58,118 bases of DNA, taken from a virus. The notes below the pieces were generated by a model. It had not been told where the DNA came from. It ran no database searches and saw only the letters and a program-made list of their open reading frames with translations. Both the position numbers and the translations under genes were made by a program. This document shows positions 1 to 58,118 of this stretch, in pieces. The stretch spans positions 1 through 58,118 of the IMG/VR virus record IMGVR_UViG_3300023272_000003. One strand, written 5' to 3'. Each line of letters opens with the position of its first letter. Position 1 is the stretch's first letter.

Positions 1-31
1 TTTGCTGACTATCCTGCTCATCGGCTCTCCT
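1..31. repeat. Terminal direct repeat, copy 1
   Basis: The first 31 bases are identical to bases 58088-58118. The leftward genes on either side of the joint fit together when the ends are merged (stop of one and start of the next share ATGA). The repeat is therefore best read as the overlap of a circular or circularly permuted genome assembled as a linear contig, not as a biological long terminal repeat. Confidence 0.9.
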
Positions 32-227
32 CCCGGTCGTCGATCAGGTCCGCGACGGTGCATACAGGAACCCCTTCGAGTGAAAAAACACAGCATGTGG
101 GCCTATCTGCTTGGGAGAAGTACGCTTTGCCTGCTGCCGTAGCCTTTCTCGTTGCACCATGCTGAGATAGGTGGGCGTAAGCATCGAAGAACACCTCACT
201 CCGCTTCGGAAACTGCTGCTCTGCCAT
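18..227 (-). CDS. Small protein, PKRSEVFF/CTVADLIDD family (copy 1)
   Basis: A 69-residue protein of unknown function, starting at an ATG that shares its first base with the stop of the SWIM gene upstream (TGATG). It begins with PKRSEVFF a few residues in and ends with CTVADLIDDR. Both blocks recur in the protein encoded at 48009-48206, so the two are paralogs with a variable middle. Its stop overlaps the start of the next leftward gene across the contig joint, so it belongs to the leftward early operon. No membrane segment or enzyme motif is visible. Confidence 0.8.
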   Translation of the reverse strand: MAEQQFPKRSEVFFDAYAHLSQHGATRKATAAGKAYFSQADRPTCCVFSLEGVPVCTVADLIDDREESR

Positions 228-904
228 CACGCCGCCACCAGCCTCTCTGCCGCCTCTACGCCGGCCACTATCCCCATGCGGAACATCTGAGACCGAAGCG
301 CCGCCATCTCCTGCAGGTACTTCCAGTCCAGGTCATTCAACTCTTGGGCCTCGATCCGCAGGCACTCCGCGTCTTGGCAGGTGAGGCCACCGCGCCGGAT
401 CTGCGCCACGATGCGCCCCTGCTCCTCCACCGCCCGACGCCGCACCGCAAGGGTCTCCTCCAGTTGCAGAAGGCACAAACCCCGCAGTTCCGTCAGGTGG
501 CAGCAGTAGCGCCAGTTGCGGAAGCCCGTACACTCACAGGTGTTACGGAGGCAGTTGACGTAGTAGGAACCACCCTCGCCCCGGTAGACCCGGAAGCCCT
601 CGGCCTCTGCTCCGATGCGGTAGCCCGCCGCCCACAAGTCTTCTGCTGTTCTGGTTTTGGTTGCCTTTTTGGTTGGCACGTTCGCCCGAACTTCTTTCGT
701 CAAGTCTCCCCAGGTCAAGCGGCTTCCATCAACATTCAGAACAGGCTCACCGCTTTCGGTCTGGTAAATCGTGCTGTCGCTATAGGTGCCATGAGCAAAG
801 TAAGCAAGACCGGATTCCTGTGCGTCCCACCGCGCATTGCGGTAAGGGGCTGTCTCGGTTTGAACATCGCTCCGTTTGATCTGCTGCTCTGTTTTGGTTG
901 CCAT
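227..904 (-). CDS. SWIM zinc-finger domain protein
   Basis: A 225-residue protein. The ATG at 904 is chosen over an in-frame upstream start because it has a GGGGA ribosome site and lies just downstream of a strong promoter (940-969). Residues 123-136 carry the SWIM pattern CxC, nine residues, CxH (C123, C125, C134, H136) after a YYVN strand. SWIM fingers bind DNA or protein partners and occur in bacterial helicase-associated proteins. It heads the long leftward operon that continues through the origin to 58108 and beyond, directly under the TGTATCA operator. It could be an early regulator or a recombination accessory factor; the exact role is unknown. Confidence 0.75.
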   Translation of the reverse strand: MATKTEQQIKRSDVQTETAPYRNARWDAQESGLAYFAHGTYSDSTIYQTESGEPVLNVDGSRLTWGDLTKEVRANVPTKKATKTRTAEDLWAAGYRIGAEAEGFRVYRGEGGSYYVNCLRNTCECTGFRNWRYCCHLTELRGLCLLQLEETLAVRRRAVEEQGRIVAQIRRGGLTCQDAECLRIEAQELNDLDWKYLQEMAALRSQMFRMGIVAGVEAAERLVAA

Positions 905-939
905 CTGCGAATTCCCCGCTTGTTCGTAAGTGATACTGT

Positions 940-969
940 ATTGTATCAAATTTGATACATAGTTGTCAA
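940..969 (-). promoter_or_regulatory. Leftward early promoter
   Basis: Read on the minus strand: TTGACA (969-964), an 18-base spacer, then TACAAT (945-940). It faces the SWIM gene at 904. The spacer and -10 box are covered by the perfect palindrome at 942-959, so repressor binding should block it. This is the likely early leftward promoter of the lytic programme. Confidence 0.8.
942..959. promoter_or_regulatory. Repressor operator, perfect 18-bp palindrome
   Basis: TGTATCAAATTTGATACA is a perfect 18-base palindrome lying over the leftward promoter. Closely related sites lie at 1262-1278 and 1369-1386, in the other promoters of the switch. A further half-site, TGATAC, lies at 931-936. The spacing and repetition fit operators for the XRE repressor encoded at 993-1253. 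Confidence 0.8.
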
Positions 970-992
970 GTATTTGACACGCATAAGGGAAA

Positions 993-1253
993 TTAATTTT
1001 GCGGGTTGTTGTCTTTAGCGATGGCGACACCGTATTTCCGGCGGCCTTCTTCGTTGAGAGCTTCTGCGAGGGACTTGCCAAAATAGGCGGCAATCGAGGC
1101 AATCACGTCCAGGCTGACGGGCGTGTCATCTTCTTCTGTGCGAGAAATCGTGGGGCGAGAACGGGAGACATGGTGGGCGAGTTCTGTTTGCGAAAGACCA
1201 GCACCCTCACGCCAAGACTTTATTATCTCAGGATTATGGTGTATCGTAGGCAT
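993..1253 (-). CDS. XRE-family repressor (CI-like)
   Basis: An 86-residue protein with a classic helix-turn-helix at residues 20-45 (LSQTELAHHVSRSRPTISR). It is short and lacks a peptidase or oligomerisation domain, so it resembles compact phage repressors rather than LexA-like CI. No ribosome site precedes the ATG. The promoter at 1260-1288 places transcription start on or next to the A of the ATG, so the mRNA is probably leaderless, as known for lambda cI made from PRM. The operator at 1262-1278 lies in its own promoter, which implies autoregulation. Confidence 0.85.
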   Translation of the reverse strand: MPTIHHNPEIIKSWREGAGLSQTELAHHVSRSRPTISRTEEDDTPVSLDVIASIAAYFGKSLAEALNEEGRRKYGVAIAKDNNPQN

Positions 1254-1259
1254 GATATT

Positions 1260-1288
1260 ATTGTATCATATTTGTACAAGAGTGTCAA
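1260..1288 (-). promoter_or_regulatory. Repressor promoter, leaderless
   Basis: Minus strand: TTGACA (1288-1283), 17-base spacer, TACAAT (1265-1260). Seven bases further on is the ATG at 1253, so start of transcription and start of translation coincide. Confidence 0.8.
1262..1278. promoter_or_regulatory. Repressor operator, imperfect copy
   Basis: TGTATCATATTTGTACA keeps the left half-site of the perfect palindrome at 942-959 and has a changed right half. It overlaps the spacer and -10 box of the repressor promoter. A TTGTACA word also occurs at 1272-1278 and 1292-1298. Confidence 0.65.
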
Positions 1289-1358
1289 CCCTTGTACACC
1301 TTTCGCTGGATTTACTAGAAAGTGTGAATTGTTTCACAGGTTATCCTCCTCTGCTTAC

Positions 1359-1388
1359 TTGCATGTCATGTATCAAATATGATACAAT
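1359..1388 (+). promoter_or_regulatory. Rightward promoter with operator
   Basis: TACAAT at 1383-1388 with a weak -35 (TTGCAT, 1359-1364) 18 bases upstream, facing the XRE gene at 1478. The site TGTATCA-N4-TGATACA (1369-1386, 16 of 18 positions symmetric) covers the spacer and -10 box. The geometry matches the leftward promoter at 940-969, so the pair would be co-regulated by one repressor. Confidence 0.6.
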
Positions 1389-1477
1389 TCACGTGTGATT
1401 AGGGATGTGCCCTTGTTCACCGACTGATCGCGGTAGGCCTTGCTGTCGTGACCGCTTATTATGGGGAGAAACGTACT

Positions 1478-1858
1478 ATGTCTACCAACCGGGTTACACC
1501 AGCCAACGAGGGTAAAGAGTTCGCACGCTGGTTTACTTCCCTGCGCGAAGATATTGGCTCTCAGGATGAGGCCGCAGAGAAAATAGGCGTATCGCGTATA
1601 ACTCTGGCGCGGTGGGAAGGCGGTAAATACCTCCCTTCCGCAAAGCATATTCCGCTTATAGCAAAGGTATTTGCAGTTTCGGATGAGGAGGTGGCACGAC
1701 GCGCTGGGGTTATTTTGGAGTCCAAAGTATCCGAAAGGTCTCTGTCGTTGGCACGTCTCATAGAGAGCAGGCTGCCGGATCTTCCGGAAGATCGGTGGCA
1801 GGCTGCCATGAGAGGAATCGATTCCTTTCTGATGGCTCTCAGTCCGCCACAGCCCTGA
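1478..1858 (+). CDS. XRE-family regulator
   Basis: A 126-residue protein, starting at the ATG 9 bases after a GGGGAG site. A helix-turn-helix at about residues 30-55 (AAEKIGVSRITLARWEGG) belongs to the XRE family. The rest is helical with no recognised domain. It is divergent from the repressor gene and under a TGTATCA operator, the position Cro or a second regulator takes in temperate phages. It is longer than Cro, so the Cro role is inferred from position only. Confidence 0.8.
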   Translation: MSTNRVTPANEGKEFARWFTSLREDIGSQDEAAEKIGVSRITLARWEGGKYLPSAKHIPLIAKVFAVSDEEVARRAGVILESKVSERSLSLARLIESRLPDLPEDRWQAAMRGIDSFLMALSPPQP

Positions 1859-2017
1859 AAACCACCGGATAACCCGGACGAACCGTAATAGCCCAACGGA
1901 TCGGCCAAGGAGCATAACCAGGGCCATGATTGCCCGCGCCGCAGTGTCGGCGCGCCTGTAAGAAGCGTAAAACGCATTTCCCGATTCGCTATCCTCGTTA
2001 GATGGGATTCCCCAGCC

Positions 2018-2659
2018 ATGAAGCAATACACCCTCAAGGAAATCTCCGAACGCACCGGCATCTCGACATCTACCCTCCGTGACTATCTGGACACCGACGA
2101 AAAGAAACGGTTTTGGGGTGTACACGGGAATCCTCCTCTATACCCTGAAAGTGCTTTGGCCTTGTTTGACAGCCTCAAAGAGCTACGCGAACAGAAGATC
2201 ATCAAGCCTCAAAACTTCCTCGAACTCAGGCACTTGATAACCGAGCACTCAGGTGAAATCGGAAAACGCGATTCGCGCTCCGGTGCGCTGGTGGTGCCCG
2301 ATTCGGAAAACGCGATTCTCGACATGACGGCAGAACGCCTTGCGGATGTGATCGCCAATGCCGTGCGGTACGCCGTATCGGAGGCACTCCAGGCCGACCG
2401 CCTACAACACGCTCCCGCGCCGCCTGATGAGATCCTGACGGCACAAGAGGTCGCGGACATCGTGAAGTGCCACCCCGGCAATATCCGGCGCTCTACGGGC
2501 CTCCTGCCGGTCAAGAGAGGTCGATACCGCGCCTCCGACGTTTACCGCTACATTCAGGCTCTGGAGCCCCAGCAGCCCCGCGTTCGCCGCCGTCCGGCCC
2601 CCGCGCTCCCACCCGCTCCAGAGCCCCCGTTACCTGCCCGTAACCAGCCGGAATCTTGA
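2018..2659 (+). CDS. Protein with two MerR/excisionase-like HTH domains
   Basis: A 213-residue protein. The N-terminus (residues 4-50, YTLKEISERTGISTSTLRDY) is a MerR-type winged helix with the conserved GISTSTLRDY turn. A second helix-turn-helix at about residues 140-182 (TAQEVADIVKCHPGNIRRS) resembles excisionase domains. The tail is rich in Pro and Arg. Two DNA-binding heads suggest a regulator or an accessory factor in plasmid maintenance or excision. No integrase is seen nearby, which makes the excisionase reading uncertain. Confidence 0.75.
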   Translation: MKQYTLKEISERTGISTSTLRDYLDTDEKKRFWGVHGNPPLYPESALALFDSLKELREQKIIKPQNFLELRHLITEHSGEIGKRDSRSGALVVPDSENAILDMTAERLADVIANAVRYAVSEALQADRLQHAPAPPDEILTAQEVADIVKCHPGNIRRSTGLLPVKRGRYRASDVYRYIQALEPQQPRVRRRPAPALPPAPEPPLPARNQPES

Positions 2660-2724
2660 CGTAACGGGAGGTATTACGCCCTACGTCCCCCCTATATCTA
2701 AAGTTAGCGAAAATACATTATTAA

Positions 2725-2744
2725 TGTGTGATATATGTCACACA
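2725..2744. promoter_or_regulatory. Inverted repeat TGTGTGA-N6-TCACACA
   Basis: Perfect 7-base arms around six bases in an AT-rich setting downstream of the two-headed HTH gene. The form is that of an operator for a dimeric regulator, perhaps the product of 2018-2659; the partner is unknown. Confidence 0.45.
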
Positions 2745-2852
2745 GTAGTATATATCTGTGCAGGTAAAAAGCTGGTCTGGTTGGGCTGTTTTCTGCTGCG
2801 GTTGTCCGCTTGTGGGGAGCGAAATGGGGTCAAAATAGTTCGGTCGTGAGGG

Positions 2853-2885
2853 GCAAAAAGGACGGCAAACCACCGTCCTTTTTGC
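2853..2885. terminator. Bidirectional hairpin terminator
   Basis: GCAAAAAGGACGG and its exact complement form a 13-bp stem with a 7-base loop. The A-run and T-run sit within the stem ends, so it can act in both directions. It isolates the regulator at 2018-2659 from the promoter at 2943. Confidence 0.85.
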
Positions 2886-2942
2886 TTGCCTGAAGCAGGC
2901 GGACTATTTTCAAAAATAATTTCATGGATTGCCAATTAACCC

Positions 2943-2971
2943 TTGACAACCTTATTGCATGGTGGTACAAT
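2943..2971 (+). promoter_or_regulatory. Sigma-70 type promoter
   Basis: TTGACA (2943-2948), 17-base spacer, TACAAT (2966-2971). It precedes the gene at 3002, which has the SD ACGGAGG. Confidence 0.85.
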
Positions 2972-3001
2972 AAGGTATCACAAATACGGAGGCATTGACC
3001 A

Positions 3002-3283
3002 ATGACTACTCTTCACCCGTTTGCAATCAACACCCGCGTTGTCCGCACTACTTCCGGCGATTCCTGCGGATACATCGGCATCGTCATCGACCAGGACGGT
3101 GACAGGGTTCGCGTCCAGTGGGACGCTACACACTGCCACCCGAAGGGCGTCAAGACCTGGGTGAAGTTCACGGAGGTTGACTTCGAGACAGAGGTCCTGG
3201 TCGCGGACTGTAACACCCGCAGGGCTGAGTTTCTCCAGAGGCGGGCAGCGAAGTGGTCGAAGCCTCGTTTCAGTTATCGCTGA
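3002..3283 (+). CDS. Small protein, SH3-like fold suspected
   Basis: A 93-residue protein of unknown function, first gene of a rightward transcription unit with its own consensus promoter. Residues 20-60 alternate Gly-rich turns and beta strands (GYIGIVIDQDGDRVRVQW, then KTWVKFTEVDF), which is suggestive of a small SH3 or KOW-like barrel. Twenty bases around its ribosome site and start (2986-3005) are identical to those of the gene at 7459, although the proteins are unrelated. Confidence 0.75.
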   Translation: MTTLHPFAINTRVVRTTSGDSCGYIGIVIDQDGDRVRVQWDATHCHPKGVKTWVKFTEVDFETEVLVADCNTRRAEFLQRRAAKWSKPRFSYR

Positions 3284-3332
3284 GGTACCGCAGGCCAGCC
3301 GGGGGCCAACGCCCGGCAGAGAGGATAAAACT

Positions 3333-3488
3333 ATGTTCGAGGTTTATGAAGTGATCTGGCTTGCAACCGGTGGCGCAAAGTATCGGCATGTGGCGTTCCG
3401 TGACAGCATCGAAGAGGCGTGGAGTTTTGCCGACGATCTGAACAACCAACACCACAATAGCCAGTTTGAGGCGAGGCCAAAGCCATGA
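3333..3488 (+). CDS. Small hypothetical protein
   Basis: A 51-residue protein. The ATG at 3333 follows GAGAGGA and is preferred to a longer reading that enters the upstream gene. It is acidic with aromatic residues and has no recognised motif. Its stop overlaps the start of the next gene by four bases (ATGA), indicating translational coupling. Confidence 0.65.
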   Translation: MFEVYEVIWLATGGAKYRHVAFRDSIEEAWSFADDLNNQHHNSQFEARPKP

Positions 3489-3829
3489 GCGGCACGCAGG
3501 GAGCCCGCACGCTAACTTGTCCAGTGTGCGGGCTCCGGTATCGACGAACAAACTGGATGAACCGAACAGGAAACAGGGCTGTCAAAACACCGGGAGGGCG
3601 ATGGCTTGACGACTCACATCAGATAGCGTGCTATTATGGCCGCAAGACACAGACTACAGAGGAGCAGGAGGAACCGATTGCCAAGACGACCCATCCCCCC
3701 AGAGGAGCGGAAGCGCGCTCCCGGCGGAGGACGAAAGAAGACCCTGCCCGACACGACCGACCTCCATGTAAATATGCCGACTGCCGACGTAGAGGAGATG
3801 GATCGGCTGCGGGGCGACCTCACCCGTAG
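3485..3829 (+). CDS. Cys-rich small protein overlapping the RHH gene
   Basis: A 114-residue frame coupled to the upstream gene by ATGA. The N-terminal part has CPVCGLRYRR and later HQIACYY, which looks like a zinc-binding knuckle. The last 50 residues are out of frame over the ribbon-helix-helix gene (3678-3890), are Arg/Pro-rich and may not be selected for. Either the two genes really overlap by about 150 bases, or this gene once ended earlier. Confidence 0.5.
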   Translation: MSGTQGARTLTCPVCGLRYRRTNWMNRTGNRAVKTPGGRWLDDSHQIACYYGRKTQTTEEQEEPIAKTTHPPRGAEARSRRRTKEDPARHDRPPCKYADCRRRGDGSAAGRPHP

Positions 3830-3890
3830 CGAGTTTATCCGGGCGGCGGTGCGGGAGAAGTTGGGGCGTGAGCAACAGGCGGAGGAGTAA
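3678..3890 (+). CDS. Ribbon-helix-helix (Arc/CopG-type) regulator
   Basis: A 70-residue protein. The TTG at 3678 is chosen because AGGAGG stands seven bases upstream; an ATG at 3636 has no ribosome site. After a basic N-terminus (KRAPGGGRKK) comes a strand TTDLHVNMP and two helices ending TRSEFIRAAVREKL, the ribbon-helix-helix layout. Such proteins bind DNA as dimers at direct or inverted repeats. Its target is unknown. Confidence 0.75.
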   Translation: MPRRPIPPEERKRAPGGGRKKTLPDTTDLHVNMPTADVEEMDRLRGDLTRSEFIRAAVREKLGREQQAEE

Positions 3891-3980
3891 GAGGCTGTGA
3901 CGGCGTTGGGCTTTGGAGAGGCTATCAGTTCTCTCCAGGCACAGCACCAAGACGCGCGCTACTAATAGAACGGAGGATGA

Positions 3981-4205
3981 ATGACTGTGTTAAAGATAAT
4001 CACTCCCGGCACAGACAGCCGGTATACCCTCACCAAGAGCGGGAAGTTTCTACGCTGCCGGTTGTGCGGGCGGCTGTTTTCTAACGAAACATTCAGCCCC
4101 AAGCACCTGCACTATACGATATACTGCTCTGTAACGGGCATAGGGAGTGGGAAGCCTATTGAGGCTATGCGCTCCGTTGGTGGGGCGAAGGAGAAGAGAT
4201 TATGA
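3981..4205 (+). CDS. Small putative zinc-binding protein
   Basis: A 74-residue protein with SD GGAGGATGA. CRLCGRLF followed by HLHYTIYC (about residues 26-50) gives a possible CxxC...H...C zinc site. The basic C-terminus overlaps the next gene by ATGA. The function is not recognised. Confidence 0.7.
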   Translation: MTVLKIITPGTDSRYTLTKSGKFLRCRLCGRLFSNETFSPKHLHYTIYCSVTGIGSGKPIEAMRSVGGAKEKRL

Positions 4206-4483
4206 CGATTGAACAACAGCAGCAGGAACGAGCAGAGCAGAAGGCAGCGGCGATCCAGGGGTTGCGACTTTTGTTGGCCGCACTGGAGACAGATGAGAAG
4301 AGTTACGCTGTGATGACCTGCCATGGAGCCGAAAAGGACGATTACGGCATAGAGTGGGCAAAGTGGGAACTTGGCGTCGTGTGGGGCAGCGCTGCGGCTC
4401 TGTATAAGGCAGAAGACGACGACCAGCCCGGCCACGACAAGGGCGGCAGCGGCGCATGGGGCGACCCGTTCAACCAGCGATAG
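4202..4483 (+). CDS. Small hypothetical protein
   Basis: A 93-residue protein coupled to the upstream gene by a four-base overlap. The Gln/Glu-rich first 25 residues are likely helical; the rest is acidic with several Trp. No motif is recognised. It is part of the rightward small-gene run 3981-4978. Confidence 0.7.
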   Translation: MTIEQQQQERAEQKAAAIQGLRLLLAALETDEKSYAVMTCHGAEKDDYGIEWAKWELGVVWGSAAALYKAEDDDQPGHDKGGSGAWGDPFNQR

Positions 4484-4491
4484 GAGGGGCA

Positions 4492-4713
4492 ATGACCAAC
4501 GCATCGATCCCGTGGGCGAAAGTCCTCAATCCGACGCAAGTTCTGGCGATCACCACAGCCTACGAATCGGGATACGGGCACGGCCACCAGCGCCGGCATT
4601 TAGGCAACCCCTACGAGGAGGGAACGCCAGAGCATGAGGCGTACCGGATCGGCGTCAAGGAGGGGGAGGAGCATAGCCCCATACGGCCAACAGAGGAGGC
4701 GGGGAGTGAGTAG
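4492..4713 (+). CDS. Small hypothetical protein
   Basis: A 73-residue protein, starting at the ATG after GGAGGGG. The core YESGYGHGHQRRHLGNPY...HEAYRIGVKEG resembles small phage proteins in which Gly-rich turns separate two helices; no function is assigned. The next gene starts with GTG inside its last codons. Confidence 0.7.
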   Translation: MTNASIPWAKVLNPTQVLAITTAYESGYGHGHQRRHLGNPYEEGTPEHEAYRIGVKEGEEHSPIRPTEEAGSE

Positions 4714-4978
4714 CGAGACGAAACGGCGTGTGGCCGTTGCTGATCCGACCATGCGGCATACGTTCAAGTCGATTTTTGCGCCGAAACATCTGATGGGCAG
4801 ACTCTGGGAATGGACGCTACCTTGCGGATGTACCGCTTATAGGCGGGTACGGTACACGAAATCCCCAGGGGGCACGGCAGGAAATGCCTCCTCTTTTCGC
4901 CGTGCAAAATCCGACGCCCTGCCTGCTCCTCGGTATATCTGGCACGCCTGCAACAGCATTAAGGAGGATGGGCCTTGA
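4706..4978 (+). CDS. Small Cys-containing protein
   Basis: A 90-residue protein read from GTG at 4706, which follows GAGGCGGGGA and overlaps the previous stop by eight bases. The middle holds LPCGCTAYRR and the end HACN, perhaps a zinc or structural Cys set. Basic overall, unknown role. Confidence 0.6.
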   Translation: MSSETKRRVAVADPTMRHTFKSIFAPKHLMGRLWEWTLPCGCTAYRRVRYTKSPGGTAGNASSFRRAKSDALPAPRYIWHACNSIKEDGP

Positions 4979-4996
4979 GCGCCGCCCCACCGAGGC

Positions 4997-5026
4997 TTGA
5001 CTTCCTGGCCGACTGTGCGGTAGAAT
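4997..5026 (+). promoter_or_regulatory. Probable promoter
   Basis: TTGACT (4997-5002), 18 bases, TAGAAT (5021-5026). It would give a leader of about 175 bases before the gene at 5209, containing the inverted repeat 5115-5182. Confidence 0.6.
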
Positions 5027-5114
5027 GGTGGCGTCAAAGTCCCTTGTGCGAAATCCATCACGGCAGAACAAAATTTCAGATTGTGGCCTGAGTCTCGCAA
5101 GGATTCCGGCTACC

Positions 5115-5182
5115 AACACGACGCATCCTGATGGATTGGGGACTTTGACGATTTCCTAATTGCTGACGGGATGCGTCGTGTT
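5115..5182 (+). promoter_or_regulatory. Leader hairpin with T-rich tail (attenuator-like)
   Basis: AACACGACGCATCC (5115-5128) is the exact complement of 5169-5182; 40 bases separate the arms and TTTTATTTTG follows. The nine-base core of the 3' arm, TGCGTCGTG, recurs in front of the next two genes (5471-5479 and 5779-5787). The structure could terminate transcription or mask translation. Confidence 0.6.
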
Positions 5183-5208
5183 TTATTTTGTCAGGAGGAG
5201 TTCGCGAA

Positions 5209-5463
5209 ATGGCAAGTGATCTTATCTTAATCGAATCGCATGAAACGAACGGCGTAGAGTGGGGCATAAGCACGGATGGCCCTAACCCCACCCCGGAAAA
5301 CTACATCAAATGCCGCAATGAGGGACACGCCCGGTACATTGTGGCGCAGTACAATGCGGGGCTTATGACGCCCTTCCTGATTGCCGCCGGTGCCACGCAG
5401 GGAACGTTCGGGGACGGCATAGCCGAAGCGAGATGGATCAAAGCGAACGGTTACTCTGTCTGA
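5209..5463 (+). CDS. Small hypothetical protein, first of the TGCGTCGTG-leader genes
   Basis: An 84-residue protein starting at the ATG after AGGAGG. The sequence alternates strands and turns (LILIESHETNGVEWGI, HARYIVAQYNAG) and shows no known motif. It is one of three successive genes preceded by the same leader word TGCGTCGTG, a T-run and a GGAGG site. Confidence 0.7.
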   Translation: MASDLILIESHETNGVEWGISTDGPNPTPENYIKCRNEGHARYIVAQYNAGLMTPFLIAAGATQGTFGDGIAEARWIKANGYSV

Positions 5464-5497
5464 CGCTCCGTGCGTCGTGTTTTTGTCAGGAGGTGAA

Positions 5498-5764
5498 ATG
5501 ATAATTTCAGACGAAGAGGCGCAGAGGATCAGAGAACACTGCCGTATGAAGGTCGGCCTCTCACTGGTGGAAATCAGACATAAGTCAACCGATCTGTGGT
5601 TTATGTCTCAGACCGATGTGTTAGAATTTTCCAGAGATCACCTCGCCTGCATGCAGGAATTTGTGCAGGGCATGCAGGCGGAACTCGACTCAATTCAGCG
5701 ATCCATGAACGATGCAGCCGCGCTCAAAAAGCAGTGTAAAAAGGCTTTCGGCCCGGACGCTTGA
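5498..5764 (+). CDS. Small helical protein, second TGCGTCGTG-leader gene
   Basis: An 88-residue protein with SD AGGAGGTGAA directly before the ATG. Helical and acidic in the N-terminal part (SDEEAQRIREHC), with a KQCKKAFG tail. Not recognised. The leader word lies at 5471-5479. Confidence 0.7.
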   Translation: MIISDEEAQRIREHCRMKVGLSLVEIRHKSTDLWFMSQTDVLEFSRDHLACMQEFVQGMQAELDSIQRSMNDAAALKKQCKKAFGPDA

Positions 5765-5812
5765 CACTTGCGGATGGGTGCGTCGTGCTTTTGTTTGGGA
5801 GGAGGTTGGGAG

Positions 5813-6082
5813 ATGGGCTACTGTGTCACGATACCAGAAGAGAGCGTCGTCGGTTTTGAAGTCCGGGCGGAGTCCGTCAGGATCTCGCGAATGTGGCTTC
5901 GAGATGAGCAAGGCGAAGAGGCCAGGGAGGCTGATCCGATCATCTTTACTTCTAAAGGGTCGGCAAACTCCGTAGAGATTGAAAAGGAGTTTCTTGCGCG
6001 TGTGCTGGCGTTCTTCGACAATCCAGAGAATCGGCGGCTCTGCGATTTGGAAGTGCCCGCGCCGTTGCCGACAGGAGAATAG
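5813..6082 (+). CDS. Small hypothetical protein, third TGCGTCGTG-leader gene
   Basis: An 89-residue protein, starting at the ATG after a GGAGGAGG run. The first half is beta-rich and the second half helical (VEIEKEFLARVLAFFDN). The leader word lies at 5779-5787, 25 bases before the start. No sequence relation to the two preceding proteins is visible, so the leader is shared but not the product. Confidence 0.7.
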   Translation: MGYCVTIPEESVVGFEVRAESVRISRMWLRDEQGEEAREADPIIFTSKGSANSVEIEKEFLARVLAFFDNPENRRLCDLEVPAPLPTGE

Positions 6083-6093
6083 ATTCACTGCTC

Positions 6094-6122
6094 TTGACTC
6101 TGCCCGTCAAATCTGGTAGAGT
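6094..6122 (+). promoter_or_regulatory. Probable promoter of the replication gene
   Basis: TTGACT (6094-6099), 17-base spacer, TAGAGT (6117-6122). The gene at 6218 follows after a hairpin leader. Confidence 0.5.
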
Positions 6123-6150
6123 CGCAACCAGACAACCACAAATGGCGAAC

Positions 6151-6178
6151 GCGCCAGGGAATTACCAGTTCCCGGCGC
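6151..6178 (+). promoter_or_regulatory. Hairpin in the leader of the replication gene
   Basis: GCGCC, a bulged A, then GGGAA pair with TTCCC-GGCGC around a 7-base loop (10 bp). It lies between the promoter and the TTG start at 6218. No T-run follows, so attenuation or mRNA stabilisation are both possible. Confidence 0.55.
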
Positions 6179-6217
6179 GCTCTATTCCACCACCTTTGGA
6201 CAAGAAAGGCGGCAAGA

Positions 6218-7369
6218 TTGAATACATCTTACCACAGCAATACTGTTACGTCAACAGTAGACGTTTCCCTAGTTTGTCGGCCCCTGCGCCGCACCCTCTC
6301 GTTTATCGCCTCCCTGACGCGCCGTCGCGGCTACTGCTATGCCGGATGGGACTTTCTCGCGTCGAAGCTCGAATGCTCCACCAAGACCGTACGCCGTCAT
6401 GTGGCGCGCCTGATCGCCTCCGGTATCCTGCGTGTCGAGCAGATCCGCAACCTGCAGCCCCGGTTTTTTATTTGCCCTGAAAGTGTCTGGAATGTGGGCA
6501 CTGTTTGTCCCGATTCTGTCCCTGCTCTTCCTATAGAGGGAGAAGTGAAGCAGAAAAGCAACAAACAGCCAGGGCGCAAGCGCACCCCTGCGCCGATCAC
6601 CGCCCAGGCCGAAGCATCTCCTGTTGTTTGTTCTTCGGCAAAGCCTCTTGAGACGGAGAAACCCCAAGCGGTTGAGACGGTCTCTGTCGTTGAGACGGAA
6701 ACCCAAATTGGCATCACGCACCTATCTGCCATTTCTGCCCAAGAGGAGACTGCCGAGGACGTGGCGGCACTCCTGCGGGCATCGTTGGACGCCGCAGGAG
6801 AGGAGATGCAGGCTTTGGAGAGTGGTGAGAGCCTGGAAGAGAGTGCGGCCGTTTACTGCAATAAAGAGAATTCAGAGGCAATTATAACGGCCGCAACTCA
6901 CAATATAGCCCCGGCCGCTGTCGAAAACATGACGGCCGCTGTACCGGCGCTGCAAGTACGGCCGTATTCTGACACTCCTCCAAAGCCCCAACCCCAGCCG
7001 CTCACGCCGGAACAGACCGCCATCATGCAGGCGCTGGTGCAGGCCGGGGTAGCGCCAGGACAGGCCCGCCAGATGGTTCAGCGTGACGCCACGAAGGCGC
7101 AGGAGGTGATGAAAGCCTATCGGGCCGAGGTACAGCGGGGGCGGGAGATCGAGAGCGCTGGTGGCTGGATCTGGAGCCTATGGAACCGGGAGGGGTTTCG
7201 GTACGTGGAGCGGGGGCAGAAGGCCGCGCCGTCCCACCTCGCGAAAGACCAGGGGTTGCGGATCGTGCCGACGGGCACGGGAGACCGCGGGGCAGCGCCG
7301 CCCGCCAGCGGGGCAGAGGTCTTGGCGGCCCTGCGGCGACGGGGCTTTGGCACGAGCGCCAGGGCGTGA
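6218..7369 (+). CDS. Replication initiator-like protein
   Basis: A 383-residue protein starting with TTG after AAAGGCGG. Residues about 35-95 form a winged helix (WDFLASKLECSTKTVRRHVARL) of the type found in RepA and DnaD-like initiators. A long Glu/Ala/Pro-rich linker (about 110-265) follows. A helical C-terminal domain ends in GGWIWSLWNREGF, resembling the C-terminus of phage and plasmid initiators. Five CGGCCG repeats lie in the DNA encoding the linker (6846-6964), the arrangement known from lambda O, where the origin lies in the initiator gene. A role in origin binding and helicase loading is inferred. Confidence 0.7.
   Translation: MNTSYHSNTVTSTVDVSLVCRPLRRTLSFIASLTRRRGYCYAGWDFLASKLECSTKTVRRHVARLIASGILRVEQIRNLQPRFFICPESVWNVGTVCPDSVPALPIEGEVKQKSNKQPGRKRTPAPITAQAEASPVVCSSAKPLETEKPQAVETVSVVETETQIGITHLSAISAQEETAEDVAALLRASLDAAGEEMQALESGESLEESAAVYCNKENSEAIITAATHNIAPAAVENMTAAVPALQVRPYSDTPPKPQPQPLTPEQTAIMQALVQAGVAPGQARQMVQRDATKAQEVMKAYRAEVQRGREIESAGGWIWSLWNREGFRYVERGQKAAPSHLAKDQGLRIVPTGTGDRGAAPPASGAEVLAALRRRGFGTSARA
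6846..6964. other. Candidate replication origin with CGGCCG repeats
   Basis: CGGCCG at 6846, 6888, 6912, 6933 and 6959, with intervals of 42, 24, 21 and 26 bases (near helical-turn multiples). The second to fourth copies share the extension CGGCCGC, and copies three and four share CGGCCGCTGT. An AT-rich segment lies between the first and third copies. The site is inside the initiator gene. Confidence 0.55.
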
Positions 7370-7399
7370 AAAAAGATTGAAAATAAGTGCCGTGCGCTA

Positions 7400-7428
7400 T
7401 TGACAATAGCTATCCGGTTTGGTATAAT
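7400..7428 (+). promoter_or_regulatory. Perfect sigma-70 consensus promoter
   Basis: TTGACA (7400-7405), 17 bases, TATAAT (7423-7428), the full consensus. It drives the gene at 7459 and probably the following small genes. Confidence 0.9.
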
Positions 7429-7458
7429 AGATATATCAAACAACGGAGGCATTGACCA

Positions 7459-7821
7459 ATGAGACAAGAGAGATGGTTCAGTAATTCGGTGTATAAAGCT
7501 ACCGAACTCTGCGCGTTATACGGAGTGACAAATGCGCTTGAAGAAGCCATAGCAAAAAAGGCACTTGGCGCCTGCTGTTTTTGGCAGAAAGTCATTGATA
7601 CACTGGAGACTATCCGCGACGGTGCAATCGAGATTCTGGATGCCGATGGGCACGAGGCACAGATATATGCAAGTTCCCTAAAAACTCGCCTTATAGACTA
7701 CCGGGGCGCCCTCATGATATACACAGTCACACAGGCAGAGTTCTGGAAATACTTCCAAAAACATATTGAGCAGTTCATGGCTTCAGCACATACCGAAGTG
7801 TCCGGGGAAATCAATAAGTAG
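7459..7821 (+). CDS. Hypothetical protein under a consensus promoter
   Basis: A 120-residue protein with SD ACGGAGG. Mostly helical, with GACCFWQKVIDTLETI and a C-terminal QAEFWKYFQKHIEQF. No domain is recognised. Its promoter is the strongest in the window by consensus, which suggests high early or lysogenic expression. Confidence 0.75.
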   Translation: MRQERWFSNSVYKATELCALYGVTNALEEAIAKKALGACCFWQKVIDTLETIRDGAIEILDADGHEAQIYASSLKTRLIDYRGALMIYTVTQAEFWKYFQKHIEQFMASAHTEVSGEINK

Positions 7822-7881
7822 ATTAACAGCGGTTGCCAGATCCGCAAAAACTGGCATTCCTTCTATAGAAAGGCAAACCTC

Positions 7882-8148
7882 TTGACGGACGACACCCGAC
7901 CCGACCGATTCACCGAGCACCAGCGCAAAGCCGGGAGCGCCAAGACAACACGCAAGGCGGCCTCTTCCCGGCAGAACCTGCCCAACGGAGGCGGCAGGCC
8001 CACCGGGGCACTGAACAAGAGCGTCAAGCCCTGCCTGGGGCCGGATCACTGTCCTGGCGGCGTACACCGGCAGCCTTGCCCGGTCTACCGCCGGGAAGCA
8101 GCGGCCCGCAGTCGGGAGGCGAAGCGCAAGGCAGCAGAGCAGCAGTGA
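7882..8148 (+). CDS. GGRP/Cys-His small basic protein, copy A
   Basis: An 88-residue basic protein read from TTG at 7882. It contains KAASSRQN, NGGGRPTG and a Cys/His segment (CLGPDHCPGG, then VHRQPCPVYRRE). The same order of an R-N-G/GGRP block, Lys-Pro, clustered Cys and His, and a basic tail is found at 8942, 9461 (minus strand) and 18368. Zinc binding and nucleic-acid contact are inferred from the Cys/His spacing and the charge. The weak ribosome site makes the exact start less certain. Confidence 0.7.
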   Translation: MTDDTRPDRFTEHQRKAGSAKTTRKAASSRQNLPNGGGRPTGALNKSVKPCLGPDHCPGGVHRQPCPVYRREAAARSREAKRKAAEQQ

Positions 8149-8248
8149 GGCAGCACGGGACATCCTGGCTGCCGCGCGTCGGGCCGTGGGGAGTTGCGCA
8201 CCGGTGTAGAGAGGGGGAAAATAGTTTGCAAATTGGTATGATACGATC

Positions 8249-8277
8249 TTGACATAACCTAACAAGTAGTGTATACT
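8249..8277 (+). promoter_or_regulatory. Sigma-70 type promoter
   Basis: TTGACA (8249-8254), 17-base spacer, TATACT (8272-8277), 46 bases before the gene at 8323. Confidence 0.85.
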
Positions 8278-8322
8278 ATGTATATCACAAACGCAGTTAC
8301 GAACTGCACAGGAGATAGGCAA

Positions 8323-8571
8323 ATGACGACCACAATGACCGAGCAGGAATTTGAGACGAAGCGCAAAGCAATCTGCAAAGAGTACGACGATCTGTTTGAG
8401 GCGACCAAGAAAGCTACATGGGACGCGAACTGGCCTGCTGGATGGCAAGAGACCGAGGACGCAATACTTGTACCCGCACAGGAAAAGCGCAAGGCGGCGC
8501 TTCGTGCGCTGGAAGAAGAATTTTACGGAACTGAGGACATCGTCGGTCTATTGTTCCCGGTAACTGAATAG
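8323..8571 (+). CDS. Small helical protein
   Basis: An 82-residue protein starting at the ATG after AGGAGATAGG. Strongly helical and charged (EQEFETKRKAICKEYDDL, QEKRKAALRALEEEF), ending in a hydrophobic DIVGLLFP. Possibly a small adaptor or inhibitor; not recognised. Confidence 0.75.
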   Translation: MTTTMTEQEFETKRKAICKEYDDLFEATKKATWDANWPAGWQETEDAILVPAQEKRKAALRALEEEFYGTEDIVGLLFPVTE

Positions 8572-8632
8572 GCCGCCTAACCCTCGTCCCATTGCCCCAC
8601 CGGAGGCTTCGTATCCGGTACAGGAGAATCCT

Positions 8633-8893
8633 TTGAAGCCATTCGACGAGATCACCAAAGCCATACTGCTTGATGACAACGACGAACCCATTTCGGCAGA
8701 GGAGAACAACCAGCAGGCTGTGAACGAACTAATGCGGGACACAGTTACCGAGTGGGAATACCGTATTGCTCGCCTTAAGGATGATCTGACGGAGGAGTGG
8801 CAGCCAGGACAACGAGAGCGCATAGAGGCCCTGCACGAAGCCTACAGGCTTGCGTGGGAGCATCTGAGGCAAAGCGGGGCAGCAGACCAATAA
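8633..8893 (+). CDS. Small helical protein, TTG start
   Basis: An 86-residue acidic helical protein read from TTG, nine bases after CAGGAGA. It contains EWEYRIARLKDDL and EALHEAYRLAWEHL. No motif is recognised. It follows the gene at 8323 with a 61-base gap and probably shares its transcript. Confidence 0.7.
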   Translation: MKPFDEITKAILLDDNDEPISAEENNQQAVNELMRDTVTEWEYRIARLKDDLTEEWQPGQRERIEALHEAYRLAWEHLRQSGAADQ

Positions 8894-8910
8894 TCATTTA
8901 ATCGAAAGGA

Positions 8911-8934
8911 GCCGGGACAGATCGCTGCCCCGGC
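8911..8934 (+). promoter_or_regulatory. Hairpin between ribosome site and start codon
   Basis: GCCGGGACAG and CTGCCCCGGC pair at nine of ten positions around ATCG. The stem begins immediately after AAAGGA (8905-8910) and ends seven bases before the ATG at 8942. Folding would bring the ribosome site to normal distance from the start. Confidence 0.5.
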
Positions 8935-8941
8935 ATTAAAC

Positions 8942-9214
8942 ATGATGGAGCAAACAGAAGAGACACCAGAACAGAAGCGGCAGCGGATCAGCGCCGCCAG
9001 GGCAGCCGCAGGTAGTGTACGTAGCGAGCGCAAGGCTGCTGCGGTACGCCAAAACGGACAAAAAGGCGGCAGGCCAGTCGGCACGCAAAAGCCGTTGGAG
9101 GAGATCGCCTGCACGTGCAAGCAAGACCCGCACCATTGGTCATGCCGCCGGGAGCAGACCAGGGCGAAGAGGCAGAGCAGAGCGCGCCTGAAAAAAAGTT
9201 CGGCGGAAATCTGA
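8942..9214 (+). CDS. GGRP/Cys-His small basic protein, copy B
   Basis: A 90-residue basic protein. RKAAAVRQNGQKGGRPVG is followed by KPLEEIACTCKQDPHHWSCRRE: a CxC, five or six residues, H, and C pattern, then an Arg/Lys-rich tail. This copy and the one at 9461 share KP-EEI-CTC and are clearly paralogous. The start lies downstream of a hairpin that separates it from the ribosome site. Confidence 0.75.
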   Translation: MMEQTEETPEQKRQRISAARAAAGSVRSERKAAAVRQNGQKGGRPVGTQKPLEEIACTCKQDPHHWSCRREQTRAKRQSRARLKKSSAEI

Positions 9215-9241
9215 AAATAGTCTAACGATCCCCCACCGCAA

Positions 9242-9271
9242 GGCCCCTTTCGTTTTGTTTCGGGAGGGGCC
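9242..9271. terminator. Hairpin after copy B gene
   Basis: GGCCCCT (9242-9248) pairs with AGGGGCC (9265-9271) around a T-rich loop. It probably ends the rightward transcript. Copies of CCTTTCGTTTTG occur here and about 50 bases further on. Confidence 0.5.
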
Positions 9272-9420
9272 GGAAGCGTAGACGCCTGATGCAGATTCCT
9301 TTCGTTTTGCCCCGAATGCTCCCCAAAGCGATAACCGCACAACAACCGTCGTGTAAGTGCCCGTAAAATGGCGTTTTTGGCTCTGTTTCGCCAACATATG
9401 ACCAGTTATCGGACGTTTGG

Positions 9421-9451
9421 CAATCAGGAGGCGGAACCTGCCTCCTGATTG
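9421..9451. terminator. 12-bp hairpin between converging genes
   Basis: CAATCAGGAGGC and its exact complement, with a 7-base loop, ten bases beyond the stop of the leftward gene at 9461. No T-run follows on either strand. A terminator or transcript-end structure for both directions. Confidence 0.65.
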
Positions 9452-9460
9452 GACAGAACC

Positions 9461-9688
9461 TCACCGTTTGCCGTCTGCGCGTCGTTGGCGCTGGTAGAGC
9501 GTGCGAGAGATCCGACAAGAAGCCTTGTGAGGCGGCACTCCGTTCCCACAGGTGCAGGGGATCTCTTCGACCGGCTTGACGCCACCAGTACCCTTCCATC
9601 CACCGAGCTTGCCATTTTCCCGCGATGCCGCCGCCTTCTTGTCTGTTTTTATGCTGCCCAGAGCGGCCCCTAATTCCTTCGGTGTCAA
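9461..9688 (-). CDS. GGRP/Cys-His small basic protein, copy C
   Basis: A 75-residue basic protein on the opposite strand to its relatives. The TTG at 9688 is chosen because AGGAGG lies seven bases upstream and because the promoter at 9716-9745 rules out a longer reading. KKAAASRENGKLGGWKG replaces the usual GGRP; KPVEEIPCTCGNG, then PHKASC completes the Cys/His set. It has its own promoter with an operator copy and faces the HNH gene at 9807, forming a divergent pair. Confidence 0.75.
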   Translation of the reverse strand: MTPKELGAALGSIKTDKKAAASRENGKLGGWKGTGGVKPVEEIPCTCGNGVPPHKASCRISRTLYQRQRRADGKR

Positions 9689-9715
9689 ATGCTCCTCCTG
9701 CTTGTTCTTCAAATG

Positions 9716-9745
9716 ATTGTACTGCCTAACGATAGGGCACGTCAA
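9716..9745 (-). promoter_or_regulatory. Leftward promoter with operator in spacer
   Basis: Minus strand: TTGACG (9745-9740), 18 bases, TACAAT (9721-9716). The spacer holds the repeat at 9724-9737. The -35 lies in CTACTGTTGAC, also found at the promoter at 17867. Confidence 0.7.
9724..9737. repeat. Operator-like repeat GCCTAACGATAGGG, copy 1
   Basis: The core CTAACGATAG is nearly self-complementary. An identical 14-base copy lies at 9757-9770 and the core also occurs at 17717-17726. All three are in gene-free regulatory intervals; this one is inside the leftward promoter. Confidence 0.65.
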
Positions 9746-9748
9746 CAG

Positions 9749-9778
9749 TAGACACGGCCTAACGATAGGGGGTATAAT
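9749..9778 (+). promoter_or_regulatory. Rightward promoter with operator in spacer
   Basis: TAGACA (9749-9754), 18 bases, TATAAT (9773-9778), driving the HNH gene at 9807. The spacer holds the second operator-like repeat. Confidence 0.65.
9757..9770. repeat. Operator-like repeat GCCTAACGATAGGG, copy 2
   Basis: Exact copy of 9724-9737, 33 bases away in the same orientation. Each of the two divergent promoters carries one copy in its spacer, which fits coordinate repression. Confidence 0.65.
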
Positions 9779-9806
9779 ATGGTAACACATTGATAAGGAG
9801 CCGCCG

Positions 9807-10604
9807 GTGGAAGATCAACCTATTAAGCCTTACCAGAAATCATTCCCATGTCATAAAAATCGCTATGGTGCTATATGCCCATCCTGTTCCTATTCGATGT
9901 ACCTGCCGAAATTTTATCAAGGTGGATATATTTGTGGTAGTTGCTACAGCACGATAAAGAAGACAGAGAGGCAGCAAAAACACCAGGAGCGCAAACAAGA
10001 GCGTGAGGCTGAGCGCCGTCGTATTGAGGCAAGTCGGCAATCTGCATTACAACGCAAGATGGAGAAGGAACAGGAATCTGCTCGTTATCGGGAGGAGAGG
10101 GAAAACAGGCGGGAAGCAAATCGAATAGCACGACAGAGGTATAGAGAAATGTCTGCCACTGAGAGGCTGCGCGTAAGCGAGATTACCGCCGCTAAAAAGT
10201 TAGAAGAATTGCAATCAAAGCCAATCAACCAGCCAAAGCCCGAACCCACTTTGCTTGAAACATGGGCGCGTAAATGGGCTGTCCAAAGCAAGATAAAACG
10301 GCGGAATGAAAAGACTCCTATTCCATCAGGCTCGAAGCCGATAACCCCGGAATACCTGATGGAACTATGGGAGAAGCAAAAAGGTACATGTGCCCTTTCG
10401 GGTCGTCCTATGTCTCTTGTGAGGCCAGAAGGTGAAGGGACTTTTCAATCTTCTTTGGTCTCCGTAGACAGAATAGATAGCATGGTGGGCTACTGCCAAG
10501 AGAATATTCAACTGGTATGTTTAGCCGCCAACGTAATGAAAGCCAATACAGGCCTAACCGACTTCAAAGAGTGGTGCCGAAGCATAGCAAAGAGCGGGGA
10601 ATAA
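9807..10604 (+). CDS. HNH-type (DRID) endonuclease with zinc ribbon
   Basis: A 265-residue protein read from GTG, six bases after AAGGAG. An N-terminal zinc ribbon (CPSCSY...CGSC, residues 24-46) is followed by a long, highly charged coiled coil (about 50-155). The C-terminal nuclease-like domain holds CALSGRPMSL, then SVDRIDSMVGYCQENIQLVC and NVMK. This is the DRID-GY-N-LVC signature of the HNH family variants seen in phage homing enzymes, with Asp-Arg in place of the usual leading His. Own promoter and divergent neighbour suggest a free-standing selfish or DNA-processing gene. Confidence 0.75.
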   Translation: MEDQPIKPYQKSFPCHKNRYGAICPSCSYSMYLPKFYQGGYICGSCYSTIKKTERQQKHQERKQEREAERRRIEASRQSALQRKMEKEQESARYREERENRREANRIARQRYREMSATERLRVSEITAAKKLEELQSKPINQPKPEPTLLETWARKWAVQSKIKRRNEKTPIPSGSKPITPEYLMELWEKQKGTCALSGRPMSLVRPEGEGTFQSSLVSVDRIDSMVGYCQENIQLVCLAANVMKANTGLTDFKEWCRSIAKSGE

Positions 10605-10711
10605 ATTTTGCCCGGTGGCCGGAAGGCTGAAAAATGTTGGAGGTAAAGTAAATATTTTACGTTGCGATGTGGTATACTATAGAGGAGAGAACAAAAACAG
10701 GAGGGGCAAAA

Positions 10712-11299
10712 ATGGAACAGTTAAGCGAGTTGCCGAAAGGCGTTTGGGGCTGTGCTATGTGCGATATGGTATGCGCCGGGGAACTTGCGGTGGAAGCGTT
10801 CGGGGAAGTCGCGCGCGCAAAGGATTCAGGACTACCGCTGTTTACTTATATGTACCGGCGATTCGGGCCACCGTGGAGCGGTTCAGACGATCATAAAGAG
10901 GTTGCGTCTTACAAACTCACTACCTCCGACCCTCGCATATTTCTGGATGTTTCCATTAAGGGCTATGCGTTGGATTTCTGTTTCCGCTTCCTTATTACGA
11001 AGGAACTCCAAGACGAGTATTCTGCCTACATGGATCACAGGATATCCCAGGTCGGCCACAGGGAAGGCAGAGAGCCTAGAGCATGGCGCGAAGGCTCCCC
11101 GATTCGACAGCACGTCAACGAAGTGCTCATAGAGGCTATGAAAGAGCTTCTAAGGCCCGTGTGGGTTCGTGACATCCCTATGAACATCTTAGGACTTGTG
11201 GAAGAGGAGGACGCAGAGGACTCCGTCGAACCGTCCATCTATGCAGGCTACGGAGTACCCAAAGAGGCTATGGACGCACGCATTAAGGAGTTTGCCTGA
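10712..11299 (+). CDS. Hypothetical protein
   Basis: A 195-residue protein, starting at the ATG after AGGAGGGG. It contains CAMCDMVC near the N-terminus, a central region with alternating hydrophobic residues (PRIFLDVSIKGYALDFCFRF) and a very acidic C-terminus (VEEEDAEDSVEPS). No family is recognised. Its stop overlaps the next start by one base. Confidence 0.75.
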   Translation: MEQLSELPKGVWGCAMCDMVCAGELAVEAFGEVARAKDSGLPLFTYMYRRFGPPWSGSDDHKEVASYKLTTSDPRIFLDVSIKGYALDFCFRFLITKELQDEYSAYMDHRISQVGHREGREPRAWREGSPIRQHVNEVLIEAMKELLRPVWVRDIPMNILGLVEEEDAEDSVEPSIYAGYGVPKEAMDARIKEFA

Positions 11300-11586
11300 T
11301 GTCTCCCAGTAAGGCGCAGGTAGGGCCGGAAATCAAATGCCGGTGCTGTGGCGGCACCGGCAAGATTCGCCTCCCTGTTGGGCAGTGGCGGGTCTACTCA
11401 CTGGTACAGCAGGGCTACCAGACCGCAAGCGAGATTTTCCAGCAGATCGAAGGACAGGAAGACATAGAGCAGAAGGCCGTCAGCATGAGGCTCAAGGCTC
11501 TGTTCGATGCAGGCCTGCTGATCCGCCACGACCAAAAGCGGGGCCGCCAATGGGTCTACGGGCTGGCGGCGAAGGAGGGGGAGTAA
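11299..11586 (+). CDS. Winged-helix protein with Cys knuckle
   Basis: A 95-residue protein. CRCCGGTGKIRLP (residues 14-26) is a glycine-rich Cys cluster of the DnaJ/zinc type. Residues 30-90 fit a winged helix (helix YQTASEIFQQI, recognition helix AVSMRLKALFDAGLL, wing HDQKRGRQWVYGL). Probably a DNA-binding regulator in this rightward operon. Confidence 0.7.
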   Translation: MSPSKAQVGPEIKCRCCGGTGKIRLPVGQWRVYSLVQQGYQTASEIFQQIEGQEDIEQKAVSMRLKALFDAGLLIRHDQKRGRQWVYGLAAKEGE

Positions 11587-11587
11587 G

Positions 11588-11851
11588 ATGACAACCAGGA
11601 CAGATTTACCGCGGTTCGAGTGCTCGTTGGTGGGGCAGGACGACACGCTGTGCCCAATCTTTGCAGTAGATGAGCAACAGGCGGCAGAGGATTTTGTTTG
11701 CAATTGGGAGTGGCGCGCGTGCGAATTCACTGTTGCGTCAGGACAGAGGACCGTTCGGGTGCGGGTGAATGGCCGTGTGTTCGAGGTTAGCGGGGAAGCG
11801 GTTCCGAGTTACCGGGCGCGGCCTCTGTCGGCGCAAGAGCAGGAGGCTTAG
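11588..11851 (+). CDS. Small hypothetical protein
   Basis: An 87-residue protein with an ATG two bases after the upstream stop and the ribosome site GGAGGGGGAG. Beta-rich in the middle (FTVASGQRTVRVRVNGRVFEV). Resembles small phage proteins that are translated in series; function unknown. Confidence 0.7.
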   Translation: MTTRTDLPRFECSLVGQDDTLCPIFAVDEQQAAEDFVCNWEWRACEFTVASGQRTVRVRVNGRVFEVSGEAVPSYRARPLSAQEQEA

Positions 11852-11853
11852 AG

Positions 11854-11997
11854 ATGGCAAGCGAAACCGAGTGTCAGTGGCTGGAGCGCCGCGCAGCTGA
11901 GATTGAGGCCGAGGCCGCGTGGGTGGCCCGGATGCAGGAGCAGGAATTCCTGGCGGGGCTGTGGTCGGAGGTGTTTCCAGAGGCGGAGGAGGGGTAG
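11854..11997 (+). CDS. Very small helical protein
   Basis: A 47-residue frame between two tightly packed genes: ATG two bases after the previous stop, SD AGGAGG, and the next ATG one base after its stop. Nearly all residues suit one amphipathic helix (ERRAAEIEAEAAWVARMQEQ), with an acidic end. The packing makes it likely to be expressed. Confidence 0.65.
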   Translation: MASETECQWLERRAAEIEAEAAWVARMQEQEFLAGLWSEVFPEAEEG

Positions 11998-11998
11998 G

Positions 11999-12718
11999 AT
12001 GAGTATTGAGACGACAGAGCGCAAACCCCGGTTGCAGTGGGGTGATGGGCAGTATTCAGTCTACCAAGCCTCTGAGGTGCCTGCATACGAAATGACGGTC
12101 TTCTACCGGGCAGGCGAATGGCGGTTGGAGATCAGAGGAGCCGACAAGGGCAACTATCCTGATCGCACGTCGGCCCAGATCGCGGCAGAGTCCTGGCTGC
12201 GGGAGGAGATCCGGCGCGTGGGGGCGCTTTTGGGCGAAGGAGAGGAGGGTGAGAAGCCTCAGGCGTTCAAGGATGCTTTTAAGTTCAACATCCTTGTCAG
12301 AGGTGAGGCGCAGGCCTGCTTCCGTGCCTACAATGCCGAGGAGGATGAAGACGGGCAGAAAGTTTCCGGCGAAGAACTTCACGGCATCAGTGCAGATGAT
12401 CCTGACGACGAATTCAGCCAGTATTTCGATTGTGCGATGGAAGGGCTAGGTGTCTACCAAGGCTGGATGCGCTTCGAGTTTGCAGGCGAAAAACTCTGGA
12501 CTATCACAGAATATCAGGCGATGTCGGCACTCTCGGAGGAGGAATTGAAGGCTCTTGCACTCTTTACGCAGGGACAATGGTCGGACGGTATCGGCGAGGG
12601 ATTCGAGCAAAAGCGATGCCTCAACTTCAGCGGCGGCAGCTTCTCTGTTTCCCCTTATGCGGACAGGCAGAACCTTACCATTAGTCAGTGCGGAGTAACA
12701 TGGGAGATCACGCCATGA
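11999..12718 (+). CDS. Hypothetical protein
   Basis: A 239-residue protein from the ATG after GGAGGAGGGG. Mixed alpha/beta with an acidic middle (EEDEDGQKVSGEE), no membrane segment, no known motif. The start of the next gene overlaps its stop (ATGA). It is the largest unknown of the rightward operon. Confidence 0.75.
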   Translation: MSIETTERKPRLQWGDGQYSVYQASEVPAYEMTVFYRAGEWRLEIRGADKGNYPDRTSAQIAAESWLREEIRRVGALLGEGEEGEKPQAFKDAFKFNILVRGEAQACFRAYNAEEDEDGQKVSGEELHGISADDPDDEFSQYFDCAMEGLGVYQGWMRFEFAGEKLWTITEYQAMSALSEEELKALALFTQGQWSDGIGEGFEQKRCLNFSGGSFSVSPYADRQNLTISQCGVTWEITP

Positions 12719-13068
12719 GCAACGAGACGACGGCCCCCACGCGGCCCACCGACCAGGAGATCAACGCCCTCTGCGCCACGCTGTGCGGCTACCAAGTATT
12801 TGCTGACGACGCGCCCATTATGTTACAGGCGATGTCCTGCATACGGCAGAGCGAATGCCCTGACTTCTGCGGCAGTCGGCAACCATCGGCTGAGTGGCTT
12901 CTGCCGATGGTTGCCGAAGACGACAGGGCAGAATTTGTGCGGTATTTGTGGCGATCAGTGGACGTGCGGGACGTGTGGGCCTGCATGACATCCACGCCGC
13001 GCCAGCAAGTAGAGGCAGTGCTGCGGACATTGGGCAAGTGGCCTGCGGAGTGGGAGGAGAGCAGATGA
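12715..13068 (+). CDS. Hypothetical protein
   Basis: A 117-residue acidic protein coupled by ATGA on both sides. It contains INALCATLCGYQV and SVDVRDVWACM; four to five Cys but no regular zinc spacing. No family is recognised. Confidence 0.7.
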   Translation: MSNETTAPTRPTDQEINALCATLCGYQVFADDAPIMLQAMSCIRQSECPDFCGSRQPSAEWLLPMVAEDDRAEFVRYLWRSVDVRDVWACMTSTPRQQVEAVLRTLGKWPAEWEESR

Positions 13069-13664
13069 GTGAGGAGAGAGCGCCGTACGGGGAGCAGGAG
13101 GCACGCAAGCATCAGGTCTTTATGATTTCAGGTGATGCATATTACGGGCGGGAGATTGAGTGTGCCTGCGGTCAAGATTTCAACGATGAAGGCAGATTCA
13201 ACACCCACCAGCAAGAAGAGATAGACGCCTTGATTCAGCAAGCCGAGCAGCGCGGGCGGGAGGCACTGCTTTCAGAGATGGTTGAGGCGCATTTGCAGAA
13301 GTCCGTCGATGTACCAGACGATGAAAGGGATTGGGTACAGCAGGTTATGCGCCTGCTGTACGTCAACTTTGACGGTTTTATTACTGCTGCCGTCAAAGGG
13401 CAAAAGGCGTCTTTTGAGCGCGGACGGGAGGCGGGGTTGCGGGAGGCGCTGGAGTCTGTACGGCAGTTAGGGATTGAGATGGAGGATCTCAGGAAGGTTT
13501 CCCCTTTCACCTCCGACGCATGGTATGAGTATAACGCCAAGGTGAACACTGCTAAGGGAGCATATCAGCGCATCACCGCCCTGCTGCCCGCCACACTGCC
13601 CGGTGCGGAGACGGAGGAGAGACGAAGTCTACGAAAAAATAGAGCAACTGAAGAAACTCATTGA
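13065..13664 (+). CDS. Protein with N-terminal Cys-Cys-His finger
   Basis: A 199-residue protein. Residues 30-50 (ECACGQDFNDEGRFNTHQQEE) look like a half zinc finger of CxC...H type, common in small phage proteins. The remainder is helical with an acidic repeat of heptads. The next gene starts inside its 3' end. Nucleic-acid or protein binding is a guess. Confidence 0.7.
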   Translation: MSEERAPYGEQEARKHQVFMISGDAYYGREIECACGQDFNDEGRFNTHQQEEIDALIQQAEQRGREALLSEMVEAHLQKSVDVPDDERDWVQQVMRLLYVNFDGFITAAVKGQKASFERGREAGLREALESVRQLGIEMEDLRKVSPFTSDAWYEYNAKVNTAKGAYQRITALLPATLPGAETEERRSLRKNRATEETH

Positions 13665-13878
13665 AAGCCTGAGCGGGAAGCCTTGGGCCGAAATCGAATT
13701 CCTGTACGTGAATCACTACATGGACGATCCGCGCTGGTCTTCGACGAGCATTTACCCGCCCGGCAAGATCCACACGGGTACGACGATCACGATAGAATGC
13801 ACGACCACCTACGCGGAAGGCGAGTTGCCTCCAATGCGAGATGACACTGCCCCTCACGGCACCGCAGGCAGCTCGTAG
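13603..13878 (+). CDS. Small hypothetical protein at the start of the interleaved region
   Basis: A 91-residue frame from GTG at 13603, overlapping the previous gene by 62 bases. N-terminal helix DEVYEKIEQLKKLIESL, then a beta-rich part. Its 3' end overlaps that of the leftward endolysin gene by 25 bases. No ribosome site is evident before the GTG, so the start is uncertain. Confidence 0.55.
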   Translation: MRRRRRDEVYEKIEQLKKLIESLSGKPWAEIEFLYVNHYMDDPRWSSTSIYPPGKIHTGTTITIECTTTYAEGELPPMRDDTAPHGTAGSS

Positions 13879-14291
13879 CAGTCCGTGATGATGTTGCGAC
13901 GGTTCTGCCAGGGCTGAGAGTTGACGCCCTTGCCTGAGCTGCACTCGTAGGTGCGGCCCATGTAGACCAGGACCACATGCCCGATGCCGCCCTGTGGCCG
14001 CTTGAAGCCGATAAAGAGCCGGTGTGGATCGTGGGCGGCAAATTCCACATCGGAGAACTTCGCGAGTTTATGGAAGCCCTGCTGCGCGCACCATTCGTTC
14101 TGGGTGGCGCTCCCGTCCGGCAGGCGCAACCCGGCCCGATCGAGGCACCACCGGACCCAGCCAGAACAGTCTGCTGTCGTGAAAGTGCTGCTGTCCGCGC
14201 CGAGGGTGGGCTTGGAACCGTAGAGGTACCGCACCCGCCCGGCGGTGTGGTCGTAGCACGTTTTGAACATCGAGATAGACGCTTTAGACAT
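13854..14291 (-). CDS. NlpC/P60-like endolysin
   Basis: A 145-residue protein. TADCSGWVRWCL (Cys42) and GGIGHVVLVYMG (His105) form the catalytic Cys and His of the NlpC/P60 or CHAP-like papain fold, which cuts peptide bonds or amide links in peptidoglycan. No signal peptide is present, so release would need the holin encoded at 14446. The ATG at 14291 has SD AAGGAG, which lies in the same 13 bases that hold the ribosome site of the divergent gene at 14307. An older in-frame ATG further upstream lacks a ribosome site. Confidence 0.8.
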   Translation of the reverse strand: MSKASISMFKTCYDHTAGRVRYLYGSKPTLGADSSTFTTADCSGWVRWCLDRAGLRLPDGSATQNEWCAQQGFHKLAKFSDVEFAAHDPHRLFIGFKRPQGGIGHVVLVYMGRTYECSSGKGVNSQPWQNRRNIITDCYELPAVP

Positions 14292-14306
14292 CCGAGGAGG
14301 CTCCTT

Positions 14307-14477
14307 ATGCTTATACCAATTCCCCCAAAGGAAGAATGGCCGGAACATATTCGAGAGATCAATGAGCGGTGGGATCGTTGGATCGCCGCCGCCGATGCCC
14401 GCAAGGCGAGAGAGGCAGAAGAGGCAGCAAAAGCAGAAAGCGCTCCTACCCCTGCTCCGTCGGCGGATCGGGAATAG
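14307..14477 (+). CDS. Small rightward protein between lysis genes
   Basis: A 56-residue protein with SD GAGGAGG six bases before the ATG. Pro-rich start (LIPIPPKEEW), a charged helix (REINERWDRWIAAADARKAREAEEAAK) described here only in part, and an Ala/Pro tail. Its start lies 15 bases from that of the leftward endolysin, and its end overlaps the holin gene by 32 bases. The good ribosome site supports it. Confidence 0.6.
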   Translation: MLIPIPPKEEWPEHIREINERWDRWIAAADARKAREAEEAAKAESAPTPAPSADRE

Positions 14478-14718
14478 CCTGCTGTGCCGCCCTGCGCCGC
14501 GTGTCCTGCCGCTGCTGGTTCATCGTGTCGAGGTCAGGCGCAATGCGGCTCTGGAGGGCCTTGAGGCCAACGGACACGCCGGTAATCAGGGCGGCGTTCC
14601 GGCTGTGGGACTCGCTGTAGGCGGCAAACCCACCCAGAAGGCCGGAGATCAGGACATCCAGCGCGATGCGGAAGACGGCCTGCCGGCTGATGGGCGGGTC
14701 GGGTAGGCGTGAGTTCAA
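14446..14718 (-). CDS. Holin-like membrane protein
   Basis: A 90-residue protein read from TTG with SD AGGAG. One or two membrane segments (about residues 16-36, FRIALDVLISGLLGGFAAY, and 43-55, ALITGVSVGLKAL) and a charged C-terminus rich in Arg and Gln fit a small class II holin. It sits one gene upstream of the endolysin on the same strand, with a rightward gene between them. Confidence 0.7.
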   Translation of the reverse strand: MNSRLPDPPISRQAVFRIALDVLISGLLGGFAAYSESHSRNAALITGVSVGLKALQSRIAPDLDTMNQQRQDTRRRAAQQAIPDPPTEQG

Positions 14719-14745
14719 GGGGCGAGGCTCCTAGAGAGGGTTGAT

Positions 14746-15144
14746 ATGATGTGTCAGACGATAGAACAGGCGACGCGCCGTCTTGCAGAGTGCGAAGAGT
14801 TGGAGCGCATTGCGGCACTGAACTTTGCAGAGACGCAACGCAGAACACAACAAGCGAGAGAGAATCTGCGCTTATTGCAGGCGAAGCATAAACTCGAACA
14901 GGCCAAGTCTGCCGGGCAGAGCGATCTACCTATTTGCCGTCAGTGCTTTCAGCATGCACTTATCAGCATCATAGTAGTCGAAATGGATAGACAAGGGCGC
15001 ATTGACCAAATGACCAAAGAACAGATGCTCAACGGTGAATGGTACTGCGCCGCTTGCAGATGGCGCGGACGGCCTCACCCGCGCTTGACCGAAGAGGCAG
15101 AGACACTTACGGCCCCACCGGAGGCGTCAGACTCGCCGCGCTGA
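14746..15144 (+). CDS. Coiled-coil protein with Cys motifs
   Basis: A 132-residue protein with SD GAGAGGG. Residues 5-60 form a long charged helix (RRLAECEELERIAALNF). ICRQCFQHA and WYCAACRWRG give two CxxC pairs, a likely zinc ribbon. It starts 28 bases from the holin start and its end overlaps the leftward gene 15107-15502 by 38 bases. Confidence 0.7.
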   Translation: MMCQTIEQATRRLAECEELERIAALNFAETQRRTQQARENLRLLQAKHKLEQAKSAGQSDLPICRQCFQHALISIIVVEMDRQGRIDQMTKEQMLNGEWYCAACRWRGRPHPRLTEEAETLTAPPEASDSPR

Positions 15145-15502
15145 TAATGATCGGCTCTGCGATGGCGCAGTTGACCTCCCGCGCTCCGGTGGCGGTTCCG
15201 GTCGGCTGAGACAGCAGGGCAGAGTTCAGGGCAGTATTGAGCGTGGAGAGCGCCGCCGCGAGGGTCGCGTTCGTGGCCGCCTCTGACTGCACGGCTGTGT
15301 TCGACAGCACCGCATCCAGCGCCAGACACATAGGCCGGAACTGTGCCGAGCCGCTTGGGCTGTCGTTCAGAATGTCGATTATGTTCGTGGGGGCGGTGTC
15401 GCGGCGGGAACGTTTCGACGCCGCAGCGGGGCGCAGGAGGGCAAGGAAGCCCACCAGGGAAGCGAACAGGGCAGAACGGCGTGTAAGGGTGTTGCGTGAC
15501 AA
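15107..15502 (-). CDS. Probable exported protein in lysis region
   Basis: A 131-residue protein read from TTG, nine bases after AGGAG. The N-terminus (TRRSALFASLVGFLALLRPAAA) has twin Arg, a hydrophobic core and an AxA-like site, a Sec or Tat signal. The mature part is Ala/Thr/Ser-rich with a long run of small residues. An outer-layer or spanin-like role is possible but not shown by sequence. Confidence 0.65.
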   Translation of the reverse strand: MSRNTLTRRSALFASLVGFLALLRPAAASKRSRRDTAPTNIIDILNDSPSGSAQFRPMCLALDAVLSNTAVQSEAATNATLAAALSTLNTALNSALLSQPTGTATGAREVNCAIAEPIIISAASLTPPVGP

Positions 15503-15532
15503 TGCGTGTTTCTCCTATCGAAAGGGGTTGTG

Positions 15533-15805
15533 ATGAACTGGAAAAGGTTTAGCGACGAGATGCCGCCGCCGTGCGAAGTAAACGAAGTGCAGTGGCTGGT
15601 GACATACTCCGAAGAGTCGGGCTATCGGCTGTCGAAGCGCAAGGGCGATACCGTCAAGATTGGTGAGTATGACTACTTCCTCGATGACGAAGAGGATATT
15701 GCAGGCGTCTGGTGGTGCCTCCTGACCAATCCCGAAACAGGACAGCCCGCAATGGGAGGAGGCCGCCGAATCGATTGGCAAGTGCCAGAAGGAACCACCC
15801 CATGA
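15533..15805 (+). CDS. Small rightward hypothetical protein
   Basis: A 90-residue protein with SD GAAAGGGG. It has the look of small phage proteins with repeated W/Y and acidic turns (WLVTYSEESGYRLSKRKGD, GEYDYFLDDEED). Coupled to the next gene by ATGA. Its start is 31 bases from that of the leftward exported protein. Confidence 0.75.
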   Translation: MNWKRFSDEMPPPCEVNEVQWLVTYSEESGYRLSKRKGDTVKIGEYDYFLDDEEDIAGVWWCLLTNPETGQPAMGGGRRIDWQVPEGTTP

Positions 15806-16110
15806 GCAAAATGACGCCGGAAGAGCGGGCGCGCCGAATCGAGTTTGACTATGGCGTTTCGGAGGAAGACTTTGCGCGAGTCGCCGCCGCGATCCGTGAG
15901 GCCGTAGCGGAGGCGTATGAGACATGCGCTAATATTGCCCGGAAAGAAAGATGGGACTTTTGCGCCCAAAACATGACAACACGGGAAGGATCGATGTTCG
16001 AGCAGGCATGGGCAGAAGCCGCAAAATCTATAGAAGAGGATATTTGCGCCCTTCAAGACGCCCTCACCGCCGCCCCGTTACCTCCCGCACAGGACCGCCC
16101 AGAAGGCTGA
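15802..16110 (+). CDS. Small helical hypothetical protein
   Basis: A 102-residue protein starting in an ATGA overlap. Helical throughout (FARVAAAIREAVAEAYE, EQAWAEAAKSIEEDICAL). Its 3' end overlaps that of the leftward membrane protein 16064-16246 by 47 bases. No family is recognised. Confidence 0.7.
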   Translation: MSKMTPEERARRIEFDYGVSEEDFARVAAAIREAVAEAYETCANIARKERWDFCAQNMTTREGSMFEQAWAEAAKSIEEDICALQDALTAAPLPPAQDRPEG

Positions 16111-16246
16111 TAACGAGGTCTAGACGGTCATACAGGCCCCGGAGGACAAGCCCGCAGAGGATCGCCCCCAGGACAATACCCAACACCATGCGGGTTATCT
16201 CCAGGCTGAGTCGCTCCTGCTCCTCCGGTGGGGCAGGGGCGCTCAA
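16064..16246 (-). CDS. Small membrane protein of lysis cassette
   Basis: A 60-residue protein with one membrane segment at about residues 20-37 (MVLGIVLGAILCGLVLRG) and a second short hydrophobic stretch (LVISLLGG). It overlaps the upstream gene by ATGA. Size and topology suit a holin, antiholin or lysis regulator. Confidence 0.7.
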   Translation of the reverse strand: MSAPAPPEEQERLSLEITRMVLGIVLGAILCGLVLRGLYDRLDLVISLLGGPVREVTGRR

Positions 16247-16737
16247 TGGCCGACCTGCCGCGAGAACGCCAGCAGGACGCTCACCACGACGCCCAGGACC
16301 GCGAAGGCACTGACGGCGATACCCCAGAGGGAGGAGGCCCCCACGCCCCTTCCCTCTGTTTTGTCCATGCGGGACGAATGGGTCTGGAGAGTGTCCTTGA
16401 CGGCATCAAACTCTGATTTCGTGGCAAAGTTCTTCTCCCGGTCGTACATGGCAGCACGCCACTCGTTGTTCGCCTCCCGCCAACGCTCGATTTCTACAGC
16501 GCTCTTGTCAATGGCTTTCTCGCTCGACTTCAGGGCCGCCTCTACGGCCTTCTCTGCCGCCTGGAGCTGCGAGTGGTGCAGTACTGCCATGTCGGCAATC
16601 CGCTGCTCAAACAGGCGCTCAAGGGCCTCTATGCGGAGGATAAACTGTTTCTCAAGTTCCGCCACGACACGGCGGGTATAGACGTGTTCCGTCTGGGGAG
16701 TCCACCCCGCGAGGTGTTCCGGCAATTCATCTGGCAT
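16243..16737 (-). CDS. Coiled-coil protein with C-terminal membrane anchor
   Basis: A 164-residue protein. Residues 20-115 are a long coiled coil (LEKQFILRIEALERLFEQRI, AEKAVEAALKSSEKAI) and residues about 136-158 a membrane segment (LWGIAVSAFAVLGVVVSVLL). Tail-anchored coiled-coil proteins of this form are common beside phage holins. Overlaps its upstream neighbour by 11 bases. Confidence 0.75.
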   Translation of the reverse strand: MPDELPEHLAGWTPQTEHVYTRRVVAELEKQFILRIEALERLFEQRIADMAVLHHSQLQAAEKAVEAALKSSEKAIDKSAVEIERWREANNEWRAAMYDREKNFATKSEFDAVKDTLQTHSSRMDKTEGRGVGASSLWGIAVSAFAVLGVVVSVLLAFSRQVGH

Positions 16738-16900
16738 GGTGTTCCCCTACGTAAACAAACTGTTGAGGTCTGAGGTGCAACTCCAGATGGTCCCGTACGT
16801 TGAGCGTCTTTCCAAACCATGTGGCTGCCATCATCAGGCACAGAAGACATAGGAGAAAAAGGGCCAAGAAAAGACCATTGTAACTCTCTTTAGCGTTCAT
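16727..16900 (-). CDS. Small membrane protein
   Basis: A 57-residue protein with SD AGGAGA before the ATG at 16900. One strong membrane segment (about residues 9-30, GLFLALFLLCLLCLMMAATW) and a short His-rich tail. It overlaps the genes on both sides. Candidate holin or holin inhibitor. Confidence 0.7.
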   Translation of the reverse strand: MNAKESYNGLFLALFLLCLLCLMMAATWFGKTLNVRDHLELHLRPQQFVYVGEHHAR

Positions 16901-17408
16901 CAGGTCTCCTATTACGCCGGAACTCATCCACGGCATTTTCCAGACGATCAGCGGTCTTGCTGAGACTATCGGCAGCGACTTTCTGCCTCGCGATTTCGAT
17001 CTGTGACTGTTCCACCGTCTGACCGAGCTCCTTGTTGCTCGTTATGGCGGCATCGACCTTTTTATCAATCCCATGCACGTACTGCGTGAGGTGGTCGATG
17101 CGGGCGTTCATCAGCGCCTGATAAGCGATGTTCTGCTCGTGCCACTGGGTACGCTCTGTCCGCTGGTCCCACTCGAATTTCGCGAAGGGGATCACCAACA
17201 CGGACAGAATCAGGGTAGCAACCTGCCACGTGTTGCCGCGAAACCACTTCTCGATAGAGCGATTGGCCTGCTGCAATGCCGTGAGGGGCCGACGCCTGCC
17301 GTGTGGGTGATCCTCTGGCTCTTCTTCTTCAGGCTCTTGCGGCTCTTCGTCATCCCGCTCCTCATCCGGTTCCGTCGGCTCCTCTTCGGCACGATGATGG
17401 TTGGTCAT
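16890..17408 (-). CDS. Acidic membrane-anchored coiled-coil protein
   Basis: A 172-residue protein in three parts: about 35 mainly acidic residues rich in Glu, Asp and Pro; a membrane segment at 61-77 (WQVATLILSVLVIPFAK); then a coiled coil to the C-terminus (HGIDKKVDAAITSNKELG). Together with its neighbours it forms a run of five membrane proteins. Perhaps a spanin-like or membrane-organising factor. Confidence 0.7.
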   Translation of the reverse strand: MTNHHRAEEEPTEPDEERDDEEPQEPEEEEPEDHPHGRRRPLTALQQANRSIEKWFRGNTWQVATLILSVLVIPFAKFEWDQRTERTQWHEQNIAYQALMNARIDHLTQYVHGIDKKVDAAITSNKELGQTVEQSQIEIARQKVAADSLSKTADRLENAVDEFRRNRRPDER

Positions 17409-17647
17409 TTCGGCACCTGTCCTTTCTCGTCGCGGAGTAAGGGAATCAATGTCTCTAACTTGGCTTCAATGCGCCCTGATGCAATCAAGGTCGCCTGCTG
17501 GCTGCTCTGGATGTCCTTGCACATCTTTTCGGTGCGGTCGTTCTGGAGGCTGTTATTCAGGCACCAGAGGCAGAAAAACAACACAATGAGGATAACCTGC
17601 GAACGCGTGACAGGTTGCTTTCCCCAACTGGCGGAACCCTGTGTCAA
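17405..17647 (-). CDS. Small membrane protein, first gene of leftward membrane cassette
   Basis: An 80-residue protein read from TTG at 17647. One membrane segment at 18-34 (VILIVLFFCLWCLNNSL), then a helix with KMCKDIQSSQQATLI. The ribosome site GGGAGAAG lies in a hairpin (17654-17671). Coupled to the next gene by ATGA. Confidence 0.65.
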   Translation of the reverse strand: MTQGSASWGKQPVTRSQVILIVLFFCLWCLNNSLQNDRTEKMCKDIQSSQQATLIASGRIEAKLETLIPLLRDEKGQVPK

Positions 17648-17653
17648 AATACT

Positions 17654-17671
17654 TCTCCCGCCGTCGGGAGG
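17654..17671 (-). promoter_or_regulatory. Hairpin masking a ribosome site
   Basis: CTCCCG and CGGGAG pair (6 bp plus a G-T) around four bases. On the minus strand the 3' arm is the GGGAG of the ribosome site for the TTG at 17647, so folding would hide it. Confidence 0.5.
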
Positions 17672-17716
17672 AATCCGGGCTATCTGCCGCGAACACCCTG
17701 CCCGGACAGCTCGCTA

Positions 17717-17726
17717 CTAACGATAG
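17717..17726. repeat. Operator core CTAACGATAG, copy 3
   Basis: Same ten bases as the core of the repeats at 9724-9737 and 9757-9770, again in an interval between divergent genes. Confidence 0.5.
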
Positions 17727-17781
17727 CTGGCCTGTCTGCCGGGGAAGGCGCTTTGATCGCTAACCCCGGCACTGAATCACC

Positions 17782-17810
17782 AGGGGCCGGGACAGATTGT
17801 CCCGGCCCCT
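17782..17810. terminator. 13-bp GC-rich hairpin
   Basis: AGGGGCCGGGACA and its exact complement around a GAT loop. No T-run follows on either strand. It may end leftward or rightward read-through between the divergent units, or be a protein-binding site. It resembles the hairpin at 8911-8934 in sequence (GCCGGGACAG). Confidence 0.6.
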
Positions 17811-17866
17811 CCCTTTGCGTCACGAAACTATTTTCAAAATTCCCTCCTGTTTGGCCTCATCTACTG

Positions 17867-17895
17867 TTGACATTATAGCGGCTATAGTGTACAAT
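17867..17895 (+). promoter_or_regulatory. Sigma-70 type promoter
   Basis: TTGACA (17867-17872), 17 bases, TACAAT (17890-17895), driving 17954. It shares CTACTGTTGAC at the -35 with the leftward promoter at 9716-9745. Confidence 0.85.
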
Positions 17896-17953
17896 AAGGG
17901 TGTAAGATCCAATAAGGAACTTACTCATCTACCCGACAGGAGAAGAGACGAAA

Positions 17954-18241
17954 ATGATTATCACCATCTGCGAATTCAAGGGCAACTTTCTCGGCAACAG
18001 CGACGGCGAGGGTATTGATCTGGAGAAGTCCATTGCGAACTATCAGACACAGGTAGAGGCCCGGATTGAGCGCATAGAACCGGGGACGTCTGTAGCGTGG
18101 GACTTCCGCAACGGTGAGGGCGATCCTGACCGATATTTTTCCGCCGAGGGTTTTGACGACGAAGACAGCATTCAGGGCGACGTCAACCATATCCGGGAGC
18201 AGGTTTTTGCGGAGGGCACCTTCTGGGCGTTCACGAACTAG
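17954..18241 (+). CDS. Small acidic hypothetical protein
   Basis: A 95-residue protein with SD AGGAGAAGAG. Beta-rich and acidic (GEGDPDRYFSAEGFDDEDS). Own promoter and own terminator (18255-18285). Not recognised; the isolated unit suggests expression independent of the main operons. Confidence 0.8.
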   Translation: MIITICEFKGNFLGNSDGEGIDLEKSIANYQTQVEARIERIEPGTSVAWDFRNGEGDPDRYFSAEGFDDEDSIQGDVNHIREQVFAEGTFWAFTN

Positions 18242-18254
18242 CCCAAAAGAAACA

Positions 18255-18285
18255 GGGCGCAGAGTGGTCGAATCACTCTGCGCCC
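18255..18285 (+). terminator. 12-bp hairpin terminator
   Basis: GGGCGCAGAGTG and its exact complement around seven bases, 14 bases after the stop at 18241. Strong GC stem, no T-run. Confidence 0.7.
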
Positions 18286-18367
18286 TCCCCGACAGGGGTA
18301 AAGCATTGTACCACCACAGGCTTACCGGATGCCCGTTCCCGGCACATTTTTACCAGAGAGGCAAGGC

Positions 18368-18589
18368 ATGACGAACCCACAGACCCTAAGCGACGTTATG
18401 CGCGAACTCGCGCAACGCTCTACGCCCGAAACTCGCGCGGCCCGAAGTCAGAATGCCGCCACGGCACGTGCCGCCCGGAAGCCACCGAAGCCATGCACGT
18501 GCGGACAATCGCCCCACGTCAGCAGATGTCCTGTCTATTGGCGAGAGCGGCAGGCAGAGCGGCGGCGGAAGTCGGCTAAACCTTCCTAA
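18368..18589 (+). CDS. GGRP/Cys-His small basic protein, copy D
   Basis: A 73-residue basic protein with ribosome site AGAGGCAAGG. Here the GGRP block is reduced (ARAARKPPKP) but CTCGQSPHVSRCPVYWRER keeps CxC, five residues, H, three residues, C, and the CPVY of copy A, then a basic tail. It is downstream of the promoter that shares its -35 motif with copy C. Its end overlaps the first leftward structural gene by 14 bases. Confidence 0.75.
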   Translation: MTNPQTLSDVMRELAQRSTPETRAARSQNAATARAARKPPKPCTCGQSPHVSRCPVYWRERQAERRRKSAKPS

Positions 18590-19001
18590 CGCGGATTTTC
18601 CGAAGGGGCGGAACCTTCCTGATCGGGATAGTACGCGTCCCCGGAGAACTCCCGGCACCCCACGCGCCGCCCTCCACGACCGCCACGGCAATGCCTGTAA
18701 CGCACTCCGTCAGGGTCGGGTCATAGTAGACATCCAGATGGATAGAGGCATCGATGTAGGCCTCATTTGCCGCCAGGGTGCTACTGAGGTCGTCCATGTA
18801 GGCAGCATCGAAAGTCCACTCTGCTCCCGTGCCGCCCATGTCGGGAGGCGCTTCGACGCTGAACGCTATCTCCATGCAGGCCGATCCGCCTCCACCGCCA
18901 TCCATTTCCGCACCCCACTCTGCTGGTTTGCTCACCGTCAATACCTCCGTCGGGTCGCCGAGTACGAATGTCTCCGCCCGTAGTGTGTCGTGGCCCCGCA
19001 T
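18576..19001 (-). CDS. Putative structural protein, end of late operon
   Basis: A 141-residue protein with AAGGAG four bases before the ATG. Glycine-rich centre (GGGGGS), few Lys until a very basic C-terminus. It is the last leftward gene of the tail region and probably a virion component, by position only. Confidence 0.65.
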   Translation of the reverse strand: MRGHDTLRAETFVLGDPTEVLTVSKPAEWGAEMDGGGGGSACMEIAFSVEAPPDMGGTGAEWTFDAAYMDDLSSTLAANEAYIDASIHLDVYYDPTLTECVTGIAVAVVEGGAWGAGSSPGTRTIPIRKVPPLRKIRVRKV

Positions 19002-19013
19002 GGCGCTCCTTCG

Positions 19014-19031
19014 TGTGCACCATGGTGCACA
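19014..19031. promoter_or_regulatory. Perfect 18-bp palindrome
   Basis: TGTGCACCATGGTGCACA lies in the 82-base gap upstream of the last leftward gene. It could be a regulator site or an RNA hairpin between the tail genes. Confidence 0.4.
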
Positions 19032-19083
19032 AATTACCTCTTGCCGCTACGCCACCGTACCACGAGAGCGCGCCTGGTGGCTG

Positions 19084-19698
19084 TTAGGAATTGCACAGCA
19101 CCAGCATTGTGCCGGTCGCGATGTCGCCATTTGCGTAGGAGAGCGTCAGTTCGATCAGGTAAGAGCCCCTGGCGGCGAAGGTGTACCCGTTCGTGGCTAC
19201 CACCTGCTGCACCGATGCTCCTATGCTGCTGGTGTCAAGGTTGAGAGACGCCGTGCTCATGTCAGGCAACTGAATGGAGAGACGTGCCCCCGTCGGCTGT
19301 GGGATCGTCAGACCGTCCTGCGCCGTGATGTAGAACAGGATTGGGCCGGTCGATCCAGGCGAAACGATGGTCGGCCCCTCGTAGGCCACCACGTAGACGC
19401 GAGGCGCTGTGCCGCTGGTGCCCGCCGCCGGTAGGCTGATGTCGTCAATAACCCCGTCAGATGCCACAAACGGCCCGTCGTCGCCATTTCCTTCCAGGTA
19501 GAGGAACGCCTCTGTGGTGCTGACGATGACCTGTTCTGTGATTTCGGCGGTGCTACTGCCCACTAGAGAGAAGGGCTGCCCGCTCCATGCGGTGTTCTGG
19601 CCGACGAGGCGATAGACCGGGTAGGTGCCGTAGACCGTGACGGTTTCGGTGGGTGGAGGCCCGCCCCCTGGCTGATTAAATAAAAGAGCGAGAGACAA
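19084..19698 (-). CDS. Putative tail or baseplate-associated protein
   Basis: A 204-residue protein beginning MSLALLFNQPGGGPPP, a start seen in virion proteins of many siphoviruses. Beta-rich with Ig-like strands (VYVVAYEGPTIVSPGSTGPI, LIELTLSYANGD). Likely a structural domain of the tail tip or fibre. Upstream of it lie the other fibre genes. Confidence 0.7.
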   Translation of the reverse strand: MSLALLFNQPGGGPPPTETVTVYGTYPVYRLVGQNTAWSGQPFSLVGSSTAEITEQVIVSTTEAFLYLEGNGDDGPFVASDGVIDDISLPAAGTSGTAPRVYVVAYEGPTIVSPGSTGPILFYITAQDGLTIPQPTGARLSIQLPDMSTASLNLDTSSIGASVQQVVATNGYTFAARGSYLIELTLSYANGDIATGTMLVLCNS

Positions 19699-19710
19699 TT
19701 TGCGCCTCCC

Positions 19711-20586
19711 TTACTTGTAGAACAGATTCACGACAACGTCATTGGCAGAAGGCGCAGTGCTATCGGTGTCGCCTACGCCGCCGGTCGCGCAGATGGCAAT
19801 GCCTGTAGCGAAAACCAGACCGATCGGTAGAGTCAGGTTTGCCGCCGCGCCTGCCGGGAGGGGGAGCGTCAGCACGGGGGTATCGGATGCCACCACCGGA
19901 GCCGAAGCCTTATCGTAGAACTTGACATACCGGGCAGACGCTGCGTTGTTCTCCAGGTAGTAGCCGTACAGTTGACCTGCCGACGCCTTGACGGACGCTC
20001 CGGCAACCAACAGGGAGAGATTGCGGTACGGCGAAAGCCCGCCACTTGTAACAGGAGCGAGGCTGACGCTCCCGCTGACGGGCTGCGTGGCTTGCCAGAA
20101 GGTGCCACTCACCGGGAGAGCCGTGCCGCTGCCGTCCACCTTGAGGCCCCCACCCGCACCGAGCGCCGCTGGGAACTTCGCTATGAGGCTGGTAAGGCTC
20201 TGGCAGAGGCGCTTGAGGAACGCCAGGGCAGAGAACGTGCCGGTGTCCGTGCTGGCTACCGCATCCGCTGGTGCGCCTATGCCGGTCGCCGTTGCTGCCG
20301 CGCTGGTATTGCCTGCCCCCACGGAGGTGTTCAACGTCGCTAGAGCGGTGTTGGTCGCCCCGATGCTGGTATTGATCGTGGACAGGCTGCTGTCCTGTGC
20401 CACCCCAGAGAGAGATACCGGCACCGTGCCGTTCACGTTTACCGTCGCTCGTCCGTTGGAATCTACCGCAAGGGTCTGCGTGGGCGTCGTGCCGTCCGAT
20501 ATCAGCATCTTCTGATATTCGATACCACCGATGTCTTTTGATGCGATGTTCACGCCAGTGCCGGGAAGAGTTACATTGTCTGCCAT
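19711..20586 (-). CDS. Putative virion structural protein
   Basis: A 291-residue protein. The N-terminus MADNVTLPGTGVNIASKDIG with IGGIEYQKM is a common start of virion-associated proteins. The middle repeats TLNTSVGAGNT-like units and the C-terminal half is beta-rich, typical of fibre-tip or decoration proteins. No enzyme motif. Confidence 0.75.
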   Translation of the reverse strand: MADNVTLPGTGVNIASKDIGGIEYQKMLISDGTTPTQTLAVDSNGRATVNVNGTVPVSLSGVAQDSSLSTINTSIGATNTALATLNTSVGAGNTSAAATATGIGAPADAVASTDTGTFSALAFLKRLCQSLTSLIAKFPAALGAGGGLKVDGSGTALPVSGTFWQATQPVSGSVSLAPVTSGGLSPYRNLSLLVAGASVKASAGQLYGYYLENNAASARYVKFYDKASAPVVASDTPVLTLPLPAGAAANLTLPIGLVFATGIAICATGGVGDTDSTAPSANDVVVNLFYK

Positions 20587-20614
20587 GTGTTGAGAATCCT
20601 ATCCTTTCGCCGGA

Positions 20615-22036
20615 CTATCCGACACCGAGAAGTGAAAGAGAAAAGTGAGTTGTAGGCACGAGCAAGGCTATCAGGTTCGCCCCGATTTTGGTACAGCCTG
20701 CGCTGCTGGGGTGGATACCGTCCGTCGTGTCCCCGGCGGCAGTATAGGTGCCTCCCGGTCCGGTCGAAATGTCGAACAGGTCCACGTTGGCCGGATTGGT
20801 GCAGGCCGCAATCGCCGCAGGGAGTACAGCATTGTAGTTGGGGCGCAGTGTAGAGTTCCCGCCGGTAAAGGGAAGGATCTGGCAAACCCCGATTCGCGTA
20901 GTGGGATAGGCCGCTATCAGGGCGTTTAAGCAGCTTGTATAATTGGCTTGGTAGGTCGCTGTAGAGACGCTTGTCGCGATGTCGTTCACGCCGATCATCA
21001 CAATCAGGCGCTTGAAATAGCTGGTTCCAAGGCCCATGTTGTGCGGAGGCGTCGGAGGCGAATTGGTGAGGTCGTACAGCAGGTTAGCGGTGGTCCAGCT
21101 GTTGTGGCCTGCGTTGACTACCCCGACGTTGTTGGTCTGACCGAACTTGGCAACAAATCCCTGTCGGCTGTCGCCTCCGGTTCCAATATCGCCCTGCGTG
21201 ATGGAATCGCCCCAAAACCCATATTGATCGCGCGCCGCATAGGTGGTCGTGGAGAGCGTGCCGCCCACAAGCATCAGATCCGTGAGCGTAAGCAGGTGCC
21301 CTCCTGCTGTGCCGTTTATGATATGGATTTCGTAATCATGTGTTCCTGATAGCCCCGTTCCGAACGCAAACAGGGATGTTCTGCCGTCGCTTGGAAAAGT
21401 CAAGGTGCTTCCTATGACGGTGGTCCCATCTTGGACCAAAACGCAGCTACCTGCCCCTCCATAAATCCACCCGTAAATAGCAGTCGCATTCGTGGTGAAC
21501 CGCAGCGACATATCTATATTGGTGCCGTCGTAGAATGTGTAGCCGATTCCACTGAACGGAACGAAGCCTCCCTCTCGCCTGGAGTATGTGGGGAATGTGC
21601 CTGAGTTGACGTTATAGATCGTCCCGAAATTGTCAGGTGCGCTCAATACCGGAGTGGTGCCGTCCGTAATCTGTAGCCCATAATCAGTGTCGAGGTAGAA
21701 GGTAGCTCCGGTTACTCCTTGGAGGGTGACATTTGTCCCAACTGGAATATTGGTGGCAATCGTTGTGACCAGCCATGCCCCTGCGCTGGAGAGCGTTGGG
21801 CGCGTCTGCAACACACCATTGAAAAGCACATCAATGGGTTGCGTGCCGGTATTCGAGTAGATTGTTACCTGAAGGGTGTTGGTGCCACTCCCGGCTGTGA
21901 CTTTCGTGTCGATGCGGCTTTTATCACCCTGCAAGAGCGCATAATTATGCACGCCTATGTTGCCCCATGCCCACTTGCCCAAGTATCGAATGGTGGCTCC
22001 CGTTACGTCTGATGTAGGCAATGGGAATGTGGTCAT
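20615..22036 (-). CDS. Tail protein with SGNH/GDSL esterase domain
   Basis: A 473-residue protein. Residues 1-265 are beta-rich, a likely attachment domain. The C-terminal hydrolase has the four SGNH blocks: GDS (Ser278), Gly310 in VVNAGHN, GVND (349-352) and DGIH (Asp439, His442). Such enzymes remove acyl groups from polysaccharides. In a tail protein this suggests deacetylation of capsule or cell-wall sugars during adsorption. Confidence 0.85.
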   Translation of the reverse strand: MTTFPLPTSDVTGATIRYLGKWAWGNIGVHNYALLQGDKSRIDTKVTAGSGTNTLQVTIYSNTGTQPIDVLFNGVLQTRPTLSSAGAWLVTTIATNIPVGTNVTLQGVTGATFYLDTDYGLQITDGTTPVLSAPDNFGTIYNVNSGTFPTYSRREGGFVPFSGIGYTFYDGTNIDMSLRFTTNATAIYGWIYGGAGSCVLVQDGTTVIGSTLTFPSDGRTSLFAFGTGLSGTHDYEIHIINGTAGGHLLTLTDLMLVGGTLSTTTYAARDQYGFWGDSITQGDIGTGGDSRQGFVAKFGQTNNVGVVNAGHNSWTTANLLYDLTNSPPTPPHNMGLGTSYFKRLIVMIGVNDIATSVSTATYQANYTSCLNALIAAYPTTRIGVCQILPFTGGNSTLRPNYNAVLPAAIAACTNPANVDLFDISTGPGGTYTAAGDTTDGIHPSSAGCTKIGANLIALLVPTTHFSLSLLGVG

Positions 22037-22064
22037 TGAAAACCCTTTCGTTATCTGCTAGAAT
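22036..22064 (+). promoter_or_regulatory. Rightward promoter inside the tail region
   Basis: TTGAAA (22036-22041), 17 bases, TAGAAT (22059-22064). It opposes the late operon and precedes the small gene at 22096. Confidence 0.7.
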
Positions 22065-22095
22065 CTCCACACCAAAACGCATGGAGGCACGCACG

Positions 22096-22275
22096 ATGTT
22101 TGTAAACTTGCTTCGCTGTTTCGCCCGCTGGATGATCCGCAGTAGAATTGCTTCTGCTCTGTTCCGCGAATATCGCTATTGGGACGCTGACCCCTCGCTG
22201 TCGCGTGAAGAGATCCGCCAGGAAGCCGTCCGCCACGAAGAGGCGCTGTTCCGCTCCACATTCGGTCAAACGTGA
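22096..22275 (+). CDS. Moron-like small protein
   Basis: A 59-residue protein read from the ATG nine bases after GGAGG. The N-terminal 25 residues are hydrophobic and basic (MFVNLLRCFARWMIRSRI), suited to a membrane-bound amphipathic helix; the rest is acidic and helical. It has its own promoter and a hairpin terminator and is opposite in direction to the flanking tail genes. This is the form of a moron, a gene expressed in the prophage. Function unknown. Confidence 0.75.
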   Translation: MFVNLLRCFARWMIRSRIASALFREYRYWDADPSLSREEIRQEAVRHEEALFRSTFGQT

Positions 22276-22278
22276 GAA

Positions 22279-22299
22279 AAACCCGCAAGTTGCGGGTTT
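22279..22299. terminator. Hairpin terminator of the moron-like gene
   Basis: AAACCCGC and GCGGGTTT form an 8-bp stem around AAGTT three bases after the stop. A-rich and T-rich ends make it usable in both directions. Confidence 0.75.
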
Positions 22300-22339
22300 G
22301 GTGAGCGCGGTGTTAGATTTTGGTAGCGAGGCGCGTTGT

Positions 22340-24340
22340 CTACTTAACCTGCAGTTCCATCGTGCCAAACGGTAAAGACGTGGAACCGTTGCCGCCATAG
22401 GCTACAAACCTGAGTAGTACATCCGCCTTCGCGCCTCCCGTAAGCGTCACCCAACTGCCGACTGTAGAGCCTGCCCCATAGAGTACTGCCGCGCCGCTTG
22501 CGCTCCCAACCGTACCATCGAGGTAATTCCATGTCGTGCCGCCGTTGGTGCTGTACTGAGCATCCACCGCCGGGGTAAAACCGATAGGCAGCGCCGCGCC
22601 AGGGAAAGGCCACATGATGACAAGGCGCGCCTGCGTGGCGTTGGTAAGGTCGTGCTGAGACCGGAGTAGGATGGAGGCATTAAACTCCGATGGGCTGGCC
22701 GCCGTGGAGGTCGGGATAGCCCACGACAGCGACCCGCCTCCAGGGGAGACGACCATCGCTTTATTCATCGTGTAGCCGGAGCCACCGCCGCCCGTTGCCG
22801 CTATGGTGATAGTAGTGCCGACAGGCGTCAGGCTGATGCCGGTACCTGCCGCGATGGTCAAGGCCCCTTTGAGGCTGTTGACGGAACTCACCCCGTCGTG
22901 CTGGTGGTCGGCGCGCGCGTACAGGACAGAGGTTCCGACCACCGCCGTAGATCCGACCGGCGTAACGCTGCTGGCTGGGGTGCCGGTGCCGCCAAAATTG
23001 AACGTATTGCCGCTTTGGGAGACGCTACCGGTGAAGGTAAGCGGACCCAAGACCGTACCGCCCGGCCCCGTGATATTGAACACTCCGGGGTGCTGGTGGT
23101 CTTCACGGGCATAGGTCAGGGCTGTTCCGACAGAGCCGGTCATGCCTATATTCGTGACAGTCGTTGCAGGTGCTGGCGGAATGGCAAAGGTGAGCGTGTT
23201 GCCGCTCTGAGAAACGCCTCCCGCCAGCGTCACATCGCCAAAAATGGTTGAAGCAGGCCCGACTATAGAAGACACGGCCCGGTGGGTATGATCTTCGCGG
23301 GCATAGTTGGTAGAACTTCCGACCGCGCCGGTGTCATCGGTCGGAAGAACCGTCGTTGCAGGCGTCCCTGCCCCAGAAACGATCGTCAGCGTGTTACCGA
23401 TCTGGGTAACAGCGCCTCCAATCGTCATATCGCCGAAAATATCACCAGAGGGGCCGATAACCTTGTGGACGCCCTTGTGAGCATGGTCTTCCCGCGCGAA
23501 GTTCGTCGATGTGCCGACCGCGCCCGCGTTGCTGATCTCCGTCACCGTAGAGGCCGGGACACCGCTTCCACCTCCCACGCTCGAAGGGAAGGGCACCGCC
23601 GCGCCACCGCTCCAGACGTAGTTGGTAAGGCTGTCCGAGCGAAACCACTGCAGGCCCTCGAAAGTCGAAGTCGGATCAGCGGTAACGGAAGGATGGTCAA
23701 TCTGTCGATAAGCCGCGCCATCCCACAAGAAGCGCCCAAACGGGGTCTTGTGGATGAGGATAAGATTTGACGGCGGTGAGTCGGTAGGGACGCCAGGATC
23801 TGCCGATGACCGCACCAGACAGCCACCCTCCAGGTAGACCACGCCAGAAGTGTCGATGTTGGTGACGACACCGCCCGATACCATGACCGAACCGAGCAGA
23901 ACGGACAGCGTAGCGGGAGGCGTCGTGCTGGTGAGCGCCAGGAGCGCGCCGTTCTGCTGCAGCCACACCCAGTTACGGAAACCATTCGTCAGTGAGCGAA
24001 CCGTATCGGCTTCCAGCATCACAATGCCGCCAATGATCGCATCGCCCTTCTTGACAAGGACACTCGCGCCGGTACCCGCAACCATCGTCAACTCATTGCC
24101 CAGATTACTCCCGGCCACAATCGCGCAGGCGTTTGCTCCACCGCTACGCGAAATCTTGTCCAGCCGGAGCGCGTGAGGCTGAATAGTCAGTTCACGGAAA
24201 TTCTGCTGCCCCCACGGATCGCTTGAAATCATCTGCTCTGAGACAGGTGCGACAGGCGCAGACTTCGACGCGAGGAGCGACAAAAAACCCGTCGGCTGAG
24301 TAACCGGCGGGCAGGCGGATGCGTTAAGGTTTATGGTCAT
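22340..24340 (-). CDS. Tail fibre with repeated HxH motifs
   Basis: A 666-residue protein. After an N-terminal attachment region, four repeats of about 60 residues each carry a V-G-T/S-S...YAREDHxH motif (HAH, HTH, HQH, HQH). HxH motifs hold metal ions on the axis of trimeric fibres such as T4 gp37. A Gly-rich end follows. It is a long fibre or receptor-binding protein of the late operon. Confidence 0.85.
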   Translation of the reverse strand: MTINLNASACPPVTQPTGFLSLLASKSAPVAPVSEQMISSDPWGQQNFRELTIQPHALRLDKISRSGGANACAIVAGSNLGNELTMVAGTGASVLVKKGDAIIGGIVMLEADTVRSLTNGFRNWVWLQQNGALLALTSTTPPATLSVLLGSVMVSGGVVTNIDTSGVVYLEGGCLVRSSADPGVPTDSPPSNLILIHKTPFGRFLWDGAAYRQIDHPSVTADPTSTFEGLQWFRSDSLTNYVWSGGAAVPFPSSVGGGSGVPASTVTEISNAGAVGTSTNFAREDHAHKGVHKVIGPSGDIFGDMTIGGAVTQIGNTLTIVSGAGTPATTVLPTDDTGAVGSSTNYAREDHTHRAVSSIVGPASTIFGDVTLAGGVSQSGNTLTFAIPPAPATTVTNIGMTGSVGTALTYAREDHQHPGVFNITGPGGTVLGPLTFTGSVSQSGNTFNFGGTGTPASSVTPVGSTAVVGTSVLYARADHQHDGVSSVNSLKGALTIAAGTGISLTPVGTTITIAATGGGGSGYTMNKAMVVSPGGGSLSWAIPTSTAASPSEFNASILLRSQHDLTNATQARLVIMWPFPGAALPIGFTPAVDAQYSTNGGTTWNYLDGTVGSASGAAVLYGAGSTVGSWVTLTGGAKADVLLRFVAYGGNGSTSLPFGTMELQVK

Positions 24341-24345
24341 AGTGT

Positions 24346-24642
24346 TTAGGCTTCTGCGGCCCTACCAGAAGATAGATCCGCGCAGACGCGAAGAAACTTT
24401 AGGGGCGTGTCTACATCGTAGTCTATGCCGCCGTACCTGAGAACAAGGAAACCGTGCTTATTGGACAGTGAGACACCCATAAGCATCACAGACATCAGGG
24501 CATTCCATAAGTCTGCTTTCTGGTAATCATCCAATTCCTCGAAAGAAACAGGCTTAGAGAAATCAGAGGAGATAAAGATACGATTGCCTTCTTGACGCAC
24601 ATTCAGACCTTCCCCTGCGGTAAAAGTCATATCGCCTTGCAT
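24346..24642 (-). CDS. Small protein between fibre genes
   Basis: A 98-residue protein with SD AAGGAGA. N-terminal beta part, then helices (ELDDYQKADLWNALMSVMLM). Could be a fibre chaperone or a small tail component; position is the only evidence. Confidence 0.7.
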   Translation of the reverse strand: MQGDMTFTAGEGLNVRQEGNRIFISSDFSKPVSFEELDDYQKADLWNALMSVMLMGVSLSNKHGFLVLRYGGIDYDVDTPLKFLRVCADLSSGRAAEA

Positions 24643-24651
24643 ATCTTCTCC

Positions 24652-26112
24652 TTAAGGTGCTGTCAGTGGAACGCGTGTCCACGTCTCCGCATTCGGGTCA
24701 GAACTATACCAGACGGAGGGCGATGTCTCTCCTGCCGCCATGAAAACGAGCATCCAGAGCGCAGAACCGTTCTGGGGCATGATGAGATGGAACGAATCGT
24801 CTTTCGGCGTCAGGTCTTGGCCTGCATCGTTCTTGAACGTGTAGGCGGTGGAGAACTCTTGCTCTCCCGGTCCCTTCGAGACGGCTTTCAGTTGTGCTGG
24901 TGGTAGGGGTGCGCCCACGGAAGGCGCAGGCCCCTGGTAAAAGCAGGCGATAACAAGCGTGTGATCTATTGCCTGCCCCGGCGTCGGATGCGTGCCGCCG
25001 TCAAGGTCACTCAGCGCCATAGCGTTTTTGCCCCATGTGTTGCCGTCGTCATCGCTCTGATCTATCCATATCGAAGAGCCTCTCTCCCAGACAACCAGCG
25101 TCCTGCGATAGATAGGGTCATACACGCCTCTGGGCCGCTTGTCTGTGCCGCCCGTGGTGACTTTTGAACCTGCCTCAAAGCCGTAGAAAGGCCCGTTGTT
25201 GTCGGCCCGGCGGAAGAAGATGCAGCCCTCATCGGTGCCGCCGCTCCCCCGCTCGACCTGCATGTAAAAGCCCCACTGCTCCGCGAAATTCCAGGGAGAG
25301 TCGGACATCGCCGGGAACTCGTTCTGATTGCCCCCGCCCGCTGGTGGCTCTGGGGGAACGCCGCCTGCTGCCAGTTGCTTGATCGTGAACGTCGCAAGCG
25401 GTGGCGTAGAGGGTGGCTTGACCCCGTCGTACCAATCTCGGCTATATAGCCCATCGTAGACCCGCACGTGCCCGGTGCGCGGATAAGCATTCGGGTTCGC
25501 CGTCACCTCGAAATTCGAGAGGTAAGGGCTATGGACGTAGTAGATAAAACCCGGTATCGACGGGTGCGACGATGTGTCGTAGAGCGCACTCTCGTTCGCA
25601 ACCGTCGCAGAGCCTGGAATGACGTTGATCCAGTTGTCAGGAGTGTAGAAAAACCACCGCGCAGGCCCCCGGTTGTCATCGATCACCAGTTTATAGGAGG
25701 CTGGCTGTGCTGCCGCGCTCACCGTAACCTCATCCGGATCGAATGTATAGGTGGCAAACGAGTCCTGAACGATCTTGTAAAGCCCCCCGGATTCGCTGCC
25801 GCGAACAGCCAAGTTGGGTGGCCCCAGAAACTTCAATTCGATGTAGCCAGTACGCTGTGAACCTGTCGTATTCGAGGAAACGGTATAGAAAAATCCCTCA
25901 AATACCGTAGAAGGCAATTGAGGGTAGGCAGGATTACCACCGACGTTCTTCTTATCTCGACTGACGATTGTGATCCATGAGTCGAGCGAGGTCACTTCCC
26001 ACGGCGGAACATAGGAGGTATCGGAGGAGTATATCTCCACCTGGAAATACTCATTGACATGCGCCAGAGGATTGAATATCCTGTGAGCGTCTGGCGGGTA
26101 CGGGGTGGGCAT
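24652..26112 (-). CDS. Tail-associated protein with BACON-like and Asp-box elements
   Basis: A 486-residue protein. The N-terminal half has strands with conserved Trp and Asn (SWITIVS, NWINVIP) that resemble BACON or Ig-like carbohydrate-binding domains. The C-terminal half has SDDDGNTWGKN, close to the sialidase Asp-box SxDxGxTW, and another YSSDPNAETW. This fits a beta-propeller that binds or cuts glycans. Confidence 0.65.
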   Translation of the reverse strand: MPTPYPPDAHRIFNPLAHVNEYFQVEIYSSDTSYVPPWEVTSLDSWITIVSRDKKNVGGNPAYPQLPSTVFEGFFYTVSSNTTGSQRTGYIELKFLGPPNLAVRGSESGGLYKIVQDSFATYTFDPDEVTVSAAAQPASYKLVIDDNRGPARWFFYTPDNWINVIPGSATVANESALYDTSSHPSIPGFIYYVHSPYLSNFEVTANPNAYPRTGHVRVYDGLYSRDWYDGVKPPSTPPLATFTIKQLAAGGVPPEPPAGGGNQNEFPAMSDSPWNFAEQWGFYMQVERGSGGTDEGCIFFRRADNNGPFYGFEAGSKVTTGGTDKRPRGVYDPIYRRTLVVWERGSSIWIDQSDDDGNTWGKNAMALSDLDGGTHPTPGQAIDHTLVIACFYQGPAPSVGAPLPPAQLKAVSKGPGEQEFSTAYTFKNDAGQDLTPKDDSFHLIMPQNGSALWMLVFMAAGETSPSVWYSSDPNAETWTRVPLTAP

Positions 26113-26123
26113 AGGTCTCTGGT

Positions 26124-26390
26124 CTACCGCATGATACGGCGCGGATCGCCCGGAATATCGATACCGGGCAGGAAGTAGAGTTCACCGAGTGTCGGGCTTC
26201 CGGGCGTAATATCCTGAAGCGGATGCCACTCGGTGCCGTCCACCGGCAGGGCGAATATATCCGTATGGTTGCCGCCGCCCAGCAGGTGCATGTCGGCGGC
26301 AGTGGTATTCGGCTGGTCTATGCGTAGACCGACGGCACGTGCTGAGTTGCGCCGCGCTGCCTGCCGGTATTTCTCAACTGCTTCGGCCAT
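26124..26390 (-). CDS. Small tail-region protein
   Basis: An 88-residue protein (ATG at 26390 after an AGGACGG site; an earlier ATG at 26420 is possible). N-terminal helix MAEAVEKYRQAARRN, then a Gly-rich part with GGGNHTDIF. It overlaps the upstream gene. Likely a virion or assembly factor. Confidence 0.6.
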   Translation of the reverse strand: MAEAVEKYRQAARRNSARAVGLRIDQPNTTAADMHLLGGGNHTDIFALPVDGTEWHPLQDITPGSPTLGELYFLPGIDIPGDPRRIMR

Positions 26391-26559
26391 CGGGTTTACC
26401 GTCCTGATCCTCGCGCGCAAATGTTCGCCACGTCGGGTTCCATTTGACAGAGCCGATTTTGCTCTTGCCCTCCGTGGTAGTGATGGTGCCTTCCATCAGA
26501 ACTATGCGTTTTGACGGATCGGACTTGTCATACTCTGCTTCAATGCGTACCTGTATCAT
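26374..26559 (-). CDS. Small protein related to a segment of the 891-residue tail protein
   Basis: A 61-residue protein with SD GAGGGGG. IQVRIEAEYDKSDPSKRIVLMEG matches the segment LIRTRIETEYDPADTDLRSVLFDG of the protein encoded just upstream (26569-29244), including a following basic stretch and a Trp-Arg. It looks like a duplicated fragment. Confidence 0.65.
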   Translation of the reverse strand: MIQVRIEAEYDKSDPSKRIVLMEGTITTTEGKSKIGSVKWNPTWRTFAREDQDGKPDGRSS

Positions 26560-26568
26560 CTATCCCCC

Positions 26569-29244
26569 TCAGTTCTCAAACGGGAGTTGTAATTCGTAGT
26601 ACGCCATCTGCTTCCCATCCTTCTTGTAGGTTGGGTTGCAGTTGCGCACAAGCCACGTCGTCTCCTCGCCCTCATCGATCAGCGTCACGGTATCGTAATA
26701 CCGAAGCGGGCGCGGCGCGCTCTGCAGAGGATCGTTTTCGTCCCATATCAGCGCAAGAGGAGCTTCAAAGGGCAGGATGATCGAACCGTGGCAACTCACG
26801 TCGTAAATGCGTCTGCAAACGAGGTCTACAGTATGCTGATCGCCTAGTCCGAGATTAACCACGATGATTGGCGCGAAGAAGCCCATATAGTCCATGCTAT
26901 TAGGGTTACTGGTGATGATCGGGCTGCCATCCGGGTTGGCAAAGAAATCATAGCTCTTTGGGTTGCAGATCCAATTGGTCCGAACGAACTGCCCATTCTC
27001 CGGCAGATACTCACCTGTTCCGGTAACGCAGACCGCATTCCCCTCCGGGTAGATAGGGTAAGGCTCCATCGTGCCGCCCGCTATGTAGATGGTAGGATTT
27101 ATCCCCACCCACGCCCTGCCGTCCGTATCGCCGTTGTAGCTCTCAGAGGCGGTGGCCAGTTTGCCAGGGGCTTGCGGGTCCAGGGTAAACGTCGCCACCG
27201 GCGAAAACGGCCCACGGTTCGGCACTGGAGGCCTAAGCCGCCACATGCCGCCCTGCGTACCCGCATTGCCGTCCCAGATGAGATACCACCCCAGATAACG
27301 CTTTGCGAACGTCGTCACAGCCTCTGCCACATTCGACAGAGGGTCGATCATCAGCGTTTGGGCGTTCTCTGCCCCGGAGGGAAAGAACCGGATCGGGCTG
27401 TCAGGAACATCGATCTGCCCCGGCGTAAAGCCCGCATAACTGAGGAGAGCGCGGCAGATGTCCGTAACCTTGAAAGGCGGCGCGACTCCCGTCTCTGGAT
27501 CGATCTCGGCGTTCGGATCCGGCGTTTGGAGATCAAGGCGAAACATCGTCAGGCTCTTATGCAACCGCGCCCACATGCCGACAAACGAGATTTGAAAGTC
27601 TCGCCAGTCCTTCGAGGGGTACGCCTTGGGATTGGCACCGCTTGCGCCTCTGCCGCCCTTGTTGCCTTTCTGTCGGCCTGCCGCCTTCTCTATGTAGCCA
27701 TCGAACAGGACACTACGGAGGTCGGTGTCGGCAGGATCGTACTCCGTTTCGATCCTGGTACGGATCAGGGCGCGCCGCCGCACTCTCGATAGAGAACCCG
27801 TGAAATCCTTTATCAGGACCGATGCGGTTTCGTGGGAAGGGTCGGCCTCTGCGCCAGAGATGCTGACATTGCTCGAAACTGCCCCGAACTCGCCCGGCTC
27901 ACTGCTGCCAATCCAGGCATCCCGCTGAACGCGATACTCGTAAAGCACAGGGGTTCGCTTCTGCTCGGTGTCGCTGAAGAAGTCAAATGATGCGTAATAG
28001 AAGGGCTGGCCAGGATTGATATAGTATTCTTTCCAGCCTGTGCCGCCGCGTCCTGTAGCTGTCATTTCTACGCCGGTGGTCGCATCCCGCAAACGCGCCA
28101 CAAACGCGCACCCTGCCGGCACATCGGCCGTCCAGTAGAAGACGACCGGCACCCGCCCGGTAATGTGCCAGGGGAGCCAGAGTGGCAAATCGGTTACGTA
28201 GCCGTCCGGGTAGTAGCGCCAGACGCTGACCTGCCAGGGCGTTCGGAGTTCTCTCGCTACCTCGATCCTAACCGGCCCCTGCCCGGTGACTTGTGTGCGC
28301 GCAGGCAGACCCGGTGGAGGCGCAGACGGTGATTTCGGGGTTGTATCGACCTTAAAAAGATGCTGTGTAATGGTCTGGGGGGCGGCATGGATTTGCATGT
28401 AGAATTGGCCGCTATTGCTGTTACCGACGTTCGCCTGCACCTCTCCCTCGAACTGGATAAACAGTTTGCCCGTTACCGGAGACCGGTAGGGGTGAATGTG
28501 GACCGTTGCGATTTCGCCCCGGTGATCGCCTGCAATCCACTGCCACACATCGACCTGTACCCAGGGATTACCCGTTGCGGCCTTGGCCTGCTCGCTGTAC
28601 TCCGCGAGGTACATGTAGTTCCGAAGCACCACGACCGAATACTGCCCGTTGCCGTTCGAGTTTACCGGGCCGCCGAAATGCTTGCAAATTTGCGATGTGG
28701 TGTAATCGTGCCCGGAAGGGATGCGAAACCGCCACGTAAACGACTGGTTAGGGTCGAACTGCTCATTCGATACCGCGTGACGATCCATGACGGTGGTGAC
28801 GATGGGATAGTTCGGTTGTGGCACGACCATAACGTCCGCGGCCAGGGTCTGCGCCCAACTCTCACCGGCCTTGACGGTCTTTTCGTTCATGGGCAGCCCA
28901 CTCGAAACCGTGGAGGCATCGAGCGTCACACCCTTGAGATATTCCGGCCCTCGGTAGTGGTTGCGCTCCACATAGCCCGGAATGGTCGTGAAGGAGCCTA
29001 ACTGTAGAATCGACAGGCCCTGGTCCTGCTTCTCAGTCTGATTACTGAGGGTCTTCTGATAAGGCGCGAGGGCAATCGCGCCTGTTGCCAAACGGTGAAC
29101 GTTGGCGCTATTGTTCTTATCCAGGCCGCCGCGCGCCATCTCTCCACCAGCACGCCGATGTGCCTGCGGCGGTTCGGACGTGGTGGCCTCCGCGAGATCG
29201 AACCGAACATGTGTCCTGCGATTTGGGGTTATGGTTGAACTCAT
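26569..29244 (-). CDS. Large tail-tip/baseplate hub protein
   Basis: An 891-residue protein downstream of the tape measure and upstream of the fibres. It has many beta segments (RFRIPSGHDYTTSQ, VFYWTADVPAGC) and a C-terminal part with DTVTLIDEGEETTWLVRNC. Size and position suit a tail-tip or hub protein. A short relative of one of its segments is encoded at 26374-26559. Confidence 0.7.
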   Translation of the reverse strand: MSSTITPNRRTHVRFDLAEATTSEPPQAHRRAGGEMARGGLDKNNSANVHRLATGAIALAPYQKTLSNQTEKQDQGLSILQLGSFTTIPGYVERNHYRGPEYLKGVTLDASTVSSGLPMNEKTVKAGESWAQTLAADVMVVPQPNYPIVTTVMDRHAVSNEQFDPNQSFTWRFRIPSGHDYTTSQICKHFGGPVNSNGNGQYSVVVLRNYMYLAEYSEQAKAATGNPWVQVDVWQWIAGDHRGEIATVHIHPYRSPVTGKLFIQFEGEVQANVGNSNSGQFYMQIHAAPQTITQHLFKVDTTPKSPSAPPPGLPARTQVTGQGPVRIEVARELRTPWQVSVWRYYPDGYVTDLPLWLPWHITGRVPVVFYWTADVPAGCAFVARLRDATTGVEMTATGRGGTGWKEYYINPGQPFYYASFDFFSDTEQKRTPVLYEYRVQRDAWIGSSEPGEFGAVSSNVSISGAEADPSHETASVLIKDFTGSLSRVRRRALIRTRIETEYDPADTDLRSVLFDGYIEKAAGRQKGNKGGRGASGANPKAYPSKDWRDFQISFVGMWARLHKSLTMFRLDLQTPDPNAEIDPETGVAPPFKVTDICRALLSYAGFTPGQIDVPDSPIRFFPSGAENAQTLMIDPLSNVAEAVTTFAKRYLGWYLIWDGNAGTQGGMWRLRPPVPNRGPFSPVATFTLDPQAPGKLATASESYNGDTDGRAWVGINPTIYIAGGTMEPYPIYPEGNAVCVTGTGEYLPENGQFVRTNWICNPKSYDFFANPDGSPIITSNPNSMDYMGFFAPIIVVNLGLGDQHTVDLVCRRIYDVSCHGSIILPFEAPLALIWDENDPLQSAPRPLRYYDTVTLIDEGEETTWLVRNCNPTYKKDGKQMAYYELQLPFEN

Positions 29245-29322
29245 GGGTTCCTGATCTCAAAAGAGGGATTCGGCTCTGCGCTCTCGAAAATGCCGGGTAT
29301 TCCGCCGCAAGGAGGCTCTTTC

Positions 29323-29805
29323 GTGACTCAGCCCTACAAAATATGCCCACAGTGCCAGGAACCTGCCGCCGTTGCCGCCACGCAGTGCGCCCGATGTGGC
29401 CGCATCTATCGCTCCACGTCACCACAGCAAACACAGGTTTTCGCTAACCCACCAGCACAAGCGCCCGCACCAGCACCCAGAGGCCTGTATTTCGGCGTAG
29501 GTGTCGGCGCGGGCTGCTTATTGGCAATCGGCCTGCTCTGCTTCTTTGTGTGGATGATTTTCTCTGGTGCGCGCTCTCAGGGCGGAACCCAAACCGCGCA
29601 ACTGGCGGCGAAGATGCAGGTTTATATCCCCTGTCGCCCCTATGAGTTTGAAGGCAAGTTCGGCAGGCCGGACAGCATGTCAAATACCAATCGGGACGGC
29701 ATAGAGTTTTACTTTTGGAACTATCGCTGCAAGGACGGCACGGTCACCGTTACGTTCAACAGCACCACCCAATACATAGAGCGAGTCAGCACCGAAGGGC
29801 CATGA
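29323..29805 (+). CDS. Zinc-ribbon membrane protein, moron candidate
   Basis: A 160-residue protein read from GTG after AAGGAGG. Cytoplasmic zinc ribbon (CPQC, CARC; Cys8, 11, 22, 25), Pro/Ala/Gln linker, one membrane segment (about 56-80), and an outer domain of about 80 residues (FEGKFGRPDSMSN, GIEFYFWNYRCKDGTVTV). It reads against the tail operon between the hub and tape measure. Topology fits a host-surface or superinfection-exclusion protein expressed in the lysogen. No clear promoter was found. Confidence 0.75.
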   Translation: MTQPYKICPQCQEPAAVAATQCARCGRIYRSTSPQQTQVFANPPAQAPAPAPRGLYFGVGVGAGCLLAIGLLCFFVWMIFSGARSQGGTQTAQLAAKMQVYIPCRPYEFEGKFGRPDSMSNTNRDGIEFYFWNYRCKDGTVTVTFNSTTQYIERVSTEGP

Positions 29806-29807
29806 GT

Positions 29808-31124
29808 CTACATGGCCCCTAGGGCATGCGTTTCCTGGTTCCAGTTGCGCGAATTGGCACCACCCCATGAGGAGGGCACTGCGCCGCGTGCGCGCTCCCC
29901 GCCGCCATAGGTGCCGTTCCGAAGAGCCGCAGCAGTATTGCTATTAAGTGCGTCTGTGTTACGTTCTACAGCATCCCGATGATCCTGTGTGTTTTTACTA
30001 CCTGAGTCAAAAATATCTAAAAATTGCTTAAATAGACCAGACACAGAAAGCTTCTCGCTAAGATCGATAAGTGCAATAATAGGTTTTGTTAGCCAACCTA
30101 ATACCTCTCCAAGCGTTAGCAGTTCATCTATTACGCTTGTCGCGAAGTGAATAAGGGCTGGTCCAGCCTCTACCGCCAATGTATCGAGTTTTAACTGTAG
30201 AATCCCCATTTCGGCATTTAAGTCCGCTGCTGCGTTAGCAGCACCTGAAGTATGAGCAAGTTGGTTTTCCATAGCTGCAATCTTTATGCGCTGTTTCATC
30301 GTATCAGACACATCACGGTAGATCAGTAATTCCTCTACGTGCAACGCACGGGCTATTCGTATAGCTTCTTCATCTGTTGTCTTGTTCTTATCTCCTATAA
30401 AATCCATAAGTTTCAGAAGATTAGTTGCCTTATCTACAGGCCCTGATAAATTGCCACCATAATCACGAATGCCAGCTCTTTGGCCTGCGGCAGCTCCTTC
30501 GCTGGTTTTAAGTGCGTCGGATAATGTTCGTGATAGTCCAGCCGTATCTTGTACTCCCGTAGCGGCACCCAATGCTTTTAATCTTCCTGTTTCAGATGCC
30601 GTGCCACCACTTGTATACATTGCCTGTCTAAAACTTATAAGGCTTTCTGCCGCCGCTTGAGCAGCTTCCCATAAAAGCTTTACTCCTGCTGCTGCTACAG
30701 CAATTTCCGGGCCTAACAGCCCTAGTGCCTTACCTGCGAGCGGCATCAATCCACCACCCCCACCGACGCGGGATGTCATTATTACATCCTTGATCTTATC
30801 AACAAAGGAAGGCGACTGCGGATTCATGCTGCCTTGTGCGCGCTTATAGGCCTTTTGCGCCTGCATAGCGCGATATTGCGCATCGAAAACGGCGGCGGGG
30901 TTTCCGCTTCCCTGCGCGACACGCAACTCCGTTAGAGCCTTTGCGAGACGCTGCGCGGGGCCGAGGGCTGTCTGGAGATTTCGGCTCATGCGCTGCGTTT
31001 TATCCGCTGCTGCGTTGAGGGGTGGTTGAATGGACCTGGTAGCCTGCGCCAATGCCTTCATCTGCTGAATGGCCTGCATGTCCCCTATGACGTTGATATC
31101 AAGGATTAACGGTTCATCGTCCAT
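29808..31124 (-). CDS. Tape measure protein (short)
   Basis: A 438-residue protein just after the frameshift pair, the standard place for a tape measure. Helical N-terminal region, a hydrophobic centre (LGPEIAVAAAGVKLLWEA; IDELLTLGEVLGWLTKPIIAL) and a Gly/Ala-rich part. At roughly 1.5 angstroms per residue it would set a short tail, near 60-70 nm. The middle of the gene (about 29950-30760) is clearly richer in A and T than its surroundings. Confidence 0.8.
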   Translation of the reverse strand: MDDEPLILDINVIGDMQAIQQMKALAQATRSIQPPLNAAADKTQRMSRNLQTALGPAQRLAKALTELRVAQGSGNPAAVFDAQYRAMQAQKAYKRAQGSMNPQSPSFVDKIKDVIMTSRVGGGGGLMPLAGKALGLLGPEIAVAAAGVKLLWEAAQAAAESLISFRQAMYTSGGTASETGRLKALGAATGVQDTAGLSRTLSDALKTSEGAAAGQRAGIRDYGGNLSGPVDKATNLLKLMDFIGDKNKTTDEEAIRIARALHVEELLIYRDVSDTMKQRIKIAAMENQLAHTSGAANAAADLNAEMGILQLKLDTLAVEAGPALIHFATSVIDELLTLGEVLGWLTKPIIALIDLSEKLSVSGLFKQFLDIFDSGSKNTQDHRDAVERNTDALNSNTAAALRNGTYGGGERARGAVPSSWGGANSRNWNQETHALGAM

Positions 31125-31420
31125 CAGTAGTCTTCCTCTGGTTCAGGTGGGGTAAATCCACCGTTGCGCTTTGCTTCCCTGGCGATCATCCGATCACGCC
31201 GCACCAATCCCGCAATATCGTCAATCCACTCTGTCGTTGGTTCCTCAAAGTCCCGCCCCTTGTTGCCCCCCAGGCGTTCATTGATCGACCATAGGAGAGC
31301 AATCACCCATACCCACACGGCAGGATGCTGTCTTGTCTTCTCCAAACACAGCCGGATTACTCCGTCGTATCGGGCTTGTCGGGCGTCGGGTTTATTGGTT
31401 TTTTTTTCTTCTTCTGGCAC
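31124..31420 (-). CDS. Tail assembly chaperone, frameshift extension (gpT-like)
   Basis: A 98-residue frame, -1 relative to the upstream frame. It would be made by slipping at the A9 run (31407-31399), giving a fusion of the upstream product with TNKPDARQARYDGVIRL and the following residues. It also opens with GTG at 31420 but has no good ribosome site there. Ends overlapping the tape-measure start (TGATG). In lambda and most siphoviruses this pair chaperones the tape measure. Confidence 0.8.
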   Translation of the reverse strand: MPEEEKKTNKPDARQARYDGVIRLCLEKTRQHPAVWVWVIALLWSINERLGGNKGRDFEEPTTEWIDDIAGLVRRDRMIAREAKRNGGFTPPEPEEDY

Positions 31421-31824
31421 TCAGAGAGGAATGTCATCACGGCGGCACGAGTAGAAGAGGCCCAGCGGAGACGCATGGCTATGAAGTCATCTTCGCTGTA
31501 TTTGTCCGCACAGTTCGGCGGCTGACTCCAGAACATCGCTGCTGCATTCGCGCAGGTAGTGGCCGTCACCTTTTCGGTCACTCCGCCAACAGGAGGGAAG
31601 TCCATCTCTTTCTCGATACCGTTGTCAGGATCTCCCACGTACCGAAGGGTAAGAATCTGTCCCAACTCATAGGCGCGGGTGTCTTCGTTTTCTGTCCTGC
31701 GCCAGAATGTGAGGGTGAAAGGTTCGCCAACAGGATCACCCGTATCTTCGTCGATGTCCTGAAACTCTTTAGTTTGTGCCGTCCGCGTTTTCGGTGCGAC
31801 GGTCCACGGGTTGTATTTTGCCAA
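31357..31824 (-). CDS. Tail assembly chaperone (gpG-like)
   Basis: A 155-residue protein between the tail tube and the tape measure. Its 3' end has AAG AAA AAA AAA CCA, a slippery A-run, about 12 codons before its stop; the -1 frame is open to 31124. That is the gpG/gpGT arrangement of siphoviruses. Confidence 0.85.
   Translation of the reverse strand: MAKYNPWTVAPKTRTAQTKEFQDIDEDTGDPVGEPFTLTFWRRTENEDTRAYELGQILTLRYVGDPDNGIEKEMDFPPVGGVTEKVTATTCANAAAMFWSQPPNCADKYSEDDFIAMRLRWASSTRAAVMTFLSECQKKKKKPINPTPDKPDTTE
31399..31407 (-). promoter_or_regulatory. -1 frameshift slippery sequence
   Basis: Nine A on the minus strand in the frame AAG-AAA-AAA-AAA-CCA. Slipping one base back continues as ACC-AAT-AAA in the downstream frame. 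Confidence 0.8.
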
Positions 31825-31839
31825 TTCGTAAAGCTCCCT

Positions 31840-32298
31840 TTAGCTCTGAACCGGGTTCGGGCCGCCGATGTCTACCATCAGAAGGTTGCACTCAAACTTG
31901 AGAGCGTTTTTGCCTTCCATGATAGGCCGATAGTTCTGGATAAGGCCAACATAAGTGTTTATGATGCCCGACTGACCATGCACCACCTGTGCATAATCAA
32001 AGTTCTGTACAATGGCGTTCACCCAGTTGGTAGGAGTAGAAACAGAACCGTTCTTCAGGATGAAACCAGTAATCGAGTAGTTGACGGCAGATTCTAATTT
32101 GACATTATTGCCGAATCCACTCGGAGTAATAGAAGCCTCTTCTGTTCTGTTCTCGTAGACAGGATTGATGCTCTCCAGAACAGTCAGCAGGGTATGGGTA
32201 GTGCCGACAGTCAAAGTGCCATCGATAGCCCGCGTTACTCCTGCAATGGTGGCCGACCCGATGTTGGCACCGAGATCGAGGTTTTGCGCTAGATTCAT
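31840..32298 (-). CDS. Major tail (tube) protein
   Basis: A 152-residue protein immediately upstream of the chaperone pair, the usual position of the tube protein. Beta-rich with regular turns (GSATIAGVTRAIDGTLTVG, NAIVQNFDYAQVVHG). The ATG at 32298 lies in an ATGA overlap with the small gene upstream. Confidence 0.75.
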   Translation of the reverse strand: MNLAQNLDLGANIGSATIAGVTRAIDGTLTVGTTHTLLTVLESINPVYENRTEEASITPSGFGNNVKLESAVNYSITGFILKNGSVSTPTNWVNAIVQNFDYAQVVHGQSGIINTYVGLIQNYRPIMEGKNALKFECNLLMVDIGGPNPVQS

Positions 32299-32465
32299 TC
32301 CGTCACCTTCTGTTCGTCCTGCCAATCGTGCACAGGGGTTTCGTCAGCAACCGTTTCGGCACCCATCGGCAGAGGCTCACCGTCCGGCAGTTCCATCACT
32401 TTGACCTGTTGGCGTTTGCCCTTGAATCCCCCGTCTTCAGGTCTGGTCATTTTTATCTTGGTCAT
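32295..32465 (-). CDS. Small protein between tail completion and tube genes
   Basis: A 56-residue frame coupled by ATGA on both sides: its start overlaps the stop of 32462-32869 and its stop overlaps the tube start. Basic N-terminus (MTKIKMTRPEDGGFKGKRQQ), acidic end. The double coupling is strong support for expression. Confidence 0.7.
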   Translation of the reverse strand: MTKIKMTRPEDGGFKGKRQQVKVMELPDGEPLPMGAETVADETPVHDWQDEQKVTE

Positions 32466-32869
32466 GCCTTCATGCTCCTCTTGATTGCTGCTCTGATTTC
32501 GCGCCGTTTGATAGGCTGCAGGTCGCGCTCGATTGCGCCCAGAATATCACGGGCTACCATTGTGGGCGTACCCTCTTGCAGTCGGCTGCCGTGCGGGTTC
32601 ACCAGCGCCTTGCGCGCCGCGTCGTAGTACCAACCCGAAAAGAAAGTTCCGCCCTGTCGATTAACCAGAGCGGAACCTGTATACTGCCCGTGTCGCGTCG
32701 CGTAGGGATGATCGTCTGCCCTGAGTTGCACCAACGACCTTCCGCCACTGCTCCAGAACTGCCCGATCTTCACCGCCTCTGCACCGATTTGCTCTTGCGC
32801 TTGTTCAAGATCGGGAGACATCCGAGCCGCGATGCGGTCCATCTTGTCCGCCAGTTCTGCGGGCGTCAT
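32462..32869 (-). CDS. HK97 gp10-like head-tail joining protein
   Basis: A 135-residue protein with an N-terminal helical region (ELADKMDRIAARM), GSALVNRQGGTFFSGWYYDAA and a basic C-terminal helix (IKRREIRAAIKRSMKA), the layout of HK97 gp10-family tail completion proteins. ATGA overlaps on both sides. Confidence 0.65.
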   Translation of the reverse strand: MTPAELADKMDRIAARMSPDLEQAQEQIGAEAVKIGQFWSSGGRSLVQLRADDHPYATRHGQYTGSALVNRQGGTFFSGWYYDAARKALVNPHGSRLQEGTPTMVARDILGAIERDLQPIKRREIRAAIKRSMKA

Positions 32870-33153
32870 GCTGCTTCTTGCTCAACTTCACTATGCTTTA
32901 AACCCCATGACCTGCGGAAGAACTCAACTTTACCTTTGAGTTCTTGCAAGACAGGGCGACGCGTTTCAGGATCTATCTTGAATAGCCTGTGCTTGCTTGG
33001 ACTATCAGGATCTTGGAGCACATAAGCTATAACAGTACCAGTTTCGTCGTCGGCCTCTAGGCAAATATGGCCGACGTCCTTGCCATCAAGAAAGACATCA
33101 TAGAAAAAACCGTGCTTTCGGCATTCCCTCTGAATGGTTCTATTCAGGAACAT
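32866..33153 (-). CDS. Small connector-region protein
   Basis: A 95-residue protein, alpha/beta (FYDVFLDGKDVGHICLEADDE, LKGKVEFFRRSWGL), in the head-tail connector run and coupled to the gp10-like gene. Not recognised. Confidence 0.65.
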   Translation of the reverse strand: MFLNRTIQRECRKHGFFYDVFLDGKDVGHICLEADDETGTVIAYVLQDPDSPSKHRLFKIDPETRRPVLQELKGKVEFFRRSWGLKHSEVEQEAA

Positions 33154-33165
33154 TTGTTTGCCTCT

Positions 33166-33612
33166 CTATAGCGGCCCATCTCCGAACAGCAGACGCGCCG
33201 ACACGCTTCCGCCACGCTGGCTATAGCCTTTTTGAATAAACATGCGGTTCGCGCCGGCTGTTTCGGATTGGTCCAGTTCCGGCACACTCAGCACCTGCGC
33301 CAAGTCGAAACCTACCTGATCCATCCAGTCCCTAAGCCTCTCCATGTAGGGCCGGGTTACGTCGGGATTGTTGTTCGCATCGGCCACAATCGTTACAGTG
33401 AGGTCGGTGTTGTAGTACCGGCATGCCGTCGGGCTGTTCTCTGCGCGAGTGGCTCTGCTGAACTGGTAAACCGCGAAGGGCATCTGCCCAGCCACATCGG
33501 CAAAGTTGATAATCTCCATCTGTTCCAATTCGACGGTAAACTGTATCTCTGGTATGGCCGCCACGATCCCCGCCGCAATATCCGCCGACACGTCTGAGAG
33601 GTAGATGCTCAT
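33166..33612 (-). CDS. Tail terminator-like protein
   Basis: A 148-residue protein, starting in an ATGA overlap at 33612. ITFTVELEQ-type strands, TRPYMERLRDWMDQVGFDL and a C-terminal GGSVSARLLFGD fit the small alpha/beta proteins that close the tail end of the connector. Assigned by position and size. Confidence 0.6.
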   Translation of the reverse strand: MSIYLSDVSADIAAGIVAAIPEIQFTVELEQMEIINFADVAGQMPFAVYQFSRATRAENSPTACRYYNTDLTVTIVADANNNPDVTRPYMERLRDWMDQVGFDLAQVLSVPELDQSETAGANRMFIQKGYSQRGGSVSARLLFGDGPL

Positions 33613-34040
33613 TCGGGTATTCCTGGCGGGCGCTTGTCGATCGATTGCACGGTGGCGCTGATCTCGTTTGCCGGCCGATTGCCGCGCGTTGGATTCGGCT
33701 TCGGATCGCCTGCCACTCGATAGCAGTTGCCATACGAGGGCGCACGCTTGCCATTCGACATAGACCGGCATACCACCAGCCACCCGGCCCGCACATCGTC
33801 CATTGTCTGCTCGTACTTGATCGTGTCGGTACTGTCGTGCGTCGGAGGATTGAGGCCGCCCGCCGCCGTCGGTTCGTTGATATTGGGCGTGTAGACATAC
33901 TGCACAGGCGCGAGCTCGTATCGGAGCGTATAGGTCTCTTCGCCTAGCCTCTTCCCTGGCCCGATGCCGATACTGCGCCCGACGCTGTAAAAGTCGAACA
34001 GATCCTGGTAGGCTGCTTTTTGTCGGGGCGTAAGGGTCAT
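33609..34040 (-). CDS. Head-closure-like protein
   Basis: A 143-residue protein with N-terminal helix TPRQKAAYQDLFDFY and a beta-rich middle (YTLRYELAPVQYVYTP). The place after the adaptor and before the terminator fits a head-closure or stopper protein. Coupled by ATGA. Confidence 0.6.
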   Translation of the reverse strand: MTLTPRQKAAYQDLFDFYSVGRSIGIGPGKRLGEETYTLRYELAPVQYVYTPNINEPTAAGGLNPPTHDSTDTIKYEQTMDDVRAGWLVVCRSMSNGKRAPSYGNCYRVAGDPKPNPTRGNRPANEISATVQSIDKRPPGIPE

Positions 34041-34762
34041 AGTGTATATTTGGGTCTGTGAAACTTCTGCTGGTGGTAGGCGGCTTCATCTTCTGCTAGG
34101 GAAGAGGTGGCATAAAGTTCCGACCACTCACACAAGTGGCAAGAGGCTATAAAGCCTTTACTGCTTACCTTCACTATGCTCTTGAATTCGTCGTCAATGC
34201 GCTTCCGGTCAGCGGCCTCCATGTCGGCAATGCGTCGCTTGAGTTTGGTGTTCTCTCTGCGGAGATCCGTCGCGGCCTGCATCACGCGCCCATTCAGTTG
34301 CGCCTCTCGCTCGTAGCGCTCTTTCCATTTCTCTGGATCGTCTTTTGCTGCCAACTCGAACCGCAACCGCCGGTTCTCTTCCTGCAACTCCCCCATCAGG
34401 GCAGGCTTGGTGTCGTCGGGGAGGTCGGCCAACATGGAGCCTTCGCCAGTGACGCGGTGTCGTTCGGCATCGGTCAGCGGTTGGACGCCAACAGCCCGAT
34501 AGTCGCCAGAAGGCACAACCCGATGAGCGTGATCGTCTTTCGCTGACAGTTGGATTTCCTGGGCCGATATGCCGATGTTCCCACCGAGCGCACGTATCGC
34601 CCGTTTGATTTGAACCTTTTCGCTCTCAAGAGCCTCCACGCGCCGCAGGAGATCCGCAAGTTCGGGAAATATCACTTCGACCTGACCCGGATCCAGCGCG
34701 CTTAACCCGGTTTTTCTCTCAATTGAGGCTACTACCCGAATATCGCCTGTAATTTCTGGCAT
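34037..34762 (-). CDS. Coiled-coil protein with C2H2-like finger
   Basis: A 241-residue protein. N-terminal beta part, long coiled coil (about 95-190; ELQEENRRLRFELAAKDDPE, DLRRENTKLKRRIADMEAAD), and a C-terminal CHLCEWSELY then HQQKFH, a C2H2 zinc finger. Unusual in a connector operon; it may be an assembly factor or a DNA-contacting protein. Confidence 0.7.
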   Translation of the reverse strand: MPEITGDIRVVASIERKTGLSALDPGQVEVIFPELADLLRRVEALESEKVQIKRAIRALGGNIGISAQEIQLSAKDDHAHRVVPSGDYRAVGVQPLTDAERHRVTGEGSMLADLPDDTKPALMGELQEENRRLRFELAAKDDPEKWKERYEREAQLNGRVMQAATDLRRENTKLKRRIADMEAADRKRIDDEFKSIVKVSSKGFIASCHLCEWSELYATSSLAEDEAAYHQQKFHRPKYTL

Positions 34763-34867
34763 TGTTTCCGGCCTCCTTAGCCGATCCTATAGAGAGCAGG
34801 GCAACCGCTAGGAAAACGGCGTTCGGATGCCTCCTATCCCTGCTCATCGTCACAGCGCACAATCGAA

Positions 34868-34893
34868 GAGCCTCCCGGTTTCCCGAAAGGCTC
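34868..34893 (-). terminator. Hairpin with GAAA loop
   Basis: On the minus strand an 11-bp stem (two G-U pairs) closed by a GAAA tetraloop, in the gap between 34901 and 34762. A partial terminator or RNA-stability element of the late transcript. Confidence 0.6.
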
Positions 34894-34900
34894 CTCTGTT

Positions 34901-35317
34901 CTACGCTGCTCTCTTCTGTGCAATAAGGCCAGATGCTATCAGATCTATGGCTTGTTCATGGGCTCTATCTATGTAATCCTCATCCGAAGCGAATGCCGCG
35001 AAGTGAAGGTGGAGAAGCTCATGCACGAGAGTTTTCTCCATATCCTGTGCGTGGATATGACCAGGAGGAAAGTCAATCGCATCCAGGATCGAAATGCAGG
35101 CTTCTTTTTTAGAGATTATCCATGCACATTCCCCTTGACGACTATCACCCATGTCTCGCGCCCTGCAAACAGACAGGGCGATAATCCACTCTTGCAAGCG
35201 CAGTGTCTCCTGCCACTGCCAGCAGAGCACCGTAAGTTCCTCTTTGGTGAGAATCACCTCTTTTGGTTCGTATCGTGGTATGGCAGTCTCCCTATCCAAA
35301 CTCAGACCCACCGCCAC
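34901..35317 (-). CDS. Putative zinc metallopeptidase
   Basis: A 138-residue protein. VHELLHLHFAAF holds the HExxH zinc motif (about residues 101-105) with a third His, and DEDYIDRAHEQAID follows with acidic ligand candidates. Short one-domain proteins of this type resemble SprT or ImmA-like peptidases. Lying between connector genes, it could trim head proteins or be a host-directed enzyme. It overlaps the upstream gene by 26 bases. Confidence 0.7.
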   Translation of the reverse strand: MAVGLSLDRETAIPRYEPKEVILTKEELTVLCWQWQETLRLQEWIIALSVCRARDMGDSRQGECAWIISKKEACISILDAIDFPPGHIHAQDMEKTLVHELLHLHFAAFASDEDYIDRAHEQAIDLIASGLIAQKRAA

Positions 35318-35690
35318 GGCGTAGCGGGCTGCTGGTTACACTCACAACGCCGATACCCCTCGCGTGACGGGCCAACTGCTCCAAGCGGTCTATCTCGGTC
35401 TGCGTGGCGTCCTTGAGGGCATCCAGCGCGGCAAAAGAGCCGGTGTTGTCTTCCGACACATCCGCCGATGTCCACTTGAGAATGCCTTCATACCGCCCGG
35501 AGAGAATACCGTTCTGGCACTCCCGCCGGGCATACTGATACGTCACCGCGATTCCCCCGAATGTCGTCAGGGCTTCCGCGATGCGCCAAATTATCGGCAT
35601 CATATCTATGCTCTGCTCCGCAGGTTGAGGGAACTCATTGCGGAGCAGAGTCAGATAATCAGTCTTGTCGGCTATCTGGGTATTTGCCAT
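35292..35690 (-). CDS. Head-tail adaptor-like protein
   Basis: A 132-residue helical protein (DYLTLLRNEFPQPAEQ, IWRIAEALTTFGGIAVTYQ, LKDATQTEIDRLEQLA) close behind the capsid genes. It fits the helical adaptor position (gp6/gp15-like) by order only. Confidence 0.6.
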   Translation of the reverse strand: MANTQIADKTDYLTLLRNEFPQPAEQSIDMMPIIWRIAEALTTFGGIAVTYQYARRECQNGILSGRYEGILKWTSADVSEDNTGSFAALDALKDATQTEIDRLEQLARHARGIGVVSVTSSPLRRGGGSEFG

Positions 35691-35699
35691 CGGTCAGCC

Positions 35700-35825
35700 T
35701 CACTTCTTCGGCGTCTTCGGGACAGAAACCCGTCCCGAAGGGATCGGGTTCGGCTTTACGCCCTGTACCGGCTTGGGATAGAGCGGCATGGGCTTGTCAC
35801 CTGTTGAGTTCGTGCCATATGCCAT
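35700..35825 (-). CDS. Very small Pro/Lys-rich protein
   Basis: A 41-residue frame whose ATG overlaps the upstream stop (TAATG). Composition is Pro, Lys, Gly and Ser (LYPKPVQGVKPNPIPSGR). Tight coupling supports it; it may be a minor virion component. Confidence 0.55.
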   Translation of the reverse strand: MAYGTNSTGDKPMPLYPKPVQGVKPNPIPSGRVSVPKTPKK

Positions 35826-36145
35826 TAGATCAACTGCCGCATGGCATCCTGCGGATTTACGAGCGTTCCATCGTTGTTGATCGCATGACCCCACGCGTTA
35901 CACAGCACGCCGTCAATCAGGATTCGCCCACCCGGCTTCGTTTCGTCGCGCGGATTGGCTTCGAGTTCCGCACTGATTTGCGCCTGCTCGATCTTGACCG
36001 CATTTGACAGCGCGGCGGGGCTGGTAGTGTCGAGCACACGAGGTACAGACTGTACAAGCGAGGCTTGGTCTGTCTCTTCCATTTCGTCTTCTGGCTCATT
36101 CTCAGCAGTAGACGCAGATTCTCGGTTGGTTGTGCCTCTTGGCAT
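35825..36145 (-). CDS. Small capsid-region protein
   Basis: A 106-residue protein, acidic N-terminus (ENEPEDEMEETDQ), a helical middle and GGRILIDGVLCNAWGHAIN. It lies next to the capsid gene. Possibly a head-completion or decoration protein. Confidence 0.6.
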   Translation of the reverse strand: MPRGTTNRESASTAENEPEDEMEETDQASLVQSVPRVLDTTSPAALSNAVKIEQAQISAELEANPRDETKPGGRILIDGVLCNAWGHAINNDGTLVNPQDAMRQLI

Positions 36146-36165
36146 ATTCGTACCTTTCTGAGCAG

Positions 36166-36195
36166 AGCAGGGAAGAGTTGTTGCTCTCCCCTGCT
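36166..36195. terminator. Hairpin after the capsid gene
   Basis: A 12-bp stem with one mismatch (AGCAGGGAAGAG with CTCTCCCCTGCT) around six bases, nine bases past the capsid stop. No T-run. Such hairpins often end or stabilise the abundant capsid mRNA. Confidence 0.6.
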
Positions 36196-36203
36196 TCTCG
36201 CCC

Positions 36204-37274
36204 TTAGTTGATGGTCGGACTCACGTAGGCACCAGCGGCCCCGGTGTCGATATAGAGCACTGCGCCGTTCGTGCGGTTCCATACCGATGCGCCGAACTCG
36301 GCTTCTAGGGTCTGCGCCCGCAGAGGGTAGTTCTCATCCTCTGCTGCGATCTGCAGCCCGGAAGAACCCTGGTCCCGCTCCCGCATTACCAACGGCACAG
36401 GCGCGCCTTCTACGTAGGCAAACAGATAGCCAGGGATAACCCACGGCTTAACCCACACCTCCGCATAGTTCGTACCGTAGTAGCCGATCATGCGGTTATT
36501 GATGTTCATGCGGTCGTACTCGCCATAGGTCGCGACAACGCTGGTAGGCTGCACGAACTGTACCGGTGTGATCGGGATGAAGCCAGACAACGCCCGCACC
36601 GCCGCCTCTTGGGCAGCGGCAATCTCTAACCGCACCTTGCCCTGCGCGTAGTGCTCGGTGACGGTCAAAATCAACGCCACCACATCGGCATTGGCTACCG
36701 AAGTCGAGGCCGTGTAGAGATAGTGCGTATGGGTACTGCCGTTGAAGGTCTCACCGTTCGGCCCGACAGGCACCTGCGAACCATCGGCGTTCAGAAATGC
36801 CTTGAGAGGCAAGGAGACGCTGTCAACAAGACGATCGATGAACGTGGCGTTCGTTCCGGTGAAGATGGCGCGCTTGATCTCGCGCTGCATCCGCATCAGG
36901 TAGGCGCGGCGTGCGTCAGTAAACTGCGCCTGCAACTGGTCCACTGTCGTGTTTTGCATGAACTTGCGCGTCCACTGAACGGAGATTTGGAACAGCCGAA
37001 GCGGAATGCCGATAGTGCTGCCGTTCGGAGTCTTCTGAGCGTCTGCCCGGTCAAACTCCGTTACCTCATCCATCACCATGCCGCCGCCCGCTCCGTACCG
37101 CCGCTGCCGGTCGGTCGTGATCTCCACGAAAGAACTGAGCAGATCGCGGGTGATGAGGTTGTTGGCCTGCCGGTCTACCTCCACATCCGCAAATGCCCGA
37201 TCCTCGCCGTACTGCGCAATGGTCTGCTGACTGGAGCGCAGGGTATCCGCAGAGCTAAGAGTTCCGTATGCCAT
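36204..37274 (-). CDS. Major capsid protein
   Basis: A 356-residue protein after scaffold and a decoration-like gene, the standard order. Sequence features fit HK97-fold capsid proteins of this size: a helical N-arm (SSQQTIAQYGEDRAFADV), long beta segments, HYAQGKVRLEIAAAQEAAV spine-helix-like region, and a C-terminal NYPLRAQTLEAEFGASV ending with VLYID. No protease motif is fused to it. Confidence 0.8.
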   Translation of the reverse strand: MAYGTLSSADTLRSSQQTIAQYGEDRAFADVEVDRQANNLITRDLLSSFVEITTDRQRRYGAGGGMVMDEVTEFDRADAQKTPNGSTIGIPLRLFQISVQWTRKFMQNTTVDQLQAQFTDARRAYLMRMQREIKRAIFTGTNATFIDRLVDSVSLPLKAFLNADGSQVPVGPNGETFNGSTHTHYLYTASTSVANADVVALILTVTEHYAQGKVRLEIAAAQEAAVRALSGFIPITPVQFVQPTSVVATYGEYDRMNINNRMIGYYGTNYAEVWVKPWVIPGYLFAYVEGAPVPLVMRERDQGSSGLQIAAEDENYPLRAQTLEAEFGASVWNRTNGAVLYIDTGAAGAYVSPTIN

Positions 37275-37286
37275 TTCGTTAGCTCC

Positions 37287-37685
37287 TTATTCCCTGGTCG
37301 CCCAGACATGAATGCGGGTAGCGTCCACCGCGTATGCAACCGGCGTCAGGCCACCCGTCGAAGCCGCATCCGCCAATCCACCCGCCACTGTCCCCGAAAG
37401 ATAGTAGCGTGCTCCAGGCGTCAACGCGGCCCCATAGTTGAAATTCATGTCGAAGTAGCAACCGCACGCCTCATTGACAGAAGCCGCTTGGGGCGCGAAG
37501 CCGACGACTTTTGCCGCCGCATTGTTGGCCGCTCCGGTCGCCTTCCACAGTTTGCCATCCGATTTGATATAGAGGGCATCGCCTGCCGCGATAGCCTCAC
37601 CCGCCTTCAGACCGGGCAGGCGACAGTTAGGCGGAGGCTCAACCGAACACGGCGAAGGTGTTCCGCTCTTAGACAATTCAGCCAT
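37287..37685 (-). CDS. Capsid decoration protein (DUF2190-like)
   Basis: A 132-residue protein. LPGLKAGEAIAAGDALYIKSDG followed by KATGAANNAAAKVVGFA is the pattern of head decoration proteins of the DUF2190 type, and it ends in TPVAYAVDATRIHV. Adjacent to the capsid gene. Confidence 0.8.
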   Translation of the reverse strand: MAELSKSGTPSPCSVEPPPNCRLPGLKAGEAIAAGDALYIKSDGKLWKATGAANNAAAKVVGFAPQAASVNEACGCYFDMNFNYGAALTPGARYYLSGTVAGGLADAASTGGLTPVAYAVDATRIHVWATRE

Positions 37686-37715
37686 AAGTTAAACTCCTGT
37701 GAGTTAATATTCGTG

Positions 37716-38246
37716 TCAGAGTGCAGTGTATTCGCCACTCTTACGCAGTTCATCCACACGTTTGGCGATGGACTGCTTGGTATTGAGTCGGGGATGCTCA
37801 CCACCCTCCGCATTGGGAGCAGCAGGCGGTTTGAGATCCTTTGCGACTTCTGCGGCATCGGCATCAAGCTCTGCGGCAGTGGTTCCTTTTAGGCGATCAA
37901 TCCAACTTGCGGGCAGTTTGTGCTTATTGACCGCCTCGGCGCGCAGGAGGCGCATGTCACGCTCTGCCAACTGCTTCTCTGCCTCTTCTGCGCGGGTCTT
38001 AAATTCGGCCAACTGAGCGTCTTTCCGCTCCTGGTCGGTCATTTTCTCTTGTTCCAGAGCGCGAGTTTTCGCTTGCTCTTCGCGCAACTTCGTCCGGGCT
38101 TCTGCCGCCTCTTGACGCAACTGCTTGACGTGCTCCTCTGGGAACATCTTGGGCGGTTCTGCCGCAGGGGTCGGGGGCGTGGTGCCCGCCTGGGGCGTAG
38201 TTCCGGGTTCGGTCGCCGGGACCGTCGCAGGAGTGGTATCAGACAT
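37716..38246 (-). CDS. Scaffolding protein
   Basis: A 176-residue protein. Pro/Thr-rich N-terminus, then a charged coiled coil (FPEEHVKQLRQEAAEARTKL, EFKTRAEEAEKQLAERD), and a helical C-terminus (LNTKQSIAKRVDELRKSG) for capsid binding. The ATG at 38246 follows AGAGGA. Position before the capsid gene confirms the reading. Confidence 0.85.
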   Translation of the reverse strand: MSDTTPATVPATEPGTTPQAGTTPPTPAAEPPKMFPEEHVKQLRQEAAEARTKLREEQAKTRALEQEKMTDQERKDAQLAEFKTRAEEAEKQLAERDMRLLRAEAVNKHKLPASWIDRLKGTTAAELDADAAEVAKDLKPPAAPNAEGGEHPRLNTKQSIAKRVDELRKSGEYTAL

Positions 38247-38282
38247 TGGGTAATGATCCTCTGCGGGCATCAGCCACGCAAC

Positions 38283-38309
38283 AAAAAAAGCGGCCCCTCG
38301 GAGGTCGCT
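38283..38309 (-). terminator. Intrinsic terminator upstream of scaffold
   Basis: On the minus strand AGCGACC and GGCCGCT form a stem with one mismatch, followed by seven T. It separates the terminase-portal segment from scaffold and capsid genes, so some read-through or a separate promoter is needed. Confidence 0.7.
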
Positions 38310-38362
38310 AGGTGGTGGAATGAAAGGTTATTCGTAATACTGTGCAGAATCCGCCTTTATGC

Positions 38363-38830
38363 TTATTCCGGCATTTCGTTCAGAACGACCTGCTGTTTCA
38401 AAAGCGAGACCGTATTTTGGAATGCCTTCTCCAGCAGTTCAGGTGGCAGGTTAAGTGGATACACACTCCCGCTACGCGCCATCCCTGCCATAACGCAATC
38501 GGCTATGAAGTCCAGCACGTCAATGAGGTTCACGTTCTGTGGAATGCCGTCTTCTTGCAGTAGATGGTGCCGGTTCAACTTACGGTGGCGATCCCACCAG
38601 CCAGTTTGCACGAATCCAGTTACAAAGTCAGCATGGAACCCATCAATGTCTGTAATCTTGTCTGTGTCATGGTTCTGCGCAGACTTACCTACCTGAGCCA
38701 TAAAGAAGTCGAGTGCTTGGCGCACGTCGGAAATATGTTGCACGGAACTCGCCTGAAGCGTCTCCTTGCTGACGTTGGCGAAATCGCAGGTTCGCGTGTC
38801 TGCCGTTTCGCTCTTCCTTATGTAAATCAA
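38363..38830 (-). CDS. Conserved phage protein (DUF5662-like)
   Basis: A 155-residue protein of a family often found in phages. Conserved blocks visible: TADTRTCDFANV, HISDVRQAL, NHDTDK, FHADFVTGF, WWDRHRKLNRHHL, VNLIDVLDFIADCVMAGMAR and AFQNT. The paired His-Asp and His-His motifs resemble metal sites of HD-type proteins. The enzymatic role is not established. Confidence 0.75.
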   Translation of the reverse strand: MIYIRKSETADTRTCDFANVSKETLQASSVQHISDVRQALDFFMAQVGKSAQNHDTDKITDIDGFHADFVTGFVQTGWWDRHRKLNRHHLLQEDGIPQNVNLIDVLDFIADCVMAGMARSGSVYPLNLPPELLEKAFQNTVSLLKQQVVLNEMPE

Positions 38831-38919
38831 TGTACCAGCCGCCTTTCTGTACTTAGCCCTGGTTTATTAGTTCAACACGGTATTACGAACAGCCGAATGA
38901 AATTGGGTGTTTTTGGCGA

Positions 38920-40407
38920 CTAGGCAGCCTGCTGGGTAGACTTGGTGCCCTGCTGGTTATCAGCACTACCCTGCACAACTACGGGCCGCTTCGCAGACTC
39001 TAAGCGCAATTGTCGCGCTTCCTGCTCGGCGTCTTCTTGGGCTTTGCGCTCCATGTACTCGCTGACCTCGTCTTCTTCCCAACCTTCGCGCTTTAGATAG
39101 AGATCAATGGGGCAGCCTGCTGTTACCGCCGCCTGTGCCGCCTGCCAGAACGCAAGGTTATCTTTGGCAATCTGCGCTTTGTCTGGTCGGCGTGGATCTC
39201 CGAATATCGCCGCTATGTTGGCGTCTTCGTTCAGATTCGCTTTCTGGTAGACGTTCGCGATCTCGGTTGCCCGATGCGCTACCGTCTGCCATGCGGCAGT
39301 AAACTTCTTGATCTGTCGCTGACACTTGCCTACCAGGGGCATCTCAGCGCGACCCAGGGCTTCACCAGAGGGCCAATCGCCTCCCGTGATGCTGTGAAGG
39401 GGTGTGCGGGTCATGCGTGAAACCGCCCGCATCTTCTCATTGTAAACCGCAATGAGTTGCGACATATCACCAGAAGGGAGGACGCCGAACCGCGCTTCAT
39501 TTGTCTCGCTACGGAGTATCTTTCCCGGCCCTATTTCTAATAGTGTCGGGTTGCCATCTTCGTCTCGAACATCACCCATGCCGGTCGCCGTCAGCATCTG
39601 GAATGCCGTCAGACGTGCCGCCGCGCTGATGTCGTACTGCAGGTCATTGATCTGGTCTTGAAAACCAATCACACCGCCTGCAAGCTCCGACACGCCATAA
39701 TTGGCTGGGCCGCGCCCACTGTTGGCAAAATGAATGATAGGGATATGAAGGGGCGAACCGTCTGCTTTCTCCCACGGCTGTATATAGTGCGATTCGCCTG
39801 GAAGAGGATACGGCGAGAACGTCAGGCCGCCCAATGCACCACCACCGCCCTCCGACACATACCGCTCTAGGCGATCCTCGTACCAGACAATACGCCGTGT
39901 CATCACCATGCCATCGATCAGGGCCTGCCAGTCCTTTACGGCATACAGAGGCTCCCCCTGCGCATCGTAGGCGATGAAGACACCGCTTTGCCCGTTCCAC
40001 CAGGGTTCCCGGTGGATACAGACGCGCTCATACTCTTCCGAGTAGGAAAGCGAGACAGCGTAGTTCCCATCACGAAGCGCCGCATAGTGCGTCTCGCCGC
40101 TCTCATCGTCCAGGTTGACCCGCGTCCACCAGTCGTCGAGCCATTCCTGAACGGCAGTGTCTTCGACTTGGAACCGGAGCAACTCCAGCCGGTCTGCGTC
40201 TTCGGCTATGATCTGGTGGCACACGTTGTCGGCAAAGTCGTTGCCCAAGAGCGCCTCAAGCAGCAACTCCTGCTCTGGCGTGAGGGTTCGCAACTGCGCG
40301 CCCAACGCGTACTCCCGATAGGTCTGGATCTTTTTCGCCTGCGTGCGCTCAAAGAACGTGCTACGGTCTATCTCTATCGCTTCGTGATCTGTTTCGATTT
40401 TCGCCAT
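38920..40407 (-). CDS. Portal protein
   Basis: A 495-residue protein between terminase and the head genes. Sequence pattern of SPP1 gp6-like portals: N-terminal region ending FADNVCHQIIAEDADRL, a beta-rich wing, HSITGGDWPSGEALGRAEMPL near the stem and crown, and a Gln/Ala-rich C-terminus. It forms the dodecameric DNA gate. Confidence 0.85.
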   Translation of the reverse strand: MAKIETDHEAIEIDRSTFFERTQAKKIQTYREYALGAQLRTLTPEQELLLEALLGNDFADNVCHQIIAEDADRLELLRFQVEDTAVQEWLDDWWTRVNLDDESGETHYAALRDGNYAVSLSYSEEYERVCIHREPWWNGQSGVFIAYDAQGEPLYAVKDWQALIDGMVMTRRIVWYEDRLERYVSEGGGGALGGLTFSPYPLPGESHYIQPWEKADGSPLHIPIIHFANSGRGPANYGVSELAGGVIGFQDQINDLQYDISAAARLTAFQMLTATGMGDVRDEDGNPTLLEIGPGKILRSETNEARFGVLPSGDMSQLIAVYNEKMRAVSRMTRTPLHSITGGDWPSGEALGRAEMPLVGKCQRQIKKFTAAWQTVAHRATEIANVYQKANLNEDANIAAIFGDPRRPDKAQIAKDNLAFWQAAQAAVTAGCPIDLYLKREGWEEDEVSEYMERKAQEDAEQEARQLRLESAKRPVVVQGSADNQQGTKSTQQAA

Positions 40408-40412
40408 AGAGA

Positions 40413-41783
40413 TTAGTATTCCGACTGCCGCCGCTGCTGCTTCGCCTTTGCGCTTCCGTAGGTGCTGACCGTGACTGTCTTGCTGCCACTCAGTTTATCG
40501 ACATAGGCCACTGCGTACCGCATCGTATCCATGCCGTGGTCGTACTCTTTTACCGGCTCTTCCTTGTTGGGTTTACCGTCAGCACCCTTTGCCCAGAGGT
40601 AGACCTCGAACTCCTGCTCGGTACAGGTTGGCTTCTTCTTATCAAGCAGTTCCTGATCGGGTTCGACCAATGCTCCCTCAAGCAAAAAAATACGGGCTTT
40701 ATTGTCGCCGGCAACCTTGAGCCTCTGTTGTACGGCCTGTATTCCGGGTGAAACTGACTTCCATGCCGCCACGGTCTGGATACCTGCGGCTTTCATCGTC
40801 GCGCGGTCCTCTGCATCATGGTCGGCTATCGTGGCTTCATAGTGCTCATTCCCAGACAGAGCGATAATCTGCTTGGTGAGGTCCGCAACGAGCCGCTGTG
40901 TCTGGTATATCTCCCTGTAGAGATACATCCGGCCATCGGGATCAATAGCCCACCACTGACAGCAGAAAGGGTTCGTGTACCCGAAGTCAATAGACCGGAT
41001 GCGCCGCCACTCTCGCGGTATCTCGAATGGCCGTCGCTTGATATGCAGTGCACGGTCAAACGCTTCGTAAACAGCGCCTTCCGCCTGTACCCACTTGCCG
41101 AGCCGCAAACGCTGATAACGTGAACCGGTCAGGCTGTCCAGAATGGCAAGCGACCGCACTCCCTGCGGGGTGATGTTCCCGGCCTCATCGAACAGCGTAG
41201 GATTGTCTTCGTGCCTGCTCTCCAGCAAGCGCAAGCCTTGCCGCGTCTTGATCCAGTGTGACGGCGGCCCAGGGTTGGCATCTCCAAACATACGCGTGTA
41301 GGGCATCACCGCGCCGCGCCCTGTACAGCGCGTCGTCAGCGTCTCCCAGTCCTCAAGAGTGAATTCCTCTGCCTGATTGACATAGAAGAAATCGCGCTCA
41401 GAAGACAACGCCTTGCCGGGATTGTCCAGGCCGATCACCCAGAGGCGCGAACCGTTCGGGTACTGGAACCACTCCGGCTTTTCGCCCCCATAGGCTTTAA
41501 TTGGGCTGTCGGGGCCGATCACACGAATAAAGGTTTTTATCGCACTTCCGACAAGGGAGGAATAGGTCTTGCGGGCCATAACTCCCTGTGCGCCAGGATA
41601 CTTCCACAACAGAGCGTCGATGTAGTTACAACAGCCCCAGGTCTTGCCGGTTTCGGCTGGGCCTGACACAATGGCTTCAAAGTCGCGAGTCTGCCACAAC
41701 TCCTTAACAGCACCGCGAGGGCAAAAACCTCCGGTCTCTCCCTCGCGCAGTTCTGCTATCTGGTATCGTGCTGTCTGAACCAT
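40413..41783 (-). CDS. terL: Terminase large subunit
   Basis: A 456-residue protein. ATPase: Walker A GPAETGKT (41-48), Walker B region DFFYVNQAEE (131-140). Nuclease: SIDFGYTNP (Asp266), IADHDAEDR (Asp321/323) and a later DHGMDTMRY, the three acidic positions of the RNase H-like nuclease. It packages DNA through the portal. Confidence 0.92.
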   Translation of the reverse strand: MVQTARYQIAELREGETGGFCPRGAVKELWQTRDFEAIVSGPAETGKTWGCCNYIDALLWKYPGAQGVMARKTYSSLVGSAIKTFIRVIGPDSPIKAYGGEKPEWFQYPNGSRLWVIGLDNPGKALSSERDFFYVNQAEEFTLEDWETLTTRCTGRGAVMPYTRMFGDANPGPPSHWIKTRQGLRLLESRHEDNPTLFDEAGNITPQGVRSLAILDSLTGSRYQRLRLGKWVQAEGAVYEAFDRALHIKRRPFEIPREWRRIRSIDFGYTNPFCCQWWAIDPDGRMYLYREIYQTQRLVADLTKQIIALSGNEHYEATIADHDAEDRATMKAAGIQTVAAWKSVSPGIQAVQQRLKVAGDNKARIFLLEGALVEPDQELLDKKKPTCTEQEFEVYLWAKGADGKPNKEEPVKEYDHGMDTMRYAVAYVDKLSGSKTVTVSTYGSAKAKQQRRQSEY

Positions 41784-42278
41784 CTACAAGTCTTCCATCT
41801 TGACCCCGCTGATAATCTTCACAAACAAAGGCTTGTCGGGGTTGCCCGTGATTTCTTGGCTATCTCCCCAATCAGTCTTGCGTCGGCGTTTTAGCCATGA
41901 TTCTGCGGCGCGCCAATCGAACTCTTCAGCAGTATATTCAGTTTCCGTTACTTCTTCTAAAGCCACCGGCTCTTCGACCGTCGTGCCGTCGGGGTGTTTG
42001 ATCTTGCGAGTCTTAAAAATCGTTTTGACTGTTCGGCTTTTGTGGCCCGACTGAAAGCCGCCCGCAGCTTTTTTCATTACTTCGGAATACTCAGCCTCAC
42101 ACTGAGCTTCTGCCTGCGTAACAGCATTGCAAAACTCTGCAAAACTCTTCAACCAACGAGTGAAAGTAGAATAATCAATGCCAACACATTCAGCCGAAGC
42201 AGCACGCGAAACGCCTTGACTCAAAGCCCTTACGATAGCCGCAGCCTTTTCATCGCTATATTTAGTAGGTCTTGGCAT
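41784..42278 (-). CDS. terS: Terminase small subunit
   Basis: A 164-residue protein. An N-terminal helix-turn-helix (SRAASAECVGIDYSTFTRWLK) recognises DNA; a long coiled region oligomerises; the C-terminal WRAAESWLKRRRKTDWGD is typical of this family. The ATG at 42278 is preferred; GTG at 42290 is also in frame. The gene-free stretch upstream is the natural place for a packaging site. Confidence 0.85.
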   Translation of the reverse strand: MPRPTKYSDEKAAAIVRALSQGVSRAASAECVGIDYSTFTRWLKSFAEFCNAVTQAEAQCEAEYSEVMKKAAGGFQSGHKSRTVKTIFKTRKIKHPDGTTVEEPVALEEVTETEYTAEEFDWRAAESWLKRRRKTDWGDSQEITGNPDKPLFVKIISGVKMEDL

Positions 42279-42290
42279 ATTTGCACTCAC

Positions 42291-42670
42291 AAATCAGAAG
42301 CCCGCAGGGAGCGGGGCGAGTACGCTCAACCTGCGGGCGCGTGCTGACGTGGAGGGGTCGGCACAGGGTGGGTAAGTTGTTCTGTGCGGGTCAGATTTGC
42401 ACTGACCGGGTGGTACCTTCCCACCGAGGTTTTCCCTCGGCATACCCCCGTAGGACGCCAACGCTGATGTACCTACCACCGTCGAAGCCGCTGTGTATCG
42501 CGAACACACCGCCGCACAAGGTTAAAAGTTGTCAGTAGTCCAGAATCACCGAATGGCTACGGCCCGCACTGGATGCTCCGCCAGAGTAGAGCGGGGTCGT
42601 CAACCTATGGCAGACGACTGGCGGATCGTAAGGTGATCCCCTGCGTGTCCTATCCACGCCGCTACTGATC
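42291..42670. other. Gene-free, hairpin-rich region upstream of terminase
   Basis: No plausible gene in about 380 bases. Successive stems: 42300-42308/42330-42338 (9 bp); 42361-42366/42382-42387; 42389-42394/42402-42407; 42409-42413/42421-42425; 42424-42429/42435-42440; 42577-42584/42618-42625 (8 bp) enclosing 42597-42601/42613-42617; 42643-42647/42655-42659. This could be a structured RNA, a long leader, or a packaging (cos/pac) site. Confidence 0.6.
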
Positions 42671-42676
42671 GAAAGC

Positions 42677-42706
42677 AAAAGCCCCCAGCGGTTAGGCGGA
42701 GGGCTT
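42677..42706 (-). terminator. Intrinsic terminator of the leftward early operon
   Basis: On the minus strand AGCCCTC pairs with the GGGGGCT side and TTTTGCTTT follows. It lies about 200 bases beyond the stop at 42914 and separates early genes from the terminase operon. Confidence 0.7.
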
Positions 42707-42913
42707 CACAGAAAGGGAAGGGGACTTAGTTCGTCTCTCACGACTACAGGAATTTCGCCTGCATGTAGCCGGTCTCAGTTAAGCCCGGCATTCCGTCCCC
42801 ACATTTTCAGCAGAGGACACGTAGTCCTCTCACCAGTAAGTATAGCCGGTTTTCTCATGGGATGCAATAGGTTTTATAAGCGCAATTAATTATTTTTCAG
42901 AGATTTATCAGAT
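42707..42913. other. Structured 3' untranslated stretch
   Basis: No gene. Contains a 7-bp hairpin (AGAGGAC/GTCCTCT, 42812-42830) and a CTACA...TGTAG stem near 42745-42770, then an AT-rich part next to the stop at 42914. Confidence 0.5.
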
Positions 42914-43408
42914 TCAGGCCGCCTCTCGCTCCTCAATCTCCCGCAATTTGCCTTCCACCCTGCGGGAGAGGATGCGCCCCAGTTTGTTCAACTCGCGCCC
43001 TAGAGCCTGCTGGGCAGTAACATCTTCCTTTGCCATCGCGGTATCACCCCGCTCTGCAATGTAGGTGAACCGCTCTTCGATCAGGTGCGAGGGGGTGAAG
43101 TCCAGAGTCACGACCGGAGTCGCGTTCGCAATGATCTGGGCTTCTGCCGCGTCGTAAGCGTCATTCAGTCGCTTTAGGATCGATTTGCACTGTGACGCTT
43201 TGACCTGCGGCGAGATCCTGGCGCAAAGTTGCTCTACCGTGTAGGGCGGCTCATCTCCCTGCCCCCAATGGGATAGAACGAACATCTGATAATCACGCCC
43301 GGTGAACAACTTCCGCGCCAATTCCCGGCTCTGGAGTTCACAGAGGGTCGGCTTGCGCTTGCGTGGCCTCCCACCGGTTCGTAGTCGCATATTCTCATTG
43401 TCTGCCAT
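42914..43408 (-). CDS. Hypothetical DNA-binding-type protein
   Basis: A 164-residue protein. N-terminal RTGGRPRKRKP is an AT-hook-like motif. The middle has VEQLCARISPQVKASQCKSILKRL, a possible helix-turn-helix, and the C-terminus is helical and charged. It is the last gene of the leftward early operon. It could be a second small-terminase-like or regulatory protein. Confidence 0.7.
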   Translation of the reverse strand: MADNENMRLRTGGRPRKRKPTLCELQSRELARKLFTGRDYQMFVLSHWGQGDEPPYTVEQLCARISPQVKASQCKSILKRLNDAYDAAEAQIIANATPVVTLDFTPSHLIEERFTYIAERGDTAMAKEDVTAQQALGRELNKLGRILSRRVEGKLREIEEREAA

Positions 43409-43433
43409 CTTGCGCTATCCTTTCGTGTTCGCC

Positions 43434-43733
43434 CTATTTGATCATCTGAGAGAAAAAGCCATGTTGACGTAGATGATCCTCGCCTGACTGCTGGTCTGGC
43501 ATCCAGTGTCCACAGAGGCAAGTAACACCGCTGTAGGGGTCCATTTCGTCCCAGTTGAACCCATGCGCCTTGTATTCCAACGTCGGGAGCATTTCAGTCA
43601 GATTGATCAAAAGAGCATCTTGATCCGCCTGTGAAAGTTGCCCACACCAATGGTAGAATCCGGGGTATCTTCGGAAAACATTAAGCACCTTTTGCGCTTC
43701 ATGCTCGGCCATGCTCATATCACACTTTTCCAT
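43434..43733 (-). CDS. Small protein with C2H2-like finger
   Basis: A 99-residue protein from the ATG seven bases after AAGGAGG (a GTG one codon earlier is possible). TCLCGHWMPDQQSGEDHLRQH near the end has the CxC...H...H pattern of a small zinc finger. The N-terminal part is helical. Confidence 0.7.
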   Translation of the reverse strand: MEKCDMSMAEHEAQKVLNVFRRYPGFYHWCGQLSQADQDALLINLTEMLPTLEYKAHGFNWDEMDPYSGVTCLCGHWMPDQQSGEDHLRQHGFFSQMIK

Positions 43734-43757
43734 CACGCTGCCTCCTTCACCTTCGCC

Positions 43758-44120
43758 CTATGCCTCTTCGGTGTCGCCCGTATCTGCCTCATCCGTCTGG
43801 AAGAGGATCTGCGTAACCCCATCATCTCCGCCCATAGTCCAATGTAGCACGCTCGAACGCTCACAAAGCGCCGCTGCTTCGAGGAACCTTTGCCGAAACG
43901 CGTCTCCCCGGTCGCTCTCTTCCCACCCCTCTTTGCTCCCATCCGGGCCTAAGAGCCACGTCTGGCATTGACCGTTGACCATCAGGAGCGAAGGGCCGGA
44001 AATGGTCTTACCGAAAACCGGATCTTGCTGCAGTGCTTCCATCGCCTGAATCGCTTCCCGAAACCCCTTCCCCCATTCAGGCAGATGCGCGACGACGAAC
44101 TGATTGAAAATGTATCCCAC
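43758..44120 (-). CDS. Hypothetical protein
   Basis: A 120-residue protein, helical N-terminus (FREAIQAMEALQQD), beta strands in the middle (SLLMVNGQCQTWLLGPDG), very acidic end. Not recognised; part of the leftward run of small genes. Confidence 0.7.
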   Translation of the reverse strand: MGYIFNQFVVAHLPEWGKGFREAIQAMEALQQDPVFGKTISGPSLLMVNGQCQTWLLGPDGSKEGWEESDRGDAFRQRFLEAAALCERSSVLHWTMGGDDGVTQILFQTDEADTGDTEEA

Positions 44121-44131
44121 ACCGCGCCTCC

Positions 44132-44347
44132 CTATTTGATCGGCTTCAGAGTAGCCTCATAAGCCTCCACACGTTTACGCCATTCCTCTTTTAACAGCGT
44201 AAGCGTTCCAAGAGCCACGGCAGTATATTCTGGGTCATCGCCAGGATTAACTACCATTGCCTCCATAAACATCTCCATAAACTTCAAGGCTTCCTTATGC
44301 CCGAATAGGCGCGCATGTTCGTACACAGTCAAGTCAGGTTTGTCCAC
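44132..44347 (-). CDS. Small helical protein, GTG start
   Basis: A 71-residue protein read from GTG seven bases after AGGAGG. Helical with EHARLFGHKEALKFMEMFMEAM and LLKEEWRKRVEAYEATL. Acidic with many Met. Unknown role. Confidence 0.7.
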   Translation of the reverse strand: MDKPDLTVYEHARLFGHKEALKFMEMFMEAMVVNPGDDPEYTAVALGTLTLLKEEWRKRVEAYEATLKPIK

Positions 44348-44358
44348 CGTCGCACCTC

Positions 44359-44595
44359 CTATCTCCACTCCGCGCACCCATTTTGATGAGGACCAGCGTG
44401 CCCCTTTTGAAGCCTGCAAGACTTCGCGGGCAAATACCGAGAGGGAAGGATCGTGTCACCACATACCTCTGTGATGGCTGAACCGTCTGGATTCCGATCA
44501 GGAGCCGTACAGCCTCCCTTTGCCTCTGGAGAGCCCAATTTGACGCCACAAGCAGAGCAGACGCCGTTATCCCAATACCACTGATGTTCTTTCAT
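44359..44595 (-). CDS. Small Cys-rich protein
   Basis: A 78-residue protein with SD AGGAGG. CSACGVKL, then three more Cys and GHAGPHQNGC: enough ligands for one or two zinc ions. No family is recognised. Confidence 0.7.
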   Translation of the reverse strand: MKEHQWYWDNGVCSACGVKLGSPEAKGGCTAPDRNPDGSAITEVCGDTILPSRYLPAKSCRLQKGHAGPHQNGCAEWR

Positions 44596-44606
44596 CGGTT
44601 CGCCTC

Positions 44607-44849
44607 CTATGGCCTGTAAGGCTTCTGTGTCGCCCTGAAAGCCGCGTACTCCGCATTGATCGGCGCTTGCTCCTCAGGGCTTCGGTAGCACCGCTTATCA
44701 GGCCCGTACGACACTCTGCCGCAGGTCTTGCATCGGAACATCTGCTTTCCAGACCCGGAGGCTTCTTCCGGCCAGGGGAGCGCCTCCCACTCACCGCTAT
44801 GGTGTGGTTCCTGTGCGGCTAACTCCATCAGGAATTCACGAATTGGCAT
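44607..44849 (-). CDS. Small zinc-ribbon-like protein
   Basis: An 80-residue protein from the ATG after GGGGAGA. FRCKTCGRVSYGPDKRCY gives a Cys3 knuckle; a charged helical tail follows. The first codons overlap the end of the upstream gene. Confidence 0.65.
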   Translation of the reverse strand: MPIREFLMELAAQEPHHSGEWEALPWPEEASGSGKQMFRCKTCGRVSYGPDKRCYRSPEEQAPINAEYAAFRATQKPYRP

Positions 44850-45210
44850 CGTTCTCCCCTTCCCGCTCCCGCACAACCCGATACAGCGCCCGGAGCGCCT
44901 CGTCGGGAGTTGAGCCGTATCCCTTGCAGTGTGTCCGCACACATTTGGCAACGAACTCTCCAGGCTCCTCATTGAACGCGATACAAAGCCACTTCATGAA
45001 ATCATTGTTCAGTCTGTGGAAGCACCGCGTCATCTCCTCCACCGTCGGCGCGTCAGGCGGCAGCTCTTCCTTCGCCCGTTGGTAGCCGCGCTCCTCTGCC
45101 TGCCGGATAGCAATAGCGGCTGTCTCTACATTCTGCCGCCACGACCTGCCCAAGTTTCCACGCAGGACGCCTTCCGCGATCTCCTCCGGTGTCAACTGCT
45201 CATCACTCAT
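44836..45210 (-). CDS. Hypothetical protein
   Basis: A 124-residue helical protein starting at MSDEQL, whose start overlaps the upstream stop. It contains ATVEEMTRCFHRLNND-type and KWLCIAFNEEPGEFVAKCV segments. No motif is recognised. Confidence 0.7.
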   Translation of the reverse strand: MSDEQLTPEEIAEGVLRGNLGRSWRQNVETAAIAIRQAEERGYQRAKEELPPDAPTVEEMTRCFHRLNNDFMKWLCIAFNEEPGEFVAKCVRTHCKGYGSTPDEALRALYRVVREREGENDANS

Positions 45211-45424
45211 GGCCTGCCTCACTGTTCTGTGTATCCCGTATCATGCGGCGCAGATAGTACTCAAACTGCTCCTTGTCTTCCCGGTACTTTTGCTCTGCCT
45301 CAGCCCGATCATGCTCCTCCTGAATGCGCCGCATCTCCCCCACACGAAATACCTTATCGATGCTAATACACACCATAATGCCGAACGTGACGCCGCCGAA
45401 GAACACGGCAAGATAGGTCATCAT
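45203..45424 (-). CDS. Small N-terminally anchored coiled-coil protein
   Basis: A 73-residue protein: membrane segment at 3-22 (YLAVFFGGVTFGIMVCISI), then a highly charged coiled coil (RRIQEEHDRAEAEQKYREDK). The start is coupled by ATGA to 45421-45624. Possibly an early membrane effector. Confidence 0.7.
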   Translation of the reverse strand: MMTYLAVFFGGVTFGIMVCISIDKVFRVGEMRRIQEEHDRAEAEQKYREDKEQFEYYLRRMIRDTQNSEAGHE

Positions 45425-45624
45425 CTTTGGCGCTCCTGTTCTTTCTTCCGCCGGTATTCCCTCAGAGCCTGCAACGCATCCGCGCTCATGTTCCAAGCCG
45501 CATCTTCCCCGCTCTTTACCCAGAAGTCCAAAGCATTCGCCATCTGGTCAACGAGCGCGCGGGGCAAGGTCTCCATCGGAGTATGATCCTGACGGACGTA
45601 GGTAGGTGTTTTACTCAGATCCAT
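45421..45624 (-). CDS. Small hypothetical protein
   Basis: A 67-residue protein with a TGATG overlap at its start and ATGA at its end. Helical C-terminus, basic (LREYRRKKEQERQR). Not recognised. Confidence 0.65.
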   Translation of the reverse strand: MDLSKTPTYVRQDHTPMETLPRALVDQMANALDFWVKSGEDAAWNMSADALQALREYRRKKEQERQR

Positions 45625-46022
45625 CAGGTTGCTTCCTCACCTGACAGCGCGTTCCAATGTGCCACAGCGTCGTAAGTGCCTGCAAGAGAAATGTGCTCAT
45701 CGAAATCCTCTGTGAAGTACACTTTCCCCTGTTTAATCTTCTCGTCCATAGTTTCGCTCTCCTCTTCCGCGCCTTCCTCAAAAGTCGGCACCCTCAGCCC
45801 CTCGGCGCGCAACAGTGCCTCCACCAGCGCCACCTGCCCGCAGTCCTCCCCGTTGCAGACCCCGATTGCCTCCCGCGCCACTTCCTCCCAGGGCGTCTCA
45901 GGATCAGCACAGGTCTGTTCGTATGCCCAACGCTTCCCGGCCTCGATCAGCACCGCGTGCTCCCGCTCCAGAGCCTCACAGCGCAACTCCCAGTACTCCT
46001 GGTCGGATACGGCTCTGCTCAT
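45624..46022 (-). CDS. Hypothetical protein
   Basis: A 132-residue acidic protein, helical first half (WELRCEALEREHAVLIEAG), CNGEDCG in the middle, and a C-terminal DAVAHWNAL. ATGA coupling on the upstream side. Unknown role. Confidence 0.7.
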   Translation of the reverse strand: MSRAVSDQEYWELRCEALEREHAVLIEAGKRWAYEQTCADPETPWEEVAREAIGVCNGEDCGQVALVEALLRAEGLRVPTFEEGAEEESETMDEKIKQGKVYFTEDFDEHISLAGTYDAVAHWNALSGEEAT

Positions 46023-46387
46023 GCGCCACGCTCCTTTTCTGCCAGCAGGGAGAGGGCGGCGCGGGCCTTTGCTCCAGGTGCAGGCTCTCCCTCAGCCAGC
46101 GTCACCTCATCGTCGGTATCATCCCATATCGGCTTCAGAGGCTCGCACAATGCGCGCACGTAGCTCTGAGGCGCACCGTAGAACTCCAGCGCCTCCCGCA
46201 TGGCCTGGAACGTCGCGACGGGGAGGGTGACGGTCTGCATTGTGTCTCTGATGGGCGCAGCAACGAACGGAAGCGGCTTGCCCCCACAAATACACTCCCC
46301 CGGAACGTTCCCCCGCTTCTGGAGCGCATCAGACACCAATGCAGGGCAAAATATCGAATGGGTTATGTTCTCTGTCTCTCCGCTCAT
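46019..46387 (-). CDS. Hypothetical protein
   Basis: A 122-residue protein; start fixed by the ATGA overlap with 46384-46710. CECICGGKP-like Cys pair (ECICGGKPLPF), then TVTLPVATFQAMREALEFYG, a pattern common in small phage proteins. No function is known. Confidence 0.7.
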   Translation of the reverse strand: MSGETENITHSIFCPALVSDALQKRGNVPGECICGGKPLPFVAAPIRDTMQTVTLPVATFQAMREALEFYGAPQSYVRALCEPLKPIWDDTDDEVTLAEGEPAPGAKARAALSLLAEKERGA

Positions 46388-46710
46388 CGCTGATCCTCGT
46401 ACTGCTTCGGCGCAGAGAACTCCCAATAGATGCCACTGGAGTCGCGTGGATCTTGGCCGCCCTGCCATCTGTCGGCCTCAGTGACGTTCCAAGCCTGCCG
46501 GAAGTGCCTCAGAACGATTCCGTAAACGGCGCTCCTTTCCGGTTCGAGTATGCCAATTCGCTTTTTAGATCCAAACGCCAGATTCTTCAGTTGGCTGTTG
46601 ATAGTCTCCACTAGCCTGCCTGCCCTGGCTTGCTCACTCATGTCCAACTTGTAAGCCTGCTCCGGTTTCACCACCGGCGGCAACTGAATGTCAAACGCTT
46701 CCGTCTTCAT
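46384..46710 (-). CDS. Hypothetical protein
   Basis: A 108-residue protein with a helical middle (RAGRLVETINSQLKNLAFGS) and aromatic C-terminus (SGIYWEFSAP). Not recognised. Confidence 0.7.
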   Translation of the reverse strand: MKTEAFDIQLPPVVKPEQAYKLDMSEQARAGRLVETINSQLKNLAFGSKKRIGILEPERSAVYGIVLRHFRQAWNVTEADRWQGGQDPRDSSGIYWEFSAPKQYEDQR

Positions 46711-46726
46711 GCTCTCACCTTCCTAT

Positions 46727-47011
46727 CTAAGCGGGAACTGGGTTAAACCCAAACTTCGGCAAATCCCTCATAAGGGCTAGTTTCTCATGTGTCGCGTAGG
46801 GGTAAAAGGTAGCAACAGCCTTTTCATCCTCCCACTCGGAAAGGCTGAAAAGATAGGTTCTATCGCCGTCCCAATCCTCTGCCTTCAACAGCAGAGGATT
46901 GGGGAATGCCGTTGCATACCGCTTCTCCCAAATCTGGATTTCGGGTTCTGTCTCAGCCCCTCGAAAAAGGTGTATCTCAATTCGGAAAGTAATCTCTCTG
47001 TGTGCGCTCAT
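46727..47011 (-). CDS. Hypothetical protein
   Basis: A 94-residue protein from the ATG after GGGAGG. Beta-rich (EITFRIEIHLFRG, RTYLFSLSEW). Possibly a small beta-barrel or ferredoxin-like fold; no family is recognised. Confidence 0.7.
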   Translation of the reverse strand: MSAHREITFRIEIHLFRGAETEPEIQIWEKRYATAFPNPLLLKAEDWDGDRTYLFSLSEWEDEKAVATFYPYATHEKLALMRDLPKFGFNPVPA

Positions 47012-47120
47012 GCTCTCACCTCCCTGCTCTGTCTTGGAGTGGATGCGGCTTTGGAAAGAAGGGGTTTCAAGGCAGGAGCATCCACACTCCTCCAAAGCCT
47101 GCATTTCCTACCTTGTGCCC

Positions 47121-47591
47121 TTATGCCGCTTTCGGCTCTTTACGCGCTTCCTGATACTGACTGAGTACCTTCGCGCAAGCCTCTTCCAAAGTCTGCCCAT
47201 TGGCGCTGTAGACCTGTTCAGGATGCTCGGAAGAGAAGTTGCCTGCCGGAATGCGGAACTCCACAAAGAACCGATGCTCCCATGTCTCAGTAGACCTTCC
47301 TGACCAGCCTTCGAAGGCTCCCTGCATGGTGATCTTTAGAAGGTCTTGCTTGCCGGAATACATTCCCTGCCGGAACGCTATCTGCATCAGTTCCTTCATG
47401 GCATCGAACGCATAGGGCTGATACCCTCCACGCTTTGCCTTGTAGCCATCCAGTAACAGCCGGATCGCGCCCCGCTGCTCTTCCGTCAAGGCAGCCATAT
47501 TGGCGAGTGCCCATGCAAGATATTCTTTCGGAACGTTGGTGATCGCCTGCCCTTTGTACTTCCCGAACGGAAACTTCAGTATGTCCGACAT
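47121..47591 (-). CDS. DUF3820-like protein
   Basis: A 156-residue protein from the ATG after AGGAGG. The N-terminus FPFGKYKGQAITNVPKEYLAWA is the DUF3820 signature (FGKYKG...P..YL.W), often found near or fused to exonucleases. The rest is helical then beta. A role in nucleic-acid metabolism is likely, but unproven. Confidence 0.75.
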   Translation of the reverse strand: MSDILKFPFGKYKGQAITNVPKEYLAWALANMAALTEEQRGAIRLLLDGYKAKRGGYQPYAFDAMKELMQIAFRQGMYSGKQDLLKITMQGAFEGWSGRSTETWEHRFFVEFRIPAGNFSSEHPEQVYSANGQTLEEACAKVLSQYQEARKEPKAA

Positions 47592-48008
47592 CAGATTACC
47601 TCCTAACTTAACACTGTTAATTGTCTTTACACCACTCAGAGAATAAATACCTAATGGGTCTAATGAGGACTTCTGCTTTTTTCTGCATTCCCTAGGGTGG
47701 GCAGCAGAGAGGCAGTGCGTCACGACAGGCCAGACGGTACCAAAACTCCCGTTTTCACGAGTTAACAGCTTGCCCTATGTGGGTTTGCCGTGCAGTTGGA
47801 GAAAGCTCCCGCCCGACGTGGTTCCCGTTACCACGCCCGAAGTCCTCAGAAGGCTCCTGTCGATTATCGGCCATTGCGCCCAGGCCGACCCGGTACGTAT
47901 TGAAATGCCGTGGGCGGGACTCGAACCCGCGTTGCTCAGTAAACTACCGAGTGTCCTGACCACTAGACGACCACAGTGCCAGTCTCTCCCGGCTGTCTCT
48001 CTCAAAGC
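47592..48008. other. Interval holding a tRNA-like gene
   Basis: Besides the tRNA-like gene at 47906-47977 there is a 6-bp hairpin (CGTGGT/ACCACG) near 47840 and a short stem near 47744-47763 on the leftward side. No protein gene is convincing. A near-palindrome TTAACACTGTTAA lies just upstream of the DUF3820-like gene. Confidence 0.6.
47906..47977 (-). tRNA. tRNA-like gene, predicted anticodon GUU (Asn)
   Basis: Minus strand, 72 bases: 7-bp acceptor with an A1-C72 mismatch and a U-G pair, D-stem GTCT/GGAC, anticodon stem CTCGG/CTGAG, T-arm GCGGG-TTCGAGT-CCCGC, discriminator A, no encoded CCA. The 7-base anticodon loop is TAGTTTA, so position 33 is A rather than U and the anticodon reads GUU. 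A real but divergent tRNA or a decaying one. Confidence 0.7.
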
Positions 48009-48206
48009 CTAAGCCTTGCGGTCGTCGATGAGATCCGCAACGGTGCAGATCATCCTGCCCTGTTCCAAGTCCAAGACCTCCATGCTCGGATAGTCTATCG
48101 CCGCCATATATCTACCGGGCTGGGTAGAACCACCATCAGAAGGCGCGCCTTCAACCTCCATAGAAAAGAACACCTCAGACCTTTTAGGAATATCTAGCCA
48201 AGCCAT
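48009..48206 (-). CDS. Small protein, PKRSEVFF/CTVADLIDD family (copy 2)
   Basis: A 65-residue protein. IPKRSEVFF at the N-terminus and MICTVADLIDDRK at the end match the product of 18-227; the middle differs. The two copies sit at opposite parts of the same leftward gene set. No motif of known function. Confidence 0.75.
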   Translation of the reverse strand: MAWLDIPKRSEVFFSMEVEGAPSDGGSTQPGRYMAAIDYPSMEVLDLEQGRMICTVADLIDDRKA

Positions 48207-48211
48207 CTCTC

Positions 48212-48556
48212 TTATCTCTCCTCCCGCGAGCCCTGCGCGGCCTCTGGTTCAGCTTTGGCGATAGCGGCGCGGCAGAGAGTACATCTCTCGCAGTTGCAGT
48301 CATCACAGCCATTCAGTGCGACCTTCAGAGCGTACAGTAGATCAGGGGCGGCCACCATCAGCAGAGCGTTCGCCTTTATTTCCTCATCGGTACGACCCCG
48401 GACACCGCCATCATCGCATCCTGAATTTGCCTCTGCTCGTGAACCGAACATTACGATTGACACGCTATCAGACCCATCGGGACCACCGTCTATTCCGGGC
48501 AGGTCGTCGCTATCAAAACTGACTAGTCTCCACGGCCCCGGCGTATGTTTACTCAT
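48212..48556 (-). CDS. HTPGPW-family phage protein
   Basis: A 114-residue protein. It starts SKHTPGPWRLV and later has NALLMVAAPDLLYAL and a Cys cluster (CDDCNCERCTLC) before a helical end. This layout is a widely found small phage protein family of unknown function. First gene behind the leftward promoter at 48586-48614. Confidence 0.8.
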   Translation of the reverse strand: MSKHTPGPWRLVSFDSDDLPGIDGGPDGSDSVSIVMFGSRAEANSGCDDGGVRGRTDEEIKANALLMVAAPDLLYALKVALNGCDDCNCERCTLCRAAIAKAEPEAAQGSREER

Positions 48557-48585
48557 TCGCGTTTCCCCCTATTTCAGATACTATC

Positions 48586-48614
48586 AGTATACCACGTTTG
48601 ACTACTTTTGACTA
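48586..48614 (-). promoter_or_regulatory. Leftward promoter
   Basis: Minus strand: TAGTCA (48614-48609), 17 bases, TATACT (48591-48586). Repeats TTTGACTAC at 48597-48605 and 48607-48615 cover spacer and -35. It serves the gen. Confidence 0.65.
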
Positions 48615-48615
48615 C
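48597..48615. promoter_or_regulatory. Tandem operator TTTGACTAC x2
   Basis: Two exact nine-base repeats with a period of 10 bases, one helical turn, as ribbon-helix-helix proteins favour. They lie in the leftward promoter, next to the RHH gene at 48692. Confidence 0.6.
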
Positions 48616-48655
48616 ATAGTGAAATATTCAACACTGCGTCAAAGCGTGTCAGAAG

Positions 48656-48685
48656 TGGTCAAGAAGAACGGTTTGCGTGTATAAT
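48656..48685 (+). promoter_or_regulatory. Rightward promoter of the RHH gene, leaderless
   Basis: TGGTCA (48656-48661), 18 bases, TATAAT (48680-48685). The ATG at 48692 is seven bases beyond the -10, so the transcript probably starts at the start codon. Confidence 0.65.
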
Positions 48686-48691
48686 TACCGC

Positions 48692-48889
48692 ATGACTACA
48701 CCCAACGACAACCGAATCCGCGTCACCGTCCGGGTCTTGCCCGAAACGTACGAACTCCTGAAGCAGATCGCTGCAGAGCAGTCCCGCACGGTCAATTTCC
48801 AGGTCGAACACTACATCAAGCAGGGCGTCAAGGCCGACACTGAGAAGGCTCAACCACAGGAGCAACGCCGCCGTCCTCAGCAGCAGTAG
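48692..48889 (+). CDS. Ribbon-helix-helix regulator, leaderless
   Basis: A 65-residue protein. Strand NRIRVTVRVLPET, helices YELLKQIAAEQS and NFQVEHYIKQG, and a Gln/Arg-rich tail: the Arc/CopG layout. No ribosome site; leaderless by promoter position. It is the only rightward gene in 42.9-58 kb, and is divergent from the operon starting at 48556. It likely represses its own and the leftward promoter through the TTTGACTAC repeats. Confidence 0.8.
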   Translation: MTTPNDNRIRVTVRVLPETYELLKQIAAEQSRTVNFQVEHYIKQGVKADTEKAQPQEQRRRPQQQ

Positions 48890-49043
48890 CCTCACGCCCC
48901 AACGCCTCCAGTTCGGCCAGGCGCTCCCGCTTCGCCACCAGCCGGGCCTCGGCCTCTGCGGTCAGGTGGGCCAGTTCCGCCAGCCGCGCCTCCCCGATCC
49001 TGACGGCAATGCGGGCATCTCGCAGGCGGGCGGTGAGGGTCAT
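48828..49043 (-). CDS. Small helical coiled-coil protein
   Basis: A 71-residue Ala/Arg/Glu/Leu-rich helical protein (ARLAELAHLTAEAEARLVAK). Start fixed by an ATGA overlap with the helicase gene. Its end overlaps the RHH gene by 62 bases on the other strand. Confidence 0.65.
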   Translation of the reverse strand: MTLTARLRDARIAVRIGEARLAELAHLTAEAEARLVAKRERLAELEALGREATAAEDGGVAPVVEPSQCRP

Positions 49044-50926
49044 GCGGCCTCCTGCTGTTGGTAAGATTTCGCCTCACGCTCTGCCTTCATGCGCTCCGCT
49101 CGATAGGCGATCCTGAGCGATGTCAGCTTGCCTTTCGCCTCCGCAAGCGTCATGCGCCGGATCTGCTCATTGCTCACGCCGCCCTGGTTAAGAATCCACC
49201 TGTCGAGAGGCTTCAAAGCGTGGAACGTGGCCGCTCGGTCTGCCGCGTCGGAGTGTTCCGCGATACGCCGGTTCGTCAGCACCGCGATCCGCTCCAGAAA
49301 GGGCGTTAAGGCTTCGTGTTTGTCCTTATCGAACCGGTACGCCTTATTGAACACATCGCTGCCGTCCGGCCCGGTGACGTAGACCGACCACCAGCCTCCC
49401 TCCAACTCCTGCAAATTGTTCGCGTAACCGGGTGTCCCTTTGGAGAGTGCATAACCGGTTTCAGTCGCCTTCCATACCTGCGCTGCTCTCTCTTGGGTGC
49501 GGATCTCTGACGTAGGCTCTCCCAGAGTAACGGTCGCCTTTCCAAAGCCCACCACCAGAGGAGCGATCACCTGCTCACGCTTCTTCCGCTCTACCTCTTC
49601 CGCTTCGCGCTGCTTCTCTTTCTCCTCCGCAAGCAACCGGCGCGCCTCCGTCAAATCCACGTCTTCAGCGGCTATATGGGCCGGCAGATCCAGCAGGTCA
49701 GGCAACTGCATCGGGTTGTGCTTGCCGCTGATGTCCTGGCACTCCAGCACCGTACAGAAAGGCTTATCGCTTGTCTCTATTGCCCAGCGCCGCTCCTCGG
49801 CGGTCTCCAGTCCGTCCACCAGCCCGGAAAGCGGCCTGCCGCCTCTCCCGATGCACTGGGTATAGAGCGACCATATATTCGTAGGCCGCGCCATGATGAT
49901 ACAGGAGCAGGCCGGAACGTCTACGCCCTCCGTCAGCGTCCCATAGTTCACCACCACCGGGAAGCGGCGCGCATTGAACTCTGCCAGGACGCGGAACCGC
50001 TCGCTGCTCTCTGTCGTCACCAGCGCCTTATGCGCAGGATCTTCAGGCTCTTTCGAGACGATGCACTCTGCATGGATTCCCGCCTGCCGCCACAACTCGG
50101 TTGAGTGTACGGCGTGTTCGACAGAGGCGCAGAACATAACCGTTTGCTGCCCCGGCGTCTCCTGCATCCATGCGTTGATAAGCAGGTTGGTGCGCTCTGC
50201 GTTGTCGATCTGATTGGCGAGATCCTTTTCCGCGAGGTCGCCGCGCTTGTCCAATTTCACCCGGCTGATGTCCGTATTCGTCTGCACCGGCTGCCACCGG
50301 AACGGCACGATCCAGCCGTCCCGCTGTGCCTGCTTCAGGCCGTAGGCGAAAACGTGTTTCTCAAAGATTGCCTCTGCCACATCCGCCGCCGTTGGTACGC
50401 CGTTGCGCTCGATCAGAGCAGGCGAACCGTCTACGTTGAACGCGTGAAGCGCCTGCCGGTCGCCGCGTTTGGGAGTGGCCGTCACTCCGATGTGGAACGC
50501 CTCCGGATAAACCGATTTGATTCCCTTGTGCGTATCGCTTCCACACCTGTGCGCCTCATCGTAGATCACCACGTCAGGCCGGAACCAGTAAAGACGAGAC
50601 GGGTTCTTGATCGTCATCAGTGAGCCGACCACCACGCGGCAGGAGTGCGGTGCCACAGCGACATTGATCTCTGGCGCAATGTCGAACTCATCCAGCCCAC
50701 AATGGCGCTGGAGGCTCCTGAGCGCCTGTCCTATGAGTTCCTGCGTGTGCGCCACAAACAGCACGCGTTTGCCGTGTAAGAGCGCATAGCGGGTCAACTC
50801 TGCAGCTACCGTGGTTTTCCCGGTCCCGGTCGCTTGCGTCACCAGTACGGATTTCCATCCCTGCGCCTGTGCCTCCACGACGGAGCAGAACGCCTGCTCC
50901 TGGTAGTACCGAAGCGTCTGCGTCAT
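49040..50926 (-). CDS. Superfamily 2 DNA/RNA helicase
   Basis: A 628-residue protein with SF2 motifs: Walker A ATGTGKT (32-38), DEAH (123-126), TATP (149-152), and QCIGRGGR as motif VI. After the two RecA-like domains comes a charged coiled segment (EEKEKQREAEEVERKKREQ) and a C-terminal domain. It resembles UvsW/RadD-type helicases of phage replication and recombination. In an operon with the methylase and recombination genes, coupled by ATGA. Confidence 0.88.
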   Translation of the reverse strand: MTQTLRYYQEQAFCSVVEAQAQGWKSVLVTQATGTGKTTVAAELTRYALLHGKRVLFVAHTQELIGQALRSLQRHCGLDEFDIAPEINVAVAPHSCRVVVGSLMTIKNPSRLYWFRPDVVIYDEAHRCGSDTHKGIKSVYPEAFHIGVTATPKRGDRQALHAFNVDGSPALIERNGVPTAADVAEAIFEKHVFAYGLKQAQRDGWIVPFRWQPVQTNTDISRVKLDKRGDLAEKDLANQIDNAERTNLLINAWMQETPGQQTVMFCASVEHAVHSTELWRQAGIHAECIVSKEPEDPAHKALVTTESSERFRVLAEFNARRFPVVVNYGTLTEGVDVPACSCIIMARPTNIWSLYTQCIGRGGRPLSGLVDGLETAEERRWAIETSDKPFCTVLECQDISGKHNPMQLPDLLDLPAHIAAEDVDLTEARRLLAEEKEKQREAEEVERKKREQVIAPLVVGFGKATVTLGEPTSEIRTQERAAQVWKATETGYALSKGTPGYANNLQELEGGWWSVYVTGPDGSDVFNKAYRFDKDKHEALTPFLERIAVLTNRRIAEHSDAADRAATFHALKPLDRWILNQGGVSNEQIRRMTLAEAKGKLTSLRIAYRAERMKAEREAKSYQQQEAA

Positions 50927-51570
50927 GCCACCACCTCCGCGAAGAGATCCTGCTGAGGCATAAAGCAGTCGAGGAGCAACTGCGGCTTCAGCACCACAGG
51001 CACAGGCTCACCGTCTGCGACTTTGCAGATCGACTCCGACAAGTCCAACCCGTCCAACTCATTTCCGAGCGATACCCAGTTCTCCCGATAACGGCGCGCA
51101 AACAACTCGATATAGGGGCCGTCGTAGAGTTCCGCGAAGGTGTAAACGTCATCCGGCTTCGCGCTATGTGCGCCCTGTTTGGCGAGGATGATACCGGGTT
51201 GCCTCTCGAATGGTTCCGGCGCGCGAGGGTTGCCCTTTGTGCCGATCATGATGTACTCAGAGCAGGCGCGGGCATGGTAGCCGCAACCGATACGCGGAAG
51301 GCTGTCCTTTGATAGTTTCAGCCAGGGAACACCGGTTTTATACTCGAAGCCCCAAGCCTCCATTAAGGCAAGTCCTTCTGCCATTTTCGGCCACGTACAC
51401 CACATCAGCAGAACGCAGTCGTTAGCCGCAACGCACGCGACAGGTAGAATCTCCATCGATGCCGCCTCTGTGCAATCGTAGTGCGCATCAGGCGAACGCT
51501 TCCGTCCCATCGCGCCATACGTCCAGTACATCCAAGCCGGATCTGCAAGGATAACGCCGAATTTACTCAT
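50923..51570 (-). CDS. MT-A70 family adenine methyltransferase
   Basis: A 215-residue protein. Catalytic motif DPAW (residues 10-13) in place of the usual DPPW, then AND and LLMWCTWP, and RENWVSLGNELDG for S-adenosylmethionine contacts. It makes N6-methyladenine in DNA. Likely protects phage DNA from host restriction. Coupled by ATGA on both sides. The Pro-to-Ala change needs checking for activity. Confidence 0.8.
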   Translation of the reverse strand: MSKFGVILADPAWMYWTYGAMGRKRSPDAHYDCTEAASMEILPVACVAANDCVLLMWCTWPKMAEGLALMEAWGFEYKTGVPWLKLSKDSLPRIGCGYHARACSEYIMIGTKGNPRAPEPFERQPGIILAKQGAHSAKPDDVYTFAELYDGPYIELFARRYRENWVSLGNELDGLDLSESICKVADGEPVPVVLKPQLLLDCFMPQQDLFAEVVA

Positions 51571-52442
51571 CGCTTCACCCCGAAAACCTGCGTTTCTCCT
51601 TCACATCTTGCGGCTTCGATGCGTTCAAAAGGCACGAAAACATTCAAGTCCCAGCCCTGCGCGTCTATCGTGGAAATCACATACCCGCCGCGTTGTTCGT
51701 CACGAATCGCCCATGTAGCTTCATATTCTGGTATTGCGTCAGAATCCTCCGTTTCAACCTCAACAGCAGAATTGGCCTGTTCCTGGCTCTCAGGAGGCGC
51801 TACGAAGCGCGAAGGCTCATAACGCGGCAGAACAGCGGGGGGAGGACTATTCGACTCGTTATTCTTTTGTGCCACATGTGGCACAAAATCAACAGGCACG
51901 GCGGCAGGGAGTTCAGGAACAACAGGGGGAACGTAAATCGCAGTCGGCTTCGGCAGGAACTGCTTGACGATGTTCTGCACCTGGTCAAACTTGACTTTGC
52001 CCTTCGATGTCAGGGAGTGGTGGAGTATTGCCTCATAACGCTCTGCGACGACCCGCTGCGTCTCAGCTGAAAGAGGCCGCAGTTCCGCTGCTACGCGGTG
52101 GGAAGGAATCTGCAGCGTGATGGCGTTCCTGTCCACCTGCTCTACCAGTGTCTCCCCACTGATGCAGGCGAGGTTGAGCGCCACAGCGACTTGCTCGAAC
52201 CAGTTGTACGCCGTTCTGCGCGGCACGCTCCGGTATTCGCAATACTCCTCGATGGACATATCGAGCGCCTTGTGCCCGCGAAGTCCGATGAACACGGTAA
52301 AGAGAATCGCGCTCAGGCTGTGCGTATTGGCGAACATCGCGTCAGCGACTTCGGCCTGCTCACGGTTCAGAAAGTACAGATCGTCGGTAAATACCTGATA
52401 GGGAATCAGTTCCTCGTTTGTGGTTTCGGTCGTCAATGTCAT
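51567..52442 (-). CDS. Hypothetical regulator-like protein
   Basis: A 291-residue protein. N-terminal half has MSIEEYCEYRSVPRRTAYNWF, a helix-turn-helix, then a helical region; the C-terminal half has a Pro-rich linker and a globular end. The gene contains a perfect 24-bp palindrome (51865-51888). Coupled to the methylase by ATGA. Confidence 0.65.
   Translation of the reverse strand: MTLTTETTNEELIPYQVFTDDLYFLNREQAEVADAMFANTHSLSAILFTVFIGLRGHKALDMSIEEYCEYRSVPRRTAYNWFEQVAVALNLACISGETLVEQVDRNAITLQIPSHRVAAELRPLSAETQRVVAERYEAILHHSLTSKGKVKFDQVQNIVKQFLPKPTAIYVPPVVPELPAAVPVDFVPHVAQKNNESNSPPPAVLPRYEPSRFVAPPESQEQANSAVEVETEDSDAIPEYEATWAIRDEQRGGYVISTIDAQGWDLNVFVPFERIEAARCEGETQVFGVKR
51865..51888. promoter_or_regulatory. 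Perfect 24-bp palindrome inside a gene
   Basis: TTTTGTGCCACA followed by its exact complement. It encodes FVPHVAQK of the Pro-rich linker in the gene 51567-52442. Possible protein-binding site or RNA hairpin. Confidence 0.55.
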
Positions 52443-52446
52443 TCTC

Positions 52447-52728
52447 CTAAAGTCGCTTGCTCTCTACCAGTGCGCAGAAGTGCCTCTGCACGTAGCGCTT
52501 GACACTCTCTGCGTCGGTAAACATCTTCGCGGCCTCTACCGCCGCGTCTACGTTCTCTTTGCGCCTCTGCGCCTCTACAGCGCGCTTTGCCTGCTCCATG
52601 CGGATGTTTTGCATGTGAAGGGCATAGACGCCCTGCCAGTGCTCTTCCCACGACGGCAACTCTTCCAGGGGGCCGACAAAGGCGTCACGCTCTTGGATCT
52701 GCTGCAACGCCTCCTCGAAGGTAATCAC
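52447..52728 (-). CDS. Small helical protein, GTG start
   Basis: A 93-residue protein read from GTG after AGGAGG. Helical and charged (FEEALQQIQERD, AKRAVEAQRRKENVDAAVEA). Unknown function, between the recombination and regulator-like genes. Confidence 0.7.
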   Translation of the reverse strand: MITFEEALQQIQERDAFVGPLEELPSWEEHWQGVYALHMQNIRMEQAKRAVEAQRRKENVDAAVEAAKMFTDAESVKRYVQRHFCALVESKRL

Positions 52729-52738
52729 AGCCCACCTC

Positions 52739-53890
52739 CTAGCGGGTCATGGCGGCCACGGTGCTGCCACCAGCGGTGATGATCGGGCGCGGGCTATCGC
52801 TGTTGAGCAGTGTCAGGTTCGGCGCGCCAAATTCCGTATAATCGTCTTCTTCCCAGGGATTAGGCTCTTGGGGCGGTGGGGCGCTGGCTTCCATCGCTGC
52901 ATGGTGCGCCTCGATAGCAGCCGCCTCTTGTTCTATCTCTGGAGAAACAGGCTGTTCAACAGGAGGCGCAAGGGAAGCGATTGCAAGCCGCCAGAGTTCC
53001 GGGGGGCGGCGCGCCGCTGTCATATAGGTTTCTGCAGTCCATTTCGCCAGAGGTACATCGGAGACAAGCAGGGGGCGAATAGCGGAGAGCTTGCCCTGGT
53101 AGAGATATTCCCCGGCAACGGTTTTGAGTATGCCGACGGCCTCTTCTATGGTGGGAAGTGGTTCCGGGTCTTGCTCTGATTGCGCAGTGGTCGGAACAAA
53201 CTCGGCTTCGATGGTGGTGAGGTCTTCGATGTCCTGGGTATAGAACTCAGAGGCGTTTACGGCTACCAGCGTGGTTCCGATTAGCGCGCGCTTCTGTGCC
53301 ATTTTCTGAAACGTGTTCACCCCTTCGGCGGCATCAGGGTTCGCCATTTTGCCGACTTCCTGGTTTGTGATCTCAGGGTCATGTTTGGAAAACTTCGCCC
53401 CGCAACCGCCTTTTTTGTTGGCACAGTAGAAGCCCCCACCATATTCCTCTTTGCTCTTGGAGATAGCCGCCGCATCGCATCTAGGACAGCGGCGCTCGGT
53501 GTTGCGGTATCGGTATTTCGGTTCCCAGGAGTTGCAGGAGGCTTCTGTTTTTGCCATCAGTACGCCATCGCGGAAGAGAGAACAGGAGTAGACATAGTAG
53601 AAGAACGCTTCACCGCCGTGCGCTTCGCCTGTCCAGTCCTCCACGCATCTAACGAGGTCAAACACAGGCTGCAAGCCGAAGATCGTGCAGAGCTTTTCGG
53701 CCCCCGGCTTGTAGAGCGTGTTTTTGTTCGTGCCGGGAATCATGCCGTAGTCGAAGTCTTTCTGCATCAGTTCCGCGTTCTGGGAGACCTGCACCAGAAT
53801 CGCACGGCGGGCAATCATGTTTGCAATAGACATAGCGGGCATAAACAGATCCGCCGCCCCCGCTCTTATGGTCAATGCTTCTGCGCTCAT
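52739..53890 (-). CDS. Recombination/annealing-type protein with zinc ribbon
   Basis: A 383-residue protein. MIPGTNKNTLYKPGAEKLC, a zinc ribbon (CPRC...YCANKKGGCGAKF) and NTFQKMAQKRALIGTTLVAV...FYTQDIEDL form a pattern seen in phage proteins of the single-strand annealing or ERF/RecT neighbourhood. The C-terminus is Pro/Ala-rich. It probably works with the nuclease encoded just upstream. The family name is not certain. Confidence 0.65.
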   Translation of the reverse strand: MSAEALTIRAGAADLFMPAMSIANMIARRAILVQVSQNAELMQKDFDYGMIPGTNKNTLYKPGAEKLCTIFGLQPVFDLVRCVEDWTGEAHGGEAFFYYVYSCSLFRDGVLMAKTEASCNSWEPKYRYRNTERRCPRCDAAAISKSKEEYGGGFYCANKKGGCGAKFSKHDPEITNQEVGKMANPDAAEGVNTFQKMAQKRALIGTTLVAVNASEFYTQDIEDLTTIEAEFVPTTAQSEQDPEPLPTIEEAVGILKTVAGEYLYQGKLSAIRPLLVSDVPLAKWTAETYMTAARRPPELWRLAIASLAPPVEQPVSPEIEQEAAAIEAHHAAMEASAPPPQEPNPWEEDDYTEFGAPNLTLLNSDSPRPIITAGGSTVAAMTR

Positions 53891-54474
53891 ATCGTCTCTC
53901 CTGGTGAATTTAATCGCTTATCGGTCTCCACGACCGCCGCCCAAACCTCTTCCCACGTCCAGCATATATAACTGCCGCCCCGGTCGCAGAGGCGTTGCTG
54001 ATCGTCACTGATCGGCGTCCCGCTGCCCTTCATTTCTACATCCAACCACACCCCCACCGGCCACGCCGCGCCCCTTATCTGCAGGTCGGGCGTCCCTGGT
54101 GTATTGCCCTGCCAGCCTGTCGCGACCGTGAATGTTCCGCACTGGCTGCACTTGACCCCGGCCCGGCTCTTGCCGACTTCCAGCACTTCATAACCGCGCC
54201 CTTGGAGCGCTGCCACGACCTGCGCCTGTAGATCCTTTTCTGCGACCTTCACCGTCACAACCTGCCGCCCTGGATCAAGCCCCGGCAGTTTCGGCTGCAC
54301 GACGCGGTACTTCGCCACCGCCCGGACTGTCCCGTAGCTGCATCCCTCTGCCGGGCAGTACAGGACATCGGCGTACCGGCTGTCGGCCAGGAGTTCGGTA
54401 TCACATTTTTTGCAGACCGGAACAGTCGGCACGCTTACCTCGAAATCTGTAAAAAGTCCCCGGCTGATGCGCAC
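53887..54474 (-). CDS. VRR-NUC-type nuclease with zinc motifs
   Basis: A 195-residue protein. CKKCDTELL...LYCPAEGC near the N-terminus and VKCSQCG later are zinc motifs. GTPDLQIRGAAWPVGVWLDVEMKG has the PD and ExK of the VRR-NUC (PD-D/ExK) nuclease fold, then DDQQRLCDRGGSY. A structure-selective nuclease for recombination is likely. Start uncertain: GTG at 54474 or a GTG at 54432 after GAGGTA. Confidence 0.75.
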   Translation of the reverse strand: MRISRGLFTDFEVSVPTVPVCKKCDTELLADSRYADVLYCPAEGCSYGTVRAVAKYRVVQPKLPGLDPGRQVVTVKVAEKDLQAQVVAALQGRGYEVLEVGKSRAGVKCSQCGTFTVATGWQGNTPGTPDLQIRGAAWPVGVWLDVEMKGSGTPISDDQQRLCDRGGSYICWTWEEVWAAVVETDKRLNSPGETI

Positions 54475-54585
54475 CGCCGGGGCAGTATTCTCTCGCTGGA
54501 GGCGTCGGCTCTTACTACCGCCCTCCTCACAAGGCTCAGGAAGCCCTCTGAGGAGGGGCAGGGCGCACCACAGCCCTGCGTGCCT

Positions 54586-54837
54586 TCAACAACGCGGCGT
54601 CATCCCGTTCACCGTCGGGCCGCCAATCTTGATGAACTCTTCGTCAGTAGCGTCGATCTTTCCATCATGGACCGCCTGCAATTTCGTAGGATCGCCTGGA
54701 ACGGTCGGGTCAATGTCGTGAATGAAAACGAGGTTCAGGTGGTTGCGAACCATCTTCACTTGATCGGCATCAAGCCGTGTATGCCCGCTCAACTCGAAAA
54801 ATCCCTGAAGCCAAAACGCGAAGTCTCTTGCTGTCAT
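54586..54837 (-). CDS. Conserved small phage protein
   Basis: An 83-residue protein with SD AAAGGGGAGAGG. TARDFAFWLQGFFELSG, then a DADQVKMVRNHLNLVF and HDIDPT pattern, a widely found small phage family of unknown function. Coupled by ATGA to the short frame upstream. Confidence 0.75.
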   Translation of the reverse strand: MTARDFAFWLQGFFELSGHTRLDADQVKMVRNHLNLVFIHDIDPTVPGDPTKLQAVHDGKIDATDEEFIKIGGPTVNGMTPRC

Positions 54838-54917
54838 CGCCTCTCCCCTTTCAGAGCGGCTGGGCGCGGTTTGACGATCTGAACTGACGACGGCGGCAGG
54901 GTGAATTCCGCGCCCAT
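54834..54917 (-). CDS. Possible 27-residue protein
   Basis: A short frame (GAEFTLPPSSVQIVKPRPA) with AGAGGT eight bases before the ATG and an ATGA overlap with the next gene. It fills an otherwise empty gap. Could be a leader peptide. Confidence 0.4.
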   Translation of the reverse strand: MGAEFTLPPSSVQIVKPRPAALKGERR

Positions 54918-54929
54918 GCGCCGCACCTC

Positions 54930-55499
54930 TTAGGCAGGCGTTTCGTCAGTCGCCGGAACCGAAGAACCATCGCCGGAATCGACGGGCGGCACGCTGGTGC
55001 CATCGGTAGGAGGGGCCGGGGTCGGGTCGGGCGTCGGGGTCTCCGGTTGCGGGTTCGCCTTCGCCAACTCCGCGAGGTTGAGGTTGTTGTCACCAGCCAC
55101 CTTGTCCAACGCGGTGTTGAACTCCGCCAGAACGTTCGCGGCGGTGAGATCGGAGGCATCGACCTTCGCCTGCAACTCCGCGATTTTGGCCTCTCCTGCC
55201 GCGATGGCAGCCTCATCCTGCTCGTCGTCGCTCTTCGCCGCTGTGAGCTGCGCCTGTGTCTCTGCAAGCAGTGCATCCTTCGCCGCCAGTTGGTCAGTGA
55301 ATGCCTTCGTGACCGCCGCGTAACTTACTGCCAGAGCCTGAATGCCGGCCAGTTCCTGCGCATCCTGTGCCGCGATGGCGTCGAGCTTTGCCTGTGTGGT
55401 TGCGTCCATCTGTTTTCCTTGTTCGAGTATTTCGTCGAGCTTCTGGAGCGTCCTGATAGCGCGCCCCTTCCGGCTCAACAATGCGTAATCTTCAACCAT
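54930..55499 (-). CDS. Coiled-coil protein with Pro/Thr/Asp tail
   Basis: Up to 189 residues (ATG 55499; ATG 55409 after AAGGA is an alternative). Ala/Gln/Lys-rich coiled coil (TQAKLDAIAAQDAQELAG) and a Pro/Thr/Asp-rich C-terminus (TPTPDPTPAPPTDGTS). Looks like a scaffold or virion linker protein, but lies in the early operon. Confidence 0.65.
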   Translation of the reverse strand: MVEDYALLSRKGRAIRTLQKLDEILEQGKQMDATTQAKLDAIAAQDAQELAGIQALAVSYAAVTKAFTDQLAAKDALLAETQAQLTAAKSDDEQDEAAIAAGEAKIAELQAKVDASDLTAANVLAEFNTALDKVAGDNNLNLAELAKANPQPETPTPDPTPAPPTDGTSVPPVDSGDGSSVPATDETPA

Positions 55500-55764
55500 A
55501 GGGGAGTTCCCTTTACTATGCGTTTCGCGGTCTATCTCTCTTCTGTTTTGGGCGCGGTTCTGTCTTCCGCGCCCTGTACGGTTCTGCTGATTTACCCGAT
55601 CGGGCTTTTACTTTTTGGTCAAATCCGCGCTCCTTTCGAGTGTGGTAGGGAATGCAGTCCCCTCCTCCGAACCGACCACCTTGCAGAGTTGATGTTGAAG
55701 CACAAAACGCATCTGGTCGGCTCGGAGCAAGGTCGGCAGTGGTGCCGCCGTCCCCGCTGGTGCG
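55500..55764. other. Gap with ambiguous small frames
   Basis: No clear gene. On the minus strand a frame ends in VVGSEEGTAFPTTLERSADL and looks protein-like, but has no good start (a TTG near 55700 is possible). Another frame contains HHCRPCSEPTRCVLC. The plus strand has a hydrophobic frame from 55518. None can be chosen on sequence alone. Confidence 0.4.
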
Positions 55765-56013
55765 TCAGTATTCTTTCGATCCTAAAAAGCACGGTTCACC
55801 CTTCTCCGCGCACCACTCAGAGGCTAACTGCTCCTTAAGGAGTTCCCCGTCATCTCCATCGAAGAGCCTTAGAAGCCTGTCGTCAGGCAACTCCTTAAAC
55901 TCATCAATCTCGTCGGCAGGCAGTTCGTAATGCTTCGCGTTCGCCTCAAGTGCCGCCTCTGCGCTCACATCGATCATCCAGTCCGTACCGTTCGAGTAAA
56001 CATGCAGTGCCAT
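55765..56013 (-). CDS. Small acidic hypothetical protein
   Basis: An 82-residue protein with SD AAAGGAG. Beta start (ALHVYSNGTDWMIDV), acidic helices (DEIDEFKELPDDRLLRLF). Its ATG directly follows a TAG that ends the in-frame continuation of the upstream gene. Confidence 0.7.
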   Translation of the reverse strand: MALHVYSNGTDWMIDVSAEAALEANAKHYELPADEIDEFKELPDDRLLRLFDGDDGELLKEQLASEWCAEKGEPCFLGSKEY

Positions 56014-56151
56014 CTATTCCGCTCCTTTCCGGCGCACTATCCGCGCCTTCCCCTCCGTGATGCCGACCGCTGTGTTGCGTCCGTTAAGATTCCGTCCGCT
56101 CGCCTGTTCAGGAGAAAGAGCACATTGTAGATCGGCATCACGCAGGGGAGA
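56014..56151 (-). pseudogene. In-frame continuation beyond a TAA stop
   Basis: After the TAA of the upstream gene (56154-56152), 45 sense codons follow in the same frame (including CALSPEQASGRNLNGR) up to a TAG that abuts the next ATG. The frame has no start of its own. Either a nonsense mutation split a longer gene, the stop is read through, or the frame is open by chance. Confidence 0.45.
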
Positions 56152-56478
56152 TTAGGGCCGCGCCTCCCTCACCGCCACCGAAGCCCCCGTGTTGCCGCCC
56201 TGTGGGCGCTGGTGATGGCCATACCACCACGCTGCGAAAGCGATATAGGCGAAGGTGCTCCCGACGATCAGGAGCGCCAGTACAACGCTGTTCGTCAGCC
56301 TGTAGGCCCATCGCGACCGCGCGCCGCTCTGGATTAGGTCATGCAGGCCACGGGGCGGCAGGGCAGATCCAGCAGGCTTGGCCTCCTTGCCACGGCGCGA
56401 CCACGAAAGCGGCAGTTCCGGCAGGGGGATGGGGGCGTCCTGGGTGTCGCTCTCCTGCCATGCGGGTTGGTTGCTCAT
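56152..56478 (-). CDS. Small membrane protein
   Basis: A 108-residue protein. Pro-rich cytoplasmic N-terminus, one membrane segment (about 63-85, VVLALLIVGSTFAYIAFAAWW), short Gly-rich outside. The start is coupled by ATGA. The frame stays open beyond its stop to 56014. Confidence 0.7.
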   Translation of the reverse strand: MSNQPAWQESDTQDAPIPLPELPLSWSRRGKEAKPAGSALPPRGLHDLIQSGARSRWAYRLTNSVVLALLIVGSTFAYIAFAAWWYGHHQRPQGGNTGASVAVREARP

Positions 56479-56777
56479 TGGTCGAATTCTCCCTTCGCTT
56501 TAGGTACACATCGCCCGGTATGCTTGCCTGTCTCGGCCTTGCCTTTTCGGCCCCATTCGGCCCGCTCTGCTTTTCGCCCTGGCATATTGTCCACAGGAGC
56601 GTAACTGGCTGTCATGCCGTGATGCTCACGCATCCGCTGCACCGCCGCAGGGCCGACGACGCTGAATCTCTTGAGTGTCGTCTCCGCTTCTTCGAGCAGG
56701 CAGGCCAGGCAGAGGGATCGTCCTTCCGACGCGTGGATAGTGCGCCGCCCACATTTACAGCAAGAGAAAGTCTTCAT
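56475..56777 (-). CDS. Zinc-ribbon small protein
   Basis: A 100-residue protein starting in an ATGA overlap. CCKCGRRTIHASEGRSLCLACL (about residues 6-27) is a four-Cys zinc ribbon; a helical and then basic region follows. Likely nucleic-acid binding. Confidence 0.7.
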   Translation of the reverse strand: MKTFSCCKCGRRTIHASEGRSLCLACLLEEAETTLKRFSVVGPAAVQRMREHHGMTASYAPVDNMPGRKAERAEWGRKGKAETGKHTGRCVPKAKGEFDQ

Positions 56778-57232
56778 AGCGCCTCCTGTTCTTGCCGAAC
56801 CACATCCCATAGCGCTCTTATGTCCGACTGAACTAGAGAGCCTTCCAAGTGTTGCTCTGTCAGTTGCACAGCGTCACAGTTATCCTGTCCACTGACACCG
56901 GCCCATAAAGCGATTAGTAAATCATGCCGGGAAGCACAGCCCATAGAAATTACCGTCTCCCGCGCGTTGTGCTTGCAGGATGCAGATCCGTTCCAGCGTG
57001 CCCCATTCGGGCTGTCACCCTCTACTATGTATTTATTGCGCTCCAACGCGAACAACAGCAGGGATTCGTGTTGTGTCAAAGGTTTTGGGCTTCCGAGATC
57101 ATGCGCCAATTTGCGCGAACCAATAAACTTTCGGTGCAGACGGTTTGTTTCAGCCTGCATAAGTTCCAGCGCCTCTTGCGTTCGCTTCTGCACAATTTCC
57201 CCAGCAAGGCGAATAACTTCATCGTCCGTCAC
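56774..57232 (-). CDS. Hypothetical protein
   Basis: A 152-residue helical protein (VIRLAGEIVQKRTQEALELM; HDLLIALWAGVSG). Coupled by ATGA at both ends. No family is recognised. Confidence 0.7.
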   Translation of the reverse strand: MTDDEVIRLAGEIVQKRTQEALELMQAETNRLHRKFIGSRKLAHDLGSPKPLTQHESLLLFALERNKYIVEGDSPNGARWNGSASCKHNARETVISMGCASRHDLLIALWAGVSGQDNCDAVQLTEQHLEGSLVQSDIRALWDVVRQEQEAL

Positions 57233-57552
57233 AGCGTCTCCCCCTCCTCTCCGAACATGGCCACGCCAGGATTTCGGCTCATCTCTGAGAGCATGGTATC
57301 CACAAGGCGCTCGGCATCAAGGCGCTTGTAAATCAGATCTCCCGCCTCTGCGAAGGTCTCCCATGTGGGCTTCCTGAAGGCTTGCTGTGCGGCCCGCATC
57401 TCCCGTACAGCCTCCCGAAACGTCACCGCGTTATCCGCCGCCGCGAACAGCCGGGCGTCTGCCTCCACCATGCCCCGCGCCGCCTGCCGATCACCTTCCC
57501 ACACCGACCAGCCGAATGTGGAGCCGTCGTTCTGCGATCTGAATCTGCTCAT
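57229..57552 (-). CDS. Hypothetical protein
   Basis: A 107-residue protein, N-terminal SRFRSQNDGSTFGWSVWEGD then helical with acidic end. ATGA overlaps on both sides. Not recognised. Confidence 0.7.
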   Translation of the reverse strand: MSRFRSQNDGSTFGWSVWEGDRQAARGMVEADARLFAAADNAVTFREAVREMRAAQQAFRKPTWETFAEAGDLIYKRLDAERLVDTMLSEMSRNPGVAMFGEEGETL

Positions 57553-57791
57553 GCCGCCACCTCCTCAGCCTTAACGCGAAGATCCTTGCCGCAGAACGGG
57601 CAGAAACTTGCAAATAGGCTCGGCGTTTTTCGATTCCACTTGGTGTTGATTTTGTGAGTCGGAATCGCCATGACAGTGAAGAACTCGCCCTGCATCGTCA
57701 TAGCCCTCGACAACGACAACTGCGCGTTATGCGGCTCAAGTTGAGTACCAATCGCCTCCCAGCACTCACAGGGAATTGTCTTGCTTGTCAT
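57549..57791 (-). CDS. Small Cys-containing protein
   Basis: An 80-residue protein with CECWEAIG at the start and FCPFCGKDL near the end, two Cys pairs that form one zinc site in a common phage protein type. ATGA coupling on both sides. Confidence 0.75.
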   Translation of the reverse strand: MTSKTIPCECWEAIGTQLEPHNAQLSLSRAMTMQGEFFTVMAIPTHKINTKWNRKTPSLFASFCPFCGKDLRVKAEEVAA

Positions 57792-58108
57792 GCCGCCACC
57801 GCCATTTCTTCCACCACACGCCCCACGGCCTCATAGCGCAGCGTAAACGTAATGGGCTCAGGATCGTCGCGGTCGTCCAGCGCCTGCTCTGCCTCAGCCT
57901 GCCGCAACCACGCCACCAACTCCGGGGGCGTCTCGCACATCGCCGTGCTGCCATCACCCCAGAACATCGAAACATTCAGGTCACTCACCGATACCTTGGC
58001 GAATTCACCCATCGTGCAGGCAATGACCGCCTCCACGACCGTTCGCACCGCGTACTGCCCCAGAAGCGACGCCGGGACGTGGAACGTTTTGCTGACTATC
58101 CTGCTCAT
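57788..58108 (-). CDS. Hypothetical protein at the contig joint
   Basis: A 106-residue protein. Alpha/beta (ASLLGQYAVRTVVEAVIAC, PITFTLRYEAVG), acidic. Its start codon lies in the end repeat and overlaps the stop of the gene at 18-227 when the ends are joined. That shows the leftward operon is continuous across the origin. Confidence 0.75.
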   Translation of the reverse strand: MSRIVSKTFHVPASLLGQYAVRTVVEAVIACTMGEFAKVSVSDLNVSMFWGDGSTAMCETPPELVAWLRQAEAEQALDDRDDPEPITFTLRYEAVGRVVEEMAVAA

Positions 58109-58118
58109 CGGCTCTCCT
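58088..58118. repeat. Terminal direct repeat, copy 2
   Basis: Second copy of the 31-base end repeat. Position 58108, the start codon of the gene ending at 57788, corresponds to position 21 of the first copy. Confidence 0.9.

Follow-up and report, generated by a model that had tools for sequence, protein, structure and literature searches.

The DNA analysed here, referred to as the window, was a phage record of 58,118 b. Its first and last 31 b were identical, and because of this terminal repeat the genome is probably complete; its large terminase was closest to those of tailed phages. A preliminary description had proposed that the window encodes a family of four small basic proteins, and all four open reading frames were present: P1 (7882-8148, plus strand), of 88 aa, with a TTG start preceded at about 9 nt by AAAGG; P2 (8942-9214, plus strand), of 90 aa; P3 (9461-9688, minus strand), of 75 aa, with a TTG start and AGGAGG upstream; and P4 (18368-18589, plus strand), of 73 aa, whose frame opens at 18329 and has its ATG at 18368. 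Ribosome-site-like sequences were found at the starts of P1, P3, and P4, and all four products were strongly basic (16-21 K+R versus 5-10 D+E).

The translations of all four showed Lys-Pro, two Cys, a His and a further Cys, and a basic tail, as had been described. The N-terminal part (N block) had been summarized as R-N-G...GGRP, which was exact in P2 only (VRQNGQKGGRPVG). P1 carried RQN-LPNG-GGRP (SRQNLPNGGGRPTG), P3 carried RENGKLGGWK (SRENGKLGGWKG), and the N half of P4 had no GGRP (SQNAATARAARK). Likewise, the CxC assigned to the C-terminal part (C block) was found in P2 (CxCx4Hx3C), P3 (CxCx6Hx3C), and P4 (CxCx4Hx3CPVY), but P1 had Cx5C in its place (Cx5Cx4Hx3C), so that the form kept by P1 to P4 was C..C-x4/6-H-x3-C. 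A profile of all four found these four places alone in the window at E values up to 10. A possible fifth copy at 57552-57830 on the minus strand, which matched P3 only (E 0.003), was weak and was rejected, as no such block was present.

The window yielded 866 six-frame ORF pieces, which were searched with profiles of single members, pairs, and triplets. With single-member profiles, P2 and P3 recovered each other at E values of 5e-15 and 1e-14, and P1 recovered P3 at 3e-5. Two copies had been expected to recover the others, and every pair did recover the remaining member or members of P1 to P3 (E 1.2e-4 to 1e-13); the recovery of P4 was weak, with E values of 0.0027 (P1+P3) and 0.45 (P1+P2), and P4 was not among the best eight matches listed for P2+P3. 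Local alignment scores were compared with those of 500 residue shuffles per pair. The real score was reached by 0 of 500 for P1-P2, P1-P3, P1-P4, P2-P3, and P3-P4, and by 2 of 500 for P2-P4. A further family protein was found by profile in a related phage (G009), which also looks complete because of its 127-b terminal repeat. This protein, to which P4 was nearest in sequence, was identical to P4 at 34 of 63 residues and also matched P1 at a score that none of 500 shuffles reached, thereby tying P4 into the family. Judged from these comparisons, P1 to P3 are clearly homologous, and P4 is a family member mainly through its C-terminal half. Identity at codon positions 1, 2, and 3 was 0.53, 0.68, and 0.25 between P2 and P3, and 0.57, 0.73, and 0.30 between P4 and the G009 gene. 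The conservation of positions 1 and 2 over position 3 indicated that the genes are under selection, in support of the selected function that had been proposed.

P1 to P3 were flanked on one side by a gene for a replication initiation (O-like) protein (6218-7369, plus strand; PHROGs phrog_391, 6.4e-6, and phrog_270, 9e-6), located upstream of P1, and on the other by a conserved gene (11299-11586, plus strand) with a homologue in G009 (56% identical). In G009 a single family gene lay between the homologues of these same two genes, which suggests that the window holds additional copies at the ancestral position, with P4 located elsewhere. The placement of the copies in separate transcription units was supported by sigma-70-like promoters at 7400 (plus), 8249 (plus), 9745 (minus), and 17867 (plus); the scan returned 18 such sites versus 8.1 expected in shuffles. 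The promoter-like site at 17867-17895 (plus strand; TTGACA-N17-TACAAT) was upstream of both the 17954-18241 reading frame and P4. The leader of P2 (8905-8941, plus strand) consisted of a Shine-Dalgarno sequence (AAAGGAG), a hairpin at 8911-8934, and 7 nt to the ATG. With a fold of -16.6 kcal/mol (z -2.4; matched by 4 of 200 shuffles), it is a possible hairpin-spaced ribosome site.

P3 was divergent from a gene for a free-standing HNH/endonuclease VII-like protein (9807-10604, plus strand; 265 aa), which matched phrog_3322 (endonuclease, 1.7e-12), phrog_1035 (endonuclease VII, 4.8e-11), and phrog_3118 (HNH, 1.7e-10) in PHROGs. The promoters of P3 (9745-9716, minus strand) and of the HNH gene (9749-9778, plus strand), which together span 9716-9778, were almost touching. 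Each of the two promoter spacers enclosed one copy of an exact 14-mer, GCCTAACGATAGGG (at 9724 and at 9757); in the window CCTAnnnnTAGG occurred at these two places only, and the 12-b core of the repeat was absent from G009. With this layout, P3 and the HNH gene look like one regulated unit with operator-like repeats, and P3 probably acts with or controls the HNH gene. Further 8-mers related to the repeat, close to P2 (9222) and to P4 (17717), are suggestive only.

Searches beyond the window indicated that P1 to P4 combine two portable modules. In place of the single GGRP/CxC-H-C family first described, the proteins consist of two separable modules, with P4 free of the GGRP part. The N block (KAAxxRENGKKGGRP) occurred in 25 viral loci, as a stand-alone, internal, or terminal element; near-identical among them were L070 and L071, and L075 to L077, and L064 and L002 are one record. 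By reading, the block accounted for most of the protein (42-55 aa) in 9 loci, stood near the N-terminus in 3, was internal in 1, and formed a C-terminal tail in 12. The 12 tailed proteins were unlike one another, and one of them (L074) was an HNH protein (PHROGs, 1e-23). In genomes searched by phylum, the N block matched at 18 places in 16 of 398 genomes of one phylum, and in none of the 249 and 251 genomes of two other phyla, which were searched with no positive control. All 16 N-block-tailed proteins tested, from the 18 (L096 and L100 left out), carried PF10387 (DUF2442). The profile that detected the DUF2442 tails was built from an N-block alignment that included P1, P2, and P3, so these three share the GGRP tail of long-form DUF2442 proteins, whereas P4 lacks GGRP.

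A 211-aa HNH endonuclease of another phage, G026 (locus L056, 1480-2115, minus strand; family profile E 4e-14; Pfam HNH 1.9e-11), ended in the complete N+C module. The N half of this module had no GGRP, like that of P4. The module was thus common to this protein and the window family, whereas the HNH domain belonged to the G026 protein only: neither Pfam nor PHROGs gave an HNH match for P1 to P4. In G009 some 105 residues of a different, non-HNH protein preceded the module in frame, although an internal ATG could alternatively start the module. These arrangements bear on whether P1 to P4 derive from mobile HNH nucleases as remnants or satellites, that is, DNA-targeting domains left after nuclease loss and spread by homing. 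The G026 fusion, the free-standing HNH gene adjoining P3, and the lack of any homologue of that gene when G009 was compared at E 1e-4 would all suit such an origin. We nevertheless consider it unlikely, given that the reading frames were intact and had ribosome sites, that codon positions 1 and 2 were conserved over position 3, and that the G009 copy was joined to a non-HNH region.

The C block was followed with two patterns. The first, CTCGxxPHxxxCP, was found in 6 viral loci, among them L013 (genome G008), whose 91-aa protein contains the C block twice, and in 7 loci of bacterial genomes. The bacterial loci looked like chance (short or doubtful frames), except perhaps L052, and in the viral loci other than L013 the motif lay in unlike proteins, for which homology is not claimed despite family-profile E values of 0.025 to 2e-5. 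The second pattern gave three loci, namely G009 again, G026, and L054, the last a chance match. Because Cys and His were fixed in the search patterns, the pattern loci, including G026, are no independent evidence of Cys/His conservation; that evidence comes from P1 to P4 and the profile-found G009 protein. Among terminase relatives, a family match was seen in 1 of 17 records (G009); many of the 17 were short fragments. The whole-module profile gave 0 matches in 350 and 346 genomes of two phyla (those of G030 and G029), with part of the first-look candidates scored and no positive control. Against 50,697 phage records, tblastn gave no match for P2 or P3 and three chance-level rows for P4; the G009 protein likewise had no match in phage records, nor did the L003 tail in plasmids. 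Pfam, NCBIfam, and PHROGs gave no match above chance for P1 to P4, a family that by these searches has no entry in the three libraries, and no occurrence of the strings GKKGGRP, KGGRPRK, or RENGKKGG was found in the papers searched.

The structure of P2 was predicted with AlphaFold2 (30 rows), which gave helices at 9-25, 29-40, and 69-89 with a pLDDT of 84.9; the program cannot show zinc. Fold searches matched nothing in the PDB and nothing meaningful in BFVD, and a PDB sequence search returned none for the N block and one chance-level match for the whole module.

Compared with known elements, the N block was like an AT-hook, which has a basic-GRP core, in its GGRP and nearby basic residues (P1, P2, and most N blocks), and unlike it in the conserved KAAxxRxN helix that precedes the GGRP, itself missing in P4. 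Within the family, the GRP core flanked by basic residues was seen as GGRP in P1 and P2 only, and Pfam gave no AT-hook match for window or N-block proteins. Many N blocks also have KGG-like spacing, as in the KGG stress-induced repeat (PF10685), and no match to the Pfam profile of that repeat was listed for P1 to P4 or any N-block protein tested. The C block resembles a CCHC zinc knuckle, the spacing of which is CX2CX4HX4C. The Cys-Cys-His-Cys order, the short spacing, and the basic surroundings were alike, whereas the spacing was CX1CX4HX3C in P2 and P4, CX1CX6HX3C in P3, and CX5CX4HX3C in P1; none of the four translations had the knuckle spacing, and no Pfam knuckle match was obtained at E 10. 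This resemblance, the basic flanks, the strong early promoters, and the hairpin between the Shine-Dalgarno sequence and the ATG of P2 raise the question of RNA-binding regulators of the zinc-knuckle type, acting for example on phage early mRNAs or as antiterminators. No RNA target was identified, and the N block accompanies DNA-acting proteins (HNH and DUF2442), which makes an RNA-specific role improbable.

The explanation that we favour, with about even confidence, is that P1 to P4 are nucleic-acid-binding accessory proteins composed of the two portable modules, likely regulators or targeting partners. DNA would be contacted by the N block, in which a short helix precedes Asn-Gly-x-x-Gly-Gly-Arg-Pro (AT-hook-like in P1 and P2). 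The zinc-knuckle-like C block would coordinate a single zinc and touch nucleic acid, with further charge contacts made by the Arg/Lys helix behind it. Working in trans within the early/replication region, the proteins would either regulate locally or help to target enzymes, HNH nucleases for example. Zinc-dependent nucleic-acid binding, as first suggested in the preliminary description, is still the best reading and is partly supported: it gains support because of the HNH fusion, the tail shared with DUF2442, and the nearby replication initiator. The strongly basic character of all four proteins and the paired repeats in the P3/HNH promoters also speak for the favoured explanation. The analysis itself shows homology, selection, fused modules, and the arrangement of locus and promoters; zinc, nucleic-acid binding, and regulation are inferred. 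Counted against it were the Cys/His spacing, unlike the classical knuckle and variable among P1 to P4, the want of a library, PDB sequence, or fold match, the pTM of 0.46 of the P2 model, the lack of the 12-b repeat core in G009, and the dissimilarity of the window and G026 HNH proteins by BLAST (E 1.5), owing to which the G026 fusion has no direct bearing on P3 and its HNH neighbour.

The second suggestion made for the family, a diversifying set of host inhibitors, found no support in this analysis. The small size, the several copies, and the separate promoters would fit host inhibitors or anti-defence proteins, but Pfam, NCBIfam, and PHROGs gave no inhibitor homology and one copy suffices in the related G009, and we regard this role as unlikely.

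The likeness of the N block to the tail of DUF2442 proteins returns us to the nucleic-acid-binding explanation. DUF2442 is the antitoxin (DhiA) of DhiTA, a type II system shown to work in both Dickeya dadantii and E. coli, and this antitoxin roughly halves its own promoter's activity (PMC8198452). A Thermus DUF2442 protein is given as 92 aa (PMC12724237); since this is short for domain and tail, the GGRP tail is, on that source, probably optional in DUF2442 proteins. The C-terminal tail of the long-form proteins equals the N block. The window proteins differ in having no DUF2442 domain (0 Pfam families at E 10 for all four, PF10387 included) and in adding the CxC-H-C block, and no DUF4160 partner was identified. 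It is very unlikely that the stand-alone phage N-block proteins mimic the antitoxin tail and bind operators or DUF4160 toxins of host DhiTA-type systems, blunting host defence, with the four zinc-block copies of the window as a diversified set of mimics.

Small basic DNA-binding phage proteins are already a known kind, of which the window family is a variant with no library entry. The most interesting part is the tail common to antitoxin-family and phage proteins. If the nucleic-acid-binding explanation is true, a short peptide module occurring in antitoxin-family proteins of bacteria, in nucleases of phages, and in free-standing phage mini-proteins would represent a general tag for nucleic-acid binding that the family libraries searched do not contain. 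A testable role would thereby come within reach for many unnamed phage proteins of 40-100 aa, and the divergent P3/HNH unit would be a defined place for testing the tag.

Because a direct repeat of 31 bases was found at its termini (1-31 and 58088-58118), the window record is probably a complete genome. Two small ORFs on the minus strand, 18-230 and 48009-48206, may represent another duplicated pair, since both matched the same ORF (2579-2812) of G009, a phage record related through its terminase.

Around the P genes, which encode the four related small basic proteins, CTAACGAT occurred in four copies in the window (at 9222, 9726, 9759, and 17717), all of them close to P genes or their promoters. 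Within 8905-8941, a strong predicted hairpin lies between the Shine-Dalgarno sequence and start codon of P2, and would draw these two elements together to a spacing of 7-8 nt. A phage protein of 91 aa in the viral record G008 (locus L013, 4024-4299) carried two CTC-PH-C blocks in tandem.

Two window genes had in common a leader of about 20 bases (2986-3005 and 7443-7462), directly 3' of two strong predicted promoters. Strong promoter-like sites (940-969 and 1260-1288, minus strand), with repeated sequences of the TTGTAC / TGATAC type, flanked a small HTH-like gene (993-1253); this arrangement is perhaps a regulatory switch.

Follow-up and report, generated by a model that had tools for sequence, protein, structure and literature searches.

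The noncontiguous operon was described in S. aureus, for menE-menC-MW1733-ytkD-MW1731 (PMC7154746), and such arrangements have also been seen, according to the same review, in other S. aureus phages (PMC7154746). In phage 80alpha, noncontiguous operons (tha/ith and others) serve as a switch between lysogenic and lytic expression (PMC11087260). Related in form is the excludon of Listeria (PMC7154746), while antisense RNA over phage genes during infection has been found in the lytic phages phiR1-37 (PMC4848604) and AR9 (PMC5312081).

The sequence studied here, that of an uncultured bacterial virus (IMGVR_UViG_3300023272_000003, 58,118 bases, hereafter the window), contains within 2.3 kb three leftward genes, for an NlpC/P60 endolysin, a putative holin and an exported protein, alternating with four rightward genes. 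Three rightward insertions are found among the leftward genes at 13854-17647, and the converse is true for the rightward genes at 13603-16110. In form, as far as gene order can tell, these are two interlocked noncontiguous operons, a type known from S. aureus and its phages, and the comparison with noncontiguous operons drawn in an earlier note on this DNA is borne out by the presence of opposite-strand genes between co-oriented genes in both directions. The features of this zone and of its surroundings are listed below, with reference to a related phage, G001 (IMG/VR record IMGVR_UViG_3300025949_000002, 60,719 bases, read inverted, with coordinates marked rc); SD, Shine-Dalgarno site; TM, transmembrane.

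9749-9778, + strand: sigma-70 consensus promoter TAGACA-18-TATAAT (11/12), the last of the rightward arm before the zone, back-to-back with a leftward promoter at 9745-9716
13065-13664, + strand: last uninterrupted gene of the rightward arm, 199 aa
13603-13878, + strand: rightward open reading frame, start uncertain (91 aa from GTG 13603 or 52 aa from ATG 13720), 3' end overlapping the endolysin gene by 25 nt
13854-14291, - strand: NlpC/P60 endolysin, 145 aa, PF00877 at 24.3 bits (cut-off 23), DCSG and GH motifs, relatives found
14292-14306: divergent junction of 15 nt, CCGAGGAGGCTCCTT, one SD per strand
14307-14477, + strand: small gene, 56 aa, the weakest call, overlapping the putative holin gene by 32 nt
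14446-14718, - strand: putative holin, 90 aa, TTG start, one predicted TM segment
14719-14745: divergent junction of 27 nt, face-to-face SDs CTCCT ag AGAGGG
14746-15144, + strand: gene of 132 aa with paired CxxC motifs (zinc-ribbon-like), overlapping the exported gene by 38 nt
15107-15502, - strand: exported protein, 131 aa, TTG start, conserved in G001 (33-34%)
15503-15532: divergent junction of 30 nt, face-to-face SDs CTCCT atcg AAAGGGG
15533-15805, + strand: gene of 90 aa, related to a gene of the far leftward arm of G001
15802-16110, + strand: gene of 102 aa, overlapping the 15533 gene by 4 nt and, at its 3' end, a membrane gene by 47 nt
16064-16246, - strand: membrane gene, 60 aa (TTG) or 41 aa (ATG 16189)
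16243-16737, - strand: coiled-coil protein with a C-terminal TM segment, 164 aa, 61-63% identity in G001
16727-16936, - strand: membrane gene, 69 aa, or 57 aa from an inner ATG
16890-17408, - strand: coiled-coil/membrane gene, 172 aa
17405-17647, - strand: first leftward gene of the lysis/membrane cluster, 80 aa, TTG start, its SD covered by a small hairpin at 17655-17670
17648-17953: structured control region of 306 nt preceding the lysis cluster, with a highly structured leftward leader (z -3.9) and a GC palindrome at 17782-17810 (dG -28.6, z -4.2)
17867-17895, + strand: consensus promoter TTGACA-17-TACAAT, the spacer of which holds the palindrome TATAGCGGCTATA (17874-17886)
18254-18286, - strand: strong intrinsic terminator, 13-bp stem and U-rich tail (dG -33.9, z -5.8), dividing the structural genes from the lysis cluster

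As in the S. aureus men operon, opposite-strand genes split the operon and each mRNA would be antisense to part of the other. However, the men operon has one opposite gene inside one operon, whereas in the window two runs are interleaved, with four convergent and three divergent junctions, and co-transcription and reciprocal regulation, which were measured in the former, we infer for the latter; the zone, which contains neither internal terminators nor consensus promoters, is consistent with co-transcription through the opposite genes. With 80alpha the window shares phage genes with an embedded opposite gene, and in 80alpha expression switches between life-cycle stages, but there the lysogeny (cI) operon is concerned and the antisense gene has its own promoter, whereas in the window the lysis cluster is involved and no internal promoter could be recognised. 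As in the excludon, one transcript would serve both as mRNA and as antisense RNA to its neighbour; the excludon, however, is a single long overlapping transcript, in contrast to the repeated interleaving and predicted transcript overlap of the window. The antisense RNAs of phiR1-37 and AR9 are mostly non-coding or derived from internal promoters, whereas those of the window would be the coding mRNA of the other arm.

The locus thus differs from the known cases in the repeated interleaving of both operons, in its location at the lysis cluster and in the turnover of genes within a persisting layout, noncontiguous operons being known mostly as single interruptions. No description of an interleaved operon that controls lysis genes in antisense was returned by a literature search, incomplete in coverage and narrow in its terms. 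The zone would offer a clear natural case in which to ask whether the life cycle of a phage is timed by antisense transcription; if mere packing were involved, phages would still tolerate dense mutual antisense reading at timing-critical genes.

The alternation of opposing genes had been read from the sequence, and an independent gene caller, uninformed of that set and based on a codon score trained on the window's long frames together with length, start codon and SD terms, returned the same alternating frames followed by the leftward membrane genes. Over its own interval, the annotated frame of each zone gene has the best codon score among the six frames. The claimed 3' overlaps and close divergent starts were re-measured and stand: all four convergent pairs overlap (25, 32, 38 and 47 nt), and the divergent start-to-start gaps of 15, 27 and 30 nt are filled by face-to-face SDs and, as had been argued, leave no promoter room. 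A block of translation by the palindromic double SD at 14292-14306 was considered and discarded, the predicted hairpins being weaker than those of shuffles. As to the lysis genes that had been named, the endolysin is confirmed by its Pfam match, whereas 'holin' is a guess based on position, the protein matching no PHROG and, above cut-off, no Pfam family, and several other small membrane proteins lying nearby.

It is very improbable that some of the rightward frames are chance open frames in the gaps rather than genes. When the gaps were shuffled, a frame starting in the first 40 nt and passing the next leftward stop was found in 31% of trials for the 56-aa frame at 14307-14477, which is weak in this respect, and the lack of a PHROGs or Pfam family match above cut-off would also agree with chance frames. 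However, the same test gave 2% for the 14746 frame and 0/400 for the two-gene gap at 15503-16110, the other rightward frames have good codon scores, SD sites and rightward-arm-like composition, the 15533 gene has a significant relative, and without these genes the leftward operon would hold unexplained gaps of 154-561 nt. The composition is best seen at 4-fold degenerate sites, at which the GC content of the interleaved rightward genes (0.62) is that of the rightward arm (0.63), as opposed to 0.81 in the interleaved leftward genes (Fisher p 2.5e-5 for the contrast), with a like contrast in G001 (0.62 versus about 0.76, p 0.0016). Furthermore, the 15533 gene is related to G001rc 46491, in the outer leftward arm of G001 (E 0.0039, Z 9.6), and the interleaved G001rc 11015 gene is related to the 3680 gene of the G001 rightward arm (Z 8.0). 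The GC contrast and the outer-arm relatives support the view that real genes of early-arm type have been inserted among the lysis genes.

With the same caller, 97 other viral loci (722 kb, 1,173 called genes) served as a control set, in which 6 of 34 convergent pairs overlap by at least 15 nt and 5 of 28 divergent pairs lie within 35 nt; the window has seven such tight junctions in an unbroken row. Since a 'cdc' run in control locus L055, where overlapping open frames abound, may have been miscalled, the control rates err, if at all, on the high side. On nine further contigs, related or otherwise obtained, the same caller gave mostly long one-way gene runs, and therefore the alternation is not produced by the caller itself.

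The zone is the meeting place of a rightward early-type arm and a leftward late (structural, lysis) arm, these classes being assigned from gene content only. Among the rightward genes (1.5-13.9 kb) are one for a replication-initiator-like protein (6218-7369) and one for an HNH endonuclease (9807-10604); the leftward ones comprise a helicase (49040-50926), the terminase (40413-41783) and the portal (38920-40407), then tail and lysis genes. Sigma-70 promoters matching at least 10 of 12 positions were found on the + strand at 2943, 4997, 7400, 8249 and 9749, and the next only at 17867, with none in between, by a consensus that may not cover every promoter type used in the host; the four interleaved rightward genes are therefore without a good promoter of their own. 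In the zone interior no good consensus promoter was found on either strand, the best match being 13769-13798 (+ strand, 9/12); over 9.5-19.7 kb there are 8 promoter-like sites versus 4.1 (s.d. 2.2) in shuffles. A search for terminator-like sites at the zone junctions was negative, no leftward consensus promoter was recognised for the lysis cluster, and the skew at 4-fold sites across the leftward genes, taken as a mark of rightward transcription, was not an outlier. A late-promoter motif common to the sequences that precede the terminase gene and the lysis cluster in the two phages was rejected, its best match being no better than shuffled sequence.

With no promoter room, no terminators and a layout kept in the relative, mutual antisense transcription is a likely outcome of the layout. 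The assertion that each strand must be transcribed through the genes of the other is too strong in its 'must', because a promoter could sit inside a neighbouring opposite gene, but as a likely consequence of tight junctions and missing terminators it can be retained. Rightward RNA from the 9749 promoter would cross the endolysin, holin and exported genes in antisense on its way to the genes at 14307-16110, and leftward RNA from the control region at 17.65-18.25 kb would cross the rightward genes in antisense; with the transcript of each arm crossing the genes of the other, the noncontiguous operons would be mutually interlocked. Mutual exclusion would be the likely effect, through polymerase collision, cleavage of RNA duplexes and Rho polarity over untranslated antisense stretches, so that lysis genes would be low during activity of the rightward arm and rightward genes would be off late.

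Alternatively, small cargo genes may have been inserted tail-to-tail, with weak promoters within their neighbours and short antisense RNA without effect. Such neutral packing, which seems rather unlikely, is in keeping with the small size and poor conservation of the rightward zone genes, which are replaced from one phage to the other, with tail-to-tail overlaps of at least 15 nt also elsewhere (the 6/34 above) and with the failure to find a leftward promoter for one long lysis transcript. It agrees less well with a zone devoid of good consensus promoters on either strand, when other rightward-arm stretches have clear ones, and with the operon-like joining of the 15533 and 15802 genes by their 4-nt overlap. 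On balance we lean, with modest confidence, towards an arm junction with gene-by-gene interleaving in place of a terminator, that is, interlocked operons with a probable origin by insertion. Compact early-type genes would have been inserted between lysis genes, and any timing effect would be a consequence of the layout, possibly selected secondarily.

This reading, interlocked operons arisen by insertion, can be compared with G001, which is colinear with the window (terminase 77%, large tail protein 60%, and the coiled-coil and exported proteins as listed). Its corresponding zone (G001rc coordinates) reads:

ending at 10380, + strand: rightward gene overlapping the amidase gene by 20 nt
10361-10894, - strand: amidase (endolysin, Amidase_2)
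10908 to 11576, + strand: rightward stretch, the first gene after the amidase appearing split into different frames
11518-11883, - strand: putative holin, 59-nt overlap with the rightward stretch
to 11902, - strand: exported gene
12322-12624, + strand: rightward gene
12578 and 12748-13167, - strand: leftward, 47-nt overlap with 12322-12624
13198-13458, + strand: HTH-like gene
13471-13923, - strand: leftward gene

The caller alone gave only part of this alternation, the remaining rightward frames being added by reading of the sequence. Convergent pairs overlap by 20, 59 and 47 nt; the gaps between divergent starts measure 13, about 27 and 24-30 nt, with face-to-face SDs in each. The endolysins at the matching place belong to unrelated families (NlpC/P60 in the window, Amidase_2 in G001), no interleaved rightward gene of the window has an ortholog in the corresponding G001 slot, G001 lacks the slot that separates holin and exported gene in the window, and an extra slot is present further right. 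An orthology of the 15802 gene with the rightward genes in the first G001 slot, suggested by eye, was not significant. To the question of conservation in relatives raised by the earlier note, the answer is thus divided: the layout is kept, with other rightward genes in the slots, but there are no same-slot orthologs. In this one relative, the zone layout persists while the genes within it turn over, and slots that are conserved only in part point to turnover by insertion. A neutral origin, with compact genes inserted at an arm junction, accounts for the same facts.

That the layout is kept in G001 despite unrelated endolysins and different rightward genes would also be expected of a dedicated lysis timer, in which selection keeps the alternation because holin and endolysin are silenced by early rightward RNA until the late leftward promoter prevails. 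The strong terminator at 18254-18286 sets the lysis cluster apart from the structural genes, so that the cluster could be timed independently, and phage 80alpha offers a proven case of reciprocal antisense switching (PMC11087260). A timer is nevertheless unlikely, given that the slots are not strictly kept, with holin and exported gene adjoining in G001 without a rightward gene and an additional such gene lying further right, and that more distant endolysin relatives (G018, G019) lie in plain one-way runs. Still less likely is the further proposal that the gene-by-gene interleaved operons are an evolved multi-step mutual-exclusion switch setting lysis time, with order and overlaps selected and rightward genes interchangeable.

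Among 50,697 phage records no DNA relative of the window and no endolysin relative was found. Viral contigs and bacterial genomes searched with the coiled-coil protein or its alignment gave G001 only, as did a search with the G001 amidase, and one with the tail protein gave nothing. The contigs that carry the endolysin relatives G018-G020 lack the zone. In the window itself, the alternation extends to the right of the zone, with + strand genes at 17954-18241 and 18329-18589, the latter overlapping a - strand gene at 18576-19001 by 14 nt.

The endolysin gene of the window (13854-14291) encodes an NlpC/P60 protein, whereas the relative G001 (IMGVR_UViG_3300025949_000002; rc, coordinates on its reversed strand) carries an unrelated Amidase_2 gene at the equivalent position (rc 10361-10894); the two phages are colinear, and this is a clean swap of the lysis gene. 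The first rightward gene past the amidase, G001 rc 10908-11245, is apparently broken across different frames; the gene could be decaying, or the split could come from a mistake in sequencing or assembly.

The following sequence elements lie at or to the right of the lysis cluster.

Window 17655-17670, minus strand: small hairpin CTCCCGACGGCGGGAG over the Shine-Dalgarno sequence belonging to the cluster's first gene
Window 17867-17895, plus strand: strong rightward promoter with palindrome TATAGCGGCTATA inside its spacer
G001 rc 15494-15519 and 15550-15577 (about 3143-3226 of the viral locus L045): perfect palindromes CCAATTTCTCCACGTGGAGAAATTGG and GAAAATGTATGCATTTGCATACATTTTC

The predicted promoter probably drives gene 17954-18241, and the palindrome in its spacer is likely to be a repressor site. 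Both G001 palindromes sit in the gap to the right of its lysis cluster.

Ahead of the terminase genes, window 42640-42845 (minus strand) combines a structured stretch (z, -2.4), a hairpin that resembles a terminator and is followed by a U-rich tail, and the following promoter-like site.

Within window 42640-42845, minus strand: promoter-like site TTGCAT-17-TATACT

Judged on these sequence features, it is likely to specify a small non-coding RNA; no Rfam family matches it. The matching gap in G001 contains a leftward promoter of full sigma-70 consensus, TTGACA-19-TATAAT. A second structured non-coding stretch, window 42300-42520 (minus strand; z, -2.7), has a tRNA-like closing stem and a T-arm-like hairpin, with no match in Rfam or by ARAGORN.

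A single rightward gene, window 29290-29805, lies amid the leftward tail region. Zinc-ribbon matches of its product are weak; its G001 counterpart (53% identity, E = 1e-55) has promoters on both strands close by (rc 28299/28323).

Follow-up and report, generated by a model that had tools for sequence, protein, structure and literature searches.

What is the role of a gene-free and stem-rich stretch of DNA that lies directly in front of the packaging genes of an uncultivated phage? The window considered here is the whole of a 58,118-base virus record, whose structural genes are on the minus strand. Its first 31 bases (TTTGCTGACTATCCTGCTCATCGGCTCTCCT, positions 1-31) recur as a direct repeat at the end of the record (58088-58118), and thus the map is probably complete and circularly closed. 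Upstream of terS and terL, which are both encoded on the minus strand, there is a gap without genes (42291-42913), which is bordered at 42914 by the stop of a 164 amino acid gene. Its open reading frames have codon-usage scores that are approximately zero or negative, and the best of them, a 42 amino acid frame, reaches +2.9, compared with +29 and +32 for the genes flanking the gap. We have rejected a coding function because no frame in the gap exhibits the codon usage of this genome. The first-pass annotation, which had reported that 42291-42670 contains no gene, is therefore borne out for the entire gap.

We hold it to be somewhat better than an even proposition that 42291-42670 is the promoter-distal two thirds of an untranslated and structured 5' leader of approximately 555 nt, which belongs to the packaging and late operon on the minus strand and begins at a sigma-70-type promoter (42867-42839). 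This reading is drawn from the position of the promoter, from folding that is specific to one strand and from a relative that has the same layout, and these observations also lend support to the late-operon regulatory leader that had been listed among the original options. Most likely, the locus is a control region of a fairly ordinary type, made of a folded RNA that is present in no catalogue.

The predicted promoter ranks fifth among all minus-strand positions in a position-weight scan and is the best of the late half, although the hexamer weights are approximate and the assumed sigma-70 consensus may not be that of the host. From this prediction to the first late gene, the same strand is non-coding throughout. 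The best matches on the minus strand are two near-consensus sigma-70 promoters (TTGACA/TACAAT) at 969 and 1288. The interval of 42291-42670 that was originally outlined is too short, since the unit apparently starts at the promoter. Likewise, a terminator had been described on the early side and was taken to isolate the structured region. This terminator (T1) does exist at 42707-42671, but it sits between the promoter and terS and thus is inside the leader rather than at its border. The features of the locus are collected in the table.

Table. Genes, predicted signals and RNA structures at the terminase locus (positions in the window; L002 is the closest relative)
Feature	Positions	Strand	Basis or remark
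Portal, SPP1-like	38920-40407	-	follows terS and terL in series
terL, terminase large subunit	40413-41783	-	PHROG 2
terS, terminase small subunit	41784-42275	-	PHROG 4102/309; first gene of the packaging operon
Predicted 5' leader transcript, ~555 nt, to the terS ATG	42276-42832	-	promoter position and non-coding status; ends inferred
Conserved 3' element: CAACTTWCCMACCCTGTGSC, then hairpins H3 and H4	42299-42379	-	common to L002 (L002:5486-5562), same position before terS
Hairpin H4	42300-42338	-	loop TA(Y)CTCGCC conserved; in 8 of 11 pairs both partners differ from L002, pairing retained
Hairpin H3 (GTGCCGAC-CCCTCCAC-GTCAGCAC)	42341-42364	-	two compensatory pairs relative to L002
Domain 2, multibranch, closed by TTGTGCGG/CCGCACAG	42382-42519	-	z -3.75; inner hairpins 42441-42423 and 42407-42389
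Domain 1, multibranch, closed by TCAGTAG/CTACTGA	42532-42668	-	z -2.24; closing helix 0.25-0.35 in context
Intrinsic terminator T1 (AAGCCCTCCGCCTAACCGCTGGGGGCTTTTGCTTTC)	42671-42707	-	among the six best minus-strand candidates genome-wide; pair probability 0.91
Domain 0, three hairpins within closing helix GGGGAC/GTCCCC	42720-42800	-	fold of 42671-42845, z -2.74; closing helix unstable in the full-length fold
First leader hairpin AGAGGAC/GTCCTCT	42812-42830	-	pair probability 0.98
Predicted sigma-70 promoter TTGCAT-17-TATACT, leader and late operon	42839-42867	-	position-weight scan
AT-rich (UP-like) stretch GAAAAATAATT	42888-42898	-	upstream of the promoter; 11/11 match upstream of the L002 promoter
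164 amino acid gene, family not assigned	42914-43408	-	directly upstream of the leader (late-regulator position); codon score 32

The minus-strand RNA of 42296-42670 is predicted to fold with -158.2 kcal/mol (z -3.07), and no shuffled sequence folded as well. The plus strand of the same interval yields a z score of only -0.93, and the folding excess is thereby confined to the sense strand, as is fitting for a leader. The most significant sub-region on the minus strand is 42380-42526, and weaker excesses are found for 42525-42672 and 42671-42845, with the z scores given for domains 2, 1 and 0, respectively. The presence of many clear stems, as first described, is upheld by pair probabilities of 0.95-0.98 for the hairpins at 42441-42423 and 42407-42389, and near certainty is also reached at 42618-42596 and 42338-42300. 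When the full-length leader is folded, the small hairpins are again near certain, whereas there is little support for the helices that close the larger domains: that of domain 1 has a probability of 0.25-0.35, and those of domains 0 and 2 are absent from the minimum-energy fold.

The density of stems had also been claimed to exceed that of other gaps in the genome, and this claim holds only in part. When the whole genome is scanned in 375-nt windows, the region ranks among the top few percent for its strand without being unique, since about five minus-strand windows (at 6751, 17626, 2626, 32626 and 13126) are equally or more extreme. With 120-nt windows, stronger hairpins are present elsewhere and the region is unremarkable save for its terS end. 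Taken as a whole, the earlier observation is partly confirmed: the region is real, but it is not uniquely stem-dense. Perhaps most of the stems arise by chance in a G+C-rich stretch that lacks genes and holds a promoter and a terminator of the ordinary kind, and the fold has no function. The matching stem density elsewhere in the genome is in keeping with such a functionless fold, as is the lack of comparative support for domains 1 and 2. However, the z score of about -3 on one strand, the z score of -4.7 for the corresponding leader of a relative and a homologous 3' element with paired changes make this explanation very improbable.

Several other structured elements and one RNA gene are present in the genome. 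A gene-free stretch at 17648-17953 folds strongly whichever strand is read (375-nt z scores of -5.6 and -4.4), is more extreme than the region upstream of terS and includes a perfect 13-bp hairpin (17782-17810). This stretch is probably a bidirectional terminator. Another gap carries a perfect 15-bp inverted repeat, TCGGCAACCATCGGC...GCCGATGGTTGCCGA, at 12876-12917. On the minus strand, local folding is strongest in the window starting at 46801 (z -7.1), where a perfect 13-bp hairpin at 46870-46903 is located within a predicted gene (46727-47104). A tRNA-Asn (GTT) on the minus strand at 47906-47977 is the genome's sole tRNA.

Searches with TerL, which returned 17 and 80 loci, identified IMGVR_UViG_3300025949_000002 (hereafter L002) as the closest relative, with 77% identity in this protein. 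The two phages also share a gene for an MT-A70 type adenine methyltransferase (50923-51570, minus strand), which is 71% identical to its L002 counterpart. Among the TerL relatives whose upstream sequence was examined, L002 is the only one with a long gene-free stretch before terS. In the others, as judged from maps of open reading frames and by eye, terS is close behind its neighbour or the gap is short or appears to be coding. A TerL scan of bacterial genomes produced four distant loci, and the two with usable upstream sequence have no leader-like gap. A scan with the TerL N-terminus for truncated relatives added nothing new, and IMG/VR searches with either terS or the 164 amino acid protein as the single query returned no relatives.

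L002 carries a consensus promoter (TTGACA-19-TATAAT, rank 2 in its genome) at the equivalent place, followed by a 280-nt leader (z -4.70) and then by terS. Both the layout and the structured character of the leader are therefore kept in this one relative. T1, which separates the late promoter from the late genes as in the lambda-type arrangement, has no counterpart there, since a terminator scan recognized none between the L002 promoter and terS, and thus the two phages do not have an attenuator in common. On visual inspection hairpin H4 of L002 resembled a terminator, but it was set aside because its tail failed the scan. The leader of L002 is predicted to close into one domain (L002:5373-5590) by a helix, CAATTTC/GAGATTG, with a probability of 0.99. 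Within this modelled domain the ribosome-binding region of terS is paired (CTCC/GGAG, 0.90), which suggests translational control.

The last 80 or so nucleotides before terS align between the two phages with a score of 39, which was not equalled in any of 1000 shuffles, whereas every other large gap of this genome scores 24 or less. For H3, RNAalifold applied to an unconstrained MAFFT alignment reveals two pairs that have changed on both sides. For H4, the exchanges, counted from the loop, leave no pair broken and the loop is kept. We aligned the H4 stem manually, starting at the loop and moving outwards, a procedure by which a pair of unrelated hairpins would appear compensatory too. What nevertheless speaks for homology of the 3' elements is that the H4 loop is conserved and lies at a constant distance from the upstream block. 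The test for covariation that had been proposed was carried out with two sequences and for the 3' element, and it had a divided outcome: there are compensatory changes in the 3' hairpins, and for the large 5' domains there is no relative to align. No homologous sequence for the leader outside the 3' element was present among what could be searched, and its 5' part has no conserved sequence in L002.

Other comparisons yielded little. When the 3' element was sought by DNA pattern in two scans, only L002 and chance matches, mostly in coding sequence, were recovered, and a blastn search of phage records with the gap sequence produced only chance matches of 20-44 nt. A match to another record, L098 (E 0.009), was rejected because it falls within a methyltransferase gene. 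A conserved pseudoknot between the H4 loop (CTCGCC) and GGCGAG was also dropped, given that the GGCGAG partner exists in L002 but not in this genome.

The conserved element might instead be part of a packaging initiation site (pac or cos), where terminase would bind and cut upstream of terS and the inverted repeats would be protein-binding or DNA-hairpin features. SPP1 and many cos phages have their packaging site directly upstream of terS, where this region is located. The SPP1-like portal and a weak match of TerL to Terminase_3C make headful packaging plausible, and the conserved 80-bp element accompanies a conserved TerL (77%) while terS differs. However, a DNA site does not readily account for excess folding on one strand only or for a promoter that leads into the region, and the exchange of the H4 stems with retention of their loops fits RNA better than DNA that is read by a nuclease. 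In addition, there is no direct-repeat array, and the weak two-copy repeats that are present do not amount to small-terminase boxes. The 31-nt repeat at the contig ends is far from terS and is neutral on this question. We consider a packaging site to be unlikely, although it is the main rival to the leader.

Another possibility is that the region encodes one or two stand-alone structured RNAs, which might act in trans or take part in the packaging motor like the pRNA of phage phi29. One such RNA would be about 160 nt long (42832-42671), and it would be delimited by its own promoter, a structured body and a terminator; a processed RNA of about 370 nt, ending in the strong hairpin H4, could exist in addition or in its place. 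Against this, the 3' element adjoins terS in both phages, as is expected of a cis-acting leader, and the putative 5' RNA has no conserved sequence in L002. A search with Rfam covariance models at the gathering score found no family match, and hence none to the GOLLD, ROOL or phi29 pRNA models. The original option of an unknown structured phage RNA is consistent with this lack of an Rfam match, but nothing points to a stand-alone RNA of the GOLLD or ROOL type, and we find independent RNAs of this kind rather improbable.

If the region is a leader, as we prefer, it probably serves as a point of attenuation or antitermination. Transcription from the promoter at 42867-42839 would mostly stop at T1, about 160 nt downstream, and the late operon would be switched on when polymerase reads through this terminator. 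Perhaps read-through is brought about by a phage protein, for which the candidate would be the product of the gene in the 'Q position' (42914-43408). This 164 amino acid protein matches no Pfam or PHROG family, and so no Q-family protein was recognized upstream of the leader by these two resources. Its AlphaFold model is too poor for a judgement (pLDDT 43). In a MAFFT alignment it has 28% identity to the product of L002:4715-5113, a weak counterpart at the same place that gives no significant tblastn match. Alternatively, the leader RNA itself might cause read-through.

The absence of a recognizable terminator from the L002 leader means that the function common to both phages may instead reside in the 3' element beside the ribosome site of terS. 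The last 80 nt, with two conserved-loop hairpins before the start of terS, would be the conserved functional core of the leader, acting at the terS ribosome site or serving as a landing point for a regulator. A bolder reading is that an uncatalogued cis-acting RNA, composed of the two-hairpin 3' element and the large 5' domains, alone controls read-through or translation of the packaging operon, in the manner of a put RNA or an autoregulatory switch specific to this phage group. We regard this reading as doubtful.

Should the leader control late transcription, it would reveal how packaging is timed in an uncultivated phage lineage and where this timing is set, and its two hairpins with conserved loops would represent a compact RNA element that can be tested in a reporter. 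The locus also illustrates that a terminator beside a gap can sit within a regulatory leader rather than bound it.

Among known systems, the pRNA of phi29 is linked to packaging. GOLLD and ROOL are large, ornate RNAs associated with phages (PMC12286853). The present region shares with all three that it is a large structured RNA candidate in a phage genome, but it differs in matching no covariance model, in being smaller and in its leader placement. It resembles an SPP1-type pac region in its location upstream of terS and in the SPP1-like portal, but differs by its strand-specific RNA folding and its promoter, and no TerS boxes were recognized.

Phage HK022 provides a different comparison. Its put RNA is an RNA-only antiterminator of about 70 nt with two stem-loops, and put RNAs are found in early operons, near the start or within about 270 nt of it, where they bind polymerase (PMC9378689). 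A structured leader RNA after a phage promoter and a two-hairpin element are common to both systems, whereas the conserved two-hairpin element described here comes last in the leader, next to terS. We claim no sequence similarity.

In phage lambda, the late promoter pR' is followed by a short leader RNA and then by the terminator tR'. Late control is exerted by Q, which allows polymerase to proceed past a terminator (PMC6606751, PMC7171158). There are differences from this system, in that we detected no Q homologue and identified no Q-binding or pause element, another 370-nt structured stretch follows the terminator here and L002 has no terminator. Nevertheless, the order of parts is like that of lambda: a gene in the regulator position, a strong promoter, a short folded leader (150-200 nt), an intrinsic terminator and the late genes. 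The locus would be a fresh example of a structured late leader in a phage, and the small conserved element within it is uncatalogued.
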